A DNA stretch of 64,000 nucleotides. Origin: Taxillus chinensis. Its lineage: Eukaryota > Streptophyta > Magnoliopsida > Santalales > Loranthaceae. Each line of letters begins with the position of its first letter. Position 1 is the first letter of the stretch. A program made the translations under genes and the position numbers. A model generated the notes under the pieces. The model ran no database searches and was not told where the DNA came from. It saw nothing but the letters and a program-made list of their open reading frames with translations. Positions 1 to 64,000 of the stretch are shown here, piece after piece. The stretch covers positions 54,183,427 through 54,247,426 of the forward strand of contig CM042089.1 of the NCBI GenBank assembly GCA_023512835.1. Direction: 5' to 3'.

Positions 1-1636
1 AAGTCGGTGACTGGTGATAGCCCGAAGTTGGATTTTGGTCTTGCTGTGGTTGTGTATAGTACTGAATTTGTTATTTTGAGTTAATCTTTGGACTCCATTG
101 GGCATCATATTGACTGTGACCGAATGGTTGAGGGCAAACTCCATCCTAGTATAGTTATGTCCTGGATTGTAAGTCATTTTGAGTCACCATTGGTGTTGGC
201 TGGGTTCCAATATTCCTTGATTGAGGATGTGTTCCTGGGAGCCCCACGCATGTTTCACAATAGAGTGAGGCAGTTTCAGCAGTGATGATGGTGTTGCTGT
301 GGTGATCTCCCGTGTGGGAATGTGATTGTGGTTTGCATAATGCTCTTATCCTGCTTATTTGTGTTTCATTGTGACCTCATTGTGCCTACTGTAAGGGCGA
401 GGTCTACATATGGGGTGTGGCTGCGTTGTAATTTGTTGGTGTCAGTTGACATCAACTCTGAGTGGTGGGTTATTGTTAGGTATCTTCAATTGTAAAGTGT
501 TCGTCCTATTGTGACGCGAGTAGGCGTCTAAAGCAGAGTACCCCGTTATGTCAATGCAGTGACTTCTCGTTCAATCATATGAATTCTAACGACTACATGC
601 TTCCCGCTTAGGCTGATGGTGTTGGACTTGTTTGGTTGTCAGGGTCTTAACGAATCTATGGGAGGTTTCTCGACTTCACTGTTGTCAGACTTGCTCACAT
701 GAGTTGTTGTCAGTGCGCTAATTGGCCAAGCTCTAGTTCTTGATATGCTCATAAGTGATACGTTTGTGTTGGATAAATGGAGGTACTCATTTGGAAATTA
801 CTAACCATGTTTGTAATAATTAATACTGTATATGTTGCTTTGATCTCATTGTGGTGTTTGCTGTTTGGCTTCTCCTTTTGTGGATGAAAAGTCCGACGGT
901 GGGAAGGTTGTGAGGAAACTCCCAACTCCCAACGGATGAGTTTGTATGGTGTTGGTGAATGGACAGTGGAACTTTAAAATGCATTAGGGATGGAAGTATA
1001 TGTCTTACACCATCGTGACATGTGAATACTTGTGAACTATGTGTTAGGTGAGGAGGACATGGGTTGTTTGTGAGATTAGAATATGTGTTTCCCTTTCGTG
1101 TTGTGTTATAATGGGTTTGTGGGTACGTGCCTTCATGTGTGTGGTTGTGTGATATCCTCAGTCGCGGGTATGTGAAAGGTTGTGGGAATTGTGCATTCGC
1201 ATGTGCGTTATAGAAGGTGTGTTGTCTACTCGAGGATGACACGTCTTGCGGAGGAGACATGGGAACGTGAGTCCATGATGCATGAGCAGCACCCGGAGTT
1301 GCTCGAGGACGAACAATCTTGAGGGTGGGAGGTGGCTTCTGGCCAAGTGCTAGTGATGCGGTTTTATGTTGTGTATTGTCCTTTAGACATGTATTTGTAT
1401 TTGAGATGTGTTTTGAGAAGTGTATTTGTGACATGCGGGTATGTGTTATATGCATTGTGGTGGTGCCTTGTTGAGTTTGTGGACGTATGTCCTGTTATAT
1501 GCTGTGTGCAGTGTATGATCTATTTATGTGTTGTGGCTTGTGTTTTGTATAGTGGGTTGCATGTGTTTGTTATTCCTCGCAGTCCTAGTGGCATATAGTT
1601 TCTTTTCGAGGACGAAAAGTCTTAAGGGGGAGAGGA
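1..1636 (+). mobile_element. 3' internal region of non-autonomous Tekay-like element A
   Basis: The stretch is homologous to the tail of element B (about 17090-18584), so both belong to one subfamily. No gag or pol domain is visible. Only the last codons of a Tekay polyprotein survive at 1251-1322 (EETWERES...MHEQHPELLEDEQS, then TGA). A polypurine tract, CTTAAGGGGGAGAGGA, lies at 1621-1636 directly before the LTR. The 5' end of the element is outside the window. The short ORFs here show no recognisable domain. Confidence 0.75.
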
Positions 1637-1946
1637 TGTAATGACCCATGTTTTGGGAAGAATAAGCTGGAATGAAGATGAATAGTACCCTAGGCGAATG
1701 CTTGGGTCGAAAGGTTGAAGACCCGAAGATTTGTGTCGTAGGGTCGAAGACTGAGGGTCGAAGGTCGAAGAACGAGGGCCGAAGGTCTAAGGGTCAAAGT
1801 TTGAAGGTTTGAGGGTTGAAGGTTTGATCTTCGAGACAGATCTTCGACGCAGCGTTTCTAGCGATCTTCGAGGCTGCGACTATGAGGCTCCGAGGCGGTG
1901 ATCTTCGAGGCAGTGTTCTATGAGTCTTCGAGGGAGTATTTCATTT

Positions 1947-2137
1947 ATCAAAGCTACGTCATTTTGATGGTGTGTTTCATATCATTCATCAAAACTACGT
2001 CGTTTTGATGGTGTGTTTCATTTATCAAAACTATGTCGTTTTGATGGTGGGATTTCATTTATCAAAACTAAGTCATTTTGATGGTGGGATTTCATTTATC
2101 AAAACTATATCATTTTGATAAGTGAGGTCTATATAAG
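1947..2137 (+). promoter_or_regulatory. Five ACGT dyads plus TATA box in LTR A
   Basis: Copies of ATCAAAAC-N6-GTTTTGAT, some with one or two changes, start at 1947, 1988, 2024, 2061 and 2098, spaced 36-41 bp. TATATAAG follows at 2130. The cores contain ACGT or a decayed ACGT, the core bound by plant bZIP factors. The position just upstream of TATA suggests an LTR enhancer; that role is inferred. Confidence 0.7.
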
Positions 2138-2604
2138 GAGGAGCTCTCTTTATTTTAGGTTGGGTTTTTGTTGTCAGTCGCTGCAGCCGTCGCAGAAAGA
2201 GAGAGAGAGAGGGAAAGAGAGAGAGTTCTTGAGCGCTGCTGCTAGAGTGATTCGCGTGGGTGGACGGCATCTAGCGTGGGAGCAAGGGCAAGGAGGAACC
2301 TTTTGAGGTAGGGGTTCTGTCTCTTCTAGTCCCATCCAGGGGTAAGGCCCTGTGGTGGATGATTTGTAGAGTATTGTCATTGTTGTTATAATATATGTAT
2401 GTAAATCCATATAGGTGTGATCTCCTATATGGATATTGGCCTTCAATGGCTTATTTTGTTTGGTATGAACTCTTGAGGTTCGTTGCGTGGCAGTTGGTCT
2501 TAGAGGCAGTTGGGAATATCTGTGTTGTTCCTTAGGCTTCGTTTTCCTGTAGGTTTACGTGGGGAAACCTTGAGGTTTCCGGGGAGGGGGGAGGGGCAAT
2601 ATAT

Positions 2605-2905
2605 TTGATTATATGCCTGTGTGGCTGAGACGCATGCTATGTGTTTGATTTTATGCCTGTGTGATTAAGATGCATGCTATGTGTTTGATTTTGTACCTGT
2701 GTGGTTGAGATGGATGTTATATGTTTGATTGTATGCCTGTGTGGCTGGTTGTGAGCATGTGTGGCTGTTGTGAGCCTGTGTGGCTGATTGTGAGCCTGTG
2801 TGGCTAATTGTGGGCCTGTGTGGCCGTGGAGCCTGTGTGGGTGTGATTGTGAGCCTGTGTGGCTGTGGACGTGGGCCTGTGTCGCCGTGGAGCCTATGTG
2901 GCTGT
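2605..2905 (+). repeat. GCCTGTGTGGCT minisatellite in LTR A
   Basis: Degenerate short repeats of GCCTGTGTGGCT with spacers lie downstream of the TATA box. Equivalent but differently expanded arrays lie at the same place in the LTRs of B, D, F and G. Confidence 0.75.
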
Positions 2906-3468
2906 GGAAATAGTTGTGTTTGCCCTTGTGGTTTGTATGTTGTCATATTTATTTAAGTTGAATAAAACCTGTACATACTTGTATCACGACACTGCACCAG
3001 TACATGCTAACATGTAGGTGCTAGGAGCATGGGATGAGTTGGCAAGACATGATCCCTACTGAGCTGTGGTTGCTCACCTCTCCTACTGTGTTTCTTTTCT
3101 TTCAGGGACCTACAGGCGTTAGGTGAGAATACCAAGGTGGAAGACAGTTCTACCATGTTGCTTTGTTTAAATGTTACTTTGTGTTACGATGTTTTGTGGG
3201 ACTTTGCATTCCCAGTGGAAAATGATGTAACCCCAATGGGGAAAGATTGAAAAAAGGGTTTTGACTATAATAAAGGCATATTGGGTTTGTAAACATTTAA
3301 TTGTGATTTGAAATTATGAAATACAGGATTTTGTTTTTTTTTCTAAATATCTATTGTGGATGTTTTTGTTGTTCTGTGTGGAGTTACTTGTCCCAACTCC
3401 TTGCCCATTGGGTAGGTAAAGGGGAGTCACGAACCGGTTTCCCCGGGTTAGAAATTCGGGGCGTGACA

Positions 3469-3624
3469 ATAAATGAATTAACTTCGTTTCATATAGTTCC
3501 AAGTGCATTGAGGTTCGCTCAATGTATCCATGTGATCCACGTGTAAGATGCCTTAAATGTCTTCAACGAATTTTTTCTTACATCAGGACACAGTGAGCTG
3601 ATGAGTTTGAATGTGCTAAGATGA
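3469..3624. other. Unassigned spacer between LTR A and an LTR scrap
   Basis: These 156 bp match nothing else that I recognise in the window. The piece may be the original target of A or the decayed end of another element. Confidence 0.4.
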
Positions 3625-4291
3625 TGATCCGTATAACTTGTGTCCATAGGTTTTGCAGCAAGTGCACTGGTCAAGTAATAAAATGGAGTATTAAGACTCC
3701 GGTTGTCGAACCCACAGGGAGTTAGCTAATGCTGTTAAGCAACAAGCACTAAGCTAATAAGTTGATTTTATGTCTGGACAATTGATTTTTGTTGTACAAA
3801 TTGTTTGAACGAAAAATGATTAAATCAGAATGTTGGCAAGGGTCACAATGTTTACCACCCAATCGATTGTAATAGTCTGGTTATGGCTCTTGTTCTTGAT
3901 TTATGTTCTAGTTCATGTTCATGTTGATTATCTCCTACCTATCTTACATTTGGTCCATGCTAAGATAGATTTAAGGCTTTTATCCCATTTGGTCCATGTG
4001 AATAAAAGTGATCAAGGTAGATAAACAATCTAATAGTTGCAGACTTGGTCCATCATGCAATATTAAATCTAATTCACTAGTGTTCCACCCTAGACAAGGG
4101 CTAAGATTACCTAATTATGCATAAACTAGGCATTTCCATACAAGCAAGTGAATTAAACAAGAACTGAATTCTATTTTATTGAACAACCATAACCAAACTG
4201 AATACAATTTATTGGGGGCTACATTGCTCCCCTAGACTAACAAAACTACTCCATAATCATGACGAAAACAATAACAATTACAAGAAATAAC
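3625..4291 (-). repeat. LTR fragment of the TGATAACG (E/H) family
   Basis: Closely similar to the left end of element E's LTR (56402 onward), including the GTTGTCGAACCCACAGGGAG and TTATTGGGGGCTACATTG segments. It represents the 3' end of a minus-strand LTR, truncated where Tekay integrase sequence begins. The 63-aa ORF inside it is not meaningful. Confidence 0.8.
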
Positions 4292-5222
4292 AATTTTTTG
4301 TGCCTTGGGATGAAGCGTGATGTGGCTGCTTTTATTTCGAAGTGCCTCACTTGTCAACAAGTGAAGGCTGAGCATCAGCGACCGGTGGGCATGTTGCAAC
4401 CATTGTCGATGGCGGAGTGGAAGTGGGACCACATAGCGATGGATTTTGTGACTAGTCTTCCACCCACCACTAGGAGGAAAGACATGATATGGGTGATTGG
4501 GGATCGGCTAACCAAGTCGGCCCATTTTCTTGCCATTCGAGAGCAGGATTCCATTGGGACCTTGAGTCAGCTTTATGTGAACAAAATTGTGAGATTGCAT
4601 GGGGTTCCATCGTCGATTGTGTCTGACAGAGACTCGAGGTTTACTTCTCGTTTCTGGGCAGGCTTGCAAGAGGCTATGGGGACAAAGCTTAACATGATTA
4701 CCGCTTTTCACCCTGAGACTGATGGTCAGACTAAGAGGATGAATCACACATTAGAGGACATGTTGAGGGCCCGTGTGTTAGATTTTGGGGGTTCGTGGGC
4801 AACTCACCTTCCTTTGGTGGAGTTTGCCTACAACAATAGTTATCAAGCATCCATTGGGATGACTCCTTTTGAGGCGTTGTATGGGTGGCCGTGTCGATCA
4901 CCTTTGTGTTCGACTGAGGTGGGGGAGACAGCTCTTTTGGGACCACAGTTGGTTCACGAGGCTACGGAGAAGGTCAAGTTGATTTGTCAGCGCTTGTTGT
5001 CCGCTTAGAGTCGCCAGAAGTCTTATGCAGACCAGAGGCGGCGACCTTTGGAGTTTTCCGTGGGCGATCATGTGTTTCTCCGTGTTTCTCCACGTCGTAG
5101 GCATCGATGGTTTGGGAGAGGTTCCAACCTATCTCCGTGGTTTATCGGTCCTTTTGAGGTTATGGCACGTGTAGGGCCAATGGCCTACGGGTTAGCATTG
5201 CCACCGCGGTTGAGTCGGGTAT
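4292..5222 (+). pseudogene. Tekay integrase fragment of element D (5' part)
   Basis: Integrase inserts retrotransposon cDNA into chromosomes. The fragment starts inside the zinc-binding HHCC domain (KCLTCQQVKAEHQRP) and runs through the DDE core: MDFVTSLPP supplies the first Asp, [10 protein letters not shown] the second and the TDGQTKR region the Glu. It continues to the GPY/F-like module (FIGPFEV). The open frame 4259-5008 ends at a TAG where other copies have CAG; homologous codons continue to 5222. Element B interrupts it there and the same polyprotein resumes at 20433. Everything upstream of the zinc finger is lost and replaced by an LTR scrap. Confidence 0.9.
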
Positions 5223-5916
5223 TGTAATGACCCATATCTTGGGTAGAACGAGCTGGAACGAAGCTGAACAATACCCTGGGCAAACGCTTGGGTCGAAATG
5301 TGGAAGACCCGAAGATTTGGGTCGTAGGGTCGAAGACCGAGGGTCGTAGTTCAAAGGTTTGAGGGTCGAAGGTTTGATCTTCGAGACAGATCTTCGAGGC
5401 TGCGTGTCCAGCGAGTCTTCAAGGGAGTGTTTCTATGAGTCTTCGTGGCTTGGTTGTTAGAGAGTGTAATGAGCTCAACTGGGAGCGTGTAGAGGCTGCG
5501 TGTGACAATGACTACGTTCGGATTGTGGGTGTTTTGTCCTGTGTGGAAGCGGAGTGGTTAGTTCATGTTTTATTTATCAAAACTACGTCGTTTTGATGGT
5601 GGGATTTCATTTATCAAAACTATGTCATTTTGATAAGTGAGGTCTATATAAGGAGGAGCTCTCTTTGTTTTAGGTTTAGGGTTTTTGTTGTCAGCCGCCG
5701 CAGCCATCGTAGAGAGAGAGAGAGCTCCAGCTCGTGGCTGCCGTTGTCATTCCCATGGTTGGATGCTGTTAGGCGTGGAGGCAAGAGCGTGGAGGATCTT
5801 TGAGGTAGGGGTTCTGTTCTTCTTTGAACCTATCCAGGGCTTTGGCCTTGTGATAGGCAATGTAGCTGTTTGGTTTTATATATATAAATATGTAAATTCA
5901 TATAGGTGTGATCTCC
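5223..5916 (+). repeat. 5' LTR of B, first part
   Basis: Starts TGTAATGACCC. It carries the GGTCGAAG minisatellite (about 5285-5385), two ACGT dyads (5576, 5613), a TATA box (5645-5651) and a donor-like AGGTAGGGG (5805). It breaks off inside the conserved CATATAGG hairpin, where H inserted at TCTCC (5912-5916). Confidence 0.9.
5576..5651 (+). promoter_or_regulatory. Two ACGT dyads plus TATA box in B 5' LTR
   Basis: ATCAAAAC-N6-GTTTTGAT type dyads at 5576-5597 and 5613-5634 (second half decayed), then TATATAA at 5645. Confidence 0.65.
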
Positions 5917-6973
5917 TGATAACGTGCATTTTATGCCATTATTCTAGTGTTTATTTAGGATGTTTAAGAGCATGATTAGAGCCTTATTGCCTCATATATC
6001 ATATATATTTGCTCTAACCCCTAGGAAGATGCTAGTTGCAAATACATGCGCTTTTAAGTTGTTTTGGCAGATTTTGGACCTCACTTTTGACATAGTAGAT
6101 GGCCTCAAACAATTGGCGTGCAAGAACAAAAGTTTCTTAGAATGATGTCCTCTACCTACCACAGAAATTTCAGAGCATTTGGAGCTGCACGTGAATTCAC
6201 CCATTTCACGTGCAAGCCTATTTTTGCCTCTCAGGCCTCTACAGGATGCAAGGAAGCTTGGGGAGAAGTTTGAGCTGATTTGGAGGTGCACGTGAATTGA
6301 CCATATCACGTGCAAATTGACGTGCAGAGATATTTTTGGACTGATCCTATCGTTTTTCCATGCTGATCATTTGTTTCTGAAGGCCCGTGTCCAAATTGTG
6401 GATGGAAGATAGAGATTTTAAAGTTTGGAGTGTCACTTATCAAAACTACGCCGTTTTGATAAATGGGCTAGGGTACACACCTCAAAGCCCATCCAAACTC
6501 TATAAATAAGAGCTCCACGCCCTCTGCTATGCATACCTAGACCCCCTACACGTTTTTAGAGAGAGAGAGAGGCTCCACGACTTGGAGGTTGCTCCTTGAC
6601 CTAGGAGAGCAGCCGTCGCAGCAGCCGTCGCGGATTTTGGAGCCTGGATTTGAAGCTTTGCTGTGCGCGTGGTTAAGAAGAAGATGTTTGGCTATTCTGC
6701 TTTGTGTTTGCTTGTAATCATGCGTGAGTAGTCTTTTAATCTAGGGGAGCAATGTAGCCCCCTTGTTGCTTTGCTGTGTTTATGAATATTGGGTTTGGAT
6801 GATTGAGTTTTGCATGTTTTATGAATCTGTTCTTAATCTCTATCTTTGGATGTACACCTTGGTATTTTTAGCCCTAGTCTGGGGCGGATTGAGATTCATA
6901 ACTTATTTGTAATTGGTGTGATCATTATCCTTTTGCAAGTATGATTTATTGGCTTTGCATGTTTGTGTGTTTA
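5917..6973 (+). repeat. 5' LTR of H (3'-truncated)
   Basis: Matches 11222-12281 of the 3' LTR with few differences. It contains the G-box U3 block (about 6018-6350), one ACGT dyad (6439-6460), TATAAATA (6501-6508) and a GA run. It loses the last 440 bp present in the 3' LTR. Confidence 0.9.
6439..6508 (+). promoter_or_regulatory. ACGT dyad and TATA box in H 5' LTR
   Basis: A single ATCAAAAC-N6-GTTTTGAT dyad (6439-6460) lies 40 bp before TATAAATA (6501-6508). Confidence 0.65.
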
Positions 6974-7345
6974 TATGGAGGCCCAAAAATGCAAAATACC
7001 GATTTTAGCCCTCCTAGAAGCTTCAAACAATTCACGTGTAGAAGGGACTATTGCTTGCCAGCTCAAGGGGGACCCACCACCAAAGTTTGGGACGATTCTG
7101 ACCTGCACGCCAATTCAACCAATTCACGTGCAAGGGCTATTTTGGTCAGAACACTCTAAAAATTTAGGGGCACGTGTATCACGCCAATTAGAGCATCTTT
7201 CCTTCTGCACGCTATATAAAGGGAGGCCATCTTCAAAGGCTTCCACACCAAAATCACTCCAGATCTGAGTATTAGAGAAACTCTGCTCTTTTGCTCTCTT
7301 GCTCTTCAGTTTTCTGCTCTTTGTTCTTATTTTCTCATTCCAAAG
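6974..7345 (+). promoter_or_regulatory. Second promoter-like region ahead of the H cargo ORF
   Basis: Not present in H's 3' LTR. It has a TCAAACAATTCACGTG segment (about 7020-7035) and a further CACGTGCAAGGGCTATTTT (about 7124) resembling the U3 block of the LTRs, then TATATAAA at 7213-7220. A pyrimidine-rich leader leads to the ATG at 7346. The arrangement looks like a degenerate LTR promoter placed directly before the cargo ORF; function is inferred. Confidence 0.55.
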
Positions 7346-8600
7346 ATGGTGCGCACAAGGAGGACTGGCCAGGAGGAGGTGCACTCACCTAGTGCTGATA
7401 GCCAACCTGAAGAGGAGATACTCTTGGGGCATGCTCTTGATATGCAGGCTTTAGAGGCTTCAGAGCTGGGCTGGGCTAAAGAGGTGGCTCTTAAAATTCA
7501 AAATCTGGGATTACAAAGGTTAGTATACCCACCCGGCTATGCCTCTTACCCTTCCAAGAATTCTATGCATCGCCTGAGTGAGGATGAGTGATAGGGGTCG
7601 TGCAAGGGGTTTATGTCCGATTACCCCTGAAATTATTAGACATTGCTTTAACCTCCCTGAACCAAGTGATAGCTTCCTCGTCTAGCCTGAGGAGGATGTA
7701 CCGCATGCACTATGCTAAAAAATTTCAAAGTCGAAGGCGATACCAAGAATGGTTTTGTTGGAAAATTTAGATGCCACTTACCTGGAGGATGCTAATTATT
7801 CAGACCATGGGCTAGTTAGGTAGCCGCCTAAGCCACTCGGGTTCATGTATAGCATTGATCATATGCTAAATGTGGATATGGCCATTACCATTTTTCAATG
7901 GTGGAAAAAAACTTTCAAAGTAGATAAATGGCAGACTTTTGTGTGTGATATTTCAAAGCATGCCCTTTTTTGCATTTTCCTCCTTGGAGAGCATCACTTT
8001 TCCTTCTCATTGGGTGTTAAGAGTATTGCATGCCGAAGGAGGTTTGGGAATCAGTTCCAAGAGGTCATTGGGCAACAAATGTTCCTCCTCCAACACAGCC
8101 CGCAAGGCACAGCGTTCATGTGGAGCGATCCACTGACTTTGCAAGGGAAACCTCTCCTCATATGGATCAAAGGAAGCAGACTCTATACAGACTCACTGCC
8201 ATGTACATGCAATTCAATGTACACAAAGAAGATATTTTCAATTTCTTTCAAGGCATTAGTGGGCAGGTGGTGAGCGAAGTGGAGGTCATCAATTGGGCAG
8301 TCACTAATGGGCACATCACAAGTGCCCAATTTGAAGAATTAATGGCCCTCATCTCCTGGAGACCAACAAGCTACTTCACAACCTAGAACCAGAGCATGGG
8401 AGGCTCCGGACGTAGCCGCTCATGCATCACCTAGAGCATGGGAGGCCCCGAAGCTCCTCCCGCTCCATCTACCGAAGCTTGGAGGCAAAAAAACACAGCA
8501 GCTCAGGGAGGCAAATGCCAGAACCCAGCGCGAGGTGGAAGCCCTGAGGAAGGACAATAAAGAAGTCAAAGGCCTCCTAGGCAAAATCTAGAAGGCCTTG
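7346..8600 (+). pseudogene. N-terminal part of the H cargo ORF, broken
   Basis: Begins MVRTRRTGQEEVHSPS after a TATA-bearing leader. Coding-like sequence continues through at least three frame changes: the first frame from 7346 to 7591, another around 7590-7960 (ITPEIIRHCFNLPEPS, then FQWWKKTFKVDKWQ), a third near 7960-8030, and back to the first frame at 8030-8386 (QTLYRLTAMYMQFNVHKEDI). Basic, Gln/Glu-rich sequence at about 8460-8600 may have been a coiled coil. The block ITPEIIRHCFNLP resembles the 'putative plant transposon protein' type of N-terminal domain, a tentative call from memory. It lies in the same overall frame as the peptidase downstream, so 7346-9634 was probably one ORF of about 760 codons. 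Confidence 0.55.
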
Positions 8601-8815
8601 AGCAAGAGGAAAGCATCAAAACGTTCTCCTATAGTGGAGATATCTGATGAAGAACCCTCTCCATCCCCCCGAAGATTCTTATCCAGCCCAGGCAGATCCA
8701 CCTCAACCGGAACCTTCGCTCGGCCATCCCACTATCACCCCGAGAGGAGGCGGCGCCGGCCAAGGGTATTCACCCTTCCGGCCTTTTACCGATCCCTGCA
8801 TATTCTCAGGCTATT

Positions 8816-9634
8816 GTGCTTGTTATACATCCTGTCTCTTGGGGTACATACATGCCTGCTAAACCTGAAGACCTTCTTGGCCCTCCTATCTATCTAATCA
8901 TTAATCCAACCTTATCATCTGCCGAAAGTCAAGCAGCATTTGAAGACTTCATTAATTCTCAGGTGTTAAGGGCTCGATTTGCAAGGGACATGGACCTCTT
9001 CACCTCGTTTGTCCTTCAAAGAATTTTAGGCGATGAATATCTATATTCGGATGAGGTGGACTTGTTTTGCAAGACTATGCGTTTTGTTGTGGAGGCTGAA
9101 CCTCATAATTACCCACTATCCCAGTATACATCCATTATGCTGTGCGAGCTTTACGACCAACCTTTGTCTGAAAGTGTGTGGCGCCAGCGTATCAATGGTC
9201 ACAATGAAGGGCACCGTCCTTGGCATGGTATGCACGAGGTGCTGATCCCTGTGCATATTGAACGTCATTATGTCTTGGTGCGAGTGGATTTGACTGCAGG
9301 GCATGCAGTGCTGTATGATCCAAGCCAAAATGAAGGGTTCACCAGAAGGAAGAGACGGCTTGTTCATGGGCTCATAAAAAGAATCAAGGATGCGATGAGA
9401 CAAGAAGGATTGTTGCAGGATAAGCTCCCTCTTATTCACCTCAACGAAATGGAAATCCCTCAGCAGCCTGACCAATTCAGCTGTGGGATCTTTGTTTGCT
9501 ACTACATGATGGCTATTCTGCAAGGGAAGGAAACTTGGGAAGTGCGTGGCGAGACGTCGATTGACTTTGTGGCTCAGGTGCGACGAATGGTGGCCAATGT
9601 CATCTACTATTACAGCTTGCCAAACCAGGGGTAA
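8816..9634 (+). CDS. Ulp1-like (C48) cysteine peptidase domain, element cargo
   Basis: Open for 272 codons. Ulp1/SENP-type peptidases cleave SUMO or related modifiers. Expected catalytic residues are present: His151 (ERHYVLVRVD), Asp168 (AVLYDPSQ), Gln216/217 and Cys223 (QQPDQFSCGIFVCYY). The spacing and the Gln six or seven residues before the Cys fit the C48 family. The N-terminal 120 residues are unlike yeast Ulp1 but typical of plant transposon-borne versions, which are known from Mutator-like and CACTA elements. The ATG at 8816 is simply the first Met of this open stretch; the true start was probably 7346. The stop overlaps a GGTAAGT site (9630-9636). An intact active site in an otherwise broken ORF suggests recent decay. 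Whether it is expressed is unknown. Confidence 0.85.
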   Translation: MLVIHPVSWGTYMPAKPEDLLGPPIYLIINPTLSSAESQAAFEDFINSQVLRARFARDMDLFTSFVLQRILGDEYLYSDEVDLFCKTMRFVVEAEPHNYPLSQYTSIMLCELYDQPLSESVWRQRINGHNEGHRPWHGMHEVLIPVHIERHYVLVRVDLTAGHAVLYDPSQNEGFTRRKRRLVHGLIKRIKDAMRQEGLLQDKLPLIHLNEMEIPQQPDQFSCGIFVCYYMMAILQGKETWEVRGETSIDFVAQVRRMVANVIYYYSLPNQG

Positions 9635-11207
9635 GTATTTTCCTACTCCCTATTTTATGCCATGTGGACATAGCATATTTTAAGTGTGGTGTATGGGAGT
9701 GACTTGAGCCACTTGCTTGTCTTTTATGTTGTGATTGCATGTTTTATTTATAATTATTTACAAAAAAAAAACAAAAAAACAAAAAAAAGAACAAAAAAAA
9801 TGTTTTTAGTTGCATGATTGTTTGAGTTGTTTGCTTGAATGATTTGCTTGTGGAGACATGGATATTAAGTATGCAATTTTGGCTTAAAATTTAATTTTTA
9901 TGCCACATTAGTATTATGTTGTGATAAGGGTGTTAAAGTAGTTAAAATGTGCTCTGAATTGGTTTAATCATGTCTTTATCTGTTGAATGATATCACCATG
10001 TTTTTGGAGCTGAGTTTTGAATATTAGCTGAGCATGAAATGCTATGATAGACCTAAGTAACCCTTAAAGTTGAGTGAAAAAGAAATGAAAAATGAGAACA
10101 GCTTCTTTTTAACCCTTGAGTAACATTTATGGTTTATGGGTAATAGTTTGATTTGCTACTCTTCTTGCATTAAACATTGGTTATTTAATGGTAGGAGTCA
10201 AGTAAGCATGTGATTACTTATTAGTGCTCAGTGTTTGGTGTGTGGAGTTAGGATGCAAGACCTCTAAGTCATTGTGACTGTCTTTGCATTCTTTTCTTTA
10301 TTTTGTGATATTATATAAAAGGCTGTGATATAGAATGTGAAAAAGCCATCACTTAACTGGAAAATGGGATGTGAGACATCAATGAATTTCTGTCTCTCCT
10401 ATTGTAGCAAAATGGCAAGGGGTATGCATTAGAAACATCAGTCTTATTTATGTGTTATGTGAGTAAAAAAAAGAAGAGAGAATAATCCATCAAGGGAGAG
10501 CATAAAATGCAACCTTGTAAGGTTATTTCTTAAAAAGAAAAGAAAAAAAAGATTCAGAATAAAAGCCACACTGGCTTGATGTTTATGTGGTTTATGTGTG
10601 ATTATTTATTTGTGAAGCCACATTGGCTGAATTGTGTTTTGTTTTGAGAGTTTTGAGCTCAATTATTTGGCTCATGTTATGTTCTATCAGTTATTAGAAT
10701 AGAGTGTGAGTTTATTGAGTTTAGTCTAGAGTGTGAGTTCAAATAAAGTAGAATAGAGAGTGTGTTTTCTTTGATGAGCACAATAGGGAACTCTCATGAT
10801 TGTTTGGCAAGTACTTAATCAATAGCTGATGGCGAGTGTAGAGATAGAGTTTTCCATCCATTGTTCATTGATAGGTATTGGGCTTGAGAATTATTATATT
10901 TGAGTGAGGCTGCTTATCCTTGGTAAGAACTTAAAGGGAAACTAGGTGCTATTTTATCATGGATTGCTTGCTTATATCTGAAATTTAAGTGGTGATAATG
11001 CATGATTGTTGGACTAGGGATATCGACATGAATGAACTAAGTTACGACTCATTTCGATGCTTAAATTCCCATTTCATCATGATAGAGTTGCATGCTTAGG
11101 AAACCATGATTCTCCTTGATTGTTATTTTATTTTTCTTCCGTTTGACTGCGTGTTTATTTTATTTTTGCATGCTTGTATGTTTTTGCTTGAGGACAAGCA
11201 ATGGTTC
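9635..11207 (+). other. 3' non-coding block of H
   Basis: AT-rich, no coding. It is homologous to element E's 58191-59574 read on the minus strand, including GACATAGCA...AAGTGTGGTGT at its start. A-rich tracts lie at 9764-9800 and 10533-10550. Conservation between two elements with different cargo suggests it serves the element, for example packaging or 3' processing; that is inference. Confidence 0.7.
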
Positions 11208-11221
11208 AAGTGTGGTGTATT
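11208..11221 (+). promoter_or_regulatory. Polypurine-tract equivalent of H
   Basis: GAGGACAAGCAATGGTTC followed by AAGTGTGGTGTATT abuts the 3' LTR. The position matches the plus-strand primer of Athila/TAT-like elements, although the tract is T-interrupted. A second copy of AAGTGTGGTGT lies at 9682-9692. Confidence 0.6.
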
Positions 11222-12721
11222 TGATAATGTGCATTTTATGCCGTTATTCTAGTATTTATTTAGGATGTTTAAGAGCATGATTAGAGCCTTATTGCCTCAT
11301 ATATCATATATATTTGCTCTAACCCCTAGGAAGATGCTAGTTGCAAATACATGCGCTTTTAAGCTGTTTTGGCAGATTTTGGACCTCACTTTTGACATAG
11401 TAGATGGCCTCAAACAATTGGCGTGCAAGAACAAAAGTTTCTTAGAATGATGTCCTCTACCTACCACAGAAATTTTAGAGCATTTGGAGCTGCACGTGAA
11501 TTCACCCATTTCACGTGCAAGCCTATTTTTGCCTCTCAGGCCTCTACAGGATGCAAGGAAGCTTGGGGAGAAGTTTGAGCTGATTTGGAGGTGCACGTGA
11601 ATTGACCATATCACGTGCAAATTGACGTGCAGAGATATTTTTGGACCGATCCTATCGTTTTTCCATGCTGATCATTTGTTTCTGAAGGCCCGTGTCCAAA
11701 TTGTGGATGGAAGATAGAGATTTTAAAGTTTGGAGTGTCACTTATCAAAACTACGCCGTTTTGATAAATGGGCTAGGGTACACACCTCAAAGCCCATCCA
11801 AACTCTATAAATAAGAGCTCCACGCCCTCTGCTATGCATACCTAGACCCCCTACACGTTTTTAGAGAGAGAGAGAGAGGCTCCACGACTTGGAGGTTGCT
11901 CCTTGACCTAGGAGAGCAGCCGTCGCAGCAGCCGTCGCGGATTTTGGAGCCTGGATTTGAAGCTTTGCTGTGCACGTGGTTAAGAAGAAGATGTTTGGCT
12001 ATTCGGCTTTGTGTTTGCTTGTAATCATGCGTGAGTAGTCTTTTAATCTAGGGGAGCAATGTAGCCCCCTTGTTGCTTTGCTGTGTTTATGAATATTGGG
12101 TTTGGATGATCGAGTTTTGCATGTTTTATGAATCTGTTCTTAATCTCTATCTTTGGATGTACACCTTGGTATTTTTAGCCCTAGTCTGGGGCGGATTGAG
12201 ATTCATAACTTATTTGTAATTGGTGTGATCATTATCCTTTTGCAAGTATGATTTATTGGCTTTGCATGTTTGTGTGTTTAGATGACCATTCTGGCATACA
12301 ACTCTTAAAAGGACCTCAATGACCATTTGTTGTCCTTGGCTTATGTTTAGCATGTTTTGAATTAGACAACCCTAATATCATGAACCAGTAGAGATAACAT
12401 AGGGAGGTGAAATTGTGACCCTAGATGCTTTTAATCCTTGAATCTTAATCCTAAATTCAATTTGCTTTCTTTGTTTATTCAGAAAACCATATAAAAATTA
12501 GATCTTTAGTTTAAAAAAGAAAACTTTTTGCCAAGACATTTTATAGAACAAGAGTAATTGGGTGTTTTGATTTGAGAACTAGAGAACTAGGCTAATCCCT
12601 GTGGGTTCGACCCCTTGCTTGCTGCTATTCTTTTAGTGCAAACTTAGGGAATTTATTATCTTGAAGAGAGATTTAACGACATTAGCTAGCTCTTTTAGAG
12701 AGGCTAAAAATCTGTCTGTCA
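11222..12721 (+). repeat. 3' LTR of H (1500 bp, complete)
   Basis: TGATAATG...GTCA. It holds the same G-box block, ACGT dyad (11744-11765) and TATAAATA (11806-11813) as the 5' copy. It also keeps the 440-bp 3' end missing there, which includes the CCCTGTGGGTTCGACCCC segment shared with E-family LTRs. Confidence 0.9.
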
Positions 12722-13831
12722 TCTCCTATATGAATGTTGGCCTTCAATGGCGTGTTTTGCTTGGATGTATATATACACGCATGTTAAGTGTTTGATATTA
12801 TGCCTGTGAGGCCATGCATGTTAAGTGTTTGATATTATGCCTGTGAGGCCATACATGTTATGTGTTTGATAATATGCCTGAATGGCCACCCATATTATGT
12901 GTTTGAGATTATACCTGTGTGGCTGGGTTTGTGAGCCTGTGAATGTATGCATGCTAAGTGTTTGAAGTTATGCCTATGTGACCATGCATATTAAGTGTTT
13001 GATGCTATGCCTGTATGGCCATGTGTGTTGCGTGTTTGCTTGTACACCCGGTGGCTATGGAAGCCTGGGCCTGTTTTATTGAACCCGGTGGCTGTGGAAG
13101 CCCGGGACTGTTTATGTTAGCCAATGAGGCTGTGGGAACTATTTGCCTAAGAGGTGGTTAAACTATTTGCCTGAGAGGAGGTTAAACTATTTGCCTGAGA
13201 GGCGGTTAAATCATTGGCCTGAAGAGGCGGTTAAATCACTTGCGGTTAAATCTTTGGCCTGAAGAGGCGGTTAAATCACTTGCTTGAGGTGGTTAAAGTG
13301 TTAGTCTATAGGGCTGTGGAGCTTGTGTGGCTGGGGCTGAGGTTGCGCCCAGTTGTGTGGTGTGTTTCCTTGCTATTTGTTTCTGCCACGTCACTGCACT
13401 GGTACACGCTCTCATATAGATGATAGGTGCATGGGATGGGTTAGGGGAGACTTGATCCCTACTGAGCTGTGGTTGCTCACCCCTCCTACTGTGATATGTT
13501 TTCTTTCAGGAACCTACAGGTGTTAGGTGGAATCCCAAGGTGGAAGACCGTATTTGCTTTACCGTTTCTTTTCGATTATGTTAATTTATGGTAATTGATG
13601 TAACCCTAGTGGGGAGATATTGTAATGAGGAGTTTAATGTAATAAAAGCATGTTTGGACACGTTTGTAATGGTTTGAACTTAATAAATATATGATTTTGT
13701 CTCTCTAAATATTTTTTGTGAAGTGTATAGTGTCCTGTGTGGGCATGTTGTATCTTGCCTCCTTTACCCAAACTCGGGTAAAGGGAGGGTCACGTTCCGA
13801 TCTCCTCGGGTTGGAAATCCGGGGCGTGACA
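12722..13831 (+). repeat. 5' LTR of B, second part
   Basis: Resumes with the duplicated TCTCC and the second arm of the hairpin, then runs through a minisatellite, an acceptor-like TTCTTTCAG (ends 13509), CCCTAGTGGGG, an AATAAA signal and the end GGGGCGTGACA. Confidence 0.9.
12780..13340 (+). repeat. Minisatellite in B 5' LTR
   Basis: Two kinds of unit: about 40 bp ending TATGCCTGTGAGGCCATGCATG, then about 24 bp of GCCTGAGAGGCGGTTAAA repeated about six times from 13146. B's 3' LTR has the same at 19400-19930. Confidence 0.75.
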
Positions 13832-13834
13832 ATA

Positions 13835-13846
13835 TGGTATCAGAGC
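13835..13846 (+). other. Primer binding site of B (tRNA-iMet)
   Basis: TGGTATCAGAGC, complementary to the 3' end of plant initiator methionine tRNA, starts 3 bp after the LTR. It is identical in F (39657) and G (49663). Confidence 0.9.
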
Positions 13847-16800
13847 ATGGTCTAGTTGGCCTAGGGTAGTGGGTGGACTTGGTTATCTTGAGTCCTTTGG
13901 AGGAGCCTGGGGGGACGTGCCTGATCAATATGGTCCTCTTGGAGCCTCTAAGGTGTACTTGGGGTAATCCAGTCTTGTGGTAAGATTTGCATACACTGGC
14001 ATTAGGGCACTAGTTGCATTTGTTGTTTATGTATGAACGTATGGATAACTATGGGAATGTTTTAAATGAAAAAAAAAATTAATTGTGCAACACATATATA
14101 TTGTGACAACTTAAGCATGACTACAAAGAAAAGAATGTGTGATATGGAATTTGTGTACTAGTGGACTTGTGCAATGTGAACGAACTACATAGAGATAATA
14201 CTCTTGATATTCTAAAAATGACTAGGTGAGATATGTGAATGCTTAAGTGTGTGCCTTTGTATGGTATTGTATGGAATAAGCAATGTGGTGTTCAAAACGA
14301 TGAGATATTCACTTGAGTATAAATGATATGTGCAATGTGAAGGTTTGAATTTGTATAGTCTGTGAAATGTGAATCTGCGAATCTGTGTGGTGATAATGTG
14401 TGTTTTGAGATTAGTTATAGCTCCAAACGCCTAGGCGGTAATGGTATTAAGAGTGTTGAGTGTTAACCTGGAGCGCTACCTCCTCGTGTACCCAGCCTCT
14501 AAAAAAAATTATGACCCATACGACAGAAGAGCCTGCCACCCAGGCTAGGCAAGTGGCAGAGCTACAGGCTGTAAGTAATGATCTTCACATGGCAGAGATT
14601 GGCATTTTAACCCTGATTATTCCAGAATTGAGGGATGAGATTTGATAACTAATTAAGAGCGAGGCACGCCGAGGGTGGTCAACCCACATCATTTAGAGGA
14701 GCTCAGATGAAGATCAACTGAAGCATTGTTGTCCTGATCAGCAGAAAGGACCCCAAGAGGCAGAGGGGGGCAATCAGAAGATGGCCACAAGTTTCGAGAC
14801 AGGGATCAATCCCTCAACAAATCCATGTGAGACCAGTTTCCCAAAGGGTTGTTCTTGCTGTGGACAACCGGGACATTGGAAAAGAGGGTGTAGCAGGAAG
14901 CAGTACTAGTGTCGCATCTGTGGAAAAAAAATAGGACATCTCCAGACAGTCTGTTTTGGTAAAGCAAGGCATGGTGCTAGAGGACTGGCGCAGCAAGCAA
15001 GGCATAGGGCCAAGGACTTCCTAGTGAGGACAGTAGGAGAGCATGGTTGAACTATCCTTAGTCAGGGGTATGATTTCCATTCTTGTGTGTTAAGACTTTT
15101 GTTTTATTAGTGGTATCATGCTCCTTTAAAGATAATGATTGGATGAGTCTCGTACTAGTTTATGTGAGGCTGGGTGAACCTTTTATTGCTAACTCTTGTG
15201 ATAGTGGGGTATGTTCTCTAGGAGGGCTTTTGAGTCACCATTTTATGTTAAGTAAAGCTTAGGAGATCATTTGGGTTACTGTTTCAAATGAATGTGGTTG
15301 GAGACCTGTTAAAAAAAGTGGGTAAAATGAATATGTATATATTTATAACACTAGAAGAATAATAAGTAACTTATAAACATTTGGGTGTTGATTTTATATG
15401 TGAGTGGCATTCAACTTCGGCACCTGTGAAAATTTAAAGTAATCAAACCTTGTAGGCTACCTTTTGATAGCTAGTAGAGCTTGAGGCATGAGGTGATGGC
15501 TTGTGGGTAACGTGTGACCCCTCCATGGCAACCTTGAATAATAGAAATATGTTCTTATGTGGATAGATGTACGTGTTGGAGTACTACTTGGAAGGGGTAT
15601 TCTTAAGGTTACCTTTCGAAGCATTGGGGGCGAAGGAGGGCATCGCAGCTAGTATAACTCGCTCCTTGAGTCCTTAAGGTGTTATCTTGTTGGCTAGAGA
15701 GGTCATTGCAAGTTTTGGTTAGTAACTATATAGGTGTTCTGGGTTCTCGGATGGTCAAGCAATGGCTATGTGTCATGTTTGTGGTGTGTGAAAGACCTTG
15801 AGTAATGTTCCTAGAATCTGTTGTGAAATGGGTATGCACATGTATAAAATGTGAAGTGTTCTGGAGCTCAGCTATCAGCTGTGAGTGGGTTTCAAGGGTC
15901 GTGCTAGGTGCATCCAATTGGTAAAAAAAAAAAAAGGGGGGTAAGCAAGTGAGATTTTGCAGGCCTCATTCGGGCTTTTTACCCACATCTGGAAAACATT
16001 TCTCTAGGGGCTGCGGGTGTGCTTTTGCATGGTAGGGCCATTCCTTTGGTCTGTATCTTGTGGGAAGTGGGTTTAAAGGAGAGGAGAAGGTGTAAAACTA
16101 GTACGTTCTACTCGTCAGGCGTCTTGTGTTTCGTTGCATGTGTTGAGAATGTGCAGAAAATGTGGCATTGTGTTGTTGTATGTGGTACATAAGTGGTAAA
16201 GGTATATAGCGGAGTTGCTACGTGTGGGTGTTGTGACACATATGCATAGAAAAGGATGAGGCATGGTGTATTGGTATAGTAACTGTGGTGTGAGGATGAG
16301 GAAGAGTGTTAGAAGTGATGTTGTTTATGTTCTTCCTTGTCTGGTGTTATTAAAATGTTGGTAAGTTGGGAAAAAGGTTGTTTGATTCCCAGAATTGAGT
16401 CAGTTGGCCGTTTTTGCTTGGAAGGGGTATTAGTGCTACTCCTTGGGGAGAGATTTATGTCAGGCGGATGTCACAAAGGTGCATGTTTTAGAGCAGTGCT
16501 GGTAGGCGGATGACCTGCATTTGTGCTCTTGGAAACCTTTCATGTGCAGAATCACATGGTTAGTGAGATGGTTCACGCCATCAAGGTGTTGGTGTGTTTG
16601 GGAGCTATGCGAAAGTCCCGAATCAGGAGTTTGCATGCCTTGTTTCCTGTGCCTACCCGGAGAAATTGCAGTGATCACATTAAGCTGAGGCTAAAGCCTG
16701 AGTATTTCTTGGTCCATTTGAGTGTTTTGTTGGTGTGTTGAGATAGAACGTGATGGTTGGTGTAGCGGAGTTAGTGGTTCATGAGGTGGAGTATGTCCTG

Positions 16801-18584
16801 GAGGCAAGGGATTCCCTTGTGACCTATGAGTGGTGACACAGAGGATTCTGTTGTTGTCATGTTGCAGGTAGGAGAGTTTTCTAGGGTGGAGAGAACTATG
16901 TTGTTGGTACCTACCCATCGTTAAAGGATTCCTATCGCATGGAATGTCTGCTGACTGAGTAAGGCATTATCACTTGGGTTATAACATAAGCCTCAGTTAG
17001 TGAACGCTGTGTGGGACCTTGGTGGATCCCTATTTGACCCTAGTCAGAGAGGTGTTATTTGTGTGGCGTTCTGGTTCATGGGATTCTTTAGTAGATTCTC
17101 AACGTTAGTGACTAGTGTTAGCCCGATAGTAGTTTTTGGTCTTGCTGTGGTTGCGTATGGTACTGAATTTGTCATCCCTGGACTCCTTTGGGCGTCATGT
17201 TGACTGTAACCGAATCGAAACTTCATCCTAGTATAGTTGTGTCCTGGATTGTAAGCTGTGGAGAGCCATCATTGGTGTTGGTTGGGTTTTAATGTGCCTT
17301 GCTAGTGGATGTATTCCTCGGATCCCTAAGCCTGTTCTGCGTTAGCGTGAGGGGATTCAGCTGTGATGCTAGTGCTGCTGTGGTGATATCCCTATGTGGG
17401 ACTGTGATTATGGTTTATATCATGCTCTTATCCCGTTTGTTTGTATTTCATTGTGACCTCATGGTGCTTGCTGTAAGGGTGAGGTCTACATCTGGGGTGT
17501 GGCTGCGTGGTAAATTGTTGGTGTCCGTTGCATCAAATCTTAGTGGTGGGTTACTATTGGGGTACCTTTAATTGGGGAATGTTGGTTCTATTGTCACGCG
17601 CGTAGGCTGATGGTGTTGGCCTTGTTCGGTTGTCGGGGTCTTAGCGAATCTGTGGGAGGTTTCTCGACCTCACTGTTGTCAGACTTGCTCACATGAGTTG
17701 TTGTCAGCGCGCTAATTGGCCAAGCTCTAGTTCTTGTTATGCTCATGGGTGTTATGTGTTGCTTTGATCTTCTAGTGATGTTTGGTACTTGGTTTCTCTT
17801 TTCGGGGATGAAAAGTCCAAAGGTGGGAAGGTTGTGAGGAAACTCCCTGCGGATGAGTTTGTATGGTGTTGGCGAATGGGCAGTGGAACGTTAAACTTGT
17901 AGTAGTGTTTTGTTTGTGAGTTGTTCCTTGTAGTGGTGTTTATGATGTGAGTTGGTTTGTGACCTATGTGATTTGTTAAACGTGTTGGGGATGGGCGTAT
18001 ATGTCTTATAGTATCGTGACATGTGAATACTTGTGACATGTGTTAGGTGAGGAGAACAAGGGTTGTTTATGATATTAGAATATGCGTTTCCCTATCATGC
18101 TATGTTGTATTGGGTCTGTGGGTACGTGCCTTCATGTGTGTTATTGTGTGATATCTTCAGTCGCGGGTATGTTAATGGTTGTGGGCGATGTGCATCAGCA
18201 TGTGCGTTAAGGAAGGTGTGTTGTCTTTTCGAGGATGACACGTCTTGCAGAGGAGACATGGAACGTGAGTCCATGATGCGTGAGCAACACCCAGAGTTGT
18301 TTGAGGATGAACAATCTTGACGGTGGGAGGTGGCTGTCGGCCAAGGGGTAGTAATGTGTTTTCTTGTATGTGGTTCATGATTTGGTGTATTTGTATTTGT
18401 ATTTGTAGACTGGTATTTGTATTTATATTGAGATATGTTTTGAGATTGCAATGTGTTTGAAATGTCCTGTTATGTTGTATGATCCATCTGGTATTGTCGC
18501 TTGCCGTTTTGCAAATGGGTAGCATGTTTATGTTATCCCTTGTGTGTTTCTTTTCGAGGACGAAAAGTCTTAAGGGGGAGAGGA
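13847..18584 (+). other. Internal region of B, mostly anonymous
   Basis: The first few hundred bases match the leaders of F and G. After that no gag or pol is seen apart from the zinc-knuckle remnant at 14846-15050 and the terminal codons EEETW...MREQHPELFEDEQS at 18250-18320. About 15060-17000 resembles nothing else in the window, and about 17090-18584 is shared with A. The polypurine tract CTTAAGGGGGAGAGGA is at 18569-18584. Confidence 0.65.
14846..15050 (+). pseudogene. Gag zinc-knuckle remnant in B
   Basis: Encodes CSCCGQPGHWKRGC, a CX2CX4HX4C knuckle that binds RNA in Gag. A second knuckle, CRICGKKIGHLQTVC, has one extra residue and is preceded by a TAG. The sequence differs clearly from the F/G knuckles (CGEQGHFKREC), so this Gag may come from another source or be an old copy. 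No capsid-like domain is visible upstream. Confidence 0.7.
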
Positions 18585-20432
18585 TGTAATGACCCGTGTC
18601 TTGGGTAGAACAAGCTGGAACGAAGATGAACAATACCCTGGGCGAATGCTTGGGTCGAAAGGTGGAAGACCCGAAGTTTTGGATCGTAGGGTTGAAGACC
18701 GAGGGTCGAAGTTCGAAGGTTTGAGGGTCAAAGGTTTGATCTTCGAGACAGATCTTCAAGGCCGCGTGTCCAGCGAGTCTTCGAGGGAGTGTTTCTACGA
18801 GTCTTCGTGGCTTGGTTGTTAGAGAGTGTAATGAGCTCAAGTGGGAGCGTGTAGAGGCTACGTGTGACAATGACCACGTTCGGATTGTGGGTATTTTGTC
18901 CTCTGTGGAAGCGGAGTGGTTAGTTCATGTTTTATTTATCAAAACTACGTCGTTTTGATGGTGGGATTTCATTTATCAAAACTACATCGTTTTCATGGTG
19001 GGATTTCATTTATCAAAACTACATCATTTTGATGGTGGGATTTCATTTATCGAAACTACGTCGTTTTGATAAGTGAGGTCTATATAAGGAGGAGCTCTCT
19101 TTGTTTTAGGTTTAGGGTTTTTGTTGTCAGCCGCTGCAGCCGTCGCAGACAGAGAGAGAGCTCCAGTTCGTGGCTACTATTGTCATTCCCGTGGTTGGAT
19201 GGCGTTAGGCGTGGAGGCAAGAGCGTGGAGGATCTTTGAGGTAGGGGTTCTGTTCTTCTTTGAACCTATCCAGGGCTTTGGCCTTGTGATAGGCAATGTA
19301 GCTGTTTGGTTATATATATATATAAATATGTAAATTCATATAGGTGTGATCTCCTATATGAATGTTGGCCTTCAATGGCGTGTTTTGCTTGGATGTATAT
19401 ATACACGCATGTTAAGTGTTTGATATTATGCCTGTGAGGCCATGCATGTTAAGTGTTTGATATTATGCCTGTGAGGACACACATGTTATGTGTTTGATAA
19501 TATGTCTGAATGGCCACCCATATTATGTGTTTGAGATTATACCTGTGTGGCTGGGTTTGTGAGCCTGTGAATGTATGCATGCTAAGTGTTTGAAGTTATG
19601 CCTGTGTGACCATGCATATTAAGTGTTTGATGTTATGCCTGTATGGCCATGTGTGCTGCGTGTTTGCTTGTACACCCGGTGGCTGTGGAAGCCCGGGCCT
19701 ATTTTATTGAACCTGGTGGCTGTGGAAGCCCAGGACTGTTTATGTTAGCCTGTGAGGCTGTGGGAACTATTTGCCTGAGAGGCGGTTAAACTATTTGCCT
19801 AAGAGGCGGTTAAACTACTTGCCTGAGAGGCAGTTAAATCATTGGCCTGAAGAGGCGGTTAAATCACTTGCCGTTAAATCTTTGGCCTGAAGAGGCAGTT
19901 AAATCACTTGCTTGAGGTGGTTAAAGTGTTAGCCTAAGGGGCTGTGGAGCCTATTTGTGTGGTGTGTTTCCTTGCTATTTGTTTCTGCCACGTCACTGCA
20001 CTGGTACACGCTCTCATATAGATGATAGATGCATGGGATGGGTTAGGGGAGACTTGATCCCTACTGAGCTGTGGTTGCTCATCCCTCCTACTGTGATGTG
20101 TTTTGTTTCAGGAACCTACAGGCGTTAGGTGGAATCCCAAGGTGGAAGACTGTATTTGCTTTACCGTTTCTTTTCGATTATGTTAATTTATGGTAATTGA
20201 TGTAACCCTAGTGGGGAGATATTGTAATGAGGAGTTTAATTTAATAAAAGCATGTTTGGACACGTTTGTGATGATTTGAACTTAATAAATATATGATTTT
20301 GTCTCTCTGAATATTTTTTATGAAGTGTATAGTGTCCTGTGTGGGCATGTTGTATCTTGCCCCCTTTACCCAAACTCGAGTAAAGGGAGGGTCATGTTCC
20401 GATCTCCTCGGGTTGGAAATCCGGGCGTGATA
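18585..20432 (+). repeat. 3' LTR of B (1848 bp)
   Basis: TGTAATGACCC...GGGCGTGATA; the terminal CA is mutated to TA. It has four ACGT dyads (18938, 18975, 19012, 19049), a TATA box (19081-19087), donor-like AGGTAGGGG (19241), an intact hairpin TTCATATAGG/CCTATATGAA (19335-19362), a minisatellite and an acceptor-like site ending 20111. Confidence 0.9.
18938..19087 (+). promoter_or_regulatory. Four ACGT dyads plus TATA box in B 3' LTR
   Basis: Dyads start at 18938, 18975, 19012 and 19049, then TATATAA at 19081. The 5' LTR of the same element has only two, so the array changed copy number after or during insertion. Confidence 0.65.
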
Positions 20433-20706
20433 GGTACACAATGTGTTCCATGTGTCCCAGTTGCGGAAGTATCATCCTGACCCCACTCATGTGATTGATT
20501 TGGGGACGTTGGATATTGACGATGACATGTCTGTTGTTGAGGTCCCTATCTGTATACTTGACCGACGAGACAAGCTTTTGCGTGGTCGCACTATTCCATT
20601 GGTTCGCGTGCTGTGGCAACACCATGGCATTGAGGAGGAGACTTGCAAGCGTGAGTCCATGATGCGTGAGCAGCACCCAGAGTTGTTTGAGGACGAACAA
20701 TCTTGA
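20433..20706 (+). pseudogene. Integrase C-terminus and chromodomain of element D (3' part)
   Basis: This continues the polyprotein cut at 5222. It reads [14 protein letters not shown], then the Tekay chromodomain-like tail (CILDRRDKLLRG..., VLWQHHGIEEETC) and ends MREQHPELFEDEQS. In chromoviruses this domain is thought to steer integration to heterochromatin. The usual Trp of EEETW is Cys here (EEETC). Non-coding DNA follows to the polypurine tract at 21031-21046. Confidence 0.9.
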
Positions 20707-21046
20707 GGGTGGGAGGTGGCTGTTGGCCAAAAGATAGTGATGTGCTTTCCTGTACTAGTTGTTTATGATATGTGTGTATTATCCTTTAGACATGTATTTG
20801 TAGTTTGTATTTGAGATGTGTTTTGGGATGTATATTTGTGACATGCAGGTATGTGTTATATGCATTGTGGTGATGCTTTGTTAAGTTGGCGGATATATAT
20901 CCTGCTATGTGTTGTGTGCGGTGTACGACCTATTTGGGTGTTGTGGCTTGCCGTTTCGCAAATGGGTTGCATGTGTTTGTTGTTCCTTGCGGTTTTAGTG
21001 GCATGTTGTTTCTTTTCGAGGACGAAAAGTCTTAAGGGGGAAAGAA

Positions 21047-21232
21047 TGTAATGACCCGTGTTTTGGGATGTGAGGAGTTAGTTACAGTTGGTGACAATTG
21101 TCGGGTTTTTGAGAGTTTTATTCCCACACGCATTAGCTAGAACACCTTGTTTGTTGATGAGCAAGCATGAGACAAGAGATGAGCCCAAGAGGACACTTTT
21201 AGAGGGTGCACGTGACAATGGCTTGTCACATG
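21047..21232 (+). repeat. 3' LTR of D, first part
   Basis: TGTAATGACCCGTG after CTTAAGGGGGAAAGAA. It runs to a CACATG where element C inserted (ACATG at 21228-21232). Confidence 0.85.
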
Positions 21233-23730
21233 TGTTGGACCCCATTTTGTCCGGGTTAGACATACTAATCCCATTTTATATTTACCTTTCTACCCATGCC
21301 ATATACCTTGTTGAACATCTCCATAAAGATTCCCCACTACCAAGGAGTGGTTTGGAGCTGATGTTAACCTCAGTTTGCACAAGATGGATACATTGACATG
21401 CACTAGGAAGCCCAAAATTGATAGCCTCTACTACAGGTCTCTGAAGGGCCCCAAGACCAACACCAGGTGATAGAGGATGAAATCTAGAGACTAACGCACT
21501 TGACCGTGCTCAATTCCGACTTAAAATGAAAAAGTTATGGCCAAAACAAGTTTTGTTGGAAAAAGTCAAACCTGCCAAAAGACGGCCAATGCCCCTGGTC
21601 AAACTTCCTGAAAATGTACTTGCGTGAAATTCTCCAAAGCGTCGATTTAGGCAAATACGGGTCTTCCCAAATTATCCCCGCAACATATCCCATTTTGGCA
21701 TTTTAGGTGGGGGCAAAAGGGTAATTAAAAGTTAAAAAGAAAAACTAGACTCGAAGACTCATAGACACGTAGATTTGAAGCCCCGATGCCTGTCTTCGAT
21801 CAGGGAAGCCTTCGAGTCTTCGAAGATTGACCTTTGACCCTTAGCCCATAGACCTTCAACCTTGCTGACACTCAGACCCTTGACCTTCGAAGGTTGACGT
21901 TCAACCCTAAGATTACCTTCAACCCTTTGACCCATTGACCATTGACCTTTGACCCATCGACCGTTGACCTTCGACCCACCGAAACTTCGACCCTACCGAC
22001 ACTTTGACCCTTTGACCTCTAACCTTCGCTGTCTAGCCTCTCTCGCTGGCTCTCTCGCTAATTGCTCACAGGACCTTTTCTCGTTAATTTCTCACGGGGC
22101 ACTTTTGTTATGATCTGGCCATTTGACAGAGCCGTTTTTCAACGCCTGTCGGTCACATGTGCTAATAAAACTTAAAAAAAGACAATCACGAGCTGCACAA
22201 GTCGCTATTCCCTCTGATAAAAGGCAGAATCTGGAAATAAAAAGTACTGTATCAATAATACAGTATTAAATGCTGCAATCAATGCAATACAAGCTAACGC
22301 CTTTAAATCAAGTCTTTTGTCCACGCGAAAAAAACAAAGAAAAACAGGAGACGAAAAAGAAAAAAGGAGAGGGGTCTTGACGAAAAAAAGGAAGAACAGA
22401 GAGAACACCCAGAGAATGCCAAGATTACGCCAAAAAAAGCCAAGCTTTTTCCCCTTGCCCAGATACACACGCCCAGACACTGATTATGCCCAAGCTCTTC
22501 CCTTTCCCCAAATTCTTCACATCTAAAAAAGAAACGCCCAAGCTCATTCCTAAAAAACGCTCCAGTCCAGAGATCACATTCAAAACACCCACGAAAATCC
22601 AAAAAAAAATCCCAATAGTCTTTGTTCCAATCTCTCTCTAAAAAAAAATCCACGAAAATCCCAAAAAAATCCCAAGAGCTTTTCTCCAATCCTTCCCCAG
22701 TTCCAGTCCATCTCCGGTGTCAATTTCAAATTCCGGCCAAACTCCGGCGCGCTGCACAGTCCATCTCCGGTGTCAATTTCAAATACCTTTATTATTGTTT
22801 TTTTATTGTTTGTTTTCACTTCACTTATTTGTATTTTTTTTTTGTTTCCTCTCTTTTAGCGATGTAATCGTTTTTTTTTTTTGCCTGTTTTGTGTATTTT
22901 GCGTTATATACTTATAATATGTAAAAAGCAAAAAAAGAAAAGAAAAGAAAAGAGAAAACAAGAAGAGAAAAAGAAAGAGGCAGCAAAAAAAGAGGCATGA
23001 AAAAAAAGAGAGTGAATGTTTATTTTTATTTTACTTTATTATTTTGTTTGTGGATGTCACAATCACACACGTCACATTATATGTTATTGTGTTGGTTCAT
23101 AGTTTTGTAGTTCTAATTCTTTAAAAAAAAACAAAAAAACATTTTCACAAAAACCAAAAAAAACAAAAAAAAAAACCAAAGAAACAACAAAAGAAAAAAA
23201 ACATTTTCAAACTAAAAACCAAAAAATTTGAAAAAGTGCATATTTTAATTTTTAGGACTTCAATTTTCATAACAAAAACAAAAAAATAACAAAAAGGGGA
23301 AAACAAAACAAAACAAAAAAAACAAAAAAAACCATAACCTTAGAATTTCATTTTTCACTTCAAACAAAAAAAGCAAAACAAAACTTTTAGGTTTCCCTTT
23401 AGAAGTGTCGGATAAATTAATTTTAACCATAACTTTGACAAACAACTTAGCCAAATAAAAAAAACTTAGAGACTTTCTAGGAAAACCATAGTGCCTCGAC
23501 CAAGTCAAAACAGTGAAAAACAAATAGAAACCTTCTCCTCATATTGGTACCGAAAGGGCGCTGTAAGGGTGCTAATCCTTCCCTACATGTAATCAACCCC
23601 CGAACCATTATCTCTAGTAACGTAGACTACCCACATTTTAGGTGACCAACTGCACCCCCAAAAACAGTTGGTGGCAACTTTGTACAATTTCATCATTCGG
23701 TTACGGCCTAGATGAAAACCGGTGATGATA
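21233..23730 (+). repeat. 5' LTR of C
   Basis: TGTTGGACCCC...GATGATA (terminal CA mutated). It contains a TTGACCTTCGACCC minisatellite (21829-22018) and long A/T-rich, purine-skewed tracts (22320-23480). It ends with the conserved GGTACCGAAAGGGCGCTGTA...TTGGTGGC segment. Around 22755-22785 it has a short local duplication where the 3' LTR has about 100 bp of other sequence. Confidence 0.9.
21829..22018 (+). repeat. ACCTTCGACCC minisatellite in C 5' LTR
   Basis: Tandem degenerate copies of TTGACCTTCGACCC. The reverse complement of the same unit forms the U3 minisatellite of the A and B LTRs. Confidence 0.7.
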
Positions 23731-23732
23731 GC

Positions 23733-23750
23733 TGGCGACTCCGATGGGGA
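23733..23750 (+). other. Primer binding site of C
   Basis: TGGCGACTCCGATGGGGA, 2 bp after the LTR. This form is typical of Ogre/TAT elements, which I recall as using a tRNA-Arg primer; the exact tRNA is uncertain. Confidence 0.7.
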
Positions 23751-24840
23751 CAAACACTTAAAGGGTTAGGCCTAGTACTACGATTGGGAGGTTTCCTTTT
23801 ATTATTTTATTTATTTTATTTTATTTTTTACTTGTTTTTCTGTATGATAGTTGTGATTTATATGCTTTAATACCATGATAGTTATGATTTATTACTTTCC
23901 ATACCTGTTGCATTCATACATAACCCTATACTCCGGTTTGTCACAATTTAGGTTAGCAAGGTTTAGTACGGTCCCCTGCGCGTTGATCATTATCCGCAAT
24001 GGGGCCTTGGATTCCTCACTCAAGCTTGAGGTTCTTTTAAGGCTCGTCCTTTTAAGACCCCCCTTCGGTAAATCCCATGGTGTACGGAACCCTCTACAGA
24101 GGAAGTTTGGGAACCAACGAATAAGATAGGTTTAGCAATAAAAGCCCCACAGGGGCATTGACCCACATGTTGTTTGCTCATTACATGCCATGCTAACCTT
24201 TGTTTTGTAGGGTAGTCCTTAAGCCATCCCTTGCACAAATGATTTGCCTTACTATTGGTTTATTCTTTTATCCCATCTATTTATCTTGTTATTGCTATAG
24301 CTATATACTGTTTTACTTATCTCATACAATTGTTCATAGCTTTATTATCCTGTTGTGCTAACTCTATCCCACTATAACATCACTTTGTTACTTACCATGT
24401 TCATTCCTTGTTATTAACATCCATTATGGGTCCACATAGGACACATGTTCTGTTATATTCACCCCCCACACAGTCTTTGGTCACATAGACCATCTTTGTA
24501 CTAGGTGTCTATTCATTCCCCACTTAACATGCAACATTATTCCACATCAGTCCATACTCCATAGGTACCTAAGAGGTGCACCCTTATTCATACATTCATA
24601 GCTCTATAACAATTTTCCCTCATGCATTGCATCACATAGACATGTAGATCCATACATACATGCTTACTCACTCACATGTTCATGCATACATGCATGTCAA
24701 AAACAAAAAACAAGCAAAAGATAACAGAAAAAAAAATAAAGATACAAATAAAAGGGAGCTTACCGCAATCCACTTCTGCCGTAGGCAAGATTGCTCACCG
24801 ATACAACCTCAAATCCCGACAGTAACAACTATCCACTTCA
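23751..24840 (+). other. Leader of C
   Basis: Non-coding, T-rich then A-rich. I see no ORF or structure worth calling. Confidence 0.5.
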
Positions 24841-26379
24841 ATGGCAGAACAAACAGAAAACAGATTTGCTAGTTTGGAGAAAGGCCAACAAGAACTGCAA
24901 AATCAAATAAAGGCCATGATGGAAATGTTGACCAAGATGGCAGCAGACAAAGATAGGGGTCCCACTGAGATGGCCACTGACTAGTCCCCAAGGCAAGCAC
25001 AAGGGGCAACAATGCCTCCCCACTTCAGTCCAATACCCCCACAAGAGTTTAATCCATCCAACAGGAACCCTGGGCCTTCTCATCAAGTCCAATTTACCTC
25101 ACTTGCTCCAAGTAACATGGCCGAAGCGATGGGACTTCATGTACCTCAAGAGGGTGATCAGTCACTATCAATGAAGAAGCTAGAGGAAAGATTCAAAGCA
25201 GTTGAACGAGCATAAGCTTATGGGATGATTAGTCCCCAAGATTTGTGCCTAGTACCCGGCATCATTTTGCCACCGAAATTCAAGGTACCCGACTTTGACA
25301 AGTTTAATGGGTCCCAATGCCCAAAAACACACCTTACTATGTACTGTCGGAAGATGGCTGCCCATGCTAATGATGACAAGCTCCTCATGCATTGTTTCCA
25401 AGAAAGCTTGACTGGGGCACCACTCCGATGGTACATTCAGCTGGAGGGAAGTCATATCAAGACTTGGAGAGACCTCACAATAGCTTTCCTCACACAATAC
25501 AAACACGTCATGGAATTGGAGCTGGACAGGTTGGCGTTGCTATCCTTTGAGAAAGGAACTATTGAAAGCTTTAAAGTCTATGCGAGAAGATGGAGGGAGG
25601 CAGCTATAGAAGTTCAACCCCCATTAACTGAAAGGGAGTTGACCACAATGTTTATCAAAACTTTGAAAGGGGTACACTATAAAAAGCTGATAGGTAACGT
25701 ATCCAGCAACTTCTCAGATCTAGTGCTTTCAGGGGAACGTATTGAAGACGGTGTAAAAGAAGGGAAGCTTCATGGTGATACGTCAGACACATCCAAGAAG
25801 TCTGCACAGACGGGGAAAAAGAAAGAACCAGATGTCCAGTCAATTTCGCAAGGCACTCCTATGCGTCAAGGCAACTTTGGGATATATCCCAGTTTATACC
25901 CCACACCTGGATCCTATGTAGGGCCACCCCCAATGATAGCCTATGCAGCGCCGACACTTCCATACTTAGCATATCAACCACAAGGGGGAGCTCCTTACCA
26001 TTTTCCACCAAATTCAACTCCAACCATGCAACCAGAAACCCAACAAACCCCTGCCAGGCCGAGCCAAACCATCAATAGACCTCGGAATGAATTCAATAAA
26101 CTCCTTATGACCTATTCTGAGCTGTATCAATGACTCCTGGAAGCCAGAATGGTGACTCTAATTCCAACCATAGAAGTGAAACAGCCACCCCCTGCATGGT
26201 ATAAGTCGGAGGCCTGATGTGCCTATCACAGCAATGGAGCGGGGCATAACATTAAAAATTGCTTGGCCCTCAAGAAAATTGTCCAACAATTAGTAAGGGC
26301 CAAATGGTTCAACTTTTCAAAACCGTCCGTTGAACCGAGTATCACCTCAAACCCATTACCAGAATATCCAAGCCAATAA
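24841..26379 (+). pseudogene. Ogre/TAT-type Gag of element C with in-frame stops
   Basis: A single frame of 512 codons interrupted by TAG (24982), TAA (25213), TGA (26131) and TGA (26216). The N-terminus (ENRFASLEKGQQELQNQIKA) looks like a coiled coil. From about codon 129 the classical Gag capsid-like domain begins: PPKFKVPDFDKFNGSQCPK, then KMAAHANDDKLLMHCFQESL, TGAPLRWY and QPPLTERELTTMFI. A Pro/Gln-rich linker follows. Near the C-terminus lies CAYHSNGAGHNIKNC, a CX2HX5HX4C knuckle-like motif usual in this lineage. The frame is otherwise unshifted, so the four stops may be the only lesions. Gag forms the particle that packages the RNA. Confidence 0.85.
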
Positions 26380-28230
26380 ACAATGGAGCCACAGAAGTTT
26401 AGGATGTTGTGAGAAAACTCTCTAGGGATGTGGCAATTCTCTGTTGTTTTGTGTGTGTTTAGAAAAATAATCACTCTTGTTTGGTTTTATTAAGTTTATT
26501 TTTACCTACAATTTTTGTGTGCAACGTCTGTCACTACTTGTTTACTCTTTTCGCACGGGTAATAGGTCCAAACCAGGGCATATCAAGCCAAAGAAACCTA
26601 ACCCATTTCGGTTGCACCTCAAACTCCAAGCAGATCAGAAGAGCATGTTAGTATAAAAGACAACGAAATTATCCCTATGTCAAACTGGGGCACGACAAAG
26701 TTCCTTCTATCATTGAAAGTTCATTCTTGTCCACTTTGAGAAAGACTTTGATTGTTTAAAATGAAGAGAGGCCATCTTTCACTACCTCGTGATACTACCC
26801 TCGCTAGCCCTTTTGAGCCTGACTAAATTCTTCTTATATATAACCTGATCCATAGTTCACCCGACACTGGGACTAGTTTTGAATGTCAAGATGCCACACA
26901 TGGGCAATTATTAAGTAAAAGCAAAAAAAAAAAAAAAAAAAAGGAGAATGAAAGAAAAAAGAAATATTTTGAATATCACAAATTGGGACACTATTATGAA
27001 ATCCCCTAACACTGGGGGCAGTGCAAAAAAAATCATTTGAGCAACAATAATGTCCCAAACTGGGGCAAATTTTTGACAAACAAAAAGGGAGAGTCCAGTC
27101 TGAACTATGGATCATAACCAGCCTAGAATATGTTTGAGCCTGTTATATCCCTTTCTTGATAAACCCAATAGCCCAATCTACGTTACAGTCCTAAGAAAGT
27201 CCTCTCAGATTAAATGATCAAAGTTATTTCTCATATGCGCAATTTGGAACAGTGTTATAGAGATCAAGGATGCAATGCGGACTTGATGATAACTCGCAAG
27301 GGCATCAAGGGTAAAATACAAAGCCACCTACAAGTAGAAGGAACAACAAGCAGAAAACAAGGCAAGCTTAATGAAAACCCAAAAAGGGCACTAGGAGCAA
27401 AAGTGAAAAGCCACAAAAGGAATGTCAGGCACTCAAGACCCGAGAGCAGCCAACATCGAGCCTCAGGACTGACACACTCAGGCACCCTAATACCAAGCCC
27501 AACCAATCCTTTCAAATCAACTCCCTACACCGCAATGCACAAAGACAATCCAACCGACAAGTGGAAACTCTGATAAGTCCCTAGACCTCATGGGGAAACA
27601 AGCAAACCATATTCTTCAACCTAGCCCCAAGCACTAACTCAAACTATCAGAATTCCCATTCAGCCCAGTCAATCAGGGCTTGAAATAAAATATATCCCAA
27701 GTTGAAAGCTATACCAAGTTAACTCAAACATTATTACCTCTATCAGAAGAGGACAACAAGTTGTGACTAAACATACTCCAAACACTAAAAAAAACAAAAA
27801 AAATGTTTTCATCAAAGCTTTGTTTCAATTCAAAATTTTACATTAGTGTGTTTAAATAAACAGCCTATTCCCCAGAAGGGTTCCTCGGAATGTCATTCAA
27901 CAACTTTGGTCTAGGTAGATAATTGTGGCCCCAAGAGAATATTGCCTCCAAAAAAATCAAACAAGTTCCCCCTAGTAGGCCACACTTCGAGAGAACTACG
28001 AGTCCAAAAAGTATCCCAACGCCACTAGCGGGTTAAGCTCCCTTAATAAATCTTGCAAACATCATATATCATTCCATGACCATGCATTCATGCAAACATC
28101 AGGTACCTCAGACTTTTAAATTGTGCATATATGCACCTATCATACAAAGATCCAGCATCAAGCAATCATTTTAGCAACATGCATCATTATGCATCATCAT
28201 ACATCATCACATAAAGTATCTAAACTCGGG
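26380..28230 (+). other. C interior without recognisable genes
   Basis: This is where pol should be. I see only phrases such as AACTGGGGCA repeated several times (about 26685, 27058) and a poly-A run (26924-26942). The 119-codon ORF at 27214-27573 is basic and matches nothing I know. Confidence 0.5.
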
Positions 28231-28254
28231 GCGGTCCAGGTTTCTTTCACTTAA

Positions 28255-28745
28255 GCTTCTTCTTAACACAAACTGGTTTTAGTATTTCTTTTCAATTTCA
28301 TGTGCCTAGCTTCTTCCTAAACAGACTGAATTAGCTAATTTCTCTCTTGTGAACTTCTTCTTGACACAAACTAGTTTTAACTCATTTCTTTTCAATTTCA
28401 TGTGCCCAGCTTCTTCCTGAACAGACTGGAATTAGCTAATTTCTCTCTTGTGAGCTTCTTCTTAACATGAACTGGTTTTAGCTCATTTATTTTCAATTTT
28501 GTGTGCCTAGCTTCTTCCTAAACAGACTGGAATTAGCTAATTTCTTTCTTTTGAGCTTCTTCCTGACACACACTGGTTTTAGCTCATTTCTATTTATTTT
28601 TTGTGTGCCTAACTTCTTCCTGAACAGACTGGAATTAGCTAATTTCTTTCTTTTGAGCTTTTTCCTAACACAAACTGGTTTTAGCTCGCTTCTTTTTCGT
28701 TTTGTGTTTCTAGCTTCTTTCTGAACAAACTGGAATTAGCTACCT
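28255..28745 (+). repeat. Tandem repeat upstream of the C 3' LTR
   Basis: About 4.5 copies of a 101-bp unit made of two related halves, one with CTTCCTRAACAGACTGGAAT and one with CACAAACTGGTTTTAG. Unit starts are near 28310, 28410, 28511, 28612 and 28714. Confidence 0.85.
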
Positions 28746-28919
28746 TCTTTCAATCCTAGGCCGTTAGACTTTCCTTTTCCCCGAGGTAACCAGGATTTCT
28801 CTTCCCGCCATCCAATTGTGTCAACCAAACCACAGCAACAGGTAAGTCAGGTAGGCACTCCAACCCGTCCAAAATGAGTTCCTCTTATCTTTATGCACTG
28901 TTTGTATACAAACAATGCA

Positions 28920-28933
28920 TAAAGAGGGGCAGC
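28920..28933 (+). promoter_or_regulatory. Polypurine tract of C
   Basis: TAAAGAGGGGCAGC abuts the 3' LTR start TGTTGGATCCC, the usual plus-strand primer position. Confidence 0.75.
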
Positions 28934-31528
28934 TGTTGGATCCCATTTTGTCCGAGTTGGACATACTAACCCCATTTTATATTTACCTTTCTTCTTATGC
29001 CATATACCTTGTTGAACATCTCTATAAAGATTCCCTACTAGCAAAGAATGGTTTGGAGCTAATGTTAACCTCAGTTTGCACAAGATGGATACATTGACAT
29101 GCACTGGAAGCCCAAAATTGATAGCCTCTACTATAGGTCTCTAAAGGACCCAAGACCAACACCAAGTGATAGAGGATGAAATCTAGAGACTAACGTACTT
29201 GACCGTGCTCAATTCCGACTTAAAATGAAGATGTTATGACCAAAACAAGTTTCATTGGGAAAAGTCAAACCTGCCAAAAGATGGTCAATGCCCCTGGTCA
29301 AACTACCCGAAAATGTACTTGTGCTAAATTCTCCAAAACATCGATTTAGGCGAATACGGATTTTCTCAAATTATCCCCGCAACATATCCCATTTTGGCAT
29401 TTTAGGTGGGGGTCAAAGGGTAATTAAAAGTAAAAAAAAAACTAGACTCGAACTCTCGTCGACGCGTAGACTCGTAGATTCGAAGCCCCGAAGCCTGTCT
29501 TCGACCAGGGAAGCCTTCGAGTCTTTGAGGATTGACCTTCGACCCTTAGCCCATAGACCTTCGACCCAGCCAACACTCCGACCCTTGACCTTCAAGGGTT
29601 GACATTTGACCCTAAGATTACCTTCGACCCTTCGGCCCTTCGACCCGTTGACCGTTGACCTTCGACCCACCAAAACTTTGACCCTGCTGACACTTTGACC
29701 CACCAAAACTTTGACCCTGCTGACACTTCGACCCTTTGACCTCTGACCTTCGCTATAAGGCCTCTTTCGCTGGCTCTCTCGCTAATTGCTCACGAGATCT
29801 TTTCTCGTTAATTTCTCACAAGACACTTTTCTTATGAGCTGGCCATCTGACAGAGCCGTTTTTCAACGCCTGTCGGTCAAATGTGCTAATAAAACTTAAA
29901 AAACGACAATCACGAGCTGCATAAATCGTTATTCCCTTCGACAAAAGGCAGAATCTGGAAATAAAAAATATTGCATCAATAATATAGCATTAAATGTTGC
30001 AATCAATGCAATACAAGCCAATGCCTTTAAATCAAGTCTTTTGTCCACGCGAAAAAAGAAAAGAAAAAAAGGAGACGAAAAAGAAAAAAGGAGAGGGGTC
30101 TTGACGAAAAAAAGGAAGAACAGAGAGAACGCCCAGATTACGCCAAAAAAACGCCCATGCTTTTTCCCCGTGCCCAATTACACATGCCCAGACATTGATT
30201 ACACCCAAGCTCTTCCCTTTCCCCAAAGTCTTCACATCCAAAAAAGAAACGCCCAAGCTCCTTCCTAAAAAATGCTCCAGTCCAGAGATCACATTCAAAA
30301 CACCCATGAAAATCTAAAAAAAATCCCTTGAGTCTTTGTTCTAATCTCTTTCTAAAAAAACCCACGAAAATGCCAAAAAAATCCCAAGAGCTTTTCTCCA
30401 ATCCTTCCCCAGTTCCAATCCATCTCCGGTGTCAATTTCAAATTCCTGCCAAACTCCGGCGTGCTGCACAGGGCAAGTTCCTAGCTTTCCATCAAATTTG
30501 GAGTTTCTTCCAGCGCTACCGACGCCAACAGGAGAGCTCAGACGTGGTGATCAACAAAGTCGGTTCAGCTACCATTATTACTAGTTTTTTTATTGTTTGT
30601 TTTCACTTCACTTATTTGTATTTCGTTTTATTTTCATTTGTTTTTTTGTTTTTGTTTCCTGTCTTTTAGCGATGTAATCATTTTTTTATTTATGCTTGTT
30701 TTGTGTATTTTGCGGTATATACTTGTGATACGTAAAAGAAAAAAAAAGAAAAGAAAAGAGAAAACTAGAAGAGAAAAAGAAAGAGGCAACAAAAAGAGAG
30801 GCATGAAAAAAAAAGAGTGTGAATGTTTATTTTTATTTTACTTTGTTATTTTGTTTGTGGATGTCACAATCACACACGTCACATTATATGTTATTATGTT
30901 GGTTTGTAGTTTTGTAGTTCTAATTCTTTAAAAAAACAAAAAAAAACGTCTTCACAAAAACAGAAAAACAAAAAAACCCAAAGAAACAACAAAAGAAAAA
31001 AACATTTTCAGACCAAAAACCAAAAAATTTGAAAAAATGCATATTTTATTTTTTAGGACTTCAATTTTCATAACAAAAACAAAAAAACAAACAAAAAGGG
31101 CAAAACAAAACAAAACAAAAAAAACAAAAAAACCATAACCTTAGAATTTCATTTTTCACTTCAAACAAAAAAAGCAAAACAAAACTTTTAGGTTTCCCTT
31201 TAGAAGTGTAGGATAAATTAATTTTAACTATAACTTTGACAAACAACTTAGCCAAATAAAAAAACTTAGACTTTCTAGGAAAACCATAGTGCCTCGACCC
31301 AGTCCAAACAGTGAAAAACAAATTGAAACCTCCTCCTCCTATAGGTACCGAAAGGGCGCTGTAGGGGTGCTAATCCTTTCTTACACGTAACCAACCCCCG
31401 AACCTTTATCTCTAGTAACGTAGACTACCCACATTTTAGGTGACCAACCGCACCCCCAAAAACAATTGGTGGCGACTCTATACAATTTCATCATTCGGTT
31501 GCGGCCCGGACGAAAATCGATGATGACA
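28934..31528 (+). repeat. 3' LTR of C (2595 bp)
   Basis: TGTTGGATCCC...GATGATGACA, followed by the duplicated ACGTG. It shares the minisatellite (29530-29745) and A/T-rich tracts of the 5' LTR. It has a segment at about 30470-30570 that is absent from the 5' copy. Confidence 0.9.
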
Positions 31529-32402
31529 ACGTGCAGTGATATTTTTGCATCGGAGCCTTCTAGACTTAGTTCTAAAGCTTGTGGCAAAATCCTATGGCAT
31601 TTGGAGCTTGCACGTCACAAGGGTCTTTGTCACGTGCAGCCATATTTTTGACCCGACTTCTTCGTTTTGTCATTCTGATAATCTTTTCCTAAAGGACCAT
31701 GTTCAAATTGTGGGTATTTTGTCCTGTGTGGGAGCGGAGTGGTTATTACATGTTTTATTTATCAAAACTACATCGTTTTGGTGATGGGTTTCATTTATCA
31801 AAACTACGTCATCTTGATAGTGGGTTTCATTTATCAAAACAATGTCGTTTCGATGATGGGCTTCACTTATCAAAACTACTTCGTTTTGATAAGTGAGGTG
31901 TCTATATAAGGAGGAGGAGCTCTCTTTGTTTTAGGTTTGGGGTTTTTGTTGTCAGCCGTCGCAGTCGTCACAGAGGGAGAGAGAGAGAGAGAGTTCCTGA
32001 TCGTTGCTGATGTGGTGACTCGCGTGGGTGGACAGCGACTAGCATGGGAGCAAGAGCAAAGAGAGTCTTCCTGAGGTAGGGGTTCTGTCTCTTCTAGTAC
32101 CCATTCCGGGATTAGGCCCTGTGGTAGACGAAATCGTAGATTGTTATTGTTAATATATATATATATATATATATCCATATAGGTGTGATCTCCTATATGG
32201 ACGTTAGCCTTCAATGGCATATTTTATTTGGATATAATATTGAGTTCGGGGTTGAGGGATTTTGGGTTCGTTCTCGGGGCAAAGGACCCTAGGGGCTGTC
32301 GGGGTGTCTGCGCTGTTCGTTTTGTGGTTGGATTCATTAGGATTAGTTCTGCGGTAGGGCCGTGTGGAGAAACCTTAGGGTTTCTAGGGGAGTTTTGTTT
32401 CG
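31529..32402 (+). repeat. 3' LTR of D, second part
   Basis: Resumes at the G-box (ACGTGCAG). It has four ACGT dyads (31761, 31797, 31833, 31869), a TATA box (31903-31909), donor-like AGGTAGGGG (32076) and the CCATATAGG hairpin (32175-32200). The right boundary with the next insertion is approximate. Confidence 0.75.
31761..31909 (+). promoter_or_regulatory. Four ACGT dyads plus TATA box in D LTR
   Basis: Dyads start at 31761, 31797, 31833 and 31869, several with decayed cores, then TATATAA at 31903. Confidence 0.65.
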
Positions 32403-33520
32403 TGAACAGTACCCGCACCCCTTATTTGACTTCTTAATAATAATAATAATCGTAAAAATAATCAAAATGGAAGTCCCACATTGAAACTTTTGTAAAAACT
32501 TCCTCCCCATGACTCCTATATAAGGGGTCCTCTCCCCTTTCCAAAACACACCATCATCAAATACACACAACTCTAAAAAAGATAGTAGAGTGTAAAATTA
32601 ACTGTGGTTCTAAAAGAGAACTGCGGTTATAGTCAAATTAATCTTTTCCTTCTTTTGCAGAAAAAGGAGGCATTTGGGAAAAGGGCGCCCTTAGTCCACG
32701 ATATTCCAGGTTTTTATTCTTTTCCTTCTTTAGTTTTTATTATTATTTTGTGTAGGAAATTAGTATTTAGTTGGTAATTAAATTTAGCATAATTAGTTAG
32801 TTAGTTTTTTTTAAATTTAGCATAATTAGCATAATTTCAATTAGTTAATTTTAGCATATTTAGTTAATTAGTTAGTTAGTTTTTTAATTTAGTATAATTA
32901 AATTAGCATAATTAGTCAATCCCATTTTAATAATAAGTTTGTAATTAAACTTTTCAAATTTAGACATGTAAATAGTAATTAAGCCTGGTAATTAATTAAC
33001 TAGCGCGTAATGAATTAAATAACATTAGTAATTAGATAAATTAGTAATTAACTTTTATTATTAATTTTCATATTTAAAATTTAGTAAATAATTAGACTAA
33101 TTTAAATAATTAGTAATTAAATTATGATAATTAAATTTAACTTTAAACTTTTAATTTAATAATTAGCACGTACGTAGTAATTAAACCTGTTAACTAATTG
33201 ATTAGCATGTAACGAATTAAAATAACATTTTAATAATTAGATAATTAATAGGTAATTAGTACCTAGATTAACATGTGATTTTTTTTAAGTAATAGAAAAA
33301 ATAGAAACCTCCTCCTCCTAAGATAGGTACCGAAAGGACGTTGTAGGGGTGCTAAAACCTTCCCGACATGTAACCAACTCCCGAATCCACCTCTGGTAAC
33401 GTAAACCATATTTGAACTACTCAAGGTAGAGGGTATCCAACTGTACCCCGAAAATAGTTGGTGGCGACTCTGTATATTTTATCATTTGGTTTTGGCCCAG
33501 ACGGAAACAAGTGATAACAA
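32403..33520 (+). repeat. Solo or truncated Ogre/TAT-like LTR nested in D's LTR
   Basis: The 3' end (about 33300-33520: GGTACCGAAAGGACGTTGTAG..., GTTGGTGGCGACTCTG, ending GTGATAACA) matches the end of C's LTRs. It has a TATATAAG box near 32517 and an AATTAG-rich low-complexity middle (32740-33290). No clear 5' boundary or target duplication was found, so the start is approximate. Confidence 0.6.
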
Positions 33521-34302
33521 TGTTAATTGTAATTTGTGTGATGACTGTAGATTTCATGTGTTAGGTGATGTCATGTAAATGCTTATCACTGTGTTATGCT
33601 TGTAAGTGTGATTATGAGCCTGTGTGGCTAATTGTAGAGCCTGTGTGGCTAATTGTGAGCATGTCTAGCGGATTGCCTGTGTGGCTAATTGTGAGCCTAT
33701 GTGGCTGTGATTGTGAGCCTATGTGGCTGTGGTCATGGGCCTGTGTGGCTGTGGTTGTGGAATCCTGTGTGGCTCTGGAAATAGTTGTATTTGTTTGTGG
33801 CTTGTGTGTGTTGACATTGAATAATGTGGGTTATTACCTGATTATATATTAATGCCACGACACTGCACTTGTGCACGTACTCATGTAGATGCTAAGAGCA
33901 TGGGATGGGTTGGGGAGACATGATCCCTAGTGAGCTGTGGTTGCTGACCCCTCCTACTGTGTTTTGTTTTCTTTCCGGAAACCTACAGGCGTTAGGTGGA
34001 AACACTGAAGTGGAAGACAGTTGCTTGATGGCTTTGTTTAATTTTAATTTATGGCACTATTATAACCCCAATGGGGAGATGTTATAAAAGGATTTTTAAA
34101 TTAATAAAGTATTGTGGTTTTCCGATGGACAACTATTCTGGTTTGAATGCAAAACAATATATATGATTTTATTTTTATGAATATCTATTGAGGATGTTGT
34201 GATATCTCAAGTGGAATGTTGTATCCTAACCCCTTATCCATCCATGAGGGTAAAGGGGAGTCACGACCCGGTTTCCTCAGGTTGAAAATCTAGGGCGTGA
34301 CA
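33521..34302 (+). repeat. 3' LTR of D, third part
   Basis: Contains the GCCTGTGTGGCT minisatellite (33600-33790) and a mutated acceptor-like site (CTTTCCGG near 33975). It ends AGGGCGTGACA. Adding the three parts gives about 1.84 kb, the usual length for this LTR type. Confidence 0.8.
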
Positions 34303-34465
34303 CTCGTCTTTAGGGAGGTGAGAAGTTAGTCATTGGTATGGTTGGGCAAGGACTCTTGGCCAAGTAGTTAGCGGGAGTCCGAGGGCACAGCTCCTCAGCG
34401 GGGGTCTCGCTGCCTAGTCAGCGAGTAGAGGTCAAAGGGAGTGGCCAGGACTAAAGAGGAGTGTG
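34303..34465. other. Unassigned 163 bp
   Basis: No match noticed to other sequence in the window. It lies between the end of LTR D and a decayed integrase. Confidence 0.4.
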
Positions 34466-35593
34466 GCAGTGTTTGTTTCGAGATACCTTACTTGTCAGCA
34501 AGTAAAGGCTGAGTACCAATGACTAGCCGGGATGTTGCATCCATTACTTGTGGTGCAGTGGAAGTGTGACCATATCACGATAAACTTTGTAACTAGGCTT
34601 CCACCTACTTCGGGAGAAAAGAATATGATTTGAGCCTTTATGGACCGTTTAACCAAATCGGCACATTTCTTGGCAATCAAGGAGAAAGGGAACATTAGTA
34701 ACCTTAGTCAGCTTTATATTGAGAAGATTGTAAGATTGCATGGTGTGCCTATGTCTATTGTATCCGACCGTGATGCCCATTTTACTTCCTGATTTTGGAA
34801 GGGTTTGCAGGAGGCTTTGGGCACTGAGTTGAGCTTGAGTATAGCCTTTCAACCTGAGACTGATGGGCAATTAGAGAGAACTATCCAGACTTTGGAGGAC
34901 ATTCTTAGAGCTTGTGTGATGGACTTTGGAGGTTCGTGGGCAACTCACCTTCCATTGGTGGAGTTTGCCTAAAATAACAGTTATCAAGCTTCCATTGGGA
35001 TGGCTCCATATAAGGCTTTGTATGGTAGACCTTGTCGGTCACCCCTGTGTTGGGCTGAGGTTGGTGAGACAACATTATTGGGACCATAGTTGGTACATAA
35101 TGCCACAGAGAAAGTCCGAGTCATTCGGTAGCGGTTGCTCATAGCTCAGATTAGGCAGAAATCTTATGCTGATAGGAGGAGACCATTGGAGTTTGAGGTG
35201 GGTGATCATGTGTTCCTTCGAGTTTCTCCCAGAAAAGGGCATAGGCAGTTTGGTAAGGGTTCCAAGCTGTCTCCGTGATACATTGGACCTTTTGAGATCT
35301 TGGAGAGAGTTGGTCCTGTAGCATATCGATTGGCGCTTCCATGTGTTTCATGTGTCCCAGTTGAGAAAATATTACCCTGACCCAGCACATGCAATAGTTT
35401 GTGGAGATTTGGATATCTCAGATGACATCTCTATCATGGAGACTCCTATTCGGGTCTTGGATAGGTGGGATAAGATCCTTCATGGGAAGACTATTCCTTT
35501 GTGGGCACGTCAAGGTGTTGAGGAGGAGACTTGGGAGTGAGAGTCTATGATGCGTAATCAGTTTCCAAAGTTGTTCGAGGGTGAACAGTCTTA
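34466..35593 (+). pseudogene. Decayed Tekay integrase and chromodomain
   Basis: Divergent from the D, F and G copies and full of stops. Recognisable blocks are [29 protein letters not shown] (second catalytic Asp), TDGQLERTIQTLEDILRAC (Glu), [37 protein letters not shown] and the tail EEETWE...MRNQFPKLFEGEQS. Two of the clear stops are CAG-to-TAG changes (35088 and 35129). About 60 bp are missing near 35340. This appears to be one of the oldest Tekay copies here. Confidence 0.85.
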
Positions 35594-35628
35594 AAGGAGG
35601 GGAGGAGGATGGTATGTTTTATCTTTCA

Positions 35629-36155
35629 TGTGCACTAGTTTCCGTCTGGGCCCATTTGGGGTGGGCTTAAACTAAACCAATGGTGAGAAATTTAGAGTCG
35701 CCACCAACTGTTTTTGGGGTACAGTTGGATACCCTCTACCTTGAGTAGTAAAAAATGTGGTGTACGTCATCAGAGAATGGTTCAGGAGTTGGTTACGTGT
35801 AGGGAAGGATTAGCTCCCCTATAGCGCCCTTTTTGTATCTATTTTCGGAGGTAGAGGTTTTCTATTTATTGTCACTGTCGTGATTGGGTTGAGTTTCCAA
35901 GGAAGTCTATGATTTTTATTTAGTTATTGATTTACTCTAAATTGCTAAAGGGAATCCTAAAAGTTTTGTTTTGCTTTTTGTTTGAAGTGAAAAATGAAAT
36001 CCTAAGGTTATGTTTGGTATTGTATTTGATTTTTTATTTTCAAAAAGTGTTTTCAAAAATTATATTCTAAAACTGTTTTCTATAAAACTTAGTACACATT
36101 TTTTTGTTCGGTGATGTTTTAAGAATTGATATTCACAGTTACCCGTGATGACGGT
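35629..36155 (-). repeat. Reversed Ogre/TAT-like LTR end
   Basis: The reverse complement carries the C-type LTR end: CCAACTGT...GGTGGCGACTC, TACCGA-like and CCTAAAAGTTTTG segments. It is truncated on the inner side by the copia LTR. Confidence 0.7.
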
Positions 36156-37084
36156 TGTTGGATCAAACCCAGAATTTGGATAATGCTGAAAAAGCCCTAT
36201 GTAATTTGATCTGAGACCTTTGTTGTTTCATCTTAAGTCATTGCAGAAGATATGACTTTCATCCGGATCTACACTCGTGTGAGCAAAGCTAAGGATGGGA
36301 TATATAATCCTGATCCAAGTGAGAATGAGTGTCATCAAACACTTGGTATATAACCAAGTCTTTGCCTCATACGAAATAAGGATCATTCGTGCGGACTAAG
36401 AATCTAAAAGCTACGGACTAAGAAATCTGCACTTAATACTTCAACGGACTAAGTCTAAAATATGCGGAGTAAGAATCTTAGTCTACAAAGTTGCACGGAG
36501 TAAGAGAATCAATGCAGAGTTAAAAAGATAAGTCTTCCACTCAACCGGACTAAAGTACAGAAGACACAGAGTAAGGAATCCGAGTCTTCCATACATGCGG
36601 AGTAAGGAAGTACTTCTACGGAATAAGGACTTAAGTCTTTATTAGATGCGGAGTAAGGAAACTAGATGCGGAGTAAGGAATCTAAACCACTCACTCATGT
36701 GGAGTAAGGATGTGCTGATACGGAGTAAGCCATCCGTTCCTTTAACTCATGCGGAGTAAGGAAACTAGATGCAGAGTAAGGAAGCGCAGATGCGGAGTAA
36801 GCACTCCGACCTTCTCTTTCATATGAAGTAAGGAAGCGCTTACACGGAATAAAGATTCCGGTACCAAATTGATACGGTGTAAGCATTCAGTATTACGGAG
36901 TAAGGAACCTTACACTGGATTCAAGAAGACGCTACTTCAGCTATCTCTTCATAATCAAAGTCATCAGCTCGCTGTTTCCCGATGTAAGACAAACTTGTTG
37001 AGAACCTAAAGCGTCTTACACGTGGATCATCCGGATATGTGGACACGGCTTTAACTGCACTTGGGAACTTACAAAGAATCTTAA
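36156..37084 (+). repeat. Copia-type LTR with CGGAGTAAG repeats
   Basis: Starts TGTTGGATCAAACCCAG. The same start recurs at 37085 (TGTTGGATCAAGCCTAG), which runs only 25 bp before the TRIM-like array. Given the SIRE-like pol fragment at 45668 it is probably that element's LTR, but the link is broken by F, and no clean CA end is seen before 37085. Confidence 0.55.
36390..36905 (+). repeat. Degenerate CGGAGTAAG repeat array
   Basis: About 20 copies of GCGGAGTAAGGA-like words (also CGGACTAAG, CGGAATAAG) at irregular spacing of 15-45 bp, within the copia-type LTR. Confidence 0.8.
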
Positions 37085-37109
37085 TGTTGGATCAAGCCTA
37101 GAATTTGGA
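37085..37109 (+). repeat. Start of a second copia-type LTR copy
   Basis: TGTTGGATCAAGCCTAG followed by AATTTGGA, interrupted by the TRIM-like array. Confidence 0.6.
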
Positions 37110-37856
37110 TGTAACGACCCATGAGTGGGTGTTAGTCCCACATTGCTTGGTGAGGAGAACAAAGTCCGCCTTATAGGAGGGGACGGATACCTCACCTCAC
37201 AGGGACGCGTTTTGGGCGAGGCCCAAAGACAAAACCGTGCGGAGCAGGCCATGAGGGCGAGGCCCAAGACTGGTTAGCCAAAGCGGACAAAATTCTTGTG
37301 ACGGGTATGGGCTGGGCTATCTCGGATGGTATCAGAGCCAGACCCGGAGCGGTGTGCCATGGTCCCACGGGGACGTGGGCCTCCTAAGAGGGGTGGATTG
37401 TAACGACCCATGAGTGGGTGTTGGTCCCACATTGCTTGGTGAGGAGAACAAAGTCCGCCTTATAGGAGGGGACGGATACCTCACCTCACGGGACGCGTTG
37501 GGCGAGGCCCAAAGACAAAACCGTGCGGAGGCCAGAGGCGAGGCCCAACCGGTTAGCGCCAAACTCCCACTGGGACCGGATACGGACCCGGAGCGGTGTG
37601 CCAGGTCCCACGGGGACGGGGCCTCAAGAGGGGTGGATTGTACGACCCATGAGTGGGTGTTGGTCCCACATTGCTTGGTGAGGAGAACAAAGTCCGCCTT
37701 ATAGGAGGGGACGGATACCTCACCTCACAGGGACGCGTTTTGGGCGAGGCCCAAAGACAAAACCGTGCGGAGCAGGCCATGAGGGCGAGGCCCAAGACTG
37801 GTTAGCCAAAGTGGACAAAATTCTTGTGATGGGTATGGGCTGGGCTATCTCGGAGA
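37110..37856 (+). mobile_element. TRIM-like element 1, three LTRs in tandem
   Basis: LTR copies of about 217 bp start TGTAACGACCCATGAG (37110, 37399 and 37639). They are separated by about 70-bp interiors that begin TGGTATCAGAGCC (tRNA-Met-type primer site, 37327) and end GAGGGGTGGAT (polypurine-like). The size and layout fit terminal-repeat retrotransposons in miniature. The extra LTR suggests unequal recombination. The middle unit has many small deletions. The last LTR abuts Tekay element F after only GA. Confidence 0.75.
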
Positions 37857-38421
37857 TGTAATGACCCGTGTGTAAACTGTGTGTAAGAAGTTAACCACAA
37901 ACACCTTGGAGGTTAGTGCACTAGTTTGAGGTAAGAGATGAGCCCAAGAGGGGACTTTTGGGAGGTGCAGGTGACAAGTGGTAACGTACCTTTATGCCCT
38001 AGGAAGATGCTATGCATATACAGGCGCTTTTAGGCTGTTTTGCCAGGTTTTGGAGAGCTATTTTGACCTAGTAGATGGCCTCAAACAATTGGCGTGCAAG
38101 AACAAAAGTTTCTTAGAATGAGGTCCTCTATCTACCACAGAAATTTTAGAGCATTTGGTGCTGCACGTGAATTCACCCATTTCACGTGCAAGCATATTTT
38201 TGCTTCTTAGGCCTCCACAAGATGCAAGGAGGCTTGTGGTGAAGTTTGAGTGCATTTGGAGCTGCACGCGCAATTGGGGAATTGGCGTGCAAATTGGCGT
38301 GCAGGCATGTTTTTGCATGGTTACCTTGGTTTTGTCATTCTAATCATCTTTTCTCAAAGGACCATGTTGGAATTGTGAATATTTTGGTGTGTATGGATGT
38401 GCGAAGGTCATAGCTTGTTCC

Positions 38422-38498
38422 ATCAAAACTACGTCGTTTTGATGCTGGGATTCACTTAATCAAAACTATGTCATTTTGATGTTGTGTTGTCTATATAA
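38422..38498 (+). promoter_or_regulatory. Two ACGT dyads plus TATA box in F 5' LTR
   Basis: Dyads at 38422-38443 and 38459-38480, then TATATAA at 38492-38498. Confidence 0.65.
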
Positions 38499-39005
38499 GG
38501 AGGAGAAGCCCCTCTGTTTTAGGGTTAGGGTTTGTTGCTCCACCAGCTGTCGCAGAGAGAGAGAGAGAGGGAAGGAGAGCTTCTGGTGGCTGCCGGAGCG
38601 TCTTGCGTGGGTGGTCGGAGTCTTGCGTGGAAGCGGGAGCAGGAGAACACACAAGGTAGGGGTTCTGTTCTTCCTAAATCCTCCTCTGTCCTAGGGTTCT
38701 AGGGCAGATTATGGAGTTAAACCTGTTTATATATATATGTAATCTATATAGGTGTGATCTCCTATATGGATGTTGGCCTTCAATGGCGATTTTGGTGTGT
38801 TTCTGGTGTTCGTGTGATGCATGAAAAGTGTTCGATAAAATGCCTGTGTGACATGCCTGCTACATGTTTGAGAAAATGCCTGTGCGGCTGGGTTCATGAG
38901 CCTGTGAATTTATGTACACCAATTGTTTGGTTTTATACCTATGAGGCTTTTCATGCTAAGTGTCTGATGTTATGTCTGTGTGACTAAGTGTGGCTATGTG
39001 TGCTG

Positions 39006-39152
39006 TGTTCTTGGAACCCGGTGGCTGTGGAAGCCCGGGACTGTTCTTGGGACCCGGTGGCTGTGGAAGCCCGGGACTGTTCTTGGAACTCGATGGCTGT
39101 GGAAGCCCGGGACTGTTCTTGGAACCCAGTGGCTGTGGAAGCCCGGGAGTGT
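39006..39152 (+). repeat. 36-bp tandem repeat in F LTR
   Basis: Four copies of a unit containing CCCGGTGGCTGTGGAAGCCC. Each is a potential GGGCTTCC hairpin. The GC-rich unit is single copy in G and absent from A. Confidence 0.85.
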
Positions 39153-39656
39153 TTATGTACCAGCCTGTGTATGATTGTATTTGCCTGCTATAGCCTGTAA
39201 TTATATCTGGTGGAATAATTGTATCACGACACAGCACTTGTACACAAGGCATGTAGATATTAGGTGCATGGGATGGGTTGGGGAGACATGATCCCTACTG
39301 AGCTGTGGTTGCTCACCCCTCCTACCATGTTGTTTTCTTTACAGGAACCTACAGGCGTTAGGTGGGAACACCAAGGTGGAAGTCCTGCTTGTTGGCTTGC
39401 TTATTATTATTCGAGTTATACTGCTTTTCTTTATGTAAGCTTTGTAACCCCAGTGGGGAGATATTGTAATGTGGAGTTCAATGTAATAAAAGTATGTTTT
39501 GGACGTATTTGCTATGTTTGGACTCAATAAATATAAGATTGTTCTCTTAATATAAAGTGTGAGGTGTATGTTGTATTCTAACCCCTCTATCCAACTTGGG
39601 TAAAGGGAGGGTCACGTTCCGGTCTCCTCGGGTTGGAAATCCGGGGCGTGACAATA

Positions 39657-39668
39657 TGGTATCAGAGC
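39657..39668 (+). other. Primer binding site of F (tRNA-iMet)
   Basis: TGGTATCAGAGC, 3 bp after the LTR. Confidence 0.9.
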
Positions 39669-40085
39669 ATGGTCTAGTTGGCCTAGGGTAGTGGGCGGAT
39701 CTGGTTATCCTGAGTCCTTTGGAGGAACCAGGAGGGACGTGCCTGATCAACACGGTCCTCTTGGAGCCTCTAAGGTGTATTTGGGGTAGTCCAGACCTGA
39801 GGTAGGATTTGCATGCATTGGCATTAGGGCACTAGTTGCATTTGTTGTCATGTGTGAAGGATGTGAATAACATGATTATGTGTGAACCGTGCAACTCGAA
39901 TATTCTTGGAATGCCTTGGGTATGACTACAATGTGGACTGTGTTTGTGTGCGATATTGATTGATGCAATGGTTAAAATGTGTGTGATGCCATGTACTGCT
40001 TGACTTGATAATGGGGTAGAGGTAGTCAACTTGTTAGTAGTCGAACGCGTTCTGACGTTTGTGCTTCTTACTTCATGTAGTAAGA

Positions 40086-41270
40086 ATGCCACCGAGGAGA
40101 GTGACGCGTGCGTCCGGGGTAGTGGCGATGAGTCATCCGCCCATGAGGGCCCGGGTGCGGGACAGTCCGTTGGAGGACATGCACCGTTCCTGGCGCAGCC
40201 GCGAGAAGGCATCCGGTTGGAAGTCCAAGAGCCGAGGGAGGGTATCCAAGCAAGAAGTCCGGGAGGAGGTGCGCCGTGAGATGGCGGCACAACGGGTGGT
40301 GCCACCCCCACCGCCACCACCAGCGGGGAGCTACCCCGGGAGCGTGAGGGTTCTCCGCGTGGTATACCGACTCGTGCAGAAGATGATGTGGTGACACGGT
40401 TCCGAAAGGAACAACCTCCACGATTTAAAGGGGAGGAGGACCCAGTGTTAGCTGAGCACTGGCTGAGGCAAATCGAGCATGTGTTTTCCTTTCTCCTACC
40501 CCGGGAGGAGGATAAGGTGAGACTGGCCATTCGGCAGCTGGAAGGGGATGCTCTGGAGTGGTGGTTGAGTGTCGCGGGGAGCCGTACGGTGCAGTTCATG
40601 CTTTGGGAGGAGTTTCTACAGCTCTACCATGATGAGTTCTTCCCGGAATCTTTGAGATGGCAGAAGAGAGAGGAATTTGGCAGCCTGAAGCAAGGATCAA
40701 AGACGGTGCCCGAGTATGAGCGGGAGTTCCGGAGCTTGAGTAGGTTTGCCCCCGAGACAGTGGCAAAGGAGGACCTGAAGGCCCACAAGTTCACTCGGGT
40801 CTTAGGCCAGCCCTTGGCAGAGGGTGGCGATTCTACATTTGAGGACCTATGCTGAGGTTGTTGAGACAGCACGTATAGCTGAGAGGGAGCTAGAGGATGG
40901 GAGGCAAGTCCATTAGGGTCGCCAGTTGCAAGGTGGGTCTGAACGCGATTCGGGGTCCAAGAGGCCTAAGACTGAGGAGAGAGATAGCAGTCCCTTCCGC
41001 AGCAGGGGACAGACGATGAACCTAGGGAGGTCTAGCTTTGGCGGTGGCGCATGGGCGGTCCAGCAGGAGGTCTCCCCGGCGGTTGTCACCTGCGTGGGGA
41101 GCAAGGCCACTTGAGGAAGGAGTGTCCAAAGAGGGACTGGAAATGCCAAAGTTGTGGACGAGAGGGCCATCTGAGCCGGGTTTGCCGGAGTGGCAACAGG
41201 GGAGTTGGAGGCATGACATCCAGCACAAGGAGTGATGCCAGTTTCCGTGCACCAGAAGAGAGACCAGCTC
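40086..41270 (+). pseudogene. Gag of F, frameshifted
   Basis: Starts MPPRRVTRASG right after TAGTAAGA, the same context as in G. The first 100 codons shift frame more than once. The capsid-like domain is open at 40388-40855 (RFKGEEDPVLAEHWLRQIEH, DALEWWLSVAG, EYEREFRSLSRFAPE). A TAG stands near 40914 in place of CAG. Two CCHC knuckles (CRSGNRG preceded by CQSCGREGHLSRVC) lie about 41080-41200. The product would form particles and bind RNA, but as written the ORF is not translatable in full. Confidence 0.85.
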
Positions 41271-41399
41271 GTCAGTGGCCGGCTAGTCAAGCAGGATCGA
41301 ATCAGACCCGACCCCAGGGGAGGCCGGAGCGGCAGCAGACTGAAGCTGGAGGCAGCCTTGGCGGGAAGCGCCCAGTGAGTGAGCTGACCAGTGGCACGG

Positions 41400-42250
41400 G
41401 CCAAAGGAGGGTGTTTGCGCTGGAGGCGACGTACCCGGAGGTGGCTGAGCTACCACCCCCACCAGCTGAGGGTGGAGTAGGACCATCGGTGGTTATAGGT
41501 ACCCTTTTGATCTCCCGTTCATTAGCTTCTGTTCTTTTCGATACGGGTGCATCATGTTCGTTTGTTGCTGAGCTTGTGATAGATAGCTTGGGGTTAGCTT
41601 GTGTGGAGGCAGCGAAGCCTCTAGTTGTTGAGTCTCCAGTGGGGGGTATGATTGAAGTGTGGCGTGTTTGCCATGACTTTGTGTTAACCATAGGAGAGGT
41701 GGAGCTGAGTTTTGACTTGCATGTAATGCCTTTGAGGACGTTTGACCTGATCTTGGGTATGGATTGGCTTATGGCTTTCCAGGCCAAGATAGACTGTTAT
41801 CGGCGGCGGGTATCTTTCGTGACACCTGCAGGGACCTCTTGCACCCTGCAGGGGGAGTGGGACTGTGAGGCGAGTCGGGCCGGGCCAGTGTTGGACCAGT
41901 GGGGTGCCATTACCCACAGGTTGGCAGCCCTGACCTTTGCTGAGGAGGGGAAGGTGGAAAAGAGGGTGTGGCCCGCTGTTGTGGACCAATTTCAGGATGT
42001 TTTTCCTGAAGAGTTGAGGAGTTTGCCACCTAAGAGGAGTATGGAGTTCACCATTGAGTTGGTGCCGGGGACGGGTCCGATTTCCCAAGTAGAGTATCGT
42101 ATGGGGCCAGCTGAGTTGAGGGAGCTTCGAGAGGCAAATCGAGGAGTTGGTGGGCCAGGGGTATATCAGACCGAGTACCTCACCTTGGGGTGCTCCGGTG
42201 CTCTTTGCAAAGAAGGCAGATGGCACACTACACCTCTGCATAGATTATAG
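41400..42250 (+). pseudogene. Protease region of F
   Basis: Within the open frame 41051-42250. The aspartic protease motif LFDTGASCSFVAEL lies about 41535-41575, followed by FDLHVMPLRTFDLILGMDWL, the conserved second half of retropepsin-like domains. The frame then carries the RT connection (FTIELVPGTGPISQVEYRM) before shifting near 42130. Protease would cut the polyprotein. Confidence 0.85.
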
Positions 42251-43031
42251 GAAGCTGAATCTGGTGACTGTGAAGAACAAGTATCCGTTGCCTCGGATAG
42301 ATGACCTATTTGACCAGTTGAGCGGAGCCCAGTGGTTTTCCAAAATAGATTTACGGTCGGGGTATCAGTTGAGGGTTAGGGAGGAAGACATCCCTAAGAC
42401 GGCCTTTCGGTGCAGGTATGGGCACTACGAGTGGATAGTGATGCCTTTTGGGCTCACTAATGCGCCGGCAGTGTTTATGCATTTGATGAACCAAGTCTTT
42501 GCCCCAGACTTAGACTCGTTCGTGGTGGTGTTTATAGACGATATCTTGGTATATTCCAAGACCGAGAGGGAGCATGTGGAGCATTTGGCAACAGTGTTGC
42601 AAACCTTGAGGGATCAGCGGTTGTTTGCTAAGTTTAGCAAATGCGAGTTTTGGATGCAGGAGGTCCATTTCCTTGGCCACGTAGTATCCGCTAAAGGGGT
42701 TAGAGTGGACCCAGCCAAGATTGAGGCGGTATCATCATGGGAGAGGCCAACCAATGTTTTCGAGATTCGTAGCTTTCTTGGTTTGGCAGGCTATTATCGC
42801 CGTTTTGTAGAGGGGTTCTCCCGTTTGGTGGCTCCTATGATGGCGTTGACTAGGAAAGGAGTGAAATTTGAGTGGACGGACAAGTGCCAGCAGGCGTTTG
42901 AGACTCTCAAAACCCGTTTGACCACTGCACCTGTGTTGAGGTCGCTAGGGAGGATATTCCGTATGAGGTGTATTGTGATGCGTCCAGGGTTGGTTTGGGG
43001 TGTGTGCTTATGCAAGAGCACAATGTGGTAG
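42147..43031 (+). pseudogene. Reverse transcriptase of F
   Basis: RT fingers and palm: [56 protein letters not shown] and the active-site FIDD at 42531-42542. The thumb follows ([37 protein letters not shown]). It lacks one codon relative to [11 protein letters not shown] against [11 protein letters not shown], removing a conserved His. The frame is lost at about 42950 by a 1-bp deletion just before RNase H. Confidence 0.9.
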
Positions 43032-44866
43032 CTTATGGGTCAAGGCAGCTGAAGCCTCATGAGCAGAATTATCCTACTCATGATCTGGAGTTGGCGGCTG
43101 TCATCTTCGCCCTGAAGAGTTGGTAGCACTACCTCTTGGGGGAAAAGTTTATGGTGTTCTCAGATCACAAGAGCCTTCAGTACATCTTTACTCAGAAGGA
43201 CTTGAATTTGAGGCAAAGGAGGTGGGTGGAGTATTTGCAGACCTTTGACTTTACTCTTGCCTATACCCCGGGCAAGGGTAATGTTGTAGCTGACACGTTG
43301 AGCAGGAAAGGGAAAGCTGAGGTGGCTGTGAGAGAGTGGAAGCTGATGGAGTAGTTGGCGATGTTGCGGCTGCAGCCTGTTGTTCGTGATGGTGGGACAG
43401 TCCTGAGTCCTTTGGTGGTTGTGCCTGAGTTGTACCAGCGCGTTCGGGAGGAACACTGGGTGACATTGAGTGTGAGGTTCTCCGTGCCCGTATTGAGGCC
43501 GGGGAGCTATCCGAGGACCGGACGAGAGGGTCCTGAGCATGAGTTGTCGTTTCAGGGGCGGTTGGTAGTGGCTTCTTCCCTCAGGGATGAGGTGATGAGG
43601 GAGTTTCACCAGTCTAGAGTTGCTGTGCATCCAGGGGGTACGAAGATGTACCATGCGCTTCGGACACATTTTTGGTGGCCTGGGATGAAACGCGATGTGG
43701 CTGCCTTTGTTTCGCGGTGCCTCACGTGTCAGCAGGTGAAGGCAGAACATCAGCAGCCGGCGGGCATGTTATAGCCATTGCCCATAGCGGAGTGGAAGTG
43801 GGACCACATCGCGATGGACTTTGTGACTGGTCTTCCACCCACCACTGGGAGAAAGGATATGATTTGGGTGATTGTGGATCGACTCACAAAGTCAGCCCAT
43901 TTCCTTGCTGTTCGCGAGCGGGACTCCATTGGGACCTTGAGTCGGCTCTACATGAACGAGATTGTGAGAGCGCATGGAGTACCATCATCGGTTGTCTCTG
44001 ACCGGGATTCGAGGTTCACTTCCCGTTTTTGGGCAGGTTTGTAGGAGGCTATGGGGACCAAGCTTCACCTGAGTACAGCCTTTCACCCTGAGACTGACGG
44101 TCAGACTGAGAGGACGAATCAGACCATGGAGGACATGTTGAGGGCTTGTGTGCTAGATTTTGGGGGATCGTGGGCAACTCACCTTCCTTTGGTGGAGTTT
44201 GCCTACAATAACAGTTATCAGGCATCCATTAGAATGGCCCCTTTTGAAGCATTGTATGGGAGGCCGTGCCGCTCACCCTTGTGTTGGACTGAGGTAGGAG
44301 AGGCAGCTCTCTTGGGGCCACAGTTGGTTCAAGAGGCTACTGAGAAGGTCAAGTTGATTCATCAGCGTTTGTTATCAGCTCAGAGTCGGCAGAAATCTTA
44401 TGCGGATCAGCGACGGCGACCTTTGGAGTTTTCTGTTGGTGATCATGTGTTCCTTCGTGTCTCTCCACGTCGTGGACATCGACCGTTTGGGCGAGGTTCC
44501 AAGCTATCTCCGCGGTTTATTGGTCCTTTTGAGATTCTGGATTGTGTGGGGCCTGTGACCTACCGGTTAACGTTACCACCGCGGCTGAGTCGAGTGCACA
44601 ACGTGTTTCACGTGTCCCAGTTGCGGAAGTATCACCCTGACCCCACTCATGTGATCGATTGGGGGACATTAGACATTGAGGATGACATGTCCGTTGTTGA
44701 GGCCCCTATCCGTATCCTCGATCGGCGAGAGAAGCTTTTGCGTGGTCGTGCTATTCCTTTGGTTCACGTGCTGTGGCAGCACCGTGGCATTGAGGAGGAG
44801 ACATGGGAACGTGAGTCCGTGATGCGTGAGCAGCACCCAGACTTGTTCGAGGACGAACAATCTTAA
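42951..44866 (+). pseudogene. RNase H, integrase and chromodomain of F
   Basis: A single frame broken by TAG at about 43124, 43352, 43772 and 44042, all where CAG is expected from other copies or context. RNase H residues are present ([26 protein letters not shown]). The integrase zinc domain ([19 protein letters not shown]) and DDE core ([29 protein letters not shown]) are complete. The C-terminus has the GPY/F-like FIGPFEI and the chromodomain tail [26 protein letters not shown]. The 44051-44866 stretch is fully open. Confidence 0.9.
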
Positions 44867-45206
44867 GCATGGGAGGTGGCTATTGGCCAGTGGCTGTTGG
44901 CCAAGGGATAATGATGTGTTTTCTTGTATTAGTTGTATACGATTTGGTGTATTTGTATTGTCTTTTAGACATGTGTTCTTATTTGTGATGTGTATTTGTG
45001 ACATGCGGATATGTGTTATATGCATTATTGTGATGCATGTGTTGTTATGGATTATGGTGGTACCTTGTGATGTGCTGTTATGTGTTGTGTGCGGTGTATG
45101 ACCCATTTGGGTGTTGGGGCTTGCCGGGTGGCAAATGGGTAGCTTGTGTTTGTTTTCCTCGTATGTCATTTCTTTTCGATGACGAAAAGTCTTAAGGGGG
45201 AGAGGA

Positions 45207-45667
45207 TGTAATGACCCGTGTGTAAACTGTGTGTAAGAAGTTAACCACAAACACCTTGGAGGTTAGTGCACTAGTTTGAGGTAAGAGATGAGCCCAAGAG
45301 GGGACTTTTGGGAGGTGCAGGTGACAAGTGGTAACGTATCTTTATGCCCTAGGAAGATGCTATGCATATACAGGCGCTTTTAGACTGTTTTGCCAGGTTT
45401 TGGAGAGCTATTTTGACCTAGTAGATGGCCTCAAACAATTGGCGTGCAAGAACAAAAGTTTCTTAGAATGAGGTCATCTATTTACCACAGAAATTTCAGA
45501 GCATTTGGAGCTGCACGTGAATTCACCCATTTCACGTGCAAGCATATTTTTGCTTCTTAGGCCTCCACAAGATGCAAGGAGGCTTGTGGTGAAGTTTGAG
45601 TGCATTTGGAGCTGCACGCCAATTGGGGAATTGGCGTGCAAATTGGCGTGCAAATTGGCGTCCAAAT
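45207..45667 (+). repeat. Truncated 3' LTR of F
   Basis: About 460 bp of the LTR start, preceded by the tract TCTTAAGGGGGAGAGGA. It ends within a run of GGCGTGCAAATT repeats, where copia integrase sequence begins. Confidence 0.9.
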
Positions 45668-47158
45668 TGAGCATCTTGTAGATCTTTTCAACTGGATAAG
45701 TAACTCACAAGGACTGAGCATAAAGTGCATCAAGAGTGATCATGGTACAGAATTTGATTTTTCAGAAATGAGATCATATTGTTTAGAACAGGGCATTCAA
45801 CATGACTTCTCTGCGCCCAGAACTCCGCAACAAAATGGGGTAGCTGAGCGCAAGAATCATACTTTAGTCGAAGCTGGCAGATCTATGTTAGCAGGGGCAA
45901 CGCTTCCTCTCAGTCTATGGGCTGAAGCTGTGTCCACCGCCTGCTATGTTCAGAACAGAACTCTAATAAATAAATCTACCATGAAAACACCCTATGAGAT
46001 GTGGAGAGGACGAAAGCCTTCAATTTCACATTTCAGAGCCTTTGGATGTACATGCTATATATTGAACAACGGCAAAGAACCCCGGAATAAATTTGAACCA
46101 AAATCTGATGATGGAATCTTTGTCGGGTACTCATTACATAGCAAAGCTTATTGGGTCTTCAATAGAAAACTTTTTAAAGTTGAAGAATCTATCCATGTGA
46201 CCTTTAATGAAACTAATCTTGATTGGTCAAAAGTTGCTTCTTCAAGTTCTAACGTACAGGTTCAAGACAACAACATCGACTATTCAAAGTTTATGACTGT
46301 TCCTGTTATACATACTGAACAACCAAGCGGCACCAGCGGAGCACAAAGAAATGATATGGACGATGCTACGGATGACTCGGACTCTGGACTACCATTTAGC
46401 TCCGGATATACTCCTACGGATACCCAAAATTCCGGAGCACCTTCAAGTTCGTCCGGACTAGTTAACACTAACAGAAACAGTGTTGAAGAACCATCTAGTT
46501 CTACTGTACCTTCTAATACGGAAACATCTGGTCCGGAAGAAGCTCAACCAGCAGATATACGTGAACCACCTAATCTGGCAGAGCTTCAAATTATTCACGA
46601 TCAACCATCACATGCACAAAATTACAGATGAACCCGAAACCATCCCTCAGATCAAGTGATTGGTGATCCTACTGTTGGTGTAAGAACAAGAGCAGCCACC
46701 TCCAACATGAGTCTTTACTCGTGTTTTCTATCTCAAATAGAACCAAAGGTGGCAGATGAAGCTCTTTAGGATTCGAATTGGATAGAAGCCATGCAAGAAG
46801 AGCTGAATCAATTTAAGAGAAATAATGTGTGGACTTTAGTACCAAGGCCTAAGTCTCAGCAAGTCATTGGAGTTAAATGGGTGTTCCGGAACAAGCTTGA
46901 TATGGATGGAATAGTAATCCGGAACAAAGCCACACTGGTAGCCAAAGGATATCGTCAAGAAGAAGGAATAGACTATGATGAGACCTTTGCTCCAGTAGCA
47001 AGACTTGAGGCAATCCGAATGTTTCTGGCGTATGCTTCATATGAAAACTTCATAGTTTATCAAATGGACATCAAGAGCGCATTCCTGAATGGAGATCTTT
47101 AAGAGGAGGTTTACGTAGAACAACCTCCCGGTTTCACAATCTATAAAGATAGACAGTG
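45668..47158 (+). pseudogene. SIRE-like copia integrase and RT fragment
   Basis: The integrase half starts mid-core: IKSDHGTEFDF holds the second catalytic Asp and TPQQNGVAERKNHTL the Glu. MLAGATLPLSLWAEAVSTA, KFEPKSDDGIFVGYS and a long Ser/Thr-rich linker follow. A TGA ends the open frame at 46631. The same frame then gives [30 protein letters not shown] and the RT start [24 protein letters not shown] (first RT Asp), with TAG near 46768 and TAA at 47100. The YVDD motif and RNase H are absent. The ORF beginning at 45600 is chimeric, because its first 23 codons are gypsy LTR. The wording of the IN-RT linker points to the SIRE/Maximus lineage. Confidence 0.85.
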
Positions 47159-47423
47159 CTGAATTTCTTTAAGCTGGAAAGGTCTATCGAGAGGATTGCA
47201 CAATCTACGGGGGAGAAAATGCTTTATAAATTATTCGAGTAATACCCCCCATATATGTCTCATGACCTCTTTCCTGGCTGTCTATTCGAGGGGGAGCCTT
47301 TCATTGAGAGGATCGAATGATCTACGGGGGAGCCTAAGCTTCATCTATTACCTCAGTAATAACCCCCTAATATGTCTCAGATACTCCCTCCTCTAAACCT
47401 TTACTTCCGGATTTGACTGGACA
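47159..47423 (+). other. Copia tail with repeated polypurine boxes
   Basis: Three GGGGGAG boxes (about 47209, 47290 and 47326) sit in two partly repeated modules of about 110 bp (AGAGGAT...GATCTACGGGGGAG...AGTAAT). SIRE elements are known to carry several such tracts before the 3' LTR. No LTR follows; a TRIM-like unit begins at 47424. Confidence 0.65.
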
Positions 47424-47933
47424 TGTAATGACCCATGAGTGGGTGTTAGTCCCACATTGCATGGTGAGGACAACAAAGTCCTCCTTATAAGAGGGGATGG
47501 ATACCTTACCTCACAGGAACGCGTTTTGGGCGAGGCCCAAAGACAAAACCGTGCGGAGCAGGCCATGAGGGCGAGGCCCAAGACTGGTTGGCCAAAGCGG
47601 ACAAAATTCTTGTGACGGGTATGGGCTGGGCTATTCTCGGGTGGTATCAGAGCCAGACCCGGAGCGGTGTGCCATGGTCCCACGGGGACGTGGGCCTCCT
47701 AAGGGGGGTGGATTGTAATGACCCATGAGTGGGTGTTAGTCCCACATTGCTTGGTGAGGAGAACAAAGTCCTCCTTATAAGAGGGGATGGATACCTTACC
47801 TCACAGGAACGCGTTTTGGGCGAGGCCCAAAGACAAAATCGTGCGGAGCAGGCCATGAGGGCGAGGCCCAAGACTGGTTGGCCAAACCGGACAAAATTCT
47901 TGTGACGGGTATGGGCTGGGCTATTCTCGGGGA
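47424..47933 (+). mobile_element. TRIM-like element 2, joined to Tekay element G
   Basis: LTRs 47424-47641 and 47714-47931 flank a 72-bp interior starting TGGTATCAGAGCC and ending GGGGGGTGGAT. Only GA separates the second LTR from G's 5' LTR. GGACA precedes the first LTR (47419-47423) and also follows G's 3' LTR (63991-63995). Confidence 0.78.
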
Positions 47934-48207
47934 TGTAAGGACCCGTACCTTGAGTTAGTCACAGTTTTGCCTTCTGAGTAGAGTTTTTCTAGATTTTGAC
48001 CTAGTGAATGGACTCCAATGAATTCACGTACAAAAGGAAAGATGCTTAGAATGATGTCCTCTATCTACCACAGAAGTTTTAGGCCAAACGGACGTGTATG
48101 TGAGGTGCACGTGAAATGGGTCCAATTCACGTGCAAGTGTGGTTGTCTTCTACATGATGCAAGGAGGCTAGGGGTGAAGTTTGAGCGCATTTGGAGTGCA
48201 TTTGGGG

Positions 48208-48237
48208 TTGCACGTGAATTGGGGAATTCACGTGCAA
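48208..48237 (+). promoter_or_regulatory. Perfect G-box hairpin in G 5' LTR
   Basis: TTGCACGTGAATT (48208-48220), loop GGGG, AATTCACGTGCAA (48225-48237). It is a 13-bp perfect dyad with a CACGTG box in each arm. The 3' LTR copy has one C-to-T change. Confidence 0.7.
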
Positions 48238-48366
48238 ATTGGCGTGCAGCCATATTTTTGCATGGTTCCCTTGGTTTTGACATTCTAATGATCTTTCTCC
48301 AAAGGACCATGCTGAAATTCTGAGTATTTTGGCCTATATGGGTGCGTCAAGGTGCTAACTTGTGTG

Positions 48367-48443
48367 ATCAAAACTACGTCGTTTTGATGCTGGGATTCAC
48401 TTAATCAAAGCTACGTCGTTTTGATGTTGTGTTGTCTATATAA
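48367..48443 (+). promoter_or_regulatory. Two ACGT dyads plus TATA box in G 5' LTR
   Basis: Dyads at 48367-48388 and 48404-48425, then TATATAA at 48437-48443. Confidence 0.65.
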
Positions 48444-48496
48444 GGAGGAGAAGCCCCTCTGTTTTAGGGTTAGGGTTTGTTGCTCCACCAGCCGTC

Positions 48497-48498
<2 letters not shown>

Positions 48499-48538
<40 letters not shown>
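48499..48538 (+). repeat. (GA)n microsatellite, G 5' LTR
   Basis: About 19 AG units in the 5' leader region downstream of the TATA box; longer in the 3' LTR (55544-55602). Confidence 0.95.
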
Positions 48539-48541
<3 letters not shown>

Positions 48542-48964
48542 AGGAGAGCTTCTGGTGGCTGCCGGAGCGTCTTGCGTGGTGGTTGGAGTCTTGCGTGGAA
48601 GTGGGAGCAGGAGAACATACAAGGTAGGGGTTCTGTTCTTCCTAAATCCTCCTCTGCCCTAGGGTTCTAGGGCAGATTATGGAGTTTAACCTGTATATAT
48701 ATATATATACATGTAATCCATATAGGTGTGATCTCCTATATGGATGTTGGCCTTCAATGGCAGTTTTTGGTGTATTCTGGTGTTGGATGGTGTGCATATT
48801 AAGTGTTCGATAAAATGCCTGTGTGGATGTCTGTGTGAATATGCCTAGTATGTGTTTGATTTTATGCCTGATGGGCTGTGCGAACTAAGTGTTTGGTATT
48901 ATGCCTGTGAAAGTGTGTATGCTACGTGTTTGGTTTAATGCCCGTGTGACCTTGTATGTTGTGC

Positions 48965-49195
48965 TTGTGGAACCCGGTGGCCGTGGAAGCCCGGGATCGG
49001 AACTGATGCTCGTGTGGCTAAGCCTATAGGGCCGTGGATCTGTTAGCCCGTGTGGCTAAGCCTGAGAGGCTGTGGATATGTTAGCCCGTGTGGCTAAGCC
49101 TGTATGGCTGTGGATATGTTAGCCCGTGTAGCTAAGCCTGAGTGGCTGTGGATATGTTAGCCTATATGGCTAAGCCTGTATGGCTGTGGATAGGT
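48965..49195 (+). repeat. About 37-bp tandem repeat in G 5' LTR
   Basis: Copies of TGTTAGCCCGTGTGGCTAAG followed by a GGCTGTGGATA-type half. The 3' LTR copy is at 56040-56270. Confidence 0.8.
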
Positions 49196-49662
49196 GGGTG
49201 CCATTTGAATGTGGAATACTTGTTTACATTTTATTGTCACTACACTACACCTGTACACTCTCATGTAGACGCTAGGAGCATGGGATGGGTTGGGGAGACA
49301 TGATCCCTACTGAGCTGTGGTTGCTCACCCCTCCCTCTATGTTGTGTTTTCTTTCAGGAACATACAGGCGTTAGGAGGGACCCCAAGGTGGAAGACCTTA
49401 TTTACTTTACTATCTGCCATTTATGTTGTTTTTATGAGGATTGATGTAACCCCAGTGGGGATGGATTGAAAAGAGGATTTTGTTGTAATAAAGACTGGTT
49501 TGGATTGTGGATTGCTTTTATGAACTTTACTGTCTTGACTGTGTTGTGGATGTTTAAAATGTAATATTCTTGGTTTGTATCCTAACCCCTTTGCCCTCCG
49601 TGTGGGTAAAAGGGGAGTCACGTACCGGTTTCCTCGGGATGGAAATCCGGGGCGTGACATTA

Positions 49663-49674
49663 TGGTATCAGAGC
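49663..49674 (+). other. Primer binding site of G (tRNA-iMet)
   Basis: TGGTATCAGAGC, 3 bp after the LTR. Confidence 0.9.
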
Positions 49675-50068
49675 ATGGTCTAGTTGGCCTAGGGTAGTGG
49701 GTGGACCTGGTTATCCTGAGTCCTTTGGAGGAGCCTAGAGGGACATGCCTGATCAACATGGTCCTCTTTGAGCCTCCAAGGTGTACTTAGGGTAGTCCAG
49801 TCTTGTGGTAGGATTTGCATGCATTGGCATTAGGGCACTAGTTGCATTTCTTTGTGAATGTGTCTCGAACCGTGGATAAGATCATATGATTAAGTGAAAT
49901 GTGCAACTCTGATTTGTTTGGCAATGTGTACTGAACTGTGCAATGTGATGGATACGATGTATGTGTGCAATGTCATGTGATAGTGGAATTGATCAGTGGG
50001 GTAGAGGTAGTGACGCGATAGATTATAAAATTGTTTTGACGTTGTGCTTCTTACTTCGTGTAGTAAGA

Positions 50069-50865
50069 ATGCCGCCGAGGAGAGTGACACATGCGTCCGG
50101 GGCAGTGGCTGATGAGTCATCTGCCCATGAGGGTCCGGGTGCGGGACCGTCCGTTGGAGGGCATGCGTTGTTGCTGGCACAGCTACGAGAAGGCATCCGG
50201 CTGGAGGTACAAGAGCTACGGGAGGGACTCCGGCAGGACGTTCGGGAGGAGGTGCGCCGTGAGATGGCAGCACAGCAGGTGGTGCCACCACCACCACCAC
50301 TAGTAGGAGAGCTGCCTCGCGAGCATGAGAGTTCACTAGGTGGTGTACCGACTCGTGCAGAGGATGACGTGGTGACACGGTTCCGAAAGGAACAACCTCC
50401 GCGATTCAAGGGGGAAGGTGAACCCGTGGTAGCTGAACAGTGGTTGAGGCAGATAGAGCATGTGTTCCCCTTTCTCCTGCCCCGGGAAGAGGATAAGGTG
50501 CGACTGGCGATTCGGCAGCTGGAGGGGGATGCTTTGGAGTGGTGGACGAGTGTCGCGGGGAGCCATGCGCTGCAACTCATGCTTTGGGAGGAGTTCTTGC
50601 AACTCTTCCATGAGGAGTTCTTCCCGGAATCAGTGAGATGGCAGAAGAGGGAAGAATTCGGTAGCTTGAAGCAGGGATCCAGGACGGTACCTGAGTATGA
50701 GCGGGAGTTCCGGAGCTTGAGTAGGTTTGCTCCTGAGACTGTGGCAAGGGAGGACCTGAAGGCCCACAAGTTCACCTTGGGTCTCAGGCCAGCCCTTAGG
50801 CAGAGGGTGGCAATTCTACGCTTGAGGACCTATGCTGAGGTTGTGGAGACAGGAAGGTCTAGCAG
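50069..50865 (+). CDS. Gag of G (capsid-like domain)
   Basis: The ATG at 50069 (MPPRRVTHASGAV) matches the start in F and follows TAGTAAGA. The frame upstream is open to 49961 but is leader. An acidic/basic Arg-Glu-rich segment (LREGIRLEVQELREGLRQDV) looks helical and is followed by a Pro run. The capsid-like domain is complete: RFKGEGEPVVAEQWLRQIEH, DALEWWTSVAG, FLQLFHEEFFPESVRWQKRE, EYEREFRSLSRFAPE, LKAHKFTLGLRPALR. About 190 bp between it and the zinc knuckles, present in F, are deleted here, and the frame shifts so that the ORF ends at 50950 in missense sequence. Confidence 0.85.
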
Positions 50866-50882
50866 GAGGACTCCCCAGCGGT

Positions 50883-51182
50883 TGTCATTGCTGTGGGGAG
50901 CAAGGCCACTTCAAGAGGGAGTGTCCCAAGAAGAACTGGCGATGCAATAGCTGTGGACGAGAAGGCCATTTGAGCCGGGTTTGCCGGAGTAGCAACAAGG
51001 GAGTTGGAGGCATGGCATCCAGCATGAGGAGTGACGCCGGTTCCGTACACCAGCGGAGAGACCAGCTCGTCGGTGGCAGGCTAGTCAGGCAGGATCGAGT
51101 CGGACCCGACCCCCGGGGGAGGCCGGAGCGGCAGCAGATCGAGGGCGGAGGCAACCTTAGCGGGAAGCGTCCAGGTGAGTGA
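50883..51182 (+). pseudogene. Zinc knuckles and linker of G
   Basis: Two CX2CX4HX4C knuckles: CHCCGEQGHFKREC and CNSCGREGHLSRVC (50883-50984), separated from the capsid domain by a frameshift and deletion. A Gln/Arg/Gly-rich linker leads to the protease; a second shift occurs near 51175. Knuckles bind the element RNA. Confidence 0.85.
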
Positions 51183-51938
51183 GCCGACCAGTGGCACGGG
51201 CCAAGGAAGGGTGTTTGCGCTGGAGGCGACGTACCAGGAGGAGGCTGAGCTACCACCCCCACCAGCTGAGGGTGGAGCAGGATCGTCGGTGGTTAGAGGT
51301 ACCCTTTTGATCTCCCGTACATTAGCTTCTGTTCTCTTTGATACGGGTGCATCGTGTTCCTTCGCTGCCGAGCTTCTTATTGATGGCTTGGGGTTAGCTT
51401 GTGTGGAGGCCGCGAGGCCCCTAGTTGTGGAGTCTCCGGTGGGAGGCATGATTGAGGTACGGCGTGTGTGTCGTAACTGTGTGTTAACCATAGGCGAGGT
51501 GGAGCTGAGTTTTGACTTGCATGTGATGCCTTTGCATACTTTTGACCTGATCTTGGGTATGGATTGGCTTATGGCTTTCCAAGCCAAGATAGACTGTTAC
51601 CGGCGGCGTGTATCCTTCGTGACACCTGCAGGGATCTCTTGCACCCCTGCAGGGGGAGTGGGGACCGTGAGGCGAGTCGGGCCGGGCCGGTGTTGGACCG
51701 GTGGGGTGCCATTACCCACAGGTTGGCAGCCCCGACCTTTGCCGAGGTGGGTAAGGTGGAAAAGAGGGTGTGGCCTGCTGTTGTGGACCAATTTCAGGAT
51801 GTCTTCCCTGACCAGTTGAGGAGTTTACCTCCGCAGAGGAGTGTGGAGTTCACCATTGAGTTGGTGCCGGGAACGGGTCCGATTTCCCAAGTAGCGTATC
51901 GTATGGGGCTAGCCGAGCTGAGGGAGGTGCAGAGGTAA
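51175..51938 (+). pseudogene. Protease and RT connection of G
   Basis: LFDTGASCSFAAELLIDGLGL carries the catalytic Asp (51340). FDLHVMPLHTFDLILGMDWL follows. An extra C in CACCCCTGCAG near 51646 (F has CACCCTGCAG) shifts the frame; a homopolymer error is possible. The next frame gives VVDQFQDVFPDQLRSLPPQR, FTIELVPGTGPIS and YRMGLAELREVQR, then TAA at 51936 where F has CAA. Confidence 0.85.
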
Positions 51939-52412
51939 ATCGAGGAGTTGGTGGGCCAAGGGTATATCAGACCGAGTACCTCACCTTGGGGTGCTCCGGT
52001 GCTCTTTGCTAAGAAGGCTGATGGCACACTTCGTCTCTGCATCGACTACAGGAAGCTGAATTCAGTGACTGTGAAGCACAAGTACCCGTTGCCTCAGATA
52101 GATGACCTGTTTGACCAATTGAGTGGGGCCCAGTGGTTTTCCAAAATAGATTTACGGTCGGGGTATCATCAGTTGAGGGTTAGGGAGGGAGACATCCCTA
52201 AGACGGCCTTTCGGTGCAGGTATGGGCACTACGAGTGGATAGTGATGCCTTTTGGGCTCACTAATGCGCCGGCAGTATTTATGCATTTGATGAACCAAGT
52301 CTTTGCCCCATACTTAGACTCGTTCGTGGTGGTGTTTATCGACGATATCTTGGTGTATTCCAAGACCGAGAAGGAGCATGTGGAGACTTGGCAACAGTGT
52401 TGCAAACCTTGA
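51939..52412 (+). pseudogene. Reverse transcriptase palm of G
   Basis: In frame with the previous stretch after the TAA. It contains [57 protein letters not shown] and FIDD (52335-52346). All RT catalytic Asp residues are present. A net 1-bp loss near 52391 moves the frame; RT thumb and RNase H continue from 52388. Confidence 0.9.
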
Positions 52413-53578
52413 GGGACCAGCAGCTGTTTGCTAAGTTTAGCAAGTGTGAGTTTTGGCTGCAGGAGGTTCACTTTCTTGGCCACGTGGTGTCAGCTGAGGG
52501 AGTTAGGGTGGACCCAGCCAAGATTGAGGTTGTATCATCATGGGAGAGGCCAACCAATGTTTTCGAGATTCGTAGCTTTCTTGGTTTGGCAGGCTATTAT
52601 CGCCGTTTTGTAGAGGGGTTCTCCCGTTTGGCGGCTTCTATGACGGCGTTGACTAGGAAAGGAGTGAAATTTGAGTGGACAGACAAGTGCCAGCAGGCGT
52701 TTGAGACTCTCAAAACCCGTTTGACCACTGCACCTGTGTTGAGGTTGCCTAGGGAGGATATTCCATATGAGGTATACTGTGATGCGTCCAGGGTTGGTTT
52801 GGGGTGTGTGCTTATGCAGGAGCATAGTGTGGTGGCTTATGGGTCAAGACAGCTGAAGCCTCATGAGCAGAATTATCCTACTCATGACCTTGAGTTAGCG
52901 GCTGTCATCTTCGCCCTGAAGAGTTGGCAGCATTACCTCTTGGGGGAGAAGTTTGTGGTGTTCTCAGATCATAAGAGCCTTCAGTACATCTTTACCCAGA
53001 AGGACTTGAATTTGAGGCAGAGGAGATGCGTGGAGTATTTGCAGACCTTTGACTTTACTCTTGCCTATACCCCGGGCAAGGGTAATATTGTGGCTGACGC
53101 GTTGAGCAGAAAAGGGAAAGCTGAGGTGGCCGTGAGAGAATGGAAGCTGATGAAGCAGTTGGCGATGTTGCAGCTGCAGCCTGTTGTTCGTGATGGTGGG
53201 ACAGTCCTGAGTCCTTTGGTGGTTGTGGCTGAGTTGTACCAGGGCGTCCGGGAGGAACAGTTGGGTGACATCGAGTGTGAGGTTCTCCGTGCCCGTATTG
53301 AGGCTGGTGAGCTATCTGAGGACTGGACAGAGGGTCCTGAGCATGAGTTGTCATTTCGGGGGCGGTTGGTAGTGGCTTCTTCCCTCGGGGATGAGGTGAT
53401 GAGGGAGTTTCACCGGTCTAGAGTTCTTGTGCATCCAGGGGGTACGAAGATGTACCATGCGCTTCGGGGACATTTTTGGTGGCCTGGGATGAAACGCGAT
53501 GTGGCTGCCTTTGTTTCGCGGTGCCTCACCTGTCGCCAGGTGAAGGCCGAGCATCGGCGGCCGGCGGGCATGTTCTGA
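52388..53578 (+). CDS. RT thumb, RNase H and integrase zinc domain of G
   Basis: An open stretch of 396 codons. The thumb is [18 protein letters not shown] and [17 protein letters not shown]. RNase H acidic residues are all present ([26 protein letters not shown]). The integrase HHCC domain ends it ([27 protein letters not shown]). A TGA at 53576 replaces a codon that is CAA in D; the same frame goes on into the integrase core. RNase H degrades the RNA strand during reverse transcription. Confidence 0.9.
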
Positions 53579-53581
53579 CCA

Positions 53582-54667
53582 TTGCCCATAGCGGAGTGGA
53601 AGTGCGACCACATAGCGATGGATTTTGTGACTGGTCTTCCACCCACCACAGGGAGGAAAGATATGATTTGGGTGATTGTGGATCGACTCACAAAGTTGGC
53701 CCATTTCCTGGCTGTTCGCGAGCGGGACTCCATTGGGACCTTGAGTCAGTCGTACATGAACGAGATTGTGAGACTGCATGGAGTACCATCATCGGTTGTC
53801 TCGACCGGGATTCGAGGTTCACTTCCCGTTTTTGGGCAGGTTTCTCTGGAGGCTATGGGGACCAAGCTTCACTTGAGTACAGCCTTTCACCCTGAGACTG
53901 ACGGTCAGACAGAGAGGACGAATCAGACTTTGGAGGACATGTTACGGGCCTGTGTGTTAGATTTTGGGGGTTCGTGGGCGACTCACCTTCCTTTGGTGGA
54001 GTTTGCCTACAATAACAGTTATCAGGCATCCATTGGGATGGCTCCTTTTGAGGCGTTGTATGGGCGGCCGTGTCGATCACCTTTGTGTTGGACCGAGGTG
54101 GGGGAGACAGCTCTCTTGGGACCACAGTTGGTTCAAGAGGCTACCGAGAAGGTTAAGTTGATTCGTCAGCGTTTGTTATCGGCTCGAGTCGACGAAATCT
54201 TATGCGGATCAGCGGCGGCGACCTTTGGAGTTTTTGTTGGTGATCATGTGTTTCTTCGCGTTTCTCCACGTCGTGGACATCGACGGTTTGGGCGAGGTTC
54301 CAAGCTATCTCCGCGGTTTATTGGCCCTTTTGAGATTCTGAATCGTGTGGGGTCTGTCGCCTACCGCTTGGCGTTACCACCGCGGCTGAGTCAAGTGCAC
54401 AATGTCTTCCACGTGTCCCAGTTGCGGAAGTATCACCCTGACCCCACCCATGTGATCGATTGGGGGACCTTAGACATTGAGGATGACCTGTCCGTTGTTG
54501 AGGCCCCTATCCGTATCTTAGATCGGCGAGAGAAGCTTTTGCGTGGTCGTGCTCTTCCTTTGGTTCGTGTGCTGTGGCAGCACCGTGGCATTGAGGAGGA
54601 GACGTGGGAACGTGAGTCCGTGATGCGTGAGCAGCACCCAGAATTGTTCGAGGACGAACAATCTTAA
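53582..54667 (+). CDS. Integrase core and chromodomain of G
   Basis: An open stretch of 361 codons. It has MDFVTGLPP (first Asp) and [16 protein letters not shown] (Glu), but between about 53802 and 53850 a pair of compensating indels puts the [10 protein letters not shown] segment out of frame, so the second catalytic Asp is lost. A similar compensated shift at about 54184-54235 scrambles [13 protein letters not shown]. The GPY/F-like FIGPFEI, the [12 protein letters not shown] block and the chromodomain tail with EEETWERES are intact. As written the integrase should be inactive. Confidence 0.9.
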   Translation: MPIAEWKCDHIAMDFVTGLPPTTGRKDMIWVIVDRLTKLAHFLAVRERDSIGTLSQSYMNEIVRLHGVPSSVVSTGIRGSLPVFGQVSLEAMGTKLHLSTAFHPETDGQTERTNQTLEDMLRACVLDFGGSWATHLPLVEFAYNNSYQASIGMAPFEALYGRPCRSPLCWTEVGETALLGPQLVQEATEKVKLIRQRLLSARVDEILCGSAAATFGVFVGDHVFLRVSPRRGHRRFGRGSKLSPRFIGPFEILNRVGSVAYRLALPPRLSQVHNVFHVSQLRKYHPDPTHVIDWGTLDIEDDLSVVEAPIRILDRREKLLRGRALPLVRVLWQHRGIEEETWERESVMREQHPELFEDEQS

Positions 54668-54979
54668 GCGTGGGAGGTGGCTGTTGTGTTTTCTTGTATT
54701 AGTTGTGTACGATTTGGTGTATTTGTATTGTCTTTTAAAGACATGTGTTCTTATTTGTGATGTGTTTTGAGATGTGTATTCGTGACATGCGGACATGTGT
54801 TATATGCATTATTGTGGTTATGGATTATGGTGGTACCTTGTTATGTGCTGTTATGTGTTGTGCGTGGTGTATGACCCGTTTGGGTGTTGTGGCTCGCCGT
54901 GTGGCAAATGGGTAGCTTGTGTTTGTTTTCCTCGTATGTCATTTCTTTTCGAGGACAAAAAGTCTTAAGGGGGAGAGGA
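54668..54979 (+). other. 3' untranslated part of G interior and polypurine tract
   Basis: Non-coding G/T-rich sequence shared with A, B, D and F, with TTCTTTTCGAGGACAAAAAG shortly before the tract CTTAAGGGGGAGAGGA (54964-54979). Confidence 0.8.
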
Positions 54980-55412
54980 TGTAAGGACCCGTACCTTGAG
55001 TTAGTCACAGTTTTGCCTTCTGAGTAGAGTTTTTCTAGATTTTGACCTAGTGAATGGACTCCAATGAATTCACGTGCAAAAGGAAAGATGCTTAGAATGA
55101 TGTCCTCTATCTACCATAGAAGTTTCAGGCCAAACGGACGTGTATGTGAGGTGCACGTGAAATGGGTCCAATTCACGTGCAAGTGTGGTTGTCTTCTACA
55201 TGATGCAAGGAGGCTAGGGGTGAAGTTTGAGCGCATTTGGAGTGCATTTGGGGTTGCACGTGAATTGGGGAATTCATGTGCAAATTGGCGTGCAGCCATA
55301 TTTTTGCATGGTTCCCTTGGTTTTGACATTCTAATGATCTTTCTCCAAAGGACCATGCTGAAATTCTGAGTATTTTGGCCTATATGGGTGCGGCAAGGTG
55401 CTAACTTGTGTG

Positions 55413-55489
55413 ATCAAAACTACGTCGTTTTGATGCTGGGATTCACTTAATCAAAACTACGTCGTTTTGATGTTGTGTTGTCTATATAA
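55413..55489 (+). promoter_or_regulatory. Two ACGT dyads plus TATA box in G 3' LTR
   Basis: Dyads at 55413-55434 and 55450-55471, TATATAA at 55483-55489. Confidence 0.65.
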
Positions 55490-55542
55490 GGAGGAGAAGC
55501 CCCTCTGTTTTAGGGTTAGGGTTTGTTGCTCCACCAGCCGTC

Positions 55543-55543
<1 letters not shown>

Positions 55544-55602
<59 letters not shown>
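55544..55602 (+). repeat. (GA)n microsatellite, G 3' LTR
   Basis: About 29 AG units, expanded relative to the 5' LTR copy. Confidence 0.95.
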
Positions 55603-55605
<3 letters not shown>

Positions 55606-56401
55606 AGGAGAGCTTCTGGTGGCTGCCAGAGTGTCTTGCGTGGTGGTCGGAGTCTTGCGTGGAAGTGGGAGCAGGAGAACATACAAGGTAGGGGTTCTGT
55701 TCTTCCTAAATCCTCCTCTGCCCTAGGGTTCTAGGGCAGATTATAGAGTTTAACCTGTATATATATATATATATATATATATATGTAATCCATATAGGTG
55801 TGATCTCCTATATGGATGTTGGCCTTCAATGGCAGTTTTTGGTGTATTCTGGTGTTGGATGGTGTGCATATTAAGTGTTCGATAAAATGCCTGTGTGGAT
55901 GTCTGTGTGAATATGCCTAGTATGTGTTTGATTTTATGCCTGATGGGCTGTGCGAACTAAGTGTTTTGTATTTTGCCTGTGAAAGTGTGTATGCTACGTG
56001 TTTGGTTTAATGCCTGTGTGACCTTGTATGCTGTGCTTGTGGAACCCGGTGGCTGTGGAAGCCCGGGACTGGAACTGTTAGCCTGTGTGGCTAAGCCTAT
56101 ATGGCCGTGGATCTGTTAGCCCGTGTGGCTAAGCCTGAGAGGCTGTGGATATGTTAGCCCGTGTGGCTAAGCCTGTATGGCTGTGGATATGTTATCCCGT
56201 GTGGCTAAGCCTGAGTGGCTGTGGATATGTTAGCCTATATGGCTAAGCCTGTATGGCTGTGGATAGGTGGGTGCCATTTGAATGTGGAATACTTGTTTAC
56301 ATTTTATTGTCACTACACTACACCTGTACACTCTCATGTAGACGCTAGGAGCATGGGATGGGTTGGGGAGACATGATCCCTACTGAGCTGTGGTTGCTCA
56401 C

Positions 56402-58176
56402 TGACCCGCATAAATTATGTCTGAAGGTTTTGCAGCAAGTGCACTGGTCAAGTAATAAAATGGAGTATTAAGACTCCGGTTGTCGAACCCACAGGGAGGT
56501 AGCTAATGCTGTTGCGCAAGCACTAAGCTAACAAGTTGATTTTATGCTGGACAATTGATGTTTGTTGTGCAAATATTTTGAACAAAAAGATATTAAATCG
56601 GAATGTTGGCACGGTTGGTATAGACATCTAGGGTCACAATGTTTACCACCCAATCGATTGTACTAACTGGTTATGGCTCTTATTTATGTTCTAGTTCAAG
56701 TTCATGTTGATTATCTCCTACCTATCTTACATTTGGTCCATGCTAAGATAGATTTAAGGCTTTTATCCCATTTGGTCCATGCGAATAAAAGTGATCAAGG
56801 TAGACAAACAATCTAATAGTTGCGACTTGGTCCATCATGCAATATTAAATCTAATTCACTAGTGTTCCACCCTAGACAAGGGCTAAGATTACCTAATCAT
56901 GCATAAACTAGGCATTTCCATTCAAGCAAGTGAATTAAACAAGAACTGAATTCTATTTTATTGAACAACCATAACCAAACTGACTACAATTTATTGGGGG
57001 CTACATTGCTCCCCTAGACTAACAAGACTACTCCATAATCATGATAAAAACAACAACAATCATAAGAAAGAACATGATTACAGATCAGGACAATAAAGGA
57101 AGACCCCAAGATGAACCAGGACTCCAGCCTCCAAAGACTCCGGCGTCTGCCGCCCAAACTCACTCCTTGCCAAGGACAACCCGATCTTTTAGCAATGGCT
57201 ATAGCTCTTTTCGGAACTCAGATCGATTCTCCCACTCAAGATGATTTACAATGCCTCCAAAAGACCCCTATTTATAGGTTTTAGTGGGCCAAATTAGGGT
57301 TACAAAAGGTATGCCCTAATTATAAATGTGGTCGCGACCAAAACGACGTCGTTTTGGTTAGTGACACTAATCGACGTTCTAGCGAAATAAAACTCAAACT
57401 ACACCAAATTTGACCCCAGTTCTTTAGAGGAAAATGATTAAAACAACAAAATACATCATTTGGAGCGCCAAAATGCTTGCACGTGAGAATGCACGTGAGA
57501 AGACCCTTTTCACGTGCAGCTCCATTTGCTCGAAACTTCACCCGACTTTATCACATCGGATAAAGCCTTCCATGCAAAAATATCCTTGCCCGTGAAAAAG
57601 GTCATTTTCACAGGCACCTCCAAATGGTCTGAAATTTTTTATAAGAGATAGATGACATCATTTGGAGCAACTTTTTGTTCTGCACGTGAGATCATCTGAA
57701 GCCTCCTACTAGGTCAAAAAAATCAAATCCCAATATCACGTGCAAAATATTTTGTTGTCCTTTTGCTCTGAAATTTTTATGGGAGGTAAAGGGCATCATT
57801 TGAAGCAACTTTCCCTTCTGCACGTGATATTTTTAAGGCCATATTCGTGGTCAAATAAATCAAAATGTTTGTTCCGCACTAATAGTGTGAAGAGACCTCT
57901 TGCAGCCTTGTCGCTTGTAGCCTTCAAAATGCCTCCTTTTGAGATCATAAGTTGCCACAAGCTCCCTCTTTAGGAGATAGAGTAGTCTAGCTGATGACTA
58001 GAGAAGAAATCATCCAAAAACCTGCCCAAAACAGCTCAAAAACACATATACAACACAAGTAGTGTCTTCTTGGGGTTAGAGCAAATATATATGAAATATG
58101 GTACTAAAAAGGCTCTAAACAAGCTCTTTGATACCCTAAATAGGCTATAAAATAACGGCATAAATGCACGTTATCA
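56402..58176 (-). repeat. 3' LTR of E (1775 bp)
   Basis: The complete copy. On the minus strand it begins TGATAACGTGCATTTATGCC, like H. It holds G-box units, the palindrome at 57337-57358 and TATAAATA (57269-57276). Confidence 0.9.
57269..57358 (-). promoter_or_regulatory. Perfect ACGT palindrome and TATA box in E LTR
   Basis: CCAAAACGACGTCGTTTTGG with one further matching base each side (57337-57358). TATAAATA lies about 60 bp downstream on the minus strand. The second LTR has the 20-bp form at 62857-62876 and TATAAATA at 62788-62795. Confidence 0.7.
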
Positions 58177-59574
58177 AATACACCACACTTGAACCATTGC
58201 TTGTCCTCAAGCAAAAACACAATCAGCCAAAAAGGAAACAAACACTCATTCAAACATGAAGAAAAATAAAATAACAAACAAAAGAGTCATGTTTCCTAAG
58301 TATACAACCTTATCATGCTGAAATGGGCATTTCAAGAAGCAAAATGAATTATAATTTAGCTCATTCATGTTCATACCTCTAAGTCCAACAACCATGCGTC
58401 TCATTACCGAAAGTCGATATCAATAAGCATTCCTTGCTCAAATAGAACTTAGCTACCATTAAAGTCGGCACCAAGGTCGAACGCCTCACTCGGATATAAT
58501 TTTTCTTCTCTCTCATGCTCAAGCCCAAGATCAATACCTAACAAAAATAGGGGTAGAAAAACTCCTCACTACATTCTCCATTAGCTATTGCTTAAGTTCT
58601 TGCCAAGCATACATGGGAGTTCCAACCCGTGCTCATCAACAAAAACACACACTCTATTCTACTTATCGATAAACACTTGGAGCTAAAGATTTAAGCTCAC
58701 ACTTGTGAAGCAAATTGCAAAACAAAATAACTTAGCCATTATGGCCGCAACACGAAAACAAACACATATAAACGAAGCCATTGTGGCTTTTATTTTGGCA
58801 AACATTTTTTTTTCGTTTTTATTTTTTTCCGTTGTTTTTTTTCCTTTTTTTTCACACTTCTTTTTAGTAATAACCTTACAAGGTTGCATTTTATGCTCTC
58901 CCTTGATGGATTATTCACTCTTTTTTTTTGCTTTTTTAAATACTCACCTTTTTATTTAATTTTTTGTTTTATTTGCCTTTTTCTTTGCCGGAAGGAGAGA
59001 AAAACGTATCTCAATCCCTTTTATTACATAACACATAAGGCTCTTTGGCCTCTTATGGCACAATGACACCAACACCAAGACCGAGCACAAATAACTAGTC
59101 ATCATGCATACTTAACTCCTACCATTAAATAACTAATCTTGAATGCATGAGGAGCAAAGCAAACTATTACCCATACCCAAAAAATGTCACTCAAGGGCTA
59201 GAAAGAGGTCCGATCTCGGTTTGTTTTTGTATTTTCTTTTTCCCTCAACTTTAAAGGCCACTAAGGTCTATCATAATATGTCATGCTCATTTAATATGCA
59301 AATGCCACCACTAACATGGTGATCTCATTCACAAGGTACGACATGAATAAACCAAAGCATAATACACTTTAATTACTTAAATTAAAATTCAGCCAAAAGT
59401 GCATACTTTATTATCTATGGCTCTCCACATACAAAACACACATTCAAACATGAAAACAATTTACGCAACCATAAGGACAAGTAAATGGCGCAAGCCACCC
59501 CCACACCACACTTAAGAAATTGCTATGTCCTCGAGCATGGGATAAGGGAAAGGAAGACACTTACCTCGAGTGGG
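58177..59574 (-). other. Polypurine region and 3' non-coding block of E
   Basis: The minus strand reads GAGGACAAGCAATGGTTC then AAGTGTGGTGTATT directly before the LTR. A second AAGTGTGGTGT lies at 59503-59513. A GTAAGT site (59569-59574) marks the start of the block, as in H. The block is AT-rich and non-coding. Confidence 0.7.
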
Positions 59575-61902
59575 TAAGCCGTAGTGATATCACGGGTATG
59601 CTTTTGAGGCATCAAATGGGTTGCAATTTACTTGAAACTTTTCCTATGTGTGGGACCCTCTTCAATGAATAAAAGCGTCAGTTGGATGTCTCGGATTCCC
59701 TCCTTATTTCATTTAAAACCCCTGCATCGTGGTTAGTGGCAGCAAGATAATCATAATAATTGCTAAACATAACAAAAAATAAAAATAAAAGAAATGAAAA
59801 GAAATTGGGTTGCCTCCCAACAAGCGTCTATTTTAAGTCCGTAGCTAGACTGTTCTTAGTATGTTTAACCAACACATGGTAAGCCTTCATCCTTGCCATA
59901 TACACTTGCGCGTTTCATATTCCACGGCAATCGGATGAAAGAATTGTTGTGGCAACAACTTGGACTCCAGGAGCACGTACAAAATGAAGAGCACCCCCAC
60001 AAACTTGAGGTTCTCTTTCCTCTCATGTTGGGTAGCAACAAAAATTCGATATACTCCACAATTGGAATAGTCAATATGCTCATGTGTGTACCTTCCTCAT
60101 CTAACACTTCCTCTTTAAAGATAGGATAAGTTAATCCCCAAGGAAACTCGTAAAGCTTGACGCATGCAAATCTTCTTCATCCTGAACAACTTTGATTGAT
60201 GGGTCTCCAGATAGCAAAATAAACGATCATCACCGAAATTCGGGGTTGCATATCCGGATTCTCCAACTGTTTGTGGTTCTTCTTCTTTTTCAAACAATCC
60301 AGAAATGGTCAAGCCATCCTCCTCTTCTTAGTTGGAAGAGACCAATGTAAAGCAGGTTGTTCAGTTTGGGGCATCAAATTGCTTATATGTTCTTCACTTT
60401 TGGGAGAAAACAAGTAGATACATTAGATGGGCAAAATAGTTGAGATGGAAGAGCCACCTTGTCATGGTCGACATTGTCCTTTGTACCACTTCAGGTTTTG
60501 TAATATTAGCAGATCATTGTGGTGATCTAGAATGGGATCAGATAAGAAGAATCATCATCATCCACAAAGTCCCATATTTTTGATGAAAATGAGAATGAAT
60601 GTCTTGAGGCAGGTACACCATCCCGATCGAATCCTATGTTGCCATTCTTATGCGCCTGGTCATTGGAATTAGTGCTCTTTCCTCCTCTTCTTTTTCTTCA
60701 AATCTAGGAACAACAACTTCATTGTGGTAGGGATATAGGTCTGCTATCCCTGTCGACCTTCTTTTGTAGCTTCATTGGCAGAGCTAGCCGTGATGGAAAA
60801 GTGAAAACAAACTGGTCTTGTTTTCCGTAGTAACTACTTGCTACATAAAGGTTGAATGGGTTGTCGGGCATTGATGGTGTGTGTATTGTCTAATACTTGC
60901 CCAACCACCGTCCGCATTCGTCCGCTAGGTCGCCATCTCGCGTGTAATTCTTAATAGTCTTTTCGATCTTCACTTCTCTTGTCTCTGGTAATAAAACATT
61001 TGGAGAAGTAGGGTGTATAAACCCCTCAACCTTTGTATCTTGGAGTTGTTTTTCGGTTTCCTTGTTGACATTTAAAAAGAACTCCCTCATTTCTTCATGA
61101 AGATCTTGTGATGGTGGATCATGCGCCACTCAAAGTTCCGTTGTAAATCATTGCCTCCAAAGAGTGAGGATGAACAAATTAAATCATCATTATCATCCTT
61201 GCCCATGTGTCCTCGTCACACTTCTCGAAAAATTCAGCATGTCGGGGTGATGCTTCTTGTGGAGAATATTCAGCCTTGAATTGTTCTTGACTTGGCCAAA
61301 CTCCATAGCCATCTCCATAAAAGTTATTAGCATTAATCTGGGGCTGCGGTAAGTAGAATTAGTGGCAAGATGTCCTTGGTTGTAGTCCCAATTTTTAGAT
61401 GTTGAACACTTTATATAACTTGGGTCGAATAAGCTTCATATGGAGAATCCCAAAAGCTCCCTGGTCTTCTTGGGTAGACGAAACGTTGGGCGACGACTCC
61501 AACAAATCCTCCATTGCCCGCTTGGGATCAACTTCATAGCTCCAATCCATTGGAATGTTTGACTGGCAACTATGTTTGGTTTTTTAAACCTACAAAAACA
61601 AAAACAACCAAATACCACACATAAACCCGAACCAAAAAGGAAACATGAGCACTCACATATACATATTCACATCCTAAAGCAAAGTCCATTATCGTGAGGA
61701 TTGTAGGCAATAACTCTCCTCGAGTATGTCGCATACACCGAGGAATTAAAACAAACACTTGATGTGTACCCCTAAAAGAAAACAAAACAAAACAGAGAAA
61801 TACAAAGCCACACCACACTAGAAAAATAGAAAATTAAAATTCCAGATCACAAATAAACTTAAGCACCTAATGTCACTTAGTCCTAACAACGTTTGGCTTG
61901 CC
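59575..61902 (-). pseudogene. Unrecognised broken coding cargo of E
   Basis: The minus strand has short ORFs at 59865-60107, 60115-60312, 60890-61129 (MAHDPPSQDLHEEMREFFLN), 61436-61618 and 61570-61818. Their composition (Glu/Lys/Ser-rich) looks like real but shifted protein, and phrases such as MDWSYEVDPKRAMEDLLESS can be read across frames near 61500. I do not recognise a family. It could be a degenerate gag-like protein. No RT, integrase or peptidase motif was seen. Confidence 0.45.
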
Positions 61903-61920
61903 TCCCCGGCAACGGCGCCA
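61903..61920 (-). other. Primer binding site of E (tRNA-Asp)
   Basis: The minus strand reads TGGCGCCGTTGCCGGGGA, matching the 18-nt complement of the plant tRNA-Asp 3' end, 6 bp inside the LTR. This primer is characteristic of Athila-like Ty3/gypsy elements. Confidence 0.9.
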
Positions 61921-61926
61921 AAAACT

Positions 61927-63654
61927 TGACCCGCATAAATTATGTTAAGGTTTTGCAGCAAGTGCCTGGTCAAGTAATAAAATGGAGTATTAAGACTCCG
62001 GTTGTCGAACCCACAGGGAGGTAGCTAATGCTGTTAAGCAAGCACTAAGCTAACAAGTTGATTTTATGCTGGACAATTGATGTTTGTTGTGCAAATATTT
62101 TGAACAAAAAGATATTAAATCGGAATGTTGGCAACGGTTGGTATGACATCTAGGGTCACAATGTTTACCACCCAATCGATTGTACTAATCTGGTTATGGC
62201 TTTATTTATGTTCTAGTTCAAGTTCATGTTGATTATCTCCTACCTATCTTACATTTGGTCCATGCTAAGATAGATTTAAGGCTTTTATCCCATTTGGTCC
62301 ATGCGAATAAAAGTGATCAAGGTGACAAACAATCTAATAGTTGGACTTGGTCCATCATGCAATATTAAATCTAATTCACTAGTGTTCCACCCTAGACAAG
62401 GGCTAAGATTACCTAATCATGCATAAACTAGGCATTTCCATTCAAGCAAGTGAATTAAACAAGAACCGAATTCTATTTTATTGAACAACCATAACCAAAC
62501 CGACTACAATTTATTGGGGGCTACATTGCTCCCCTAGACTAACAAGACTACTCCATAATCATGATAAAAACAACAACAATCATAAGAAAGAACATGATTA
62601 CGGACCAGGACAATAAAGGAAGACCCCAAGATGAACCAGGACTCCAGCCTCCAAAGACTCGCAGCCTGCTGCCCAAACTCACTCCTTGCCAAGGACAACC
62701 CGATCTTTTAGCAATGGCTATAGCTCTTTTCGGAACTCGGATCGATTCTCCCACTCAAGATGATTTACAATGCCTCCAAAAGACCCCTATTTATAGGTTT
62801 TAGTGGGCCAAATTAGGGTTACAAAAGGTATGCCCTAATTATAAATGTGGTCGCAGCCAAAACGACGTCGTTTTGGTTAGTGACACTAATCGACGTTTAG
62901 GCGAAATAAAACTCAAACTACACCAAATTTGACCCCGAGTTCTTTAGAGGAAAATGATTAAAACAACAAAATACATCATTTGGAGCGCCAAAATGCTTGC
63001 ACGTGAGAATGCACGTGAGAAGACCCCTTTTCACGTGCAGCTCCATTTGCTCTGAAACTTCACCCAAGACTTTATCACATCGGATAAAGCCTTCCATGCA
63101 AAAATATCCTTGCCCGTGAAAAAGGTCATTTTCACGGGCACCTCCAAATGGTCTGAAATTTTTATAAGAGATAGATGACATCATTTGGAGCAACTTTTGT
63201 TCTGCACGTGAGATCATCTGAAGCCTCCTACTAGGTCAAAAAATCAAATCCCAATATCACGGCAAAATATTTTGTTGTCCTTTTGCTCTGAAATTTTTAT
63301 GGGAGGTAAAGGGCATCATTCGAAGCAACTTTCCCTTCTGCACGTGATATTGTTAAGGCCATATTCGTGGTCAAATAAATCAAAATGTTTGTTCCGCACT
63401 AATAGTGTGAAGAGACCTCTTGCAGCCTTGTCGCTTGTAGCCTTCAAAATGCCTCCTTTTGAGATCATAAGTTGCCACAAGCTCCCTCTTTAGGAGATAG
63501 AGTAGTCTAGCTGATGACTAGAGAAGAAATCATCCAAAAACCTGCCCAAAACAGCTCAAAAACACATATACAGCACAAGTAGTGTCTTTCTTGGGGTTAG
63601 AGCAAATATATATGAAATATGGTACTAAAAAGGCTCTAAACAAGCTCTTTATCA
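61927..63654 (-). repeat. 5' LTR of E (1728 bp)
   Basis: Same as the 3' LTR apart from a deletion of about 45 bp next to the outer end and many 1-2 bp indels. The outer end keeps TGAT. Confidence 0.9.
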
Positions 63655-63990
63655 CTCACCCCTCCCTCTATGTTGTGTTTTCTTTCAGGAACATACAGGC
63701 GTTAGGAGGGACCCCAAGGTGGAAGACCTTATTTACTTTACTGTCTGCCATTTATGTTGTTTTTATGAGAATTGATGTAACCCCAGTGGGGATGGATTGA
63801 AAAGAGGATTTTGTTGTAATAAAGACTGGTTTGGATTGTGGATTGCTTTTATGAACTTTACTGTCTTGACTGTGTTGTGGATGTTTAAAATGTAATATTC
63901 TTGGTTTGTATCCTAACCCCTTTGCCCTCCGTGTGGGTAAAAGGGGAGTCACGTACCGGTTTCCTCGGGTTGGAAATCCGGGGCGTGACA
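63655..63990 (+). repeat. 3' LTR of G, second part
   Basis: Begins with the duplicated CTCAC, then CCCTCCCTC, acceptor-like TTTCTTTCAG (ends 63688), CCCCAGTGGGG, an AATAAA-type signal and GGGGCGTGACA. GGACATGCGT follows to the window end. Confidence 0.92.
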
Positions 63991-64000
63991 GGACATGCGT

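What the first reader, a model, noticed from the sequence alone, without database searches (positions are those of the whole stretch)
5917..12721. LTR element whose main visible gene is a Ulp1-type peptidase
Element H has TG...CA ends, two LTRs and a perfect TCTCC target duplication, yet carries no gag or pol. Instead a long ORF ends in a C48 peptidase with His151, Asp168, Gln216/217 and Cys223 intact. Ulp1 cargo is established in plant Mutator-like and CACTA DNA transposons; I do not know of an established LTR family carrying it. A deSUMOylating cargo could act on silencing or on host SUMO pools, which is speculative.
Basis: partly seen in the sequence, partly recalled or inferred. Interest (0 to 1): 0.8.

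Follow-up and report, generated by a model that had tools for sequence, protein, structure and literature searches.

The report
Retrotransposon family carrying a SUMO-type protease
A plant retrotransposon family with at least a hundred copies in this genome carries, after its usual genes, an extra gene ending in a Ulp1-type (SUMO-cleaving kind) protease that seems to have been kept by selection, which suggests that a jumping gene makes its own enzyme to interfere with a host control system; the copy in the window is a shortened remnant of such an element.

Summary
Element H (5917-12721, TSD TCTCC, empty-site paralog near 19350) carries a genuine C48/Ulp1 domain (Pfam E 3.6e-11, His-Asp-Gln-Cys intact). 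H itself is a deletion derivative: its 5' LTR lacks the last ~437 bp, and PBS, gag and pol are gone. The window's genome (520.9 Mb) gave 122 scored copies of the C48 ORF (lower bound), 49 without a stop in the matched stretch. In 6 of 6 near-full-length family members that I could follow, the gene lies between pol and the 3' LTR of what looks like an Athila-type Ty3/gypsy element (the 3'aORF or env position). The gene reads: TATA-bearing leader, PF20167-like domain (weak match), basic patch with a SUMO-interaction-like motif, C48. Among 8 copies pN/pS in C48 is 0.20 (frame controls 1.03, 1.23), the lowest point value beside gag/RT/INT (0.33-0.36; intervals overlap). So it looks like a regular, selected gene of the family, not a one-off capture or a nested DNA transposon. 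Function (nuclear deSUMOylation, counter-silencing or integration-related) is inferred. In the papers I saw, Ulp1 occurs in DNA transposons (MULE, CACTA, Ginger, Crypton), not in LTR elements. New variant of a known kind.

The parts
5912..5916 (.). target site duplication TCTCC, left copy
   Evidence: empty-site paralog at 19325-19400
5917..6977 (+). 5' LTR, truncated: first 1061 bp of the 1500-bp LTR; U5 end and PBS missing
   Evidence: full LTR followed by AATTGGCGCCGTTGCCGGGG in sister copies
6978..7346 (+). leader of the 3' additional ORF (its left border is where the LTR match of H ends); TATA box CTATATAAAG at 7212-7221; 7072-7143 is 76% alike to the LTR U3
   Evidence: 93-98% alike in 8 sister copies; TATA string in 9 of 9 copies that include it, H counted; LTR similarity
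7347..8650 (+). decayed N-terminal part of the ORF (PF20167-like domain, then NLS/SIM-like stretch), broken by frameshifts and stops in this copy
   Evidence: no Pfam hit in H's own pieces; PF20167 E 1.6e-5 and 3.7e-5 in sister copies L009 and L012, below the gathering score, none in L034
8604..8654 (+). KRKASKR basic patch (8604-8624) and SUMO-interaction-like motif IVEISDEE (8631-8654), in another frame than the C48 ORF in this copy
   Evidence: IVEISDEE in 8 of 9 copies, none in C6-303; the patch reads KRKASKC in C4-152 and C5-254; regex hit in 359 of 20000 shuffles
8651..9634 (+). open frame of 327 aa ending in the Peptidase_C48 domain (Pfam stretch 9239-9541); catalytic codons His 9266-9268, Asp 9317-9319, Gln 9461-9463, Cys 9482-9484
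9635..11221 (+). 3' untranslated region shared by the family; partly shared with the sibling element at 56402-63650
   Evidence: 88-93% alike over most of its length in 14 fetched copies or copy parts
11222..12721 (+). 3' LTR, 1500 bp, complete
12722..12726 (.). target site duplication TCTCC, right copy

Best explanation
H is an internally deleted copy of an Athila-type Ty3/gypsy retrotransposon family. Complete members read LTR - PBS - gag - aspartic protease - RT - RNase H - integrase - leader with TATA box - one long additional ORF - 3'UTR - LTR. The additional ORF (open frames of up to 808 aa) has a PF20167-like N-terminal domain, a linker with a basic (NLS-like) patch and a SUMO-interaction-like motif, and a C-terminal Ulp1/C48 cysteine protease. 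Shown: anatomy, copy number, position, and a substitution pattern of purifying selection. Inferred: the protein is made from the leader promoter (or a spliced RNA), enters the nucleus, is held at SUMOylated host proteins by its SIM, and removes SUMO (or a related modifier) there, most likely from silencing or DNA-repair/integration factors, to help transcription or insertion of the family, perhaps including deleted copies such as H.
For: C48 in H and in sister copies L029, L012, L010. 122 scored genomic copies (lower bound, 8285 first-look candidates), 49 without stops (tallied). gag, RT, integrase zinc and core domains in C5-319; aspartic protease and RNase H weak, below cut-off. All six near-full-length copies that could be followed (C5-319, C4-152, C5-254, C8-229, C2-343, C8-297) have the ORF between pol and 3' LTR. 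Distinct TSDs for six C48-bearing copies: TCTCC, CGTTC, GTTCC, TTAAT, GTCCA, CTCCT. pN/pS C48 0.20 (codon bootstrap 0.13-0.33) against 1.03 and 1.23 in shifted frames; gag 0.34, RT 0.36, INT 0.33, N-terminal part 0.39. Within-element LTR divergence is 0.0095-0.025 in the 8 elements measured, 5 of them with the C48 body, while pS in C48 between copies is 0.167, so most of the constrained divergence arose before the present insertions. Catalytic motifs kept in 7 of 9 copies. TATA in 9 of 9. SIM-like motif in 8 of 9.
Against: No biochemical or expression evidence. The residue after the catalytic His is Tyr, where SENP1 has Trp (alignment), so the modifier may not be SUMO. PF20167 scores are below the Pfam gathering score and absent in L034. 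The residue 28-149 linker does not differ from its frame control (0.43 against 0.50), and shifted-frame controls of RT and INT are 0.66 and 0.65, not 1. The C48 interval overlaps those of gag, RT and INT. Pairwise counts share ancestry, so intervals are too narrow. In C6-303 the catalytic Cys reads Tyr and in C8-297 the motif is altered. 73 of 122 copies have at least one stop in the matched stretch. In H and C5-319 the SIM stretch is in another frame than C48. AlphaFold2 without alignment gave no usable model (pLDDT 34). The lineage was not tested by a tree.
Confidence: 0.55

Rival explanations
1. The C48 domain is a maturation protease for the element's own proteins (as the adenain/I7/pS273R-type Ulp1-fold proteases of large DNA viruses are, recalled), cutting Gag or the additional ORF protein rather than host SUMO conjugates.
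For: C48-fold proteases do this elsewhere (recalled). Divergent substrate tunnel, Tyr after His.
Against: The element seems to have its own aspartic protease (PF13975 E 5.3e-5, 24.2 bits against a cut-off of 28.2), and the ORF carries NLS- and SIM-like motifs.
Confidence: 0.2
2. Env-like or structural 3'aORF: the PF20167-like part carries the function (movement, chaperone, virus-like particle) and the protease fold is kept only as a binding module.
For: Position equals that of Athila env-like ORFs (PMC7264820, PMC11728184, passages).
Against: The catalytic motifs are intact in 7 of 9 copies and C48 has the lowest pN/pS of the parts measured, with overlapping intervals.
Confidence: 0.15
3. A Ulp1-bearing DNA transposon (Kaonashi/CUMULE-like MULE or CACTA) nested inside an LTR element.
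For: Ulp1 domains are well known in MULEs and CACTA elements (PMC13317346, PMC2528002, PMC6117577, passages). The N-terminal part matches a Pfam family named Transposase_32, though PMC11728184 finds that family in an Athila 3'aORF.
Against: No inverted repeats at the borders of 6978-9634; one search lists 7 short inverted pairs, the nearest to flanking being a T-rich 14-nt pair at 7320-7333/9782-9795. No DUF1985, MULE or CACTA transposase family in the Pfam scans. Same position in all followed copies, abutting the family 3'UTR.
Confidence: 0.03
4. One-off transduction of a host ULP gene fragment into one element.
For: Gene capture by plant LTR elements is known (PMC13317346, passages).
Against: 122 scored copies on nine large contigs and the substitution pattern.
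Confidence: 0.01

Closest known systems
Athila-lineage Ty3/gypsy elements with a sense 3' additional ORF (Athila4, Calypso; sunflower Athila 14)
   Same: LTR, 5-bp TSD, gag-AP-RT-RH-INT without a detected chromodomain, sense ORF between pol and 3' LTR; the sunflower Athila 14 aORF (487 aa) has PF20167 similarity (PMC11728184, passages), as here
   Different: No C48 domain mentioned for that aORF in the passages read; here the ORF continues into a Ulp1-type protease
KIU/VANC genes of Vandal/Kaonashi MULEs and CACTA-ULP elements (plant DNA transposons)
   Same: Transposon-borne gene with a Ulp1 domain, kept across copies; KIU-carrying Vandals cause hypomethylation of related elements (PMC13317346, passages); CACTA-ULP families in grapevine and rice (PMC2528002, passages)
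   Different: DNA transposons, not retrotransposons; the N-terminal part there is of another kind (DUF1985 or Tnp2; DUF1985 recalled for Kaonashi), PF20167-like here
Ginger1 DNA transposons and oomycete Cryptons
   Same: Ginger1: gypsy-like integrase with Ulp1 or OTU protease at the C-terminus (PMC2836005, passages); Cryptons: some encode a C48 peptidase, in part as a separate protein (PMC3212892, passages)
   Different: No LTRs or RT; not in plants in those papers' passages
Retand/Grande/RIRE2 elements with antisense 3' additional ORFs
   Same: Additional gene between pol and 3' LTR kept in most copies (PMC11963269, PMC7264820, passages)
   Different: Antisense, TRP28 and SMC-type domains; in the Retand study no sense ORF encoded a known domain

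Membership tests
LTR retrotransposon | two LTRs with TG...CA and a 5-bp TSD | tested here: met
   H and sister copies; 5' LTR of H truncated
Athila-type Ty3/gypsy | PBS TGGCGCCGTTGCCGGGG next to the 5' LTR (tRNA-Asp type, recalled) | tested here: met
   sister copies; absent from H itself
Athila-type Ty3/gypsy | gag, AP, RT, RH, INT in gypsy order, no chromodomain | tested here: met
   C5-319: gag 1.6e-21, RVT_1 3.5e-31, rve 4.2e-15, H2C2 6.9e-15, no chromodomain hit; AP 5.3e-5 and RNase H 0.0077, both below cut-off
Athila-type Ty3/gypsy | RT/INT phylogeny inside the Athila clade | not tested
   no reference sequences at hand; lineage rests on PBS, missing chromodomain, 3' sense ORF and recalled motifs
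Athila 3'aORF (PF20167/PF03078) | Pfam Transposase_32 above gathering score | tested here: inconclusive
   25.3 and 24.1 bits against a cut-off of 45; none in L034 or in H's own pieces
Peptidase C48 (Ulp1) | profile match above gathering score | tested here: met
   43.8 bits against 20.7; 44.3, 44.2 and 32.7 in sister copies
Peptidase C48 (Ulp1) | His-Asp-Gln-Cys catalytic set | tested here: met
   7 of 9 copies
Peptidase C48 (Ulp1) | deSUMOylating activity | not testable with these tools
   needs biochemistry
Ulp1-bearing MULE or CACTA | MULE/CACTA transposase or DUF1985 and terminal structure of its own | tested here: not met
   no such Pfam hit; no inverted repeats at its borders

The most novel reading that the evidence does not exclude
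A Ty3/gypsy lineage independently acquired a Ulp1 protease as its 3' gene and uses it as a trans-acting, SIM-guided nuclear deSUMOylase that lifts host silencing from the whole family, including gag-pol-deleted copies, convergent with the VANC/KIU anti-silencing proteins of MULEs.
Probability: 0.3. Interest if true: 0.85.

Novelty: new variant of a known kind. Interest (0 to 1): 0.7.

Why it matters
The role of the third gene of Athila-type elements is an old open question (env-like, movement, or other; PMC7264820, passages). A protease with a known fold and a defined catalytic Cys, kept at that place, turns it into a testable biochemical question, and would make SUMO control a retrotransposon-side case beside the KIU genes of MULEs. 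It also gives a practical warning: 'Ulp1 protease' gene models in plant genomes can come from LTR retrotransposons as well as from DNA transposons.

Tried and rejected
Nested DNA transposon: rejected for this copy. One-copy capture: rejected. H as a mobile gag-pol-less subfamily: not supported; C6-303 and C4-264 also lack nearly all of gag-pol but have different junctions; a search for other copies with H's own junction did not complete. Homologs in the protein database: none at E 0.001 among 841 candidates. IMG/VR scans: no relative. AlphaFold2 on the single sequence: unusable, so no fold search was made. NCBIfam: nothing. Neighbouring element E2 (56402-63650): no Pfam domain in the pieces given; tblastn of the C48 ORF against the window gave, besides H itself, only three matches of E 7.7-8.8. 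Dating of C8-297 failed (script stopped). Relation of this C48 to host ULP genes and to MULE or CACTA genes of the same genome (PF02902 search), and pol-leader contiguity in more copies, could not be run: the server did not answer. Literature: ten searches and passages of 15 of the papers (14 of them listed there, PMC3726574 taken from a review's references); none of what I saw reports C48 in an LTR element. The other listed papers I know from the listings only; subscription papers and repeat libraries were not searched.
Full report
What was checked. H spans 5917-12721 with TG...CA ends and TCTCC on both sides; the paralogous sequence at 19325-19400 shows the same flank with one TCTCC and no insert, so H inserted as one unit. 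The complete LTR is 1500 bp (11222-12721). The 5' LTR keeps only its first 1061 bp. The only exact GGCGCCGTT in the window is at 61911 on the other strand, so H has no PBS of this type. LTR divergence is K 0.0095 over 1061 sites, a young insertion.

The gene in H. The 327-residue open frame 8651-9634 matches Pfam Peptidase_C48 with E 3.6e-11, above the curated cut-off, and SENP1 structures with E 4e-4 (profile of three copies E 2.5e-4). His206, Asp223, Gln271 and Cys278 align with residues recalled as the SENP1 catalytic set (alignment). Upstream, 7347-8650 is coding-like but broken by frameshifts and stops. No shuffle of 6978-9634 had so long an open run (0 of 2000).

The family in the genome. 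The window lies in G000:C6:54183427-54247426 of a 520.9-Mb genome. The LTR search scored 40 candidates and listed 41 matches, of which all but one short one cover at least 1050 bases. I fetched 20 stretches around listed LTR hits and 7 continuations. Six elements could be followed through a nearly complete internal region (C5-319, C4-152, C5-254, C8-229, C2-343, C8-297), and 6 of 6 carry the leader and C48 gene between the integrase and the shared 3'UTR; in C2-343 the gene is itself interrupted by an LTR of the family. A further pol-bearing copy, L026, runs off its stretch and is undecided. H, C6-303 and C4-264 keep the C48 gene but have lost all (H) or nearly all of gag-pol, with three different junctions. 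Four short PBS-bearing copies (C2-461, C1-417, C9-332, C7-481) keep only the last 152 bp of the gene, two of them with a piece of the leader; the other fetched stretches show LTR alone, LTR with UTR, or are undecided. Perfect, distinct TSDs were read for C48-bearing copies H, C5-319 (CGTTC), C5-254 (GTTCC), C2-343 (TTAAT), C6-303 (GTCCA) and C4-264 (CTCCT); C4-152 reads GCGAT/GTGAT; for C8-229 and C8-297 a TSD could not be read.

Autonomous structure. In C5-319 the 1500-bp LTR is followed by AATTGGCGCCGTTGCCGGGG, then ORFs matching Retrotrans_gag (1.6e-21), RVT_1 (3.5e-31), RNase H (0.0077, below cut-off), Integrase_H2C2 (6.9e-15) and rve (4.2e-15), with a weak aspartic protease (5.3e-5, below cut-off). 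These are separate open pieces; that any one copy is complete was not shown. No chromodomain was hit. The PBS type, the missing chromodomain and a sense 3' ORF fit Athila (recalled, and PMC11728184, PMC7264820, passages read); an RT tree was not made.

The additional ORF. Its leader (6978-7346 in H) is 93-98% alike between copies, has CTATATAAAG in 9 of 9 copies and resembles LTR U3 over 72 bp at 76%, so an LTR-derived inner promoter is possible. The N-terminal part matches PF20167 at 1.6e-5 (L009) and 3.7e-5 (L012), below the gathering score; L034 and H's own pieces gave no match. PMC11728184 reports PF20167 similarity in a sunflower Athila 3'aORF and relates it to PF03078. Between N-terminal part and C48, 8 of 9 copies read IVEISDEE, which looks like a SUMO-interaction motif, next to a basic patch KRKASKR (KRKASKC in two); C6-303 lacks it (the pattern occurs in 359 of 20000 shuffles; motif meanings recalled). 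In H and C5-319 this stretch is in another frame than C48; in C8-229 and C4-152 it is in the same frame.

Copy number and integrity. The protein search scored 122 copies out of 8285 first-look candidates (lower bound); 49 of 122 (H included) have no stop in the matched stretch, 52 have one and 21 have two or more; 7 stop-free copies lie in open frames of 611-808 aa (tally). Identity to H is 76-94%. Whether each of these 122 lies in an LTR element was not checked; those fetched do.

Selection. Codon counts on 8 of 9 copies (C8-297, split over two stretches, left out) give pN/pS 0.20 (codon bootstrap 0.13-0.33) for the C48 part, with 1.03 and 1.23 in the shifted frames; N-terminal part 0.39 on 8 copies (C5-319, split, left out; controls 0.89, 0.80); linker 0.43 (control 0.50, so no signal there); gag 0.34 (control 0.88), RT 0.36 (0.66), INT 0.33 (0.65) on 6-7 copies. 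The intervals of gag (0.25-0.47), RT (0.27-0.50) and INT (0.22-0.53) overlap that of C48. With both C8-297 pieces the pooled C48 value is 0.204. Within-element LTR divergence in 8 measured elements, 5 of them with the C48 body, is 0.0095-0.025 (the LTR pair of C7-481 is matched by its shared GGGAA), far below the synonymous divergence between copies (pS 0.167), so the constraint acted mainly before the present insertions. Pairs are not independent, so the intervals are too narrow, but the contrast of C48 with its shifted frames is large.

Reading. The C48 gene looks like a standard third gene of this retrotransposon family. The most likely work is removal of SUMO or a related modifier from host proteins in the nucleus, guided by the SIM-like motif, to ease transcription or integration; MULE-borne KIU genes are a precedent for a transposon protein with a Ulp1 domain in an anti-silencing context (PMC13317346, passages; there too the role of the Ulp1 domain is unknown). 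All of this is inference from sequence; the Tyr after the catalytic His leaves the modifier open.

Literature. Ten full-text searches of the open-access library and passages of 15 papers (PMC2836005, PMC13317346, PMC5240378, PMC5821449, PMC11152179, PMC11179849, PMC3726574, PMC11728184, PMC7264820, PMC11963269, PMC6117577, PMC3212892, PMC6264045, PMC2528002, PMC12849586) showed Ulp1 or C48 domains in MULE, CACTA, Ginger and Crypton elements and in none of the LTR elements described there. Repeat libraries and subscription papers were not searched, so priority is uncertain.

Noticed in passing
56402-63650 (minus strand): Sibling Athila-like element with 97.6% alike LTRs and a PBS, interior decayed, no Pfam domain found in the pieces scanned; shares parts of the 3'UTR and of the LTR with H.
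   Followed up: partly
L015, L017, L018, L024 (C2-461, C1-417, C9-332, C7-481): Short copies with PBS that keep only a few pieces of the parent, including the last 152 bp of the C48 gene, and have a stretch of unknown origin of roughly 1.4 kb.
   Followed up: no
L020:8164-9639: An H-family LTR sits inside the C48 gene of element C2-343: the family hits its own copies.
   Followed up: no
L021, L027, L028: Solo LTRs of the family with perfect 5-bp duplications GTCGT, AAGAG and CTCTC.
   Followed up: no
window 41057-45219 and 50856-54992: Two stretches 91% alike in direct order within 14 kb, with gypsy-like pol frames by eye (not scanned with Pfam).
   Followed up: no
window 13129-13306: Short array of a ~25-base GGTTAAA-containing unit in the flanking element.
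   Followed up: no
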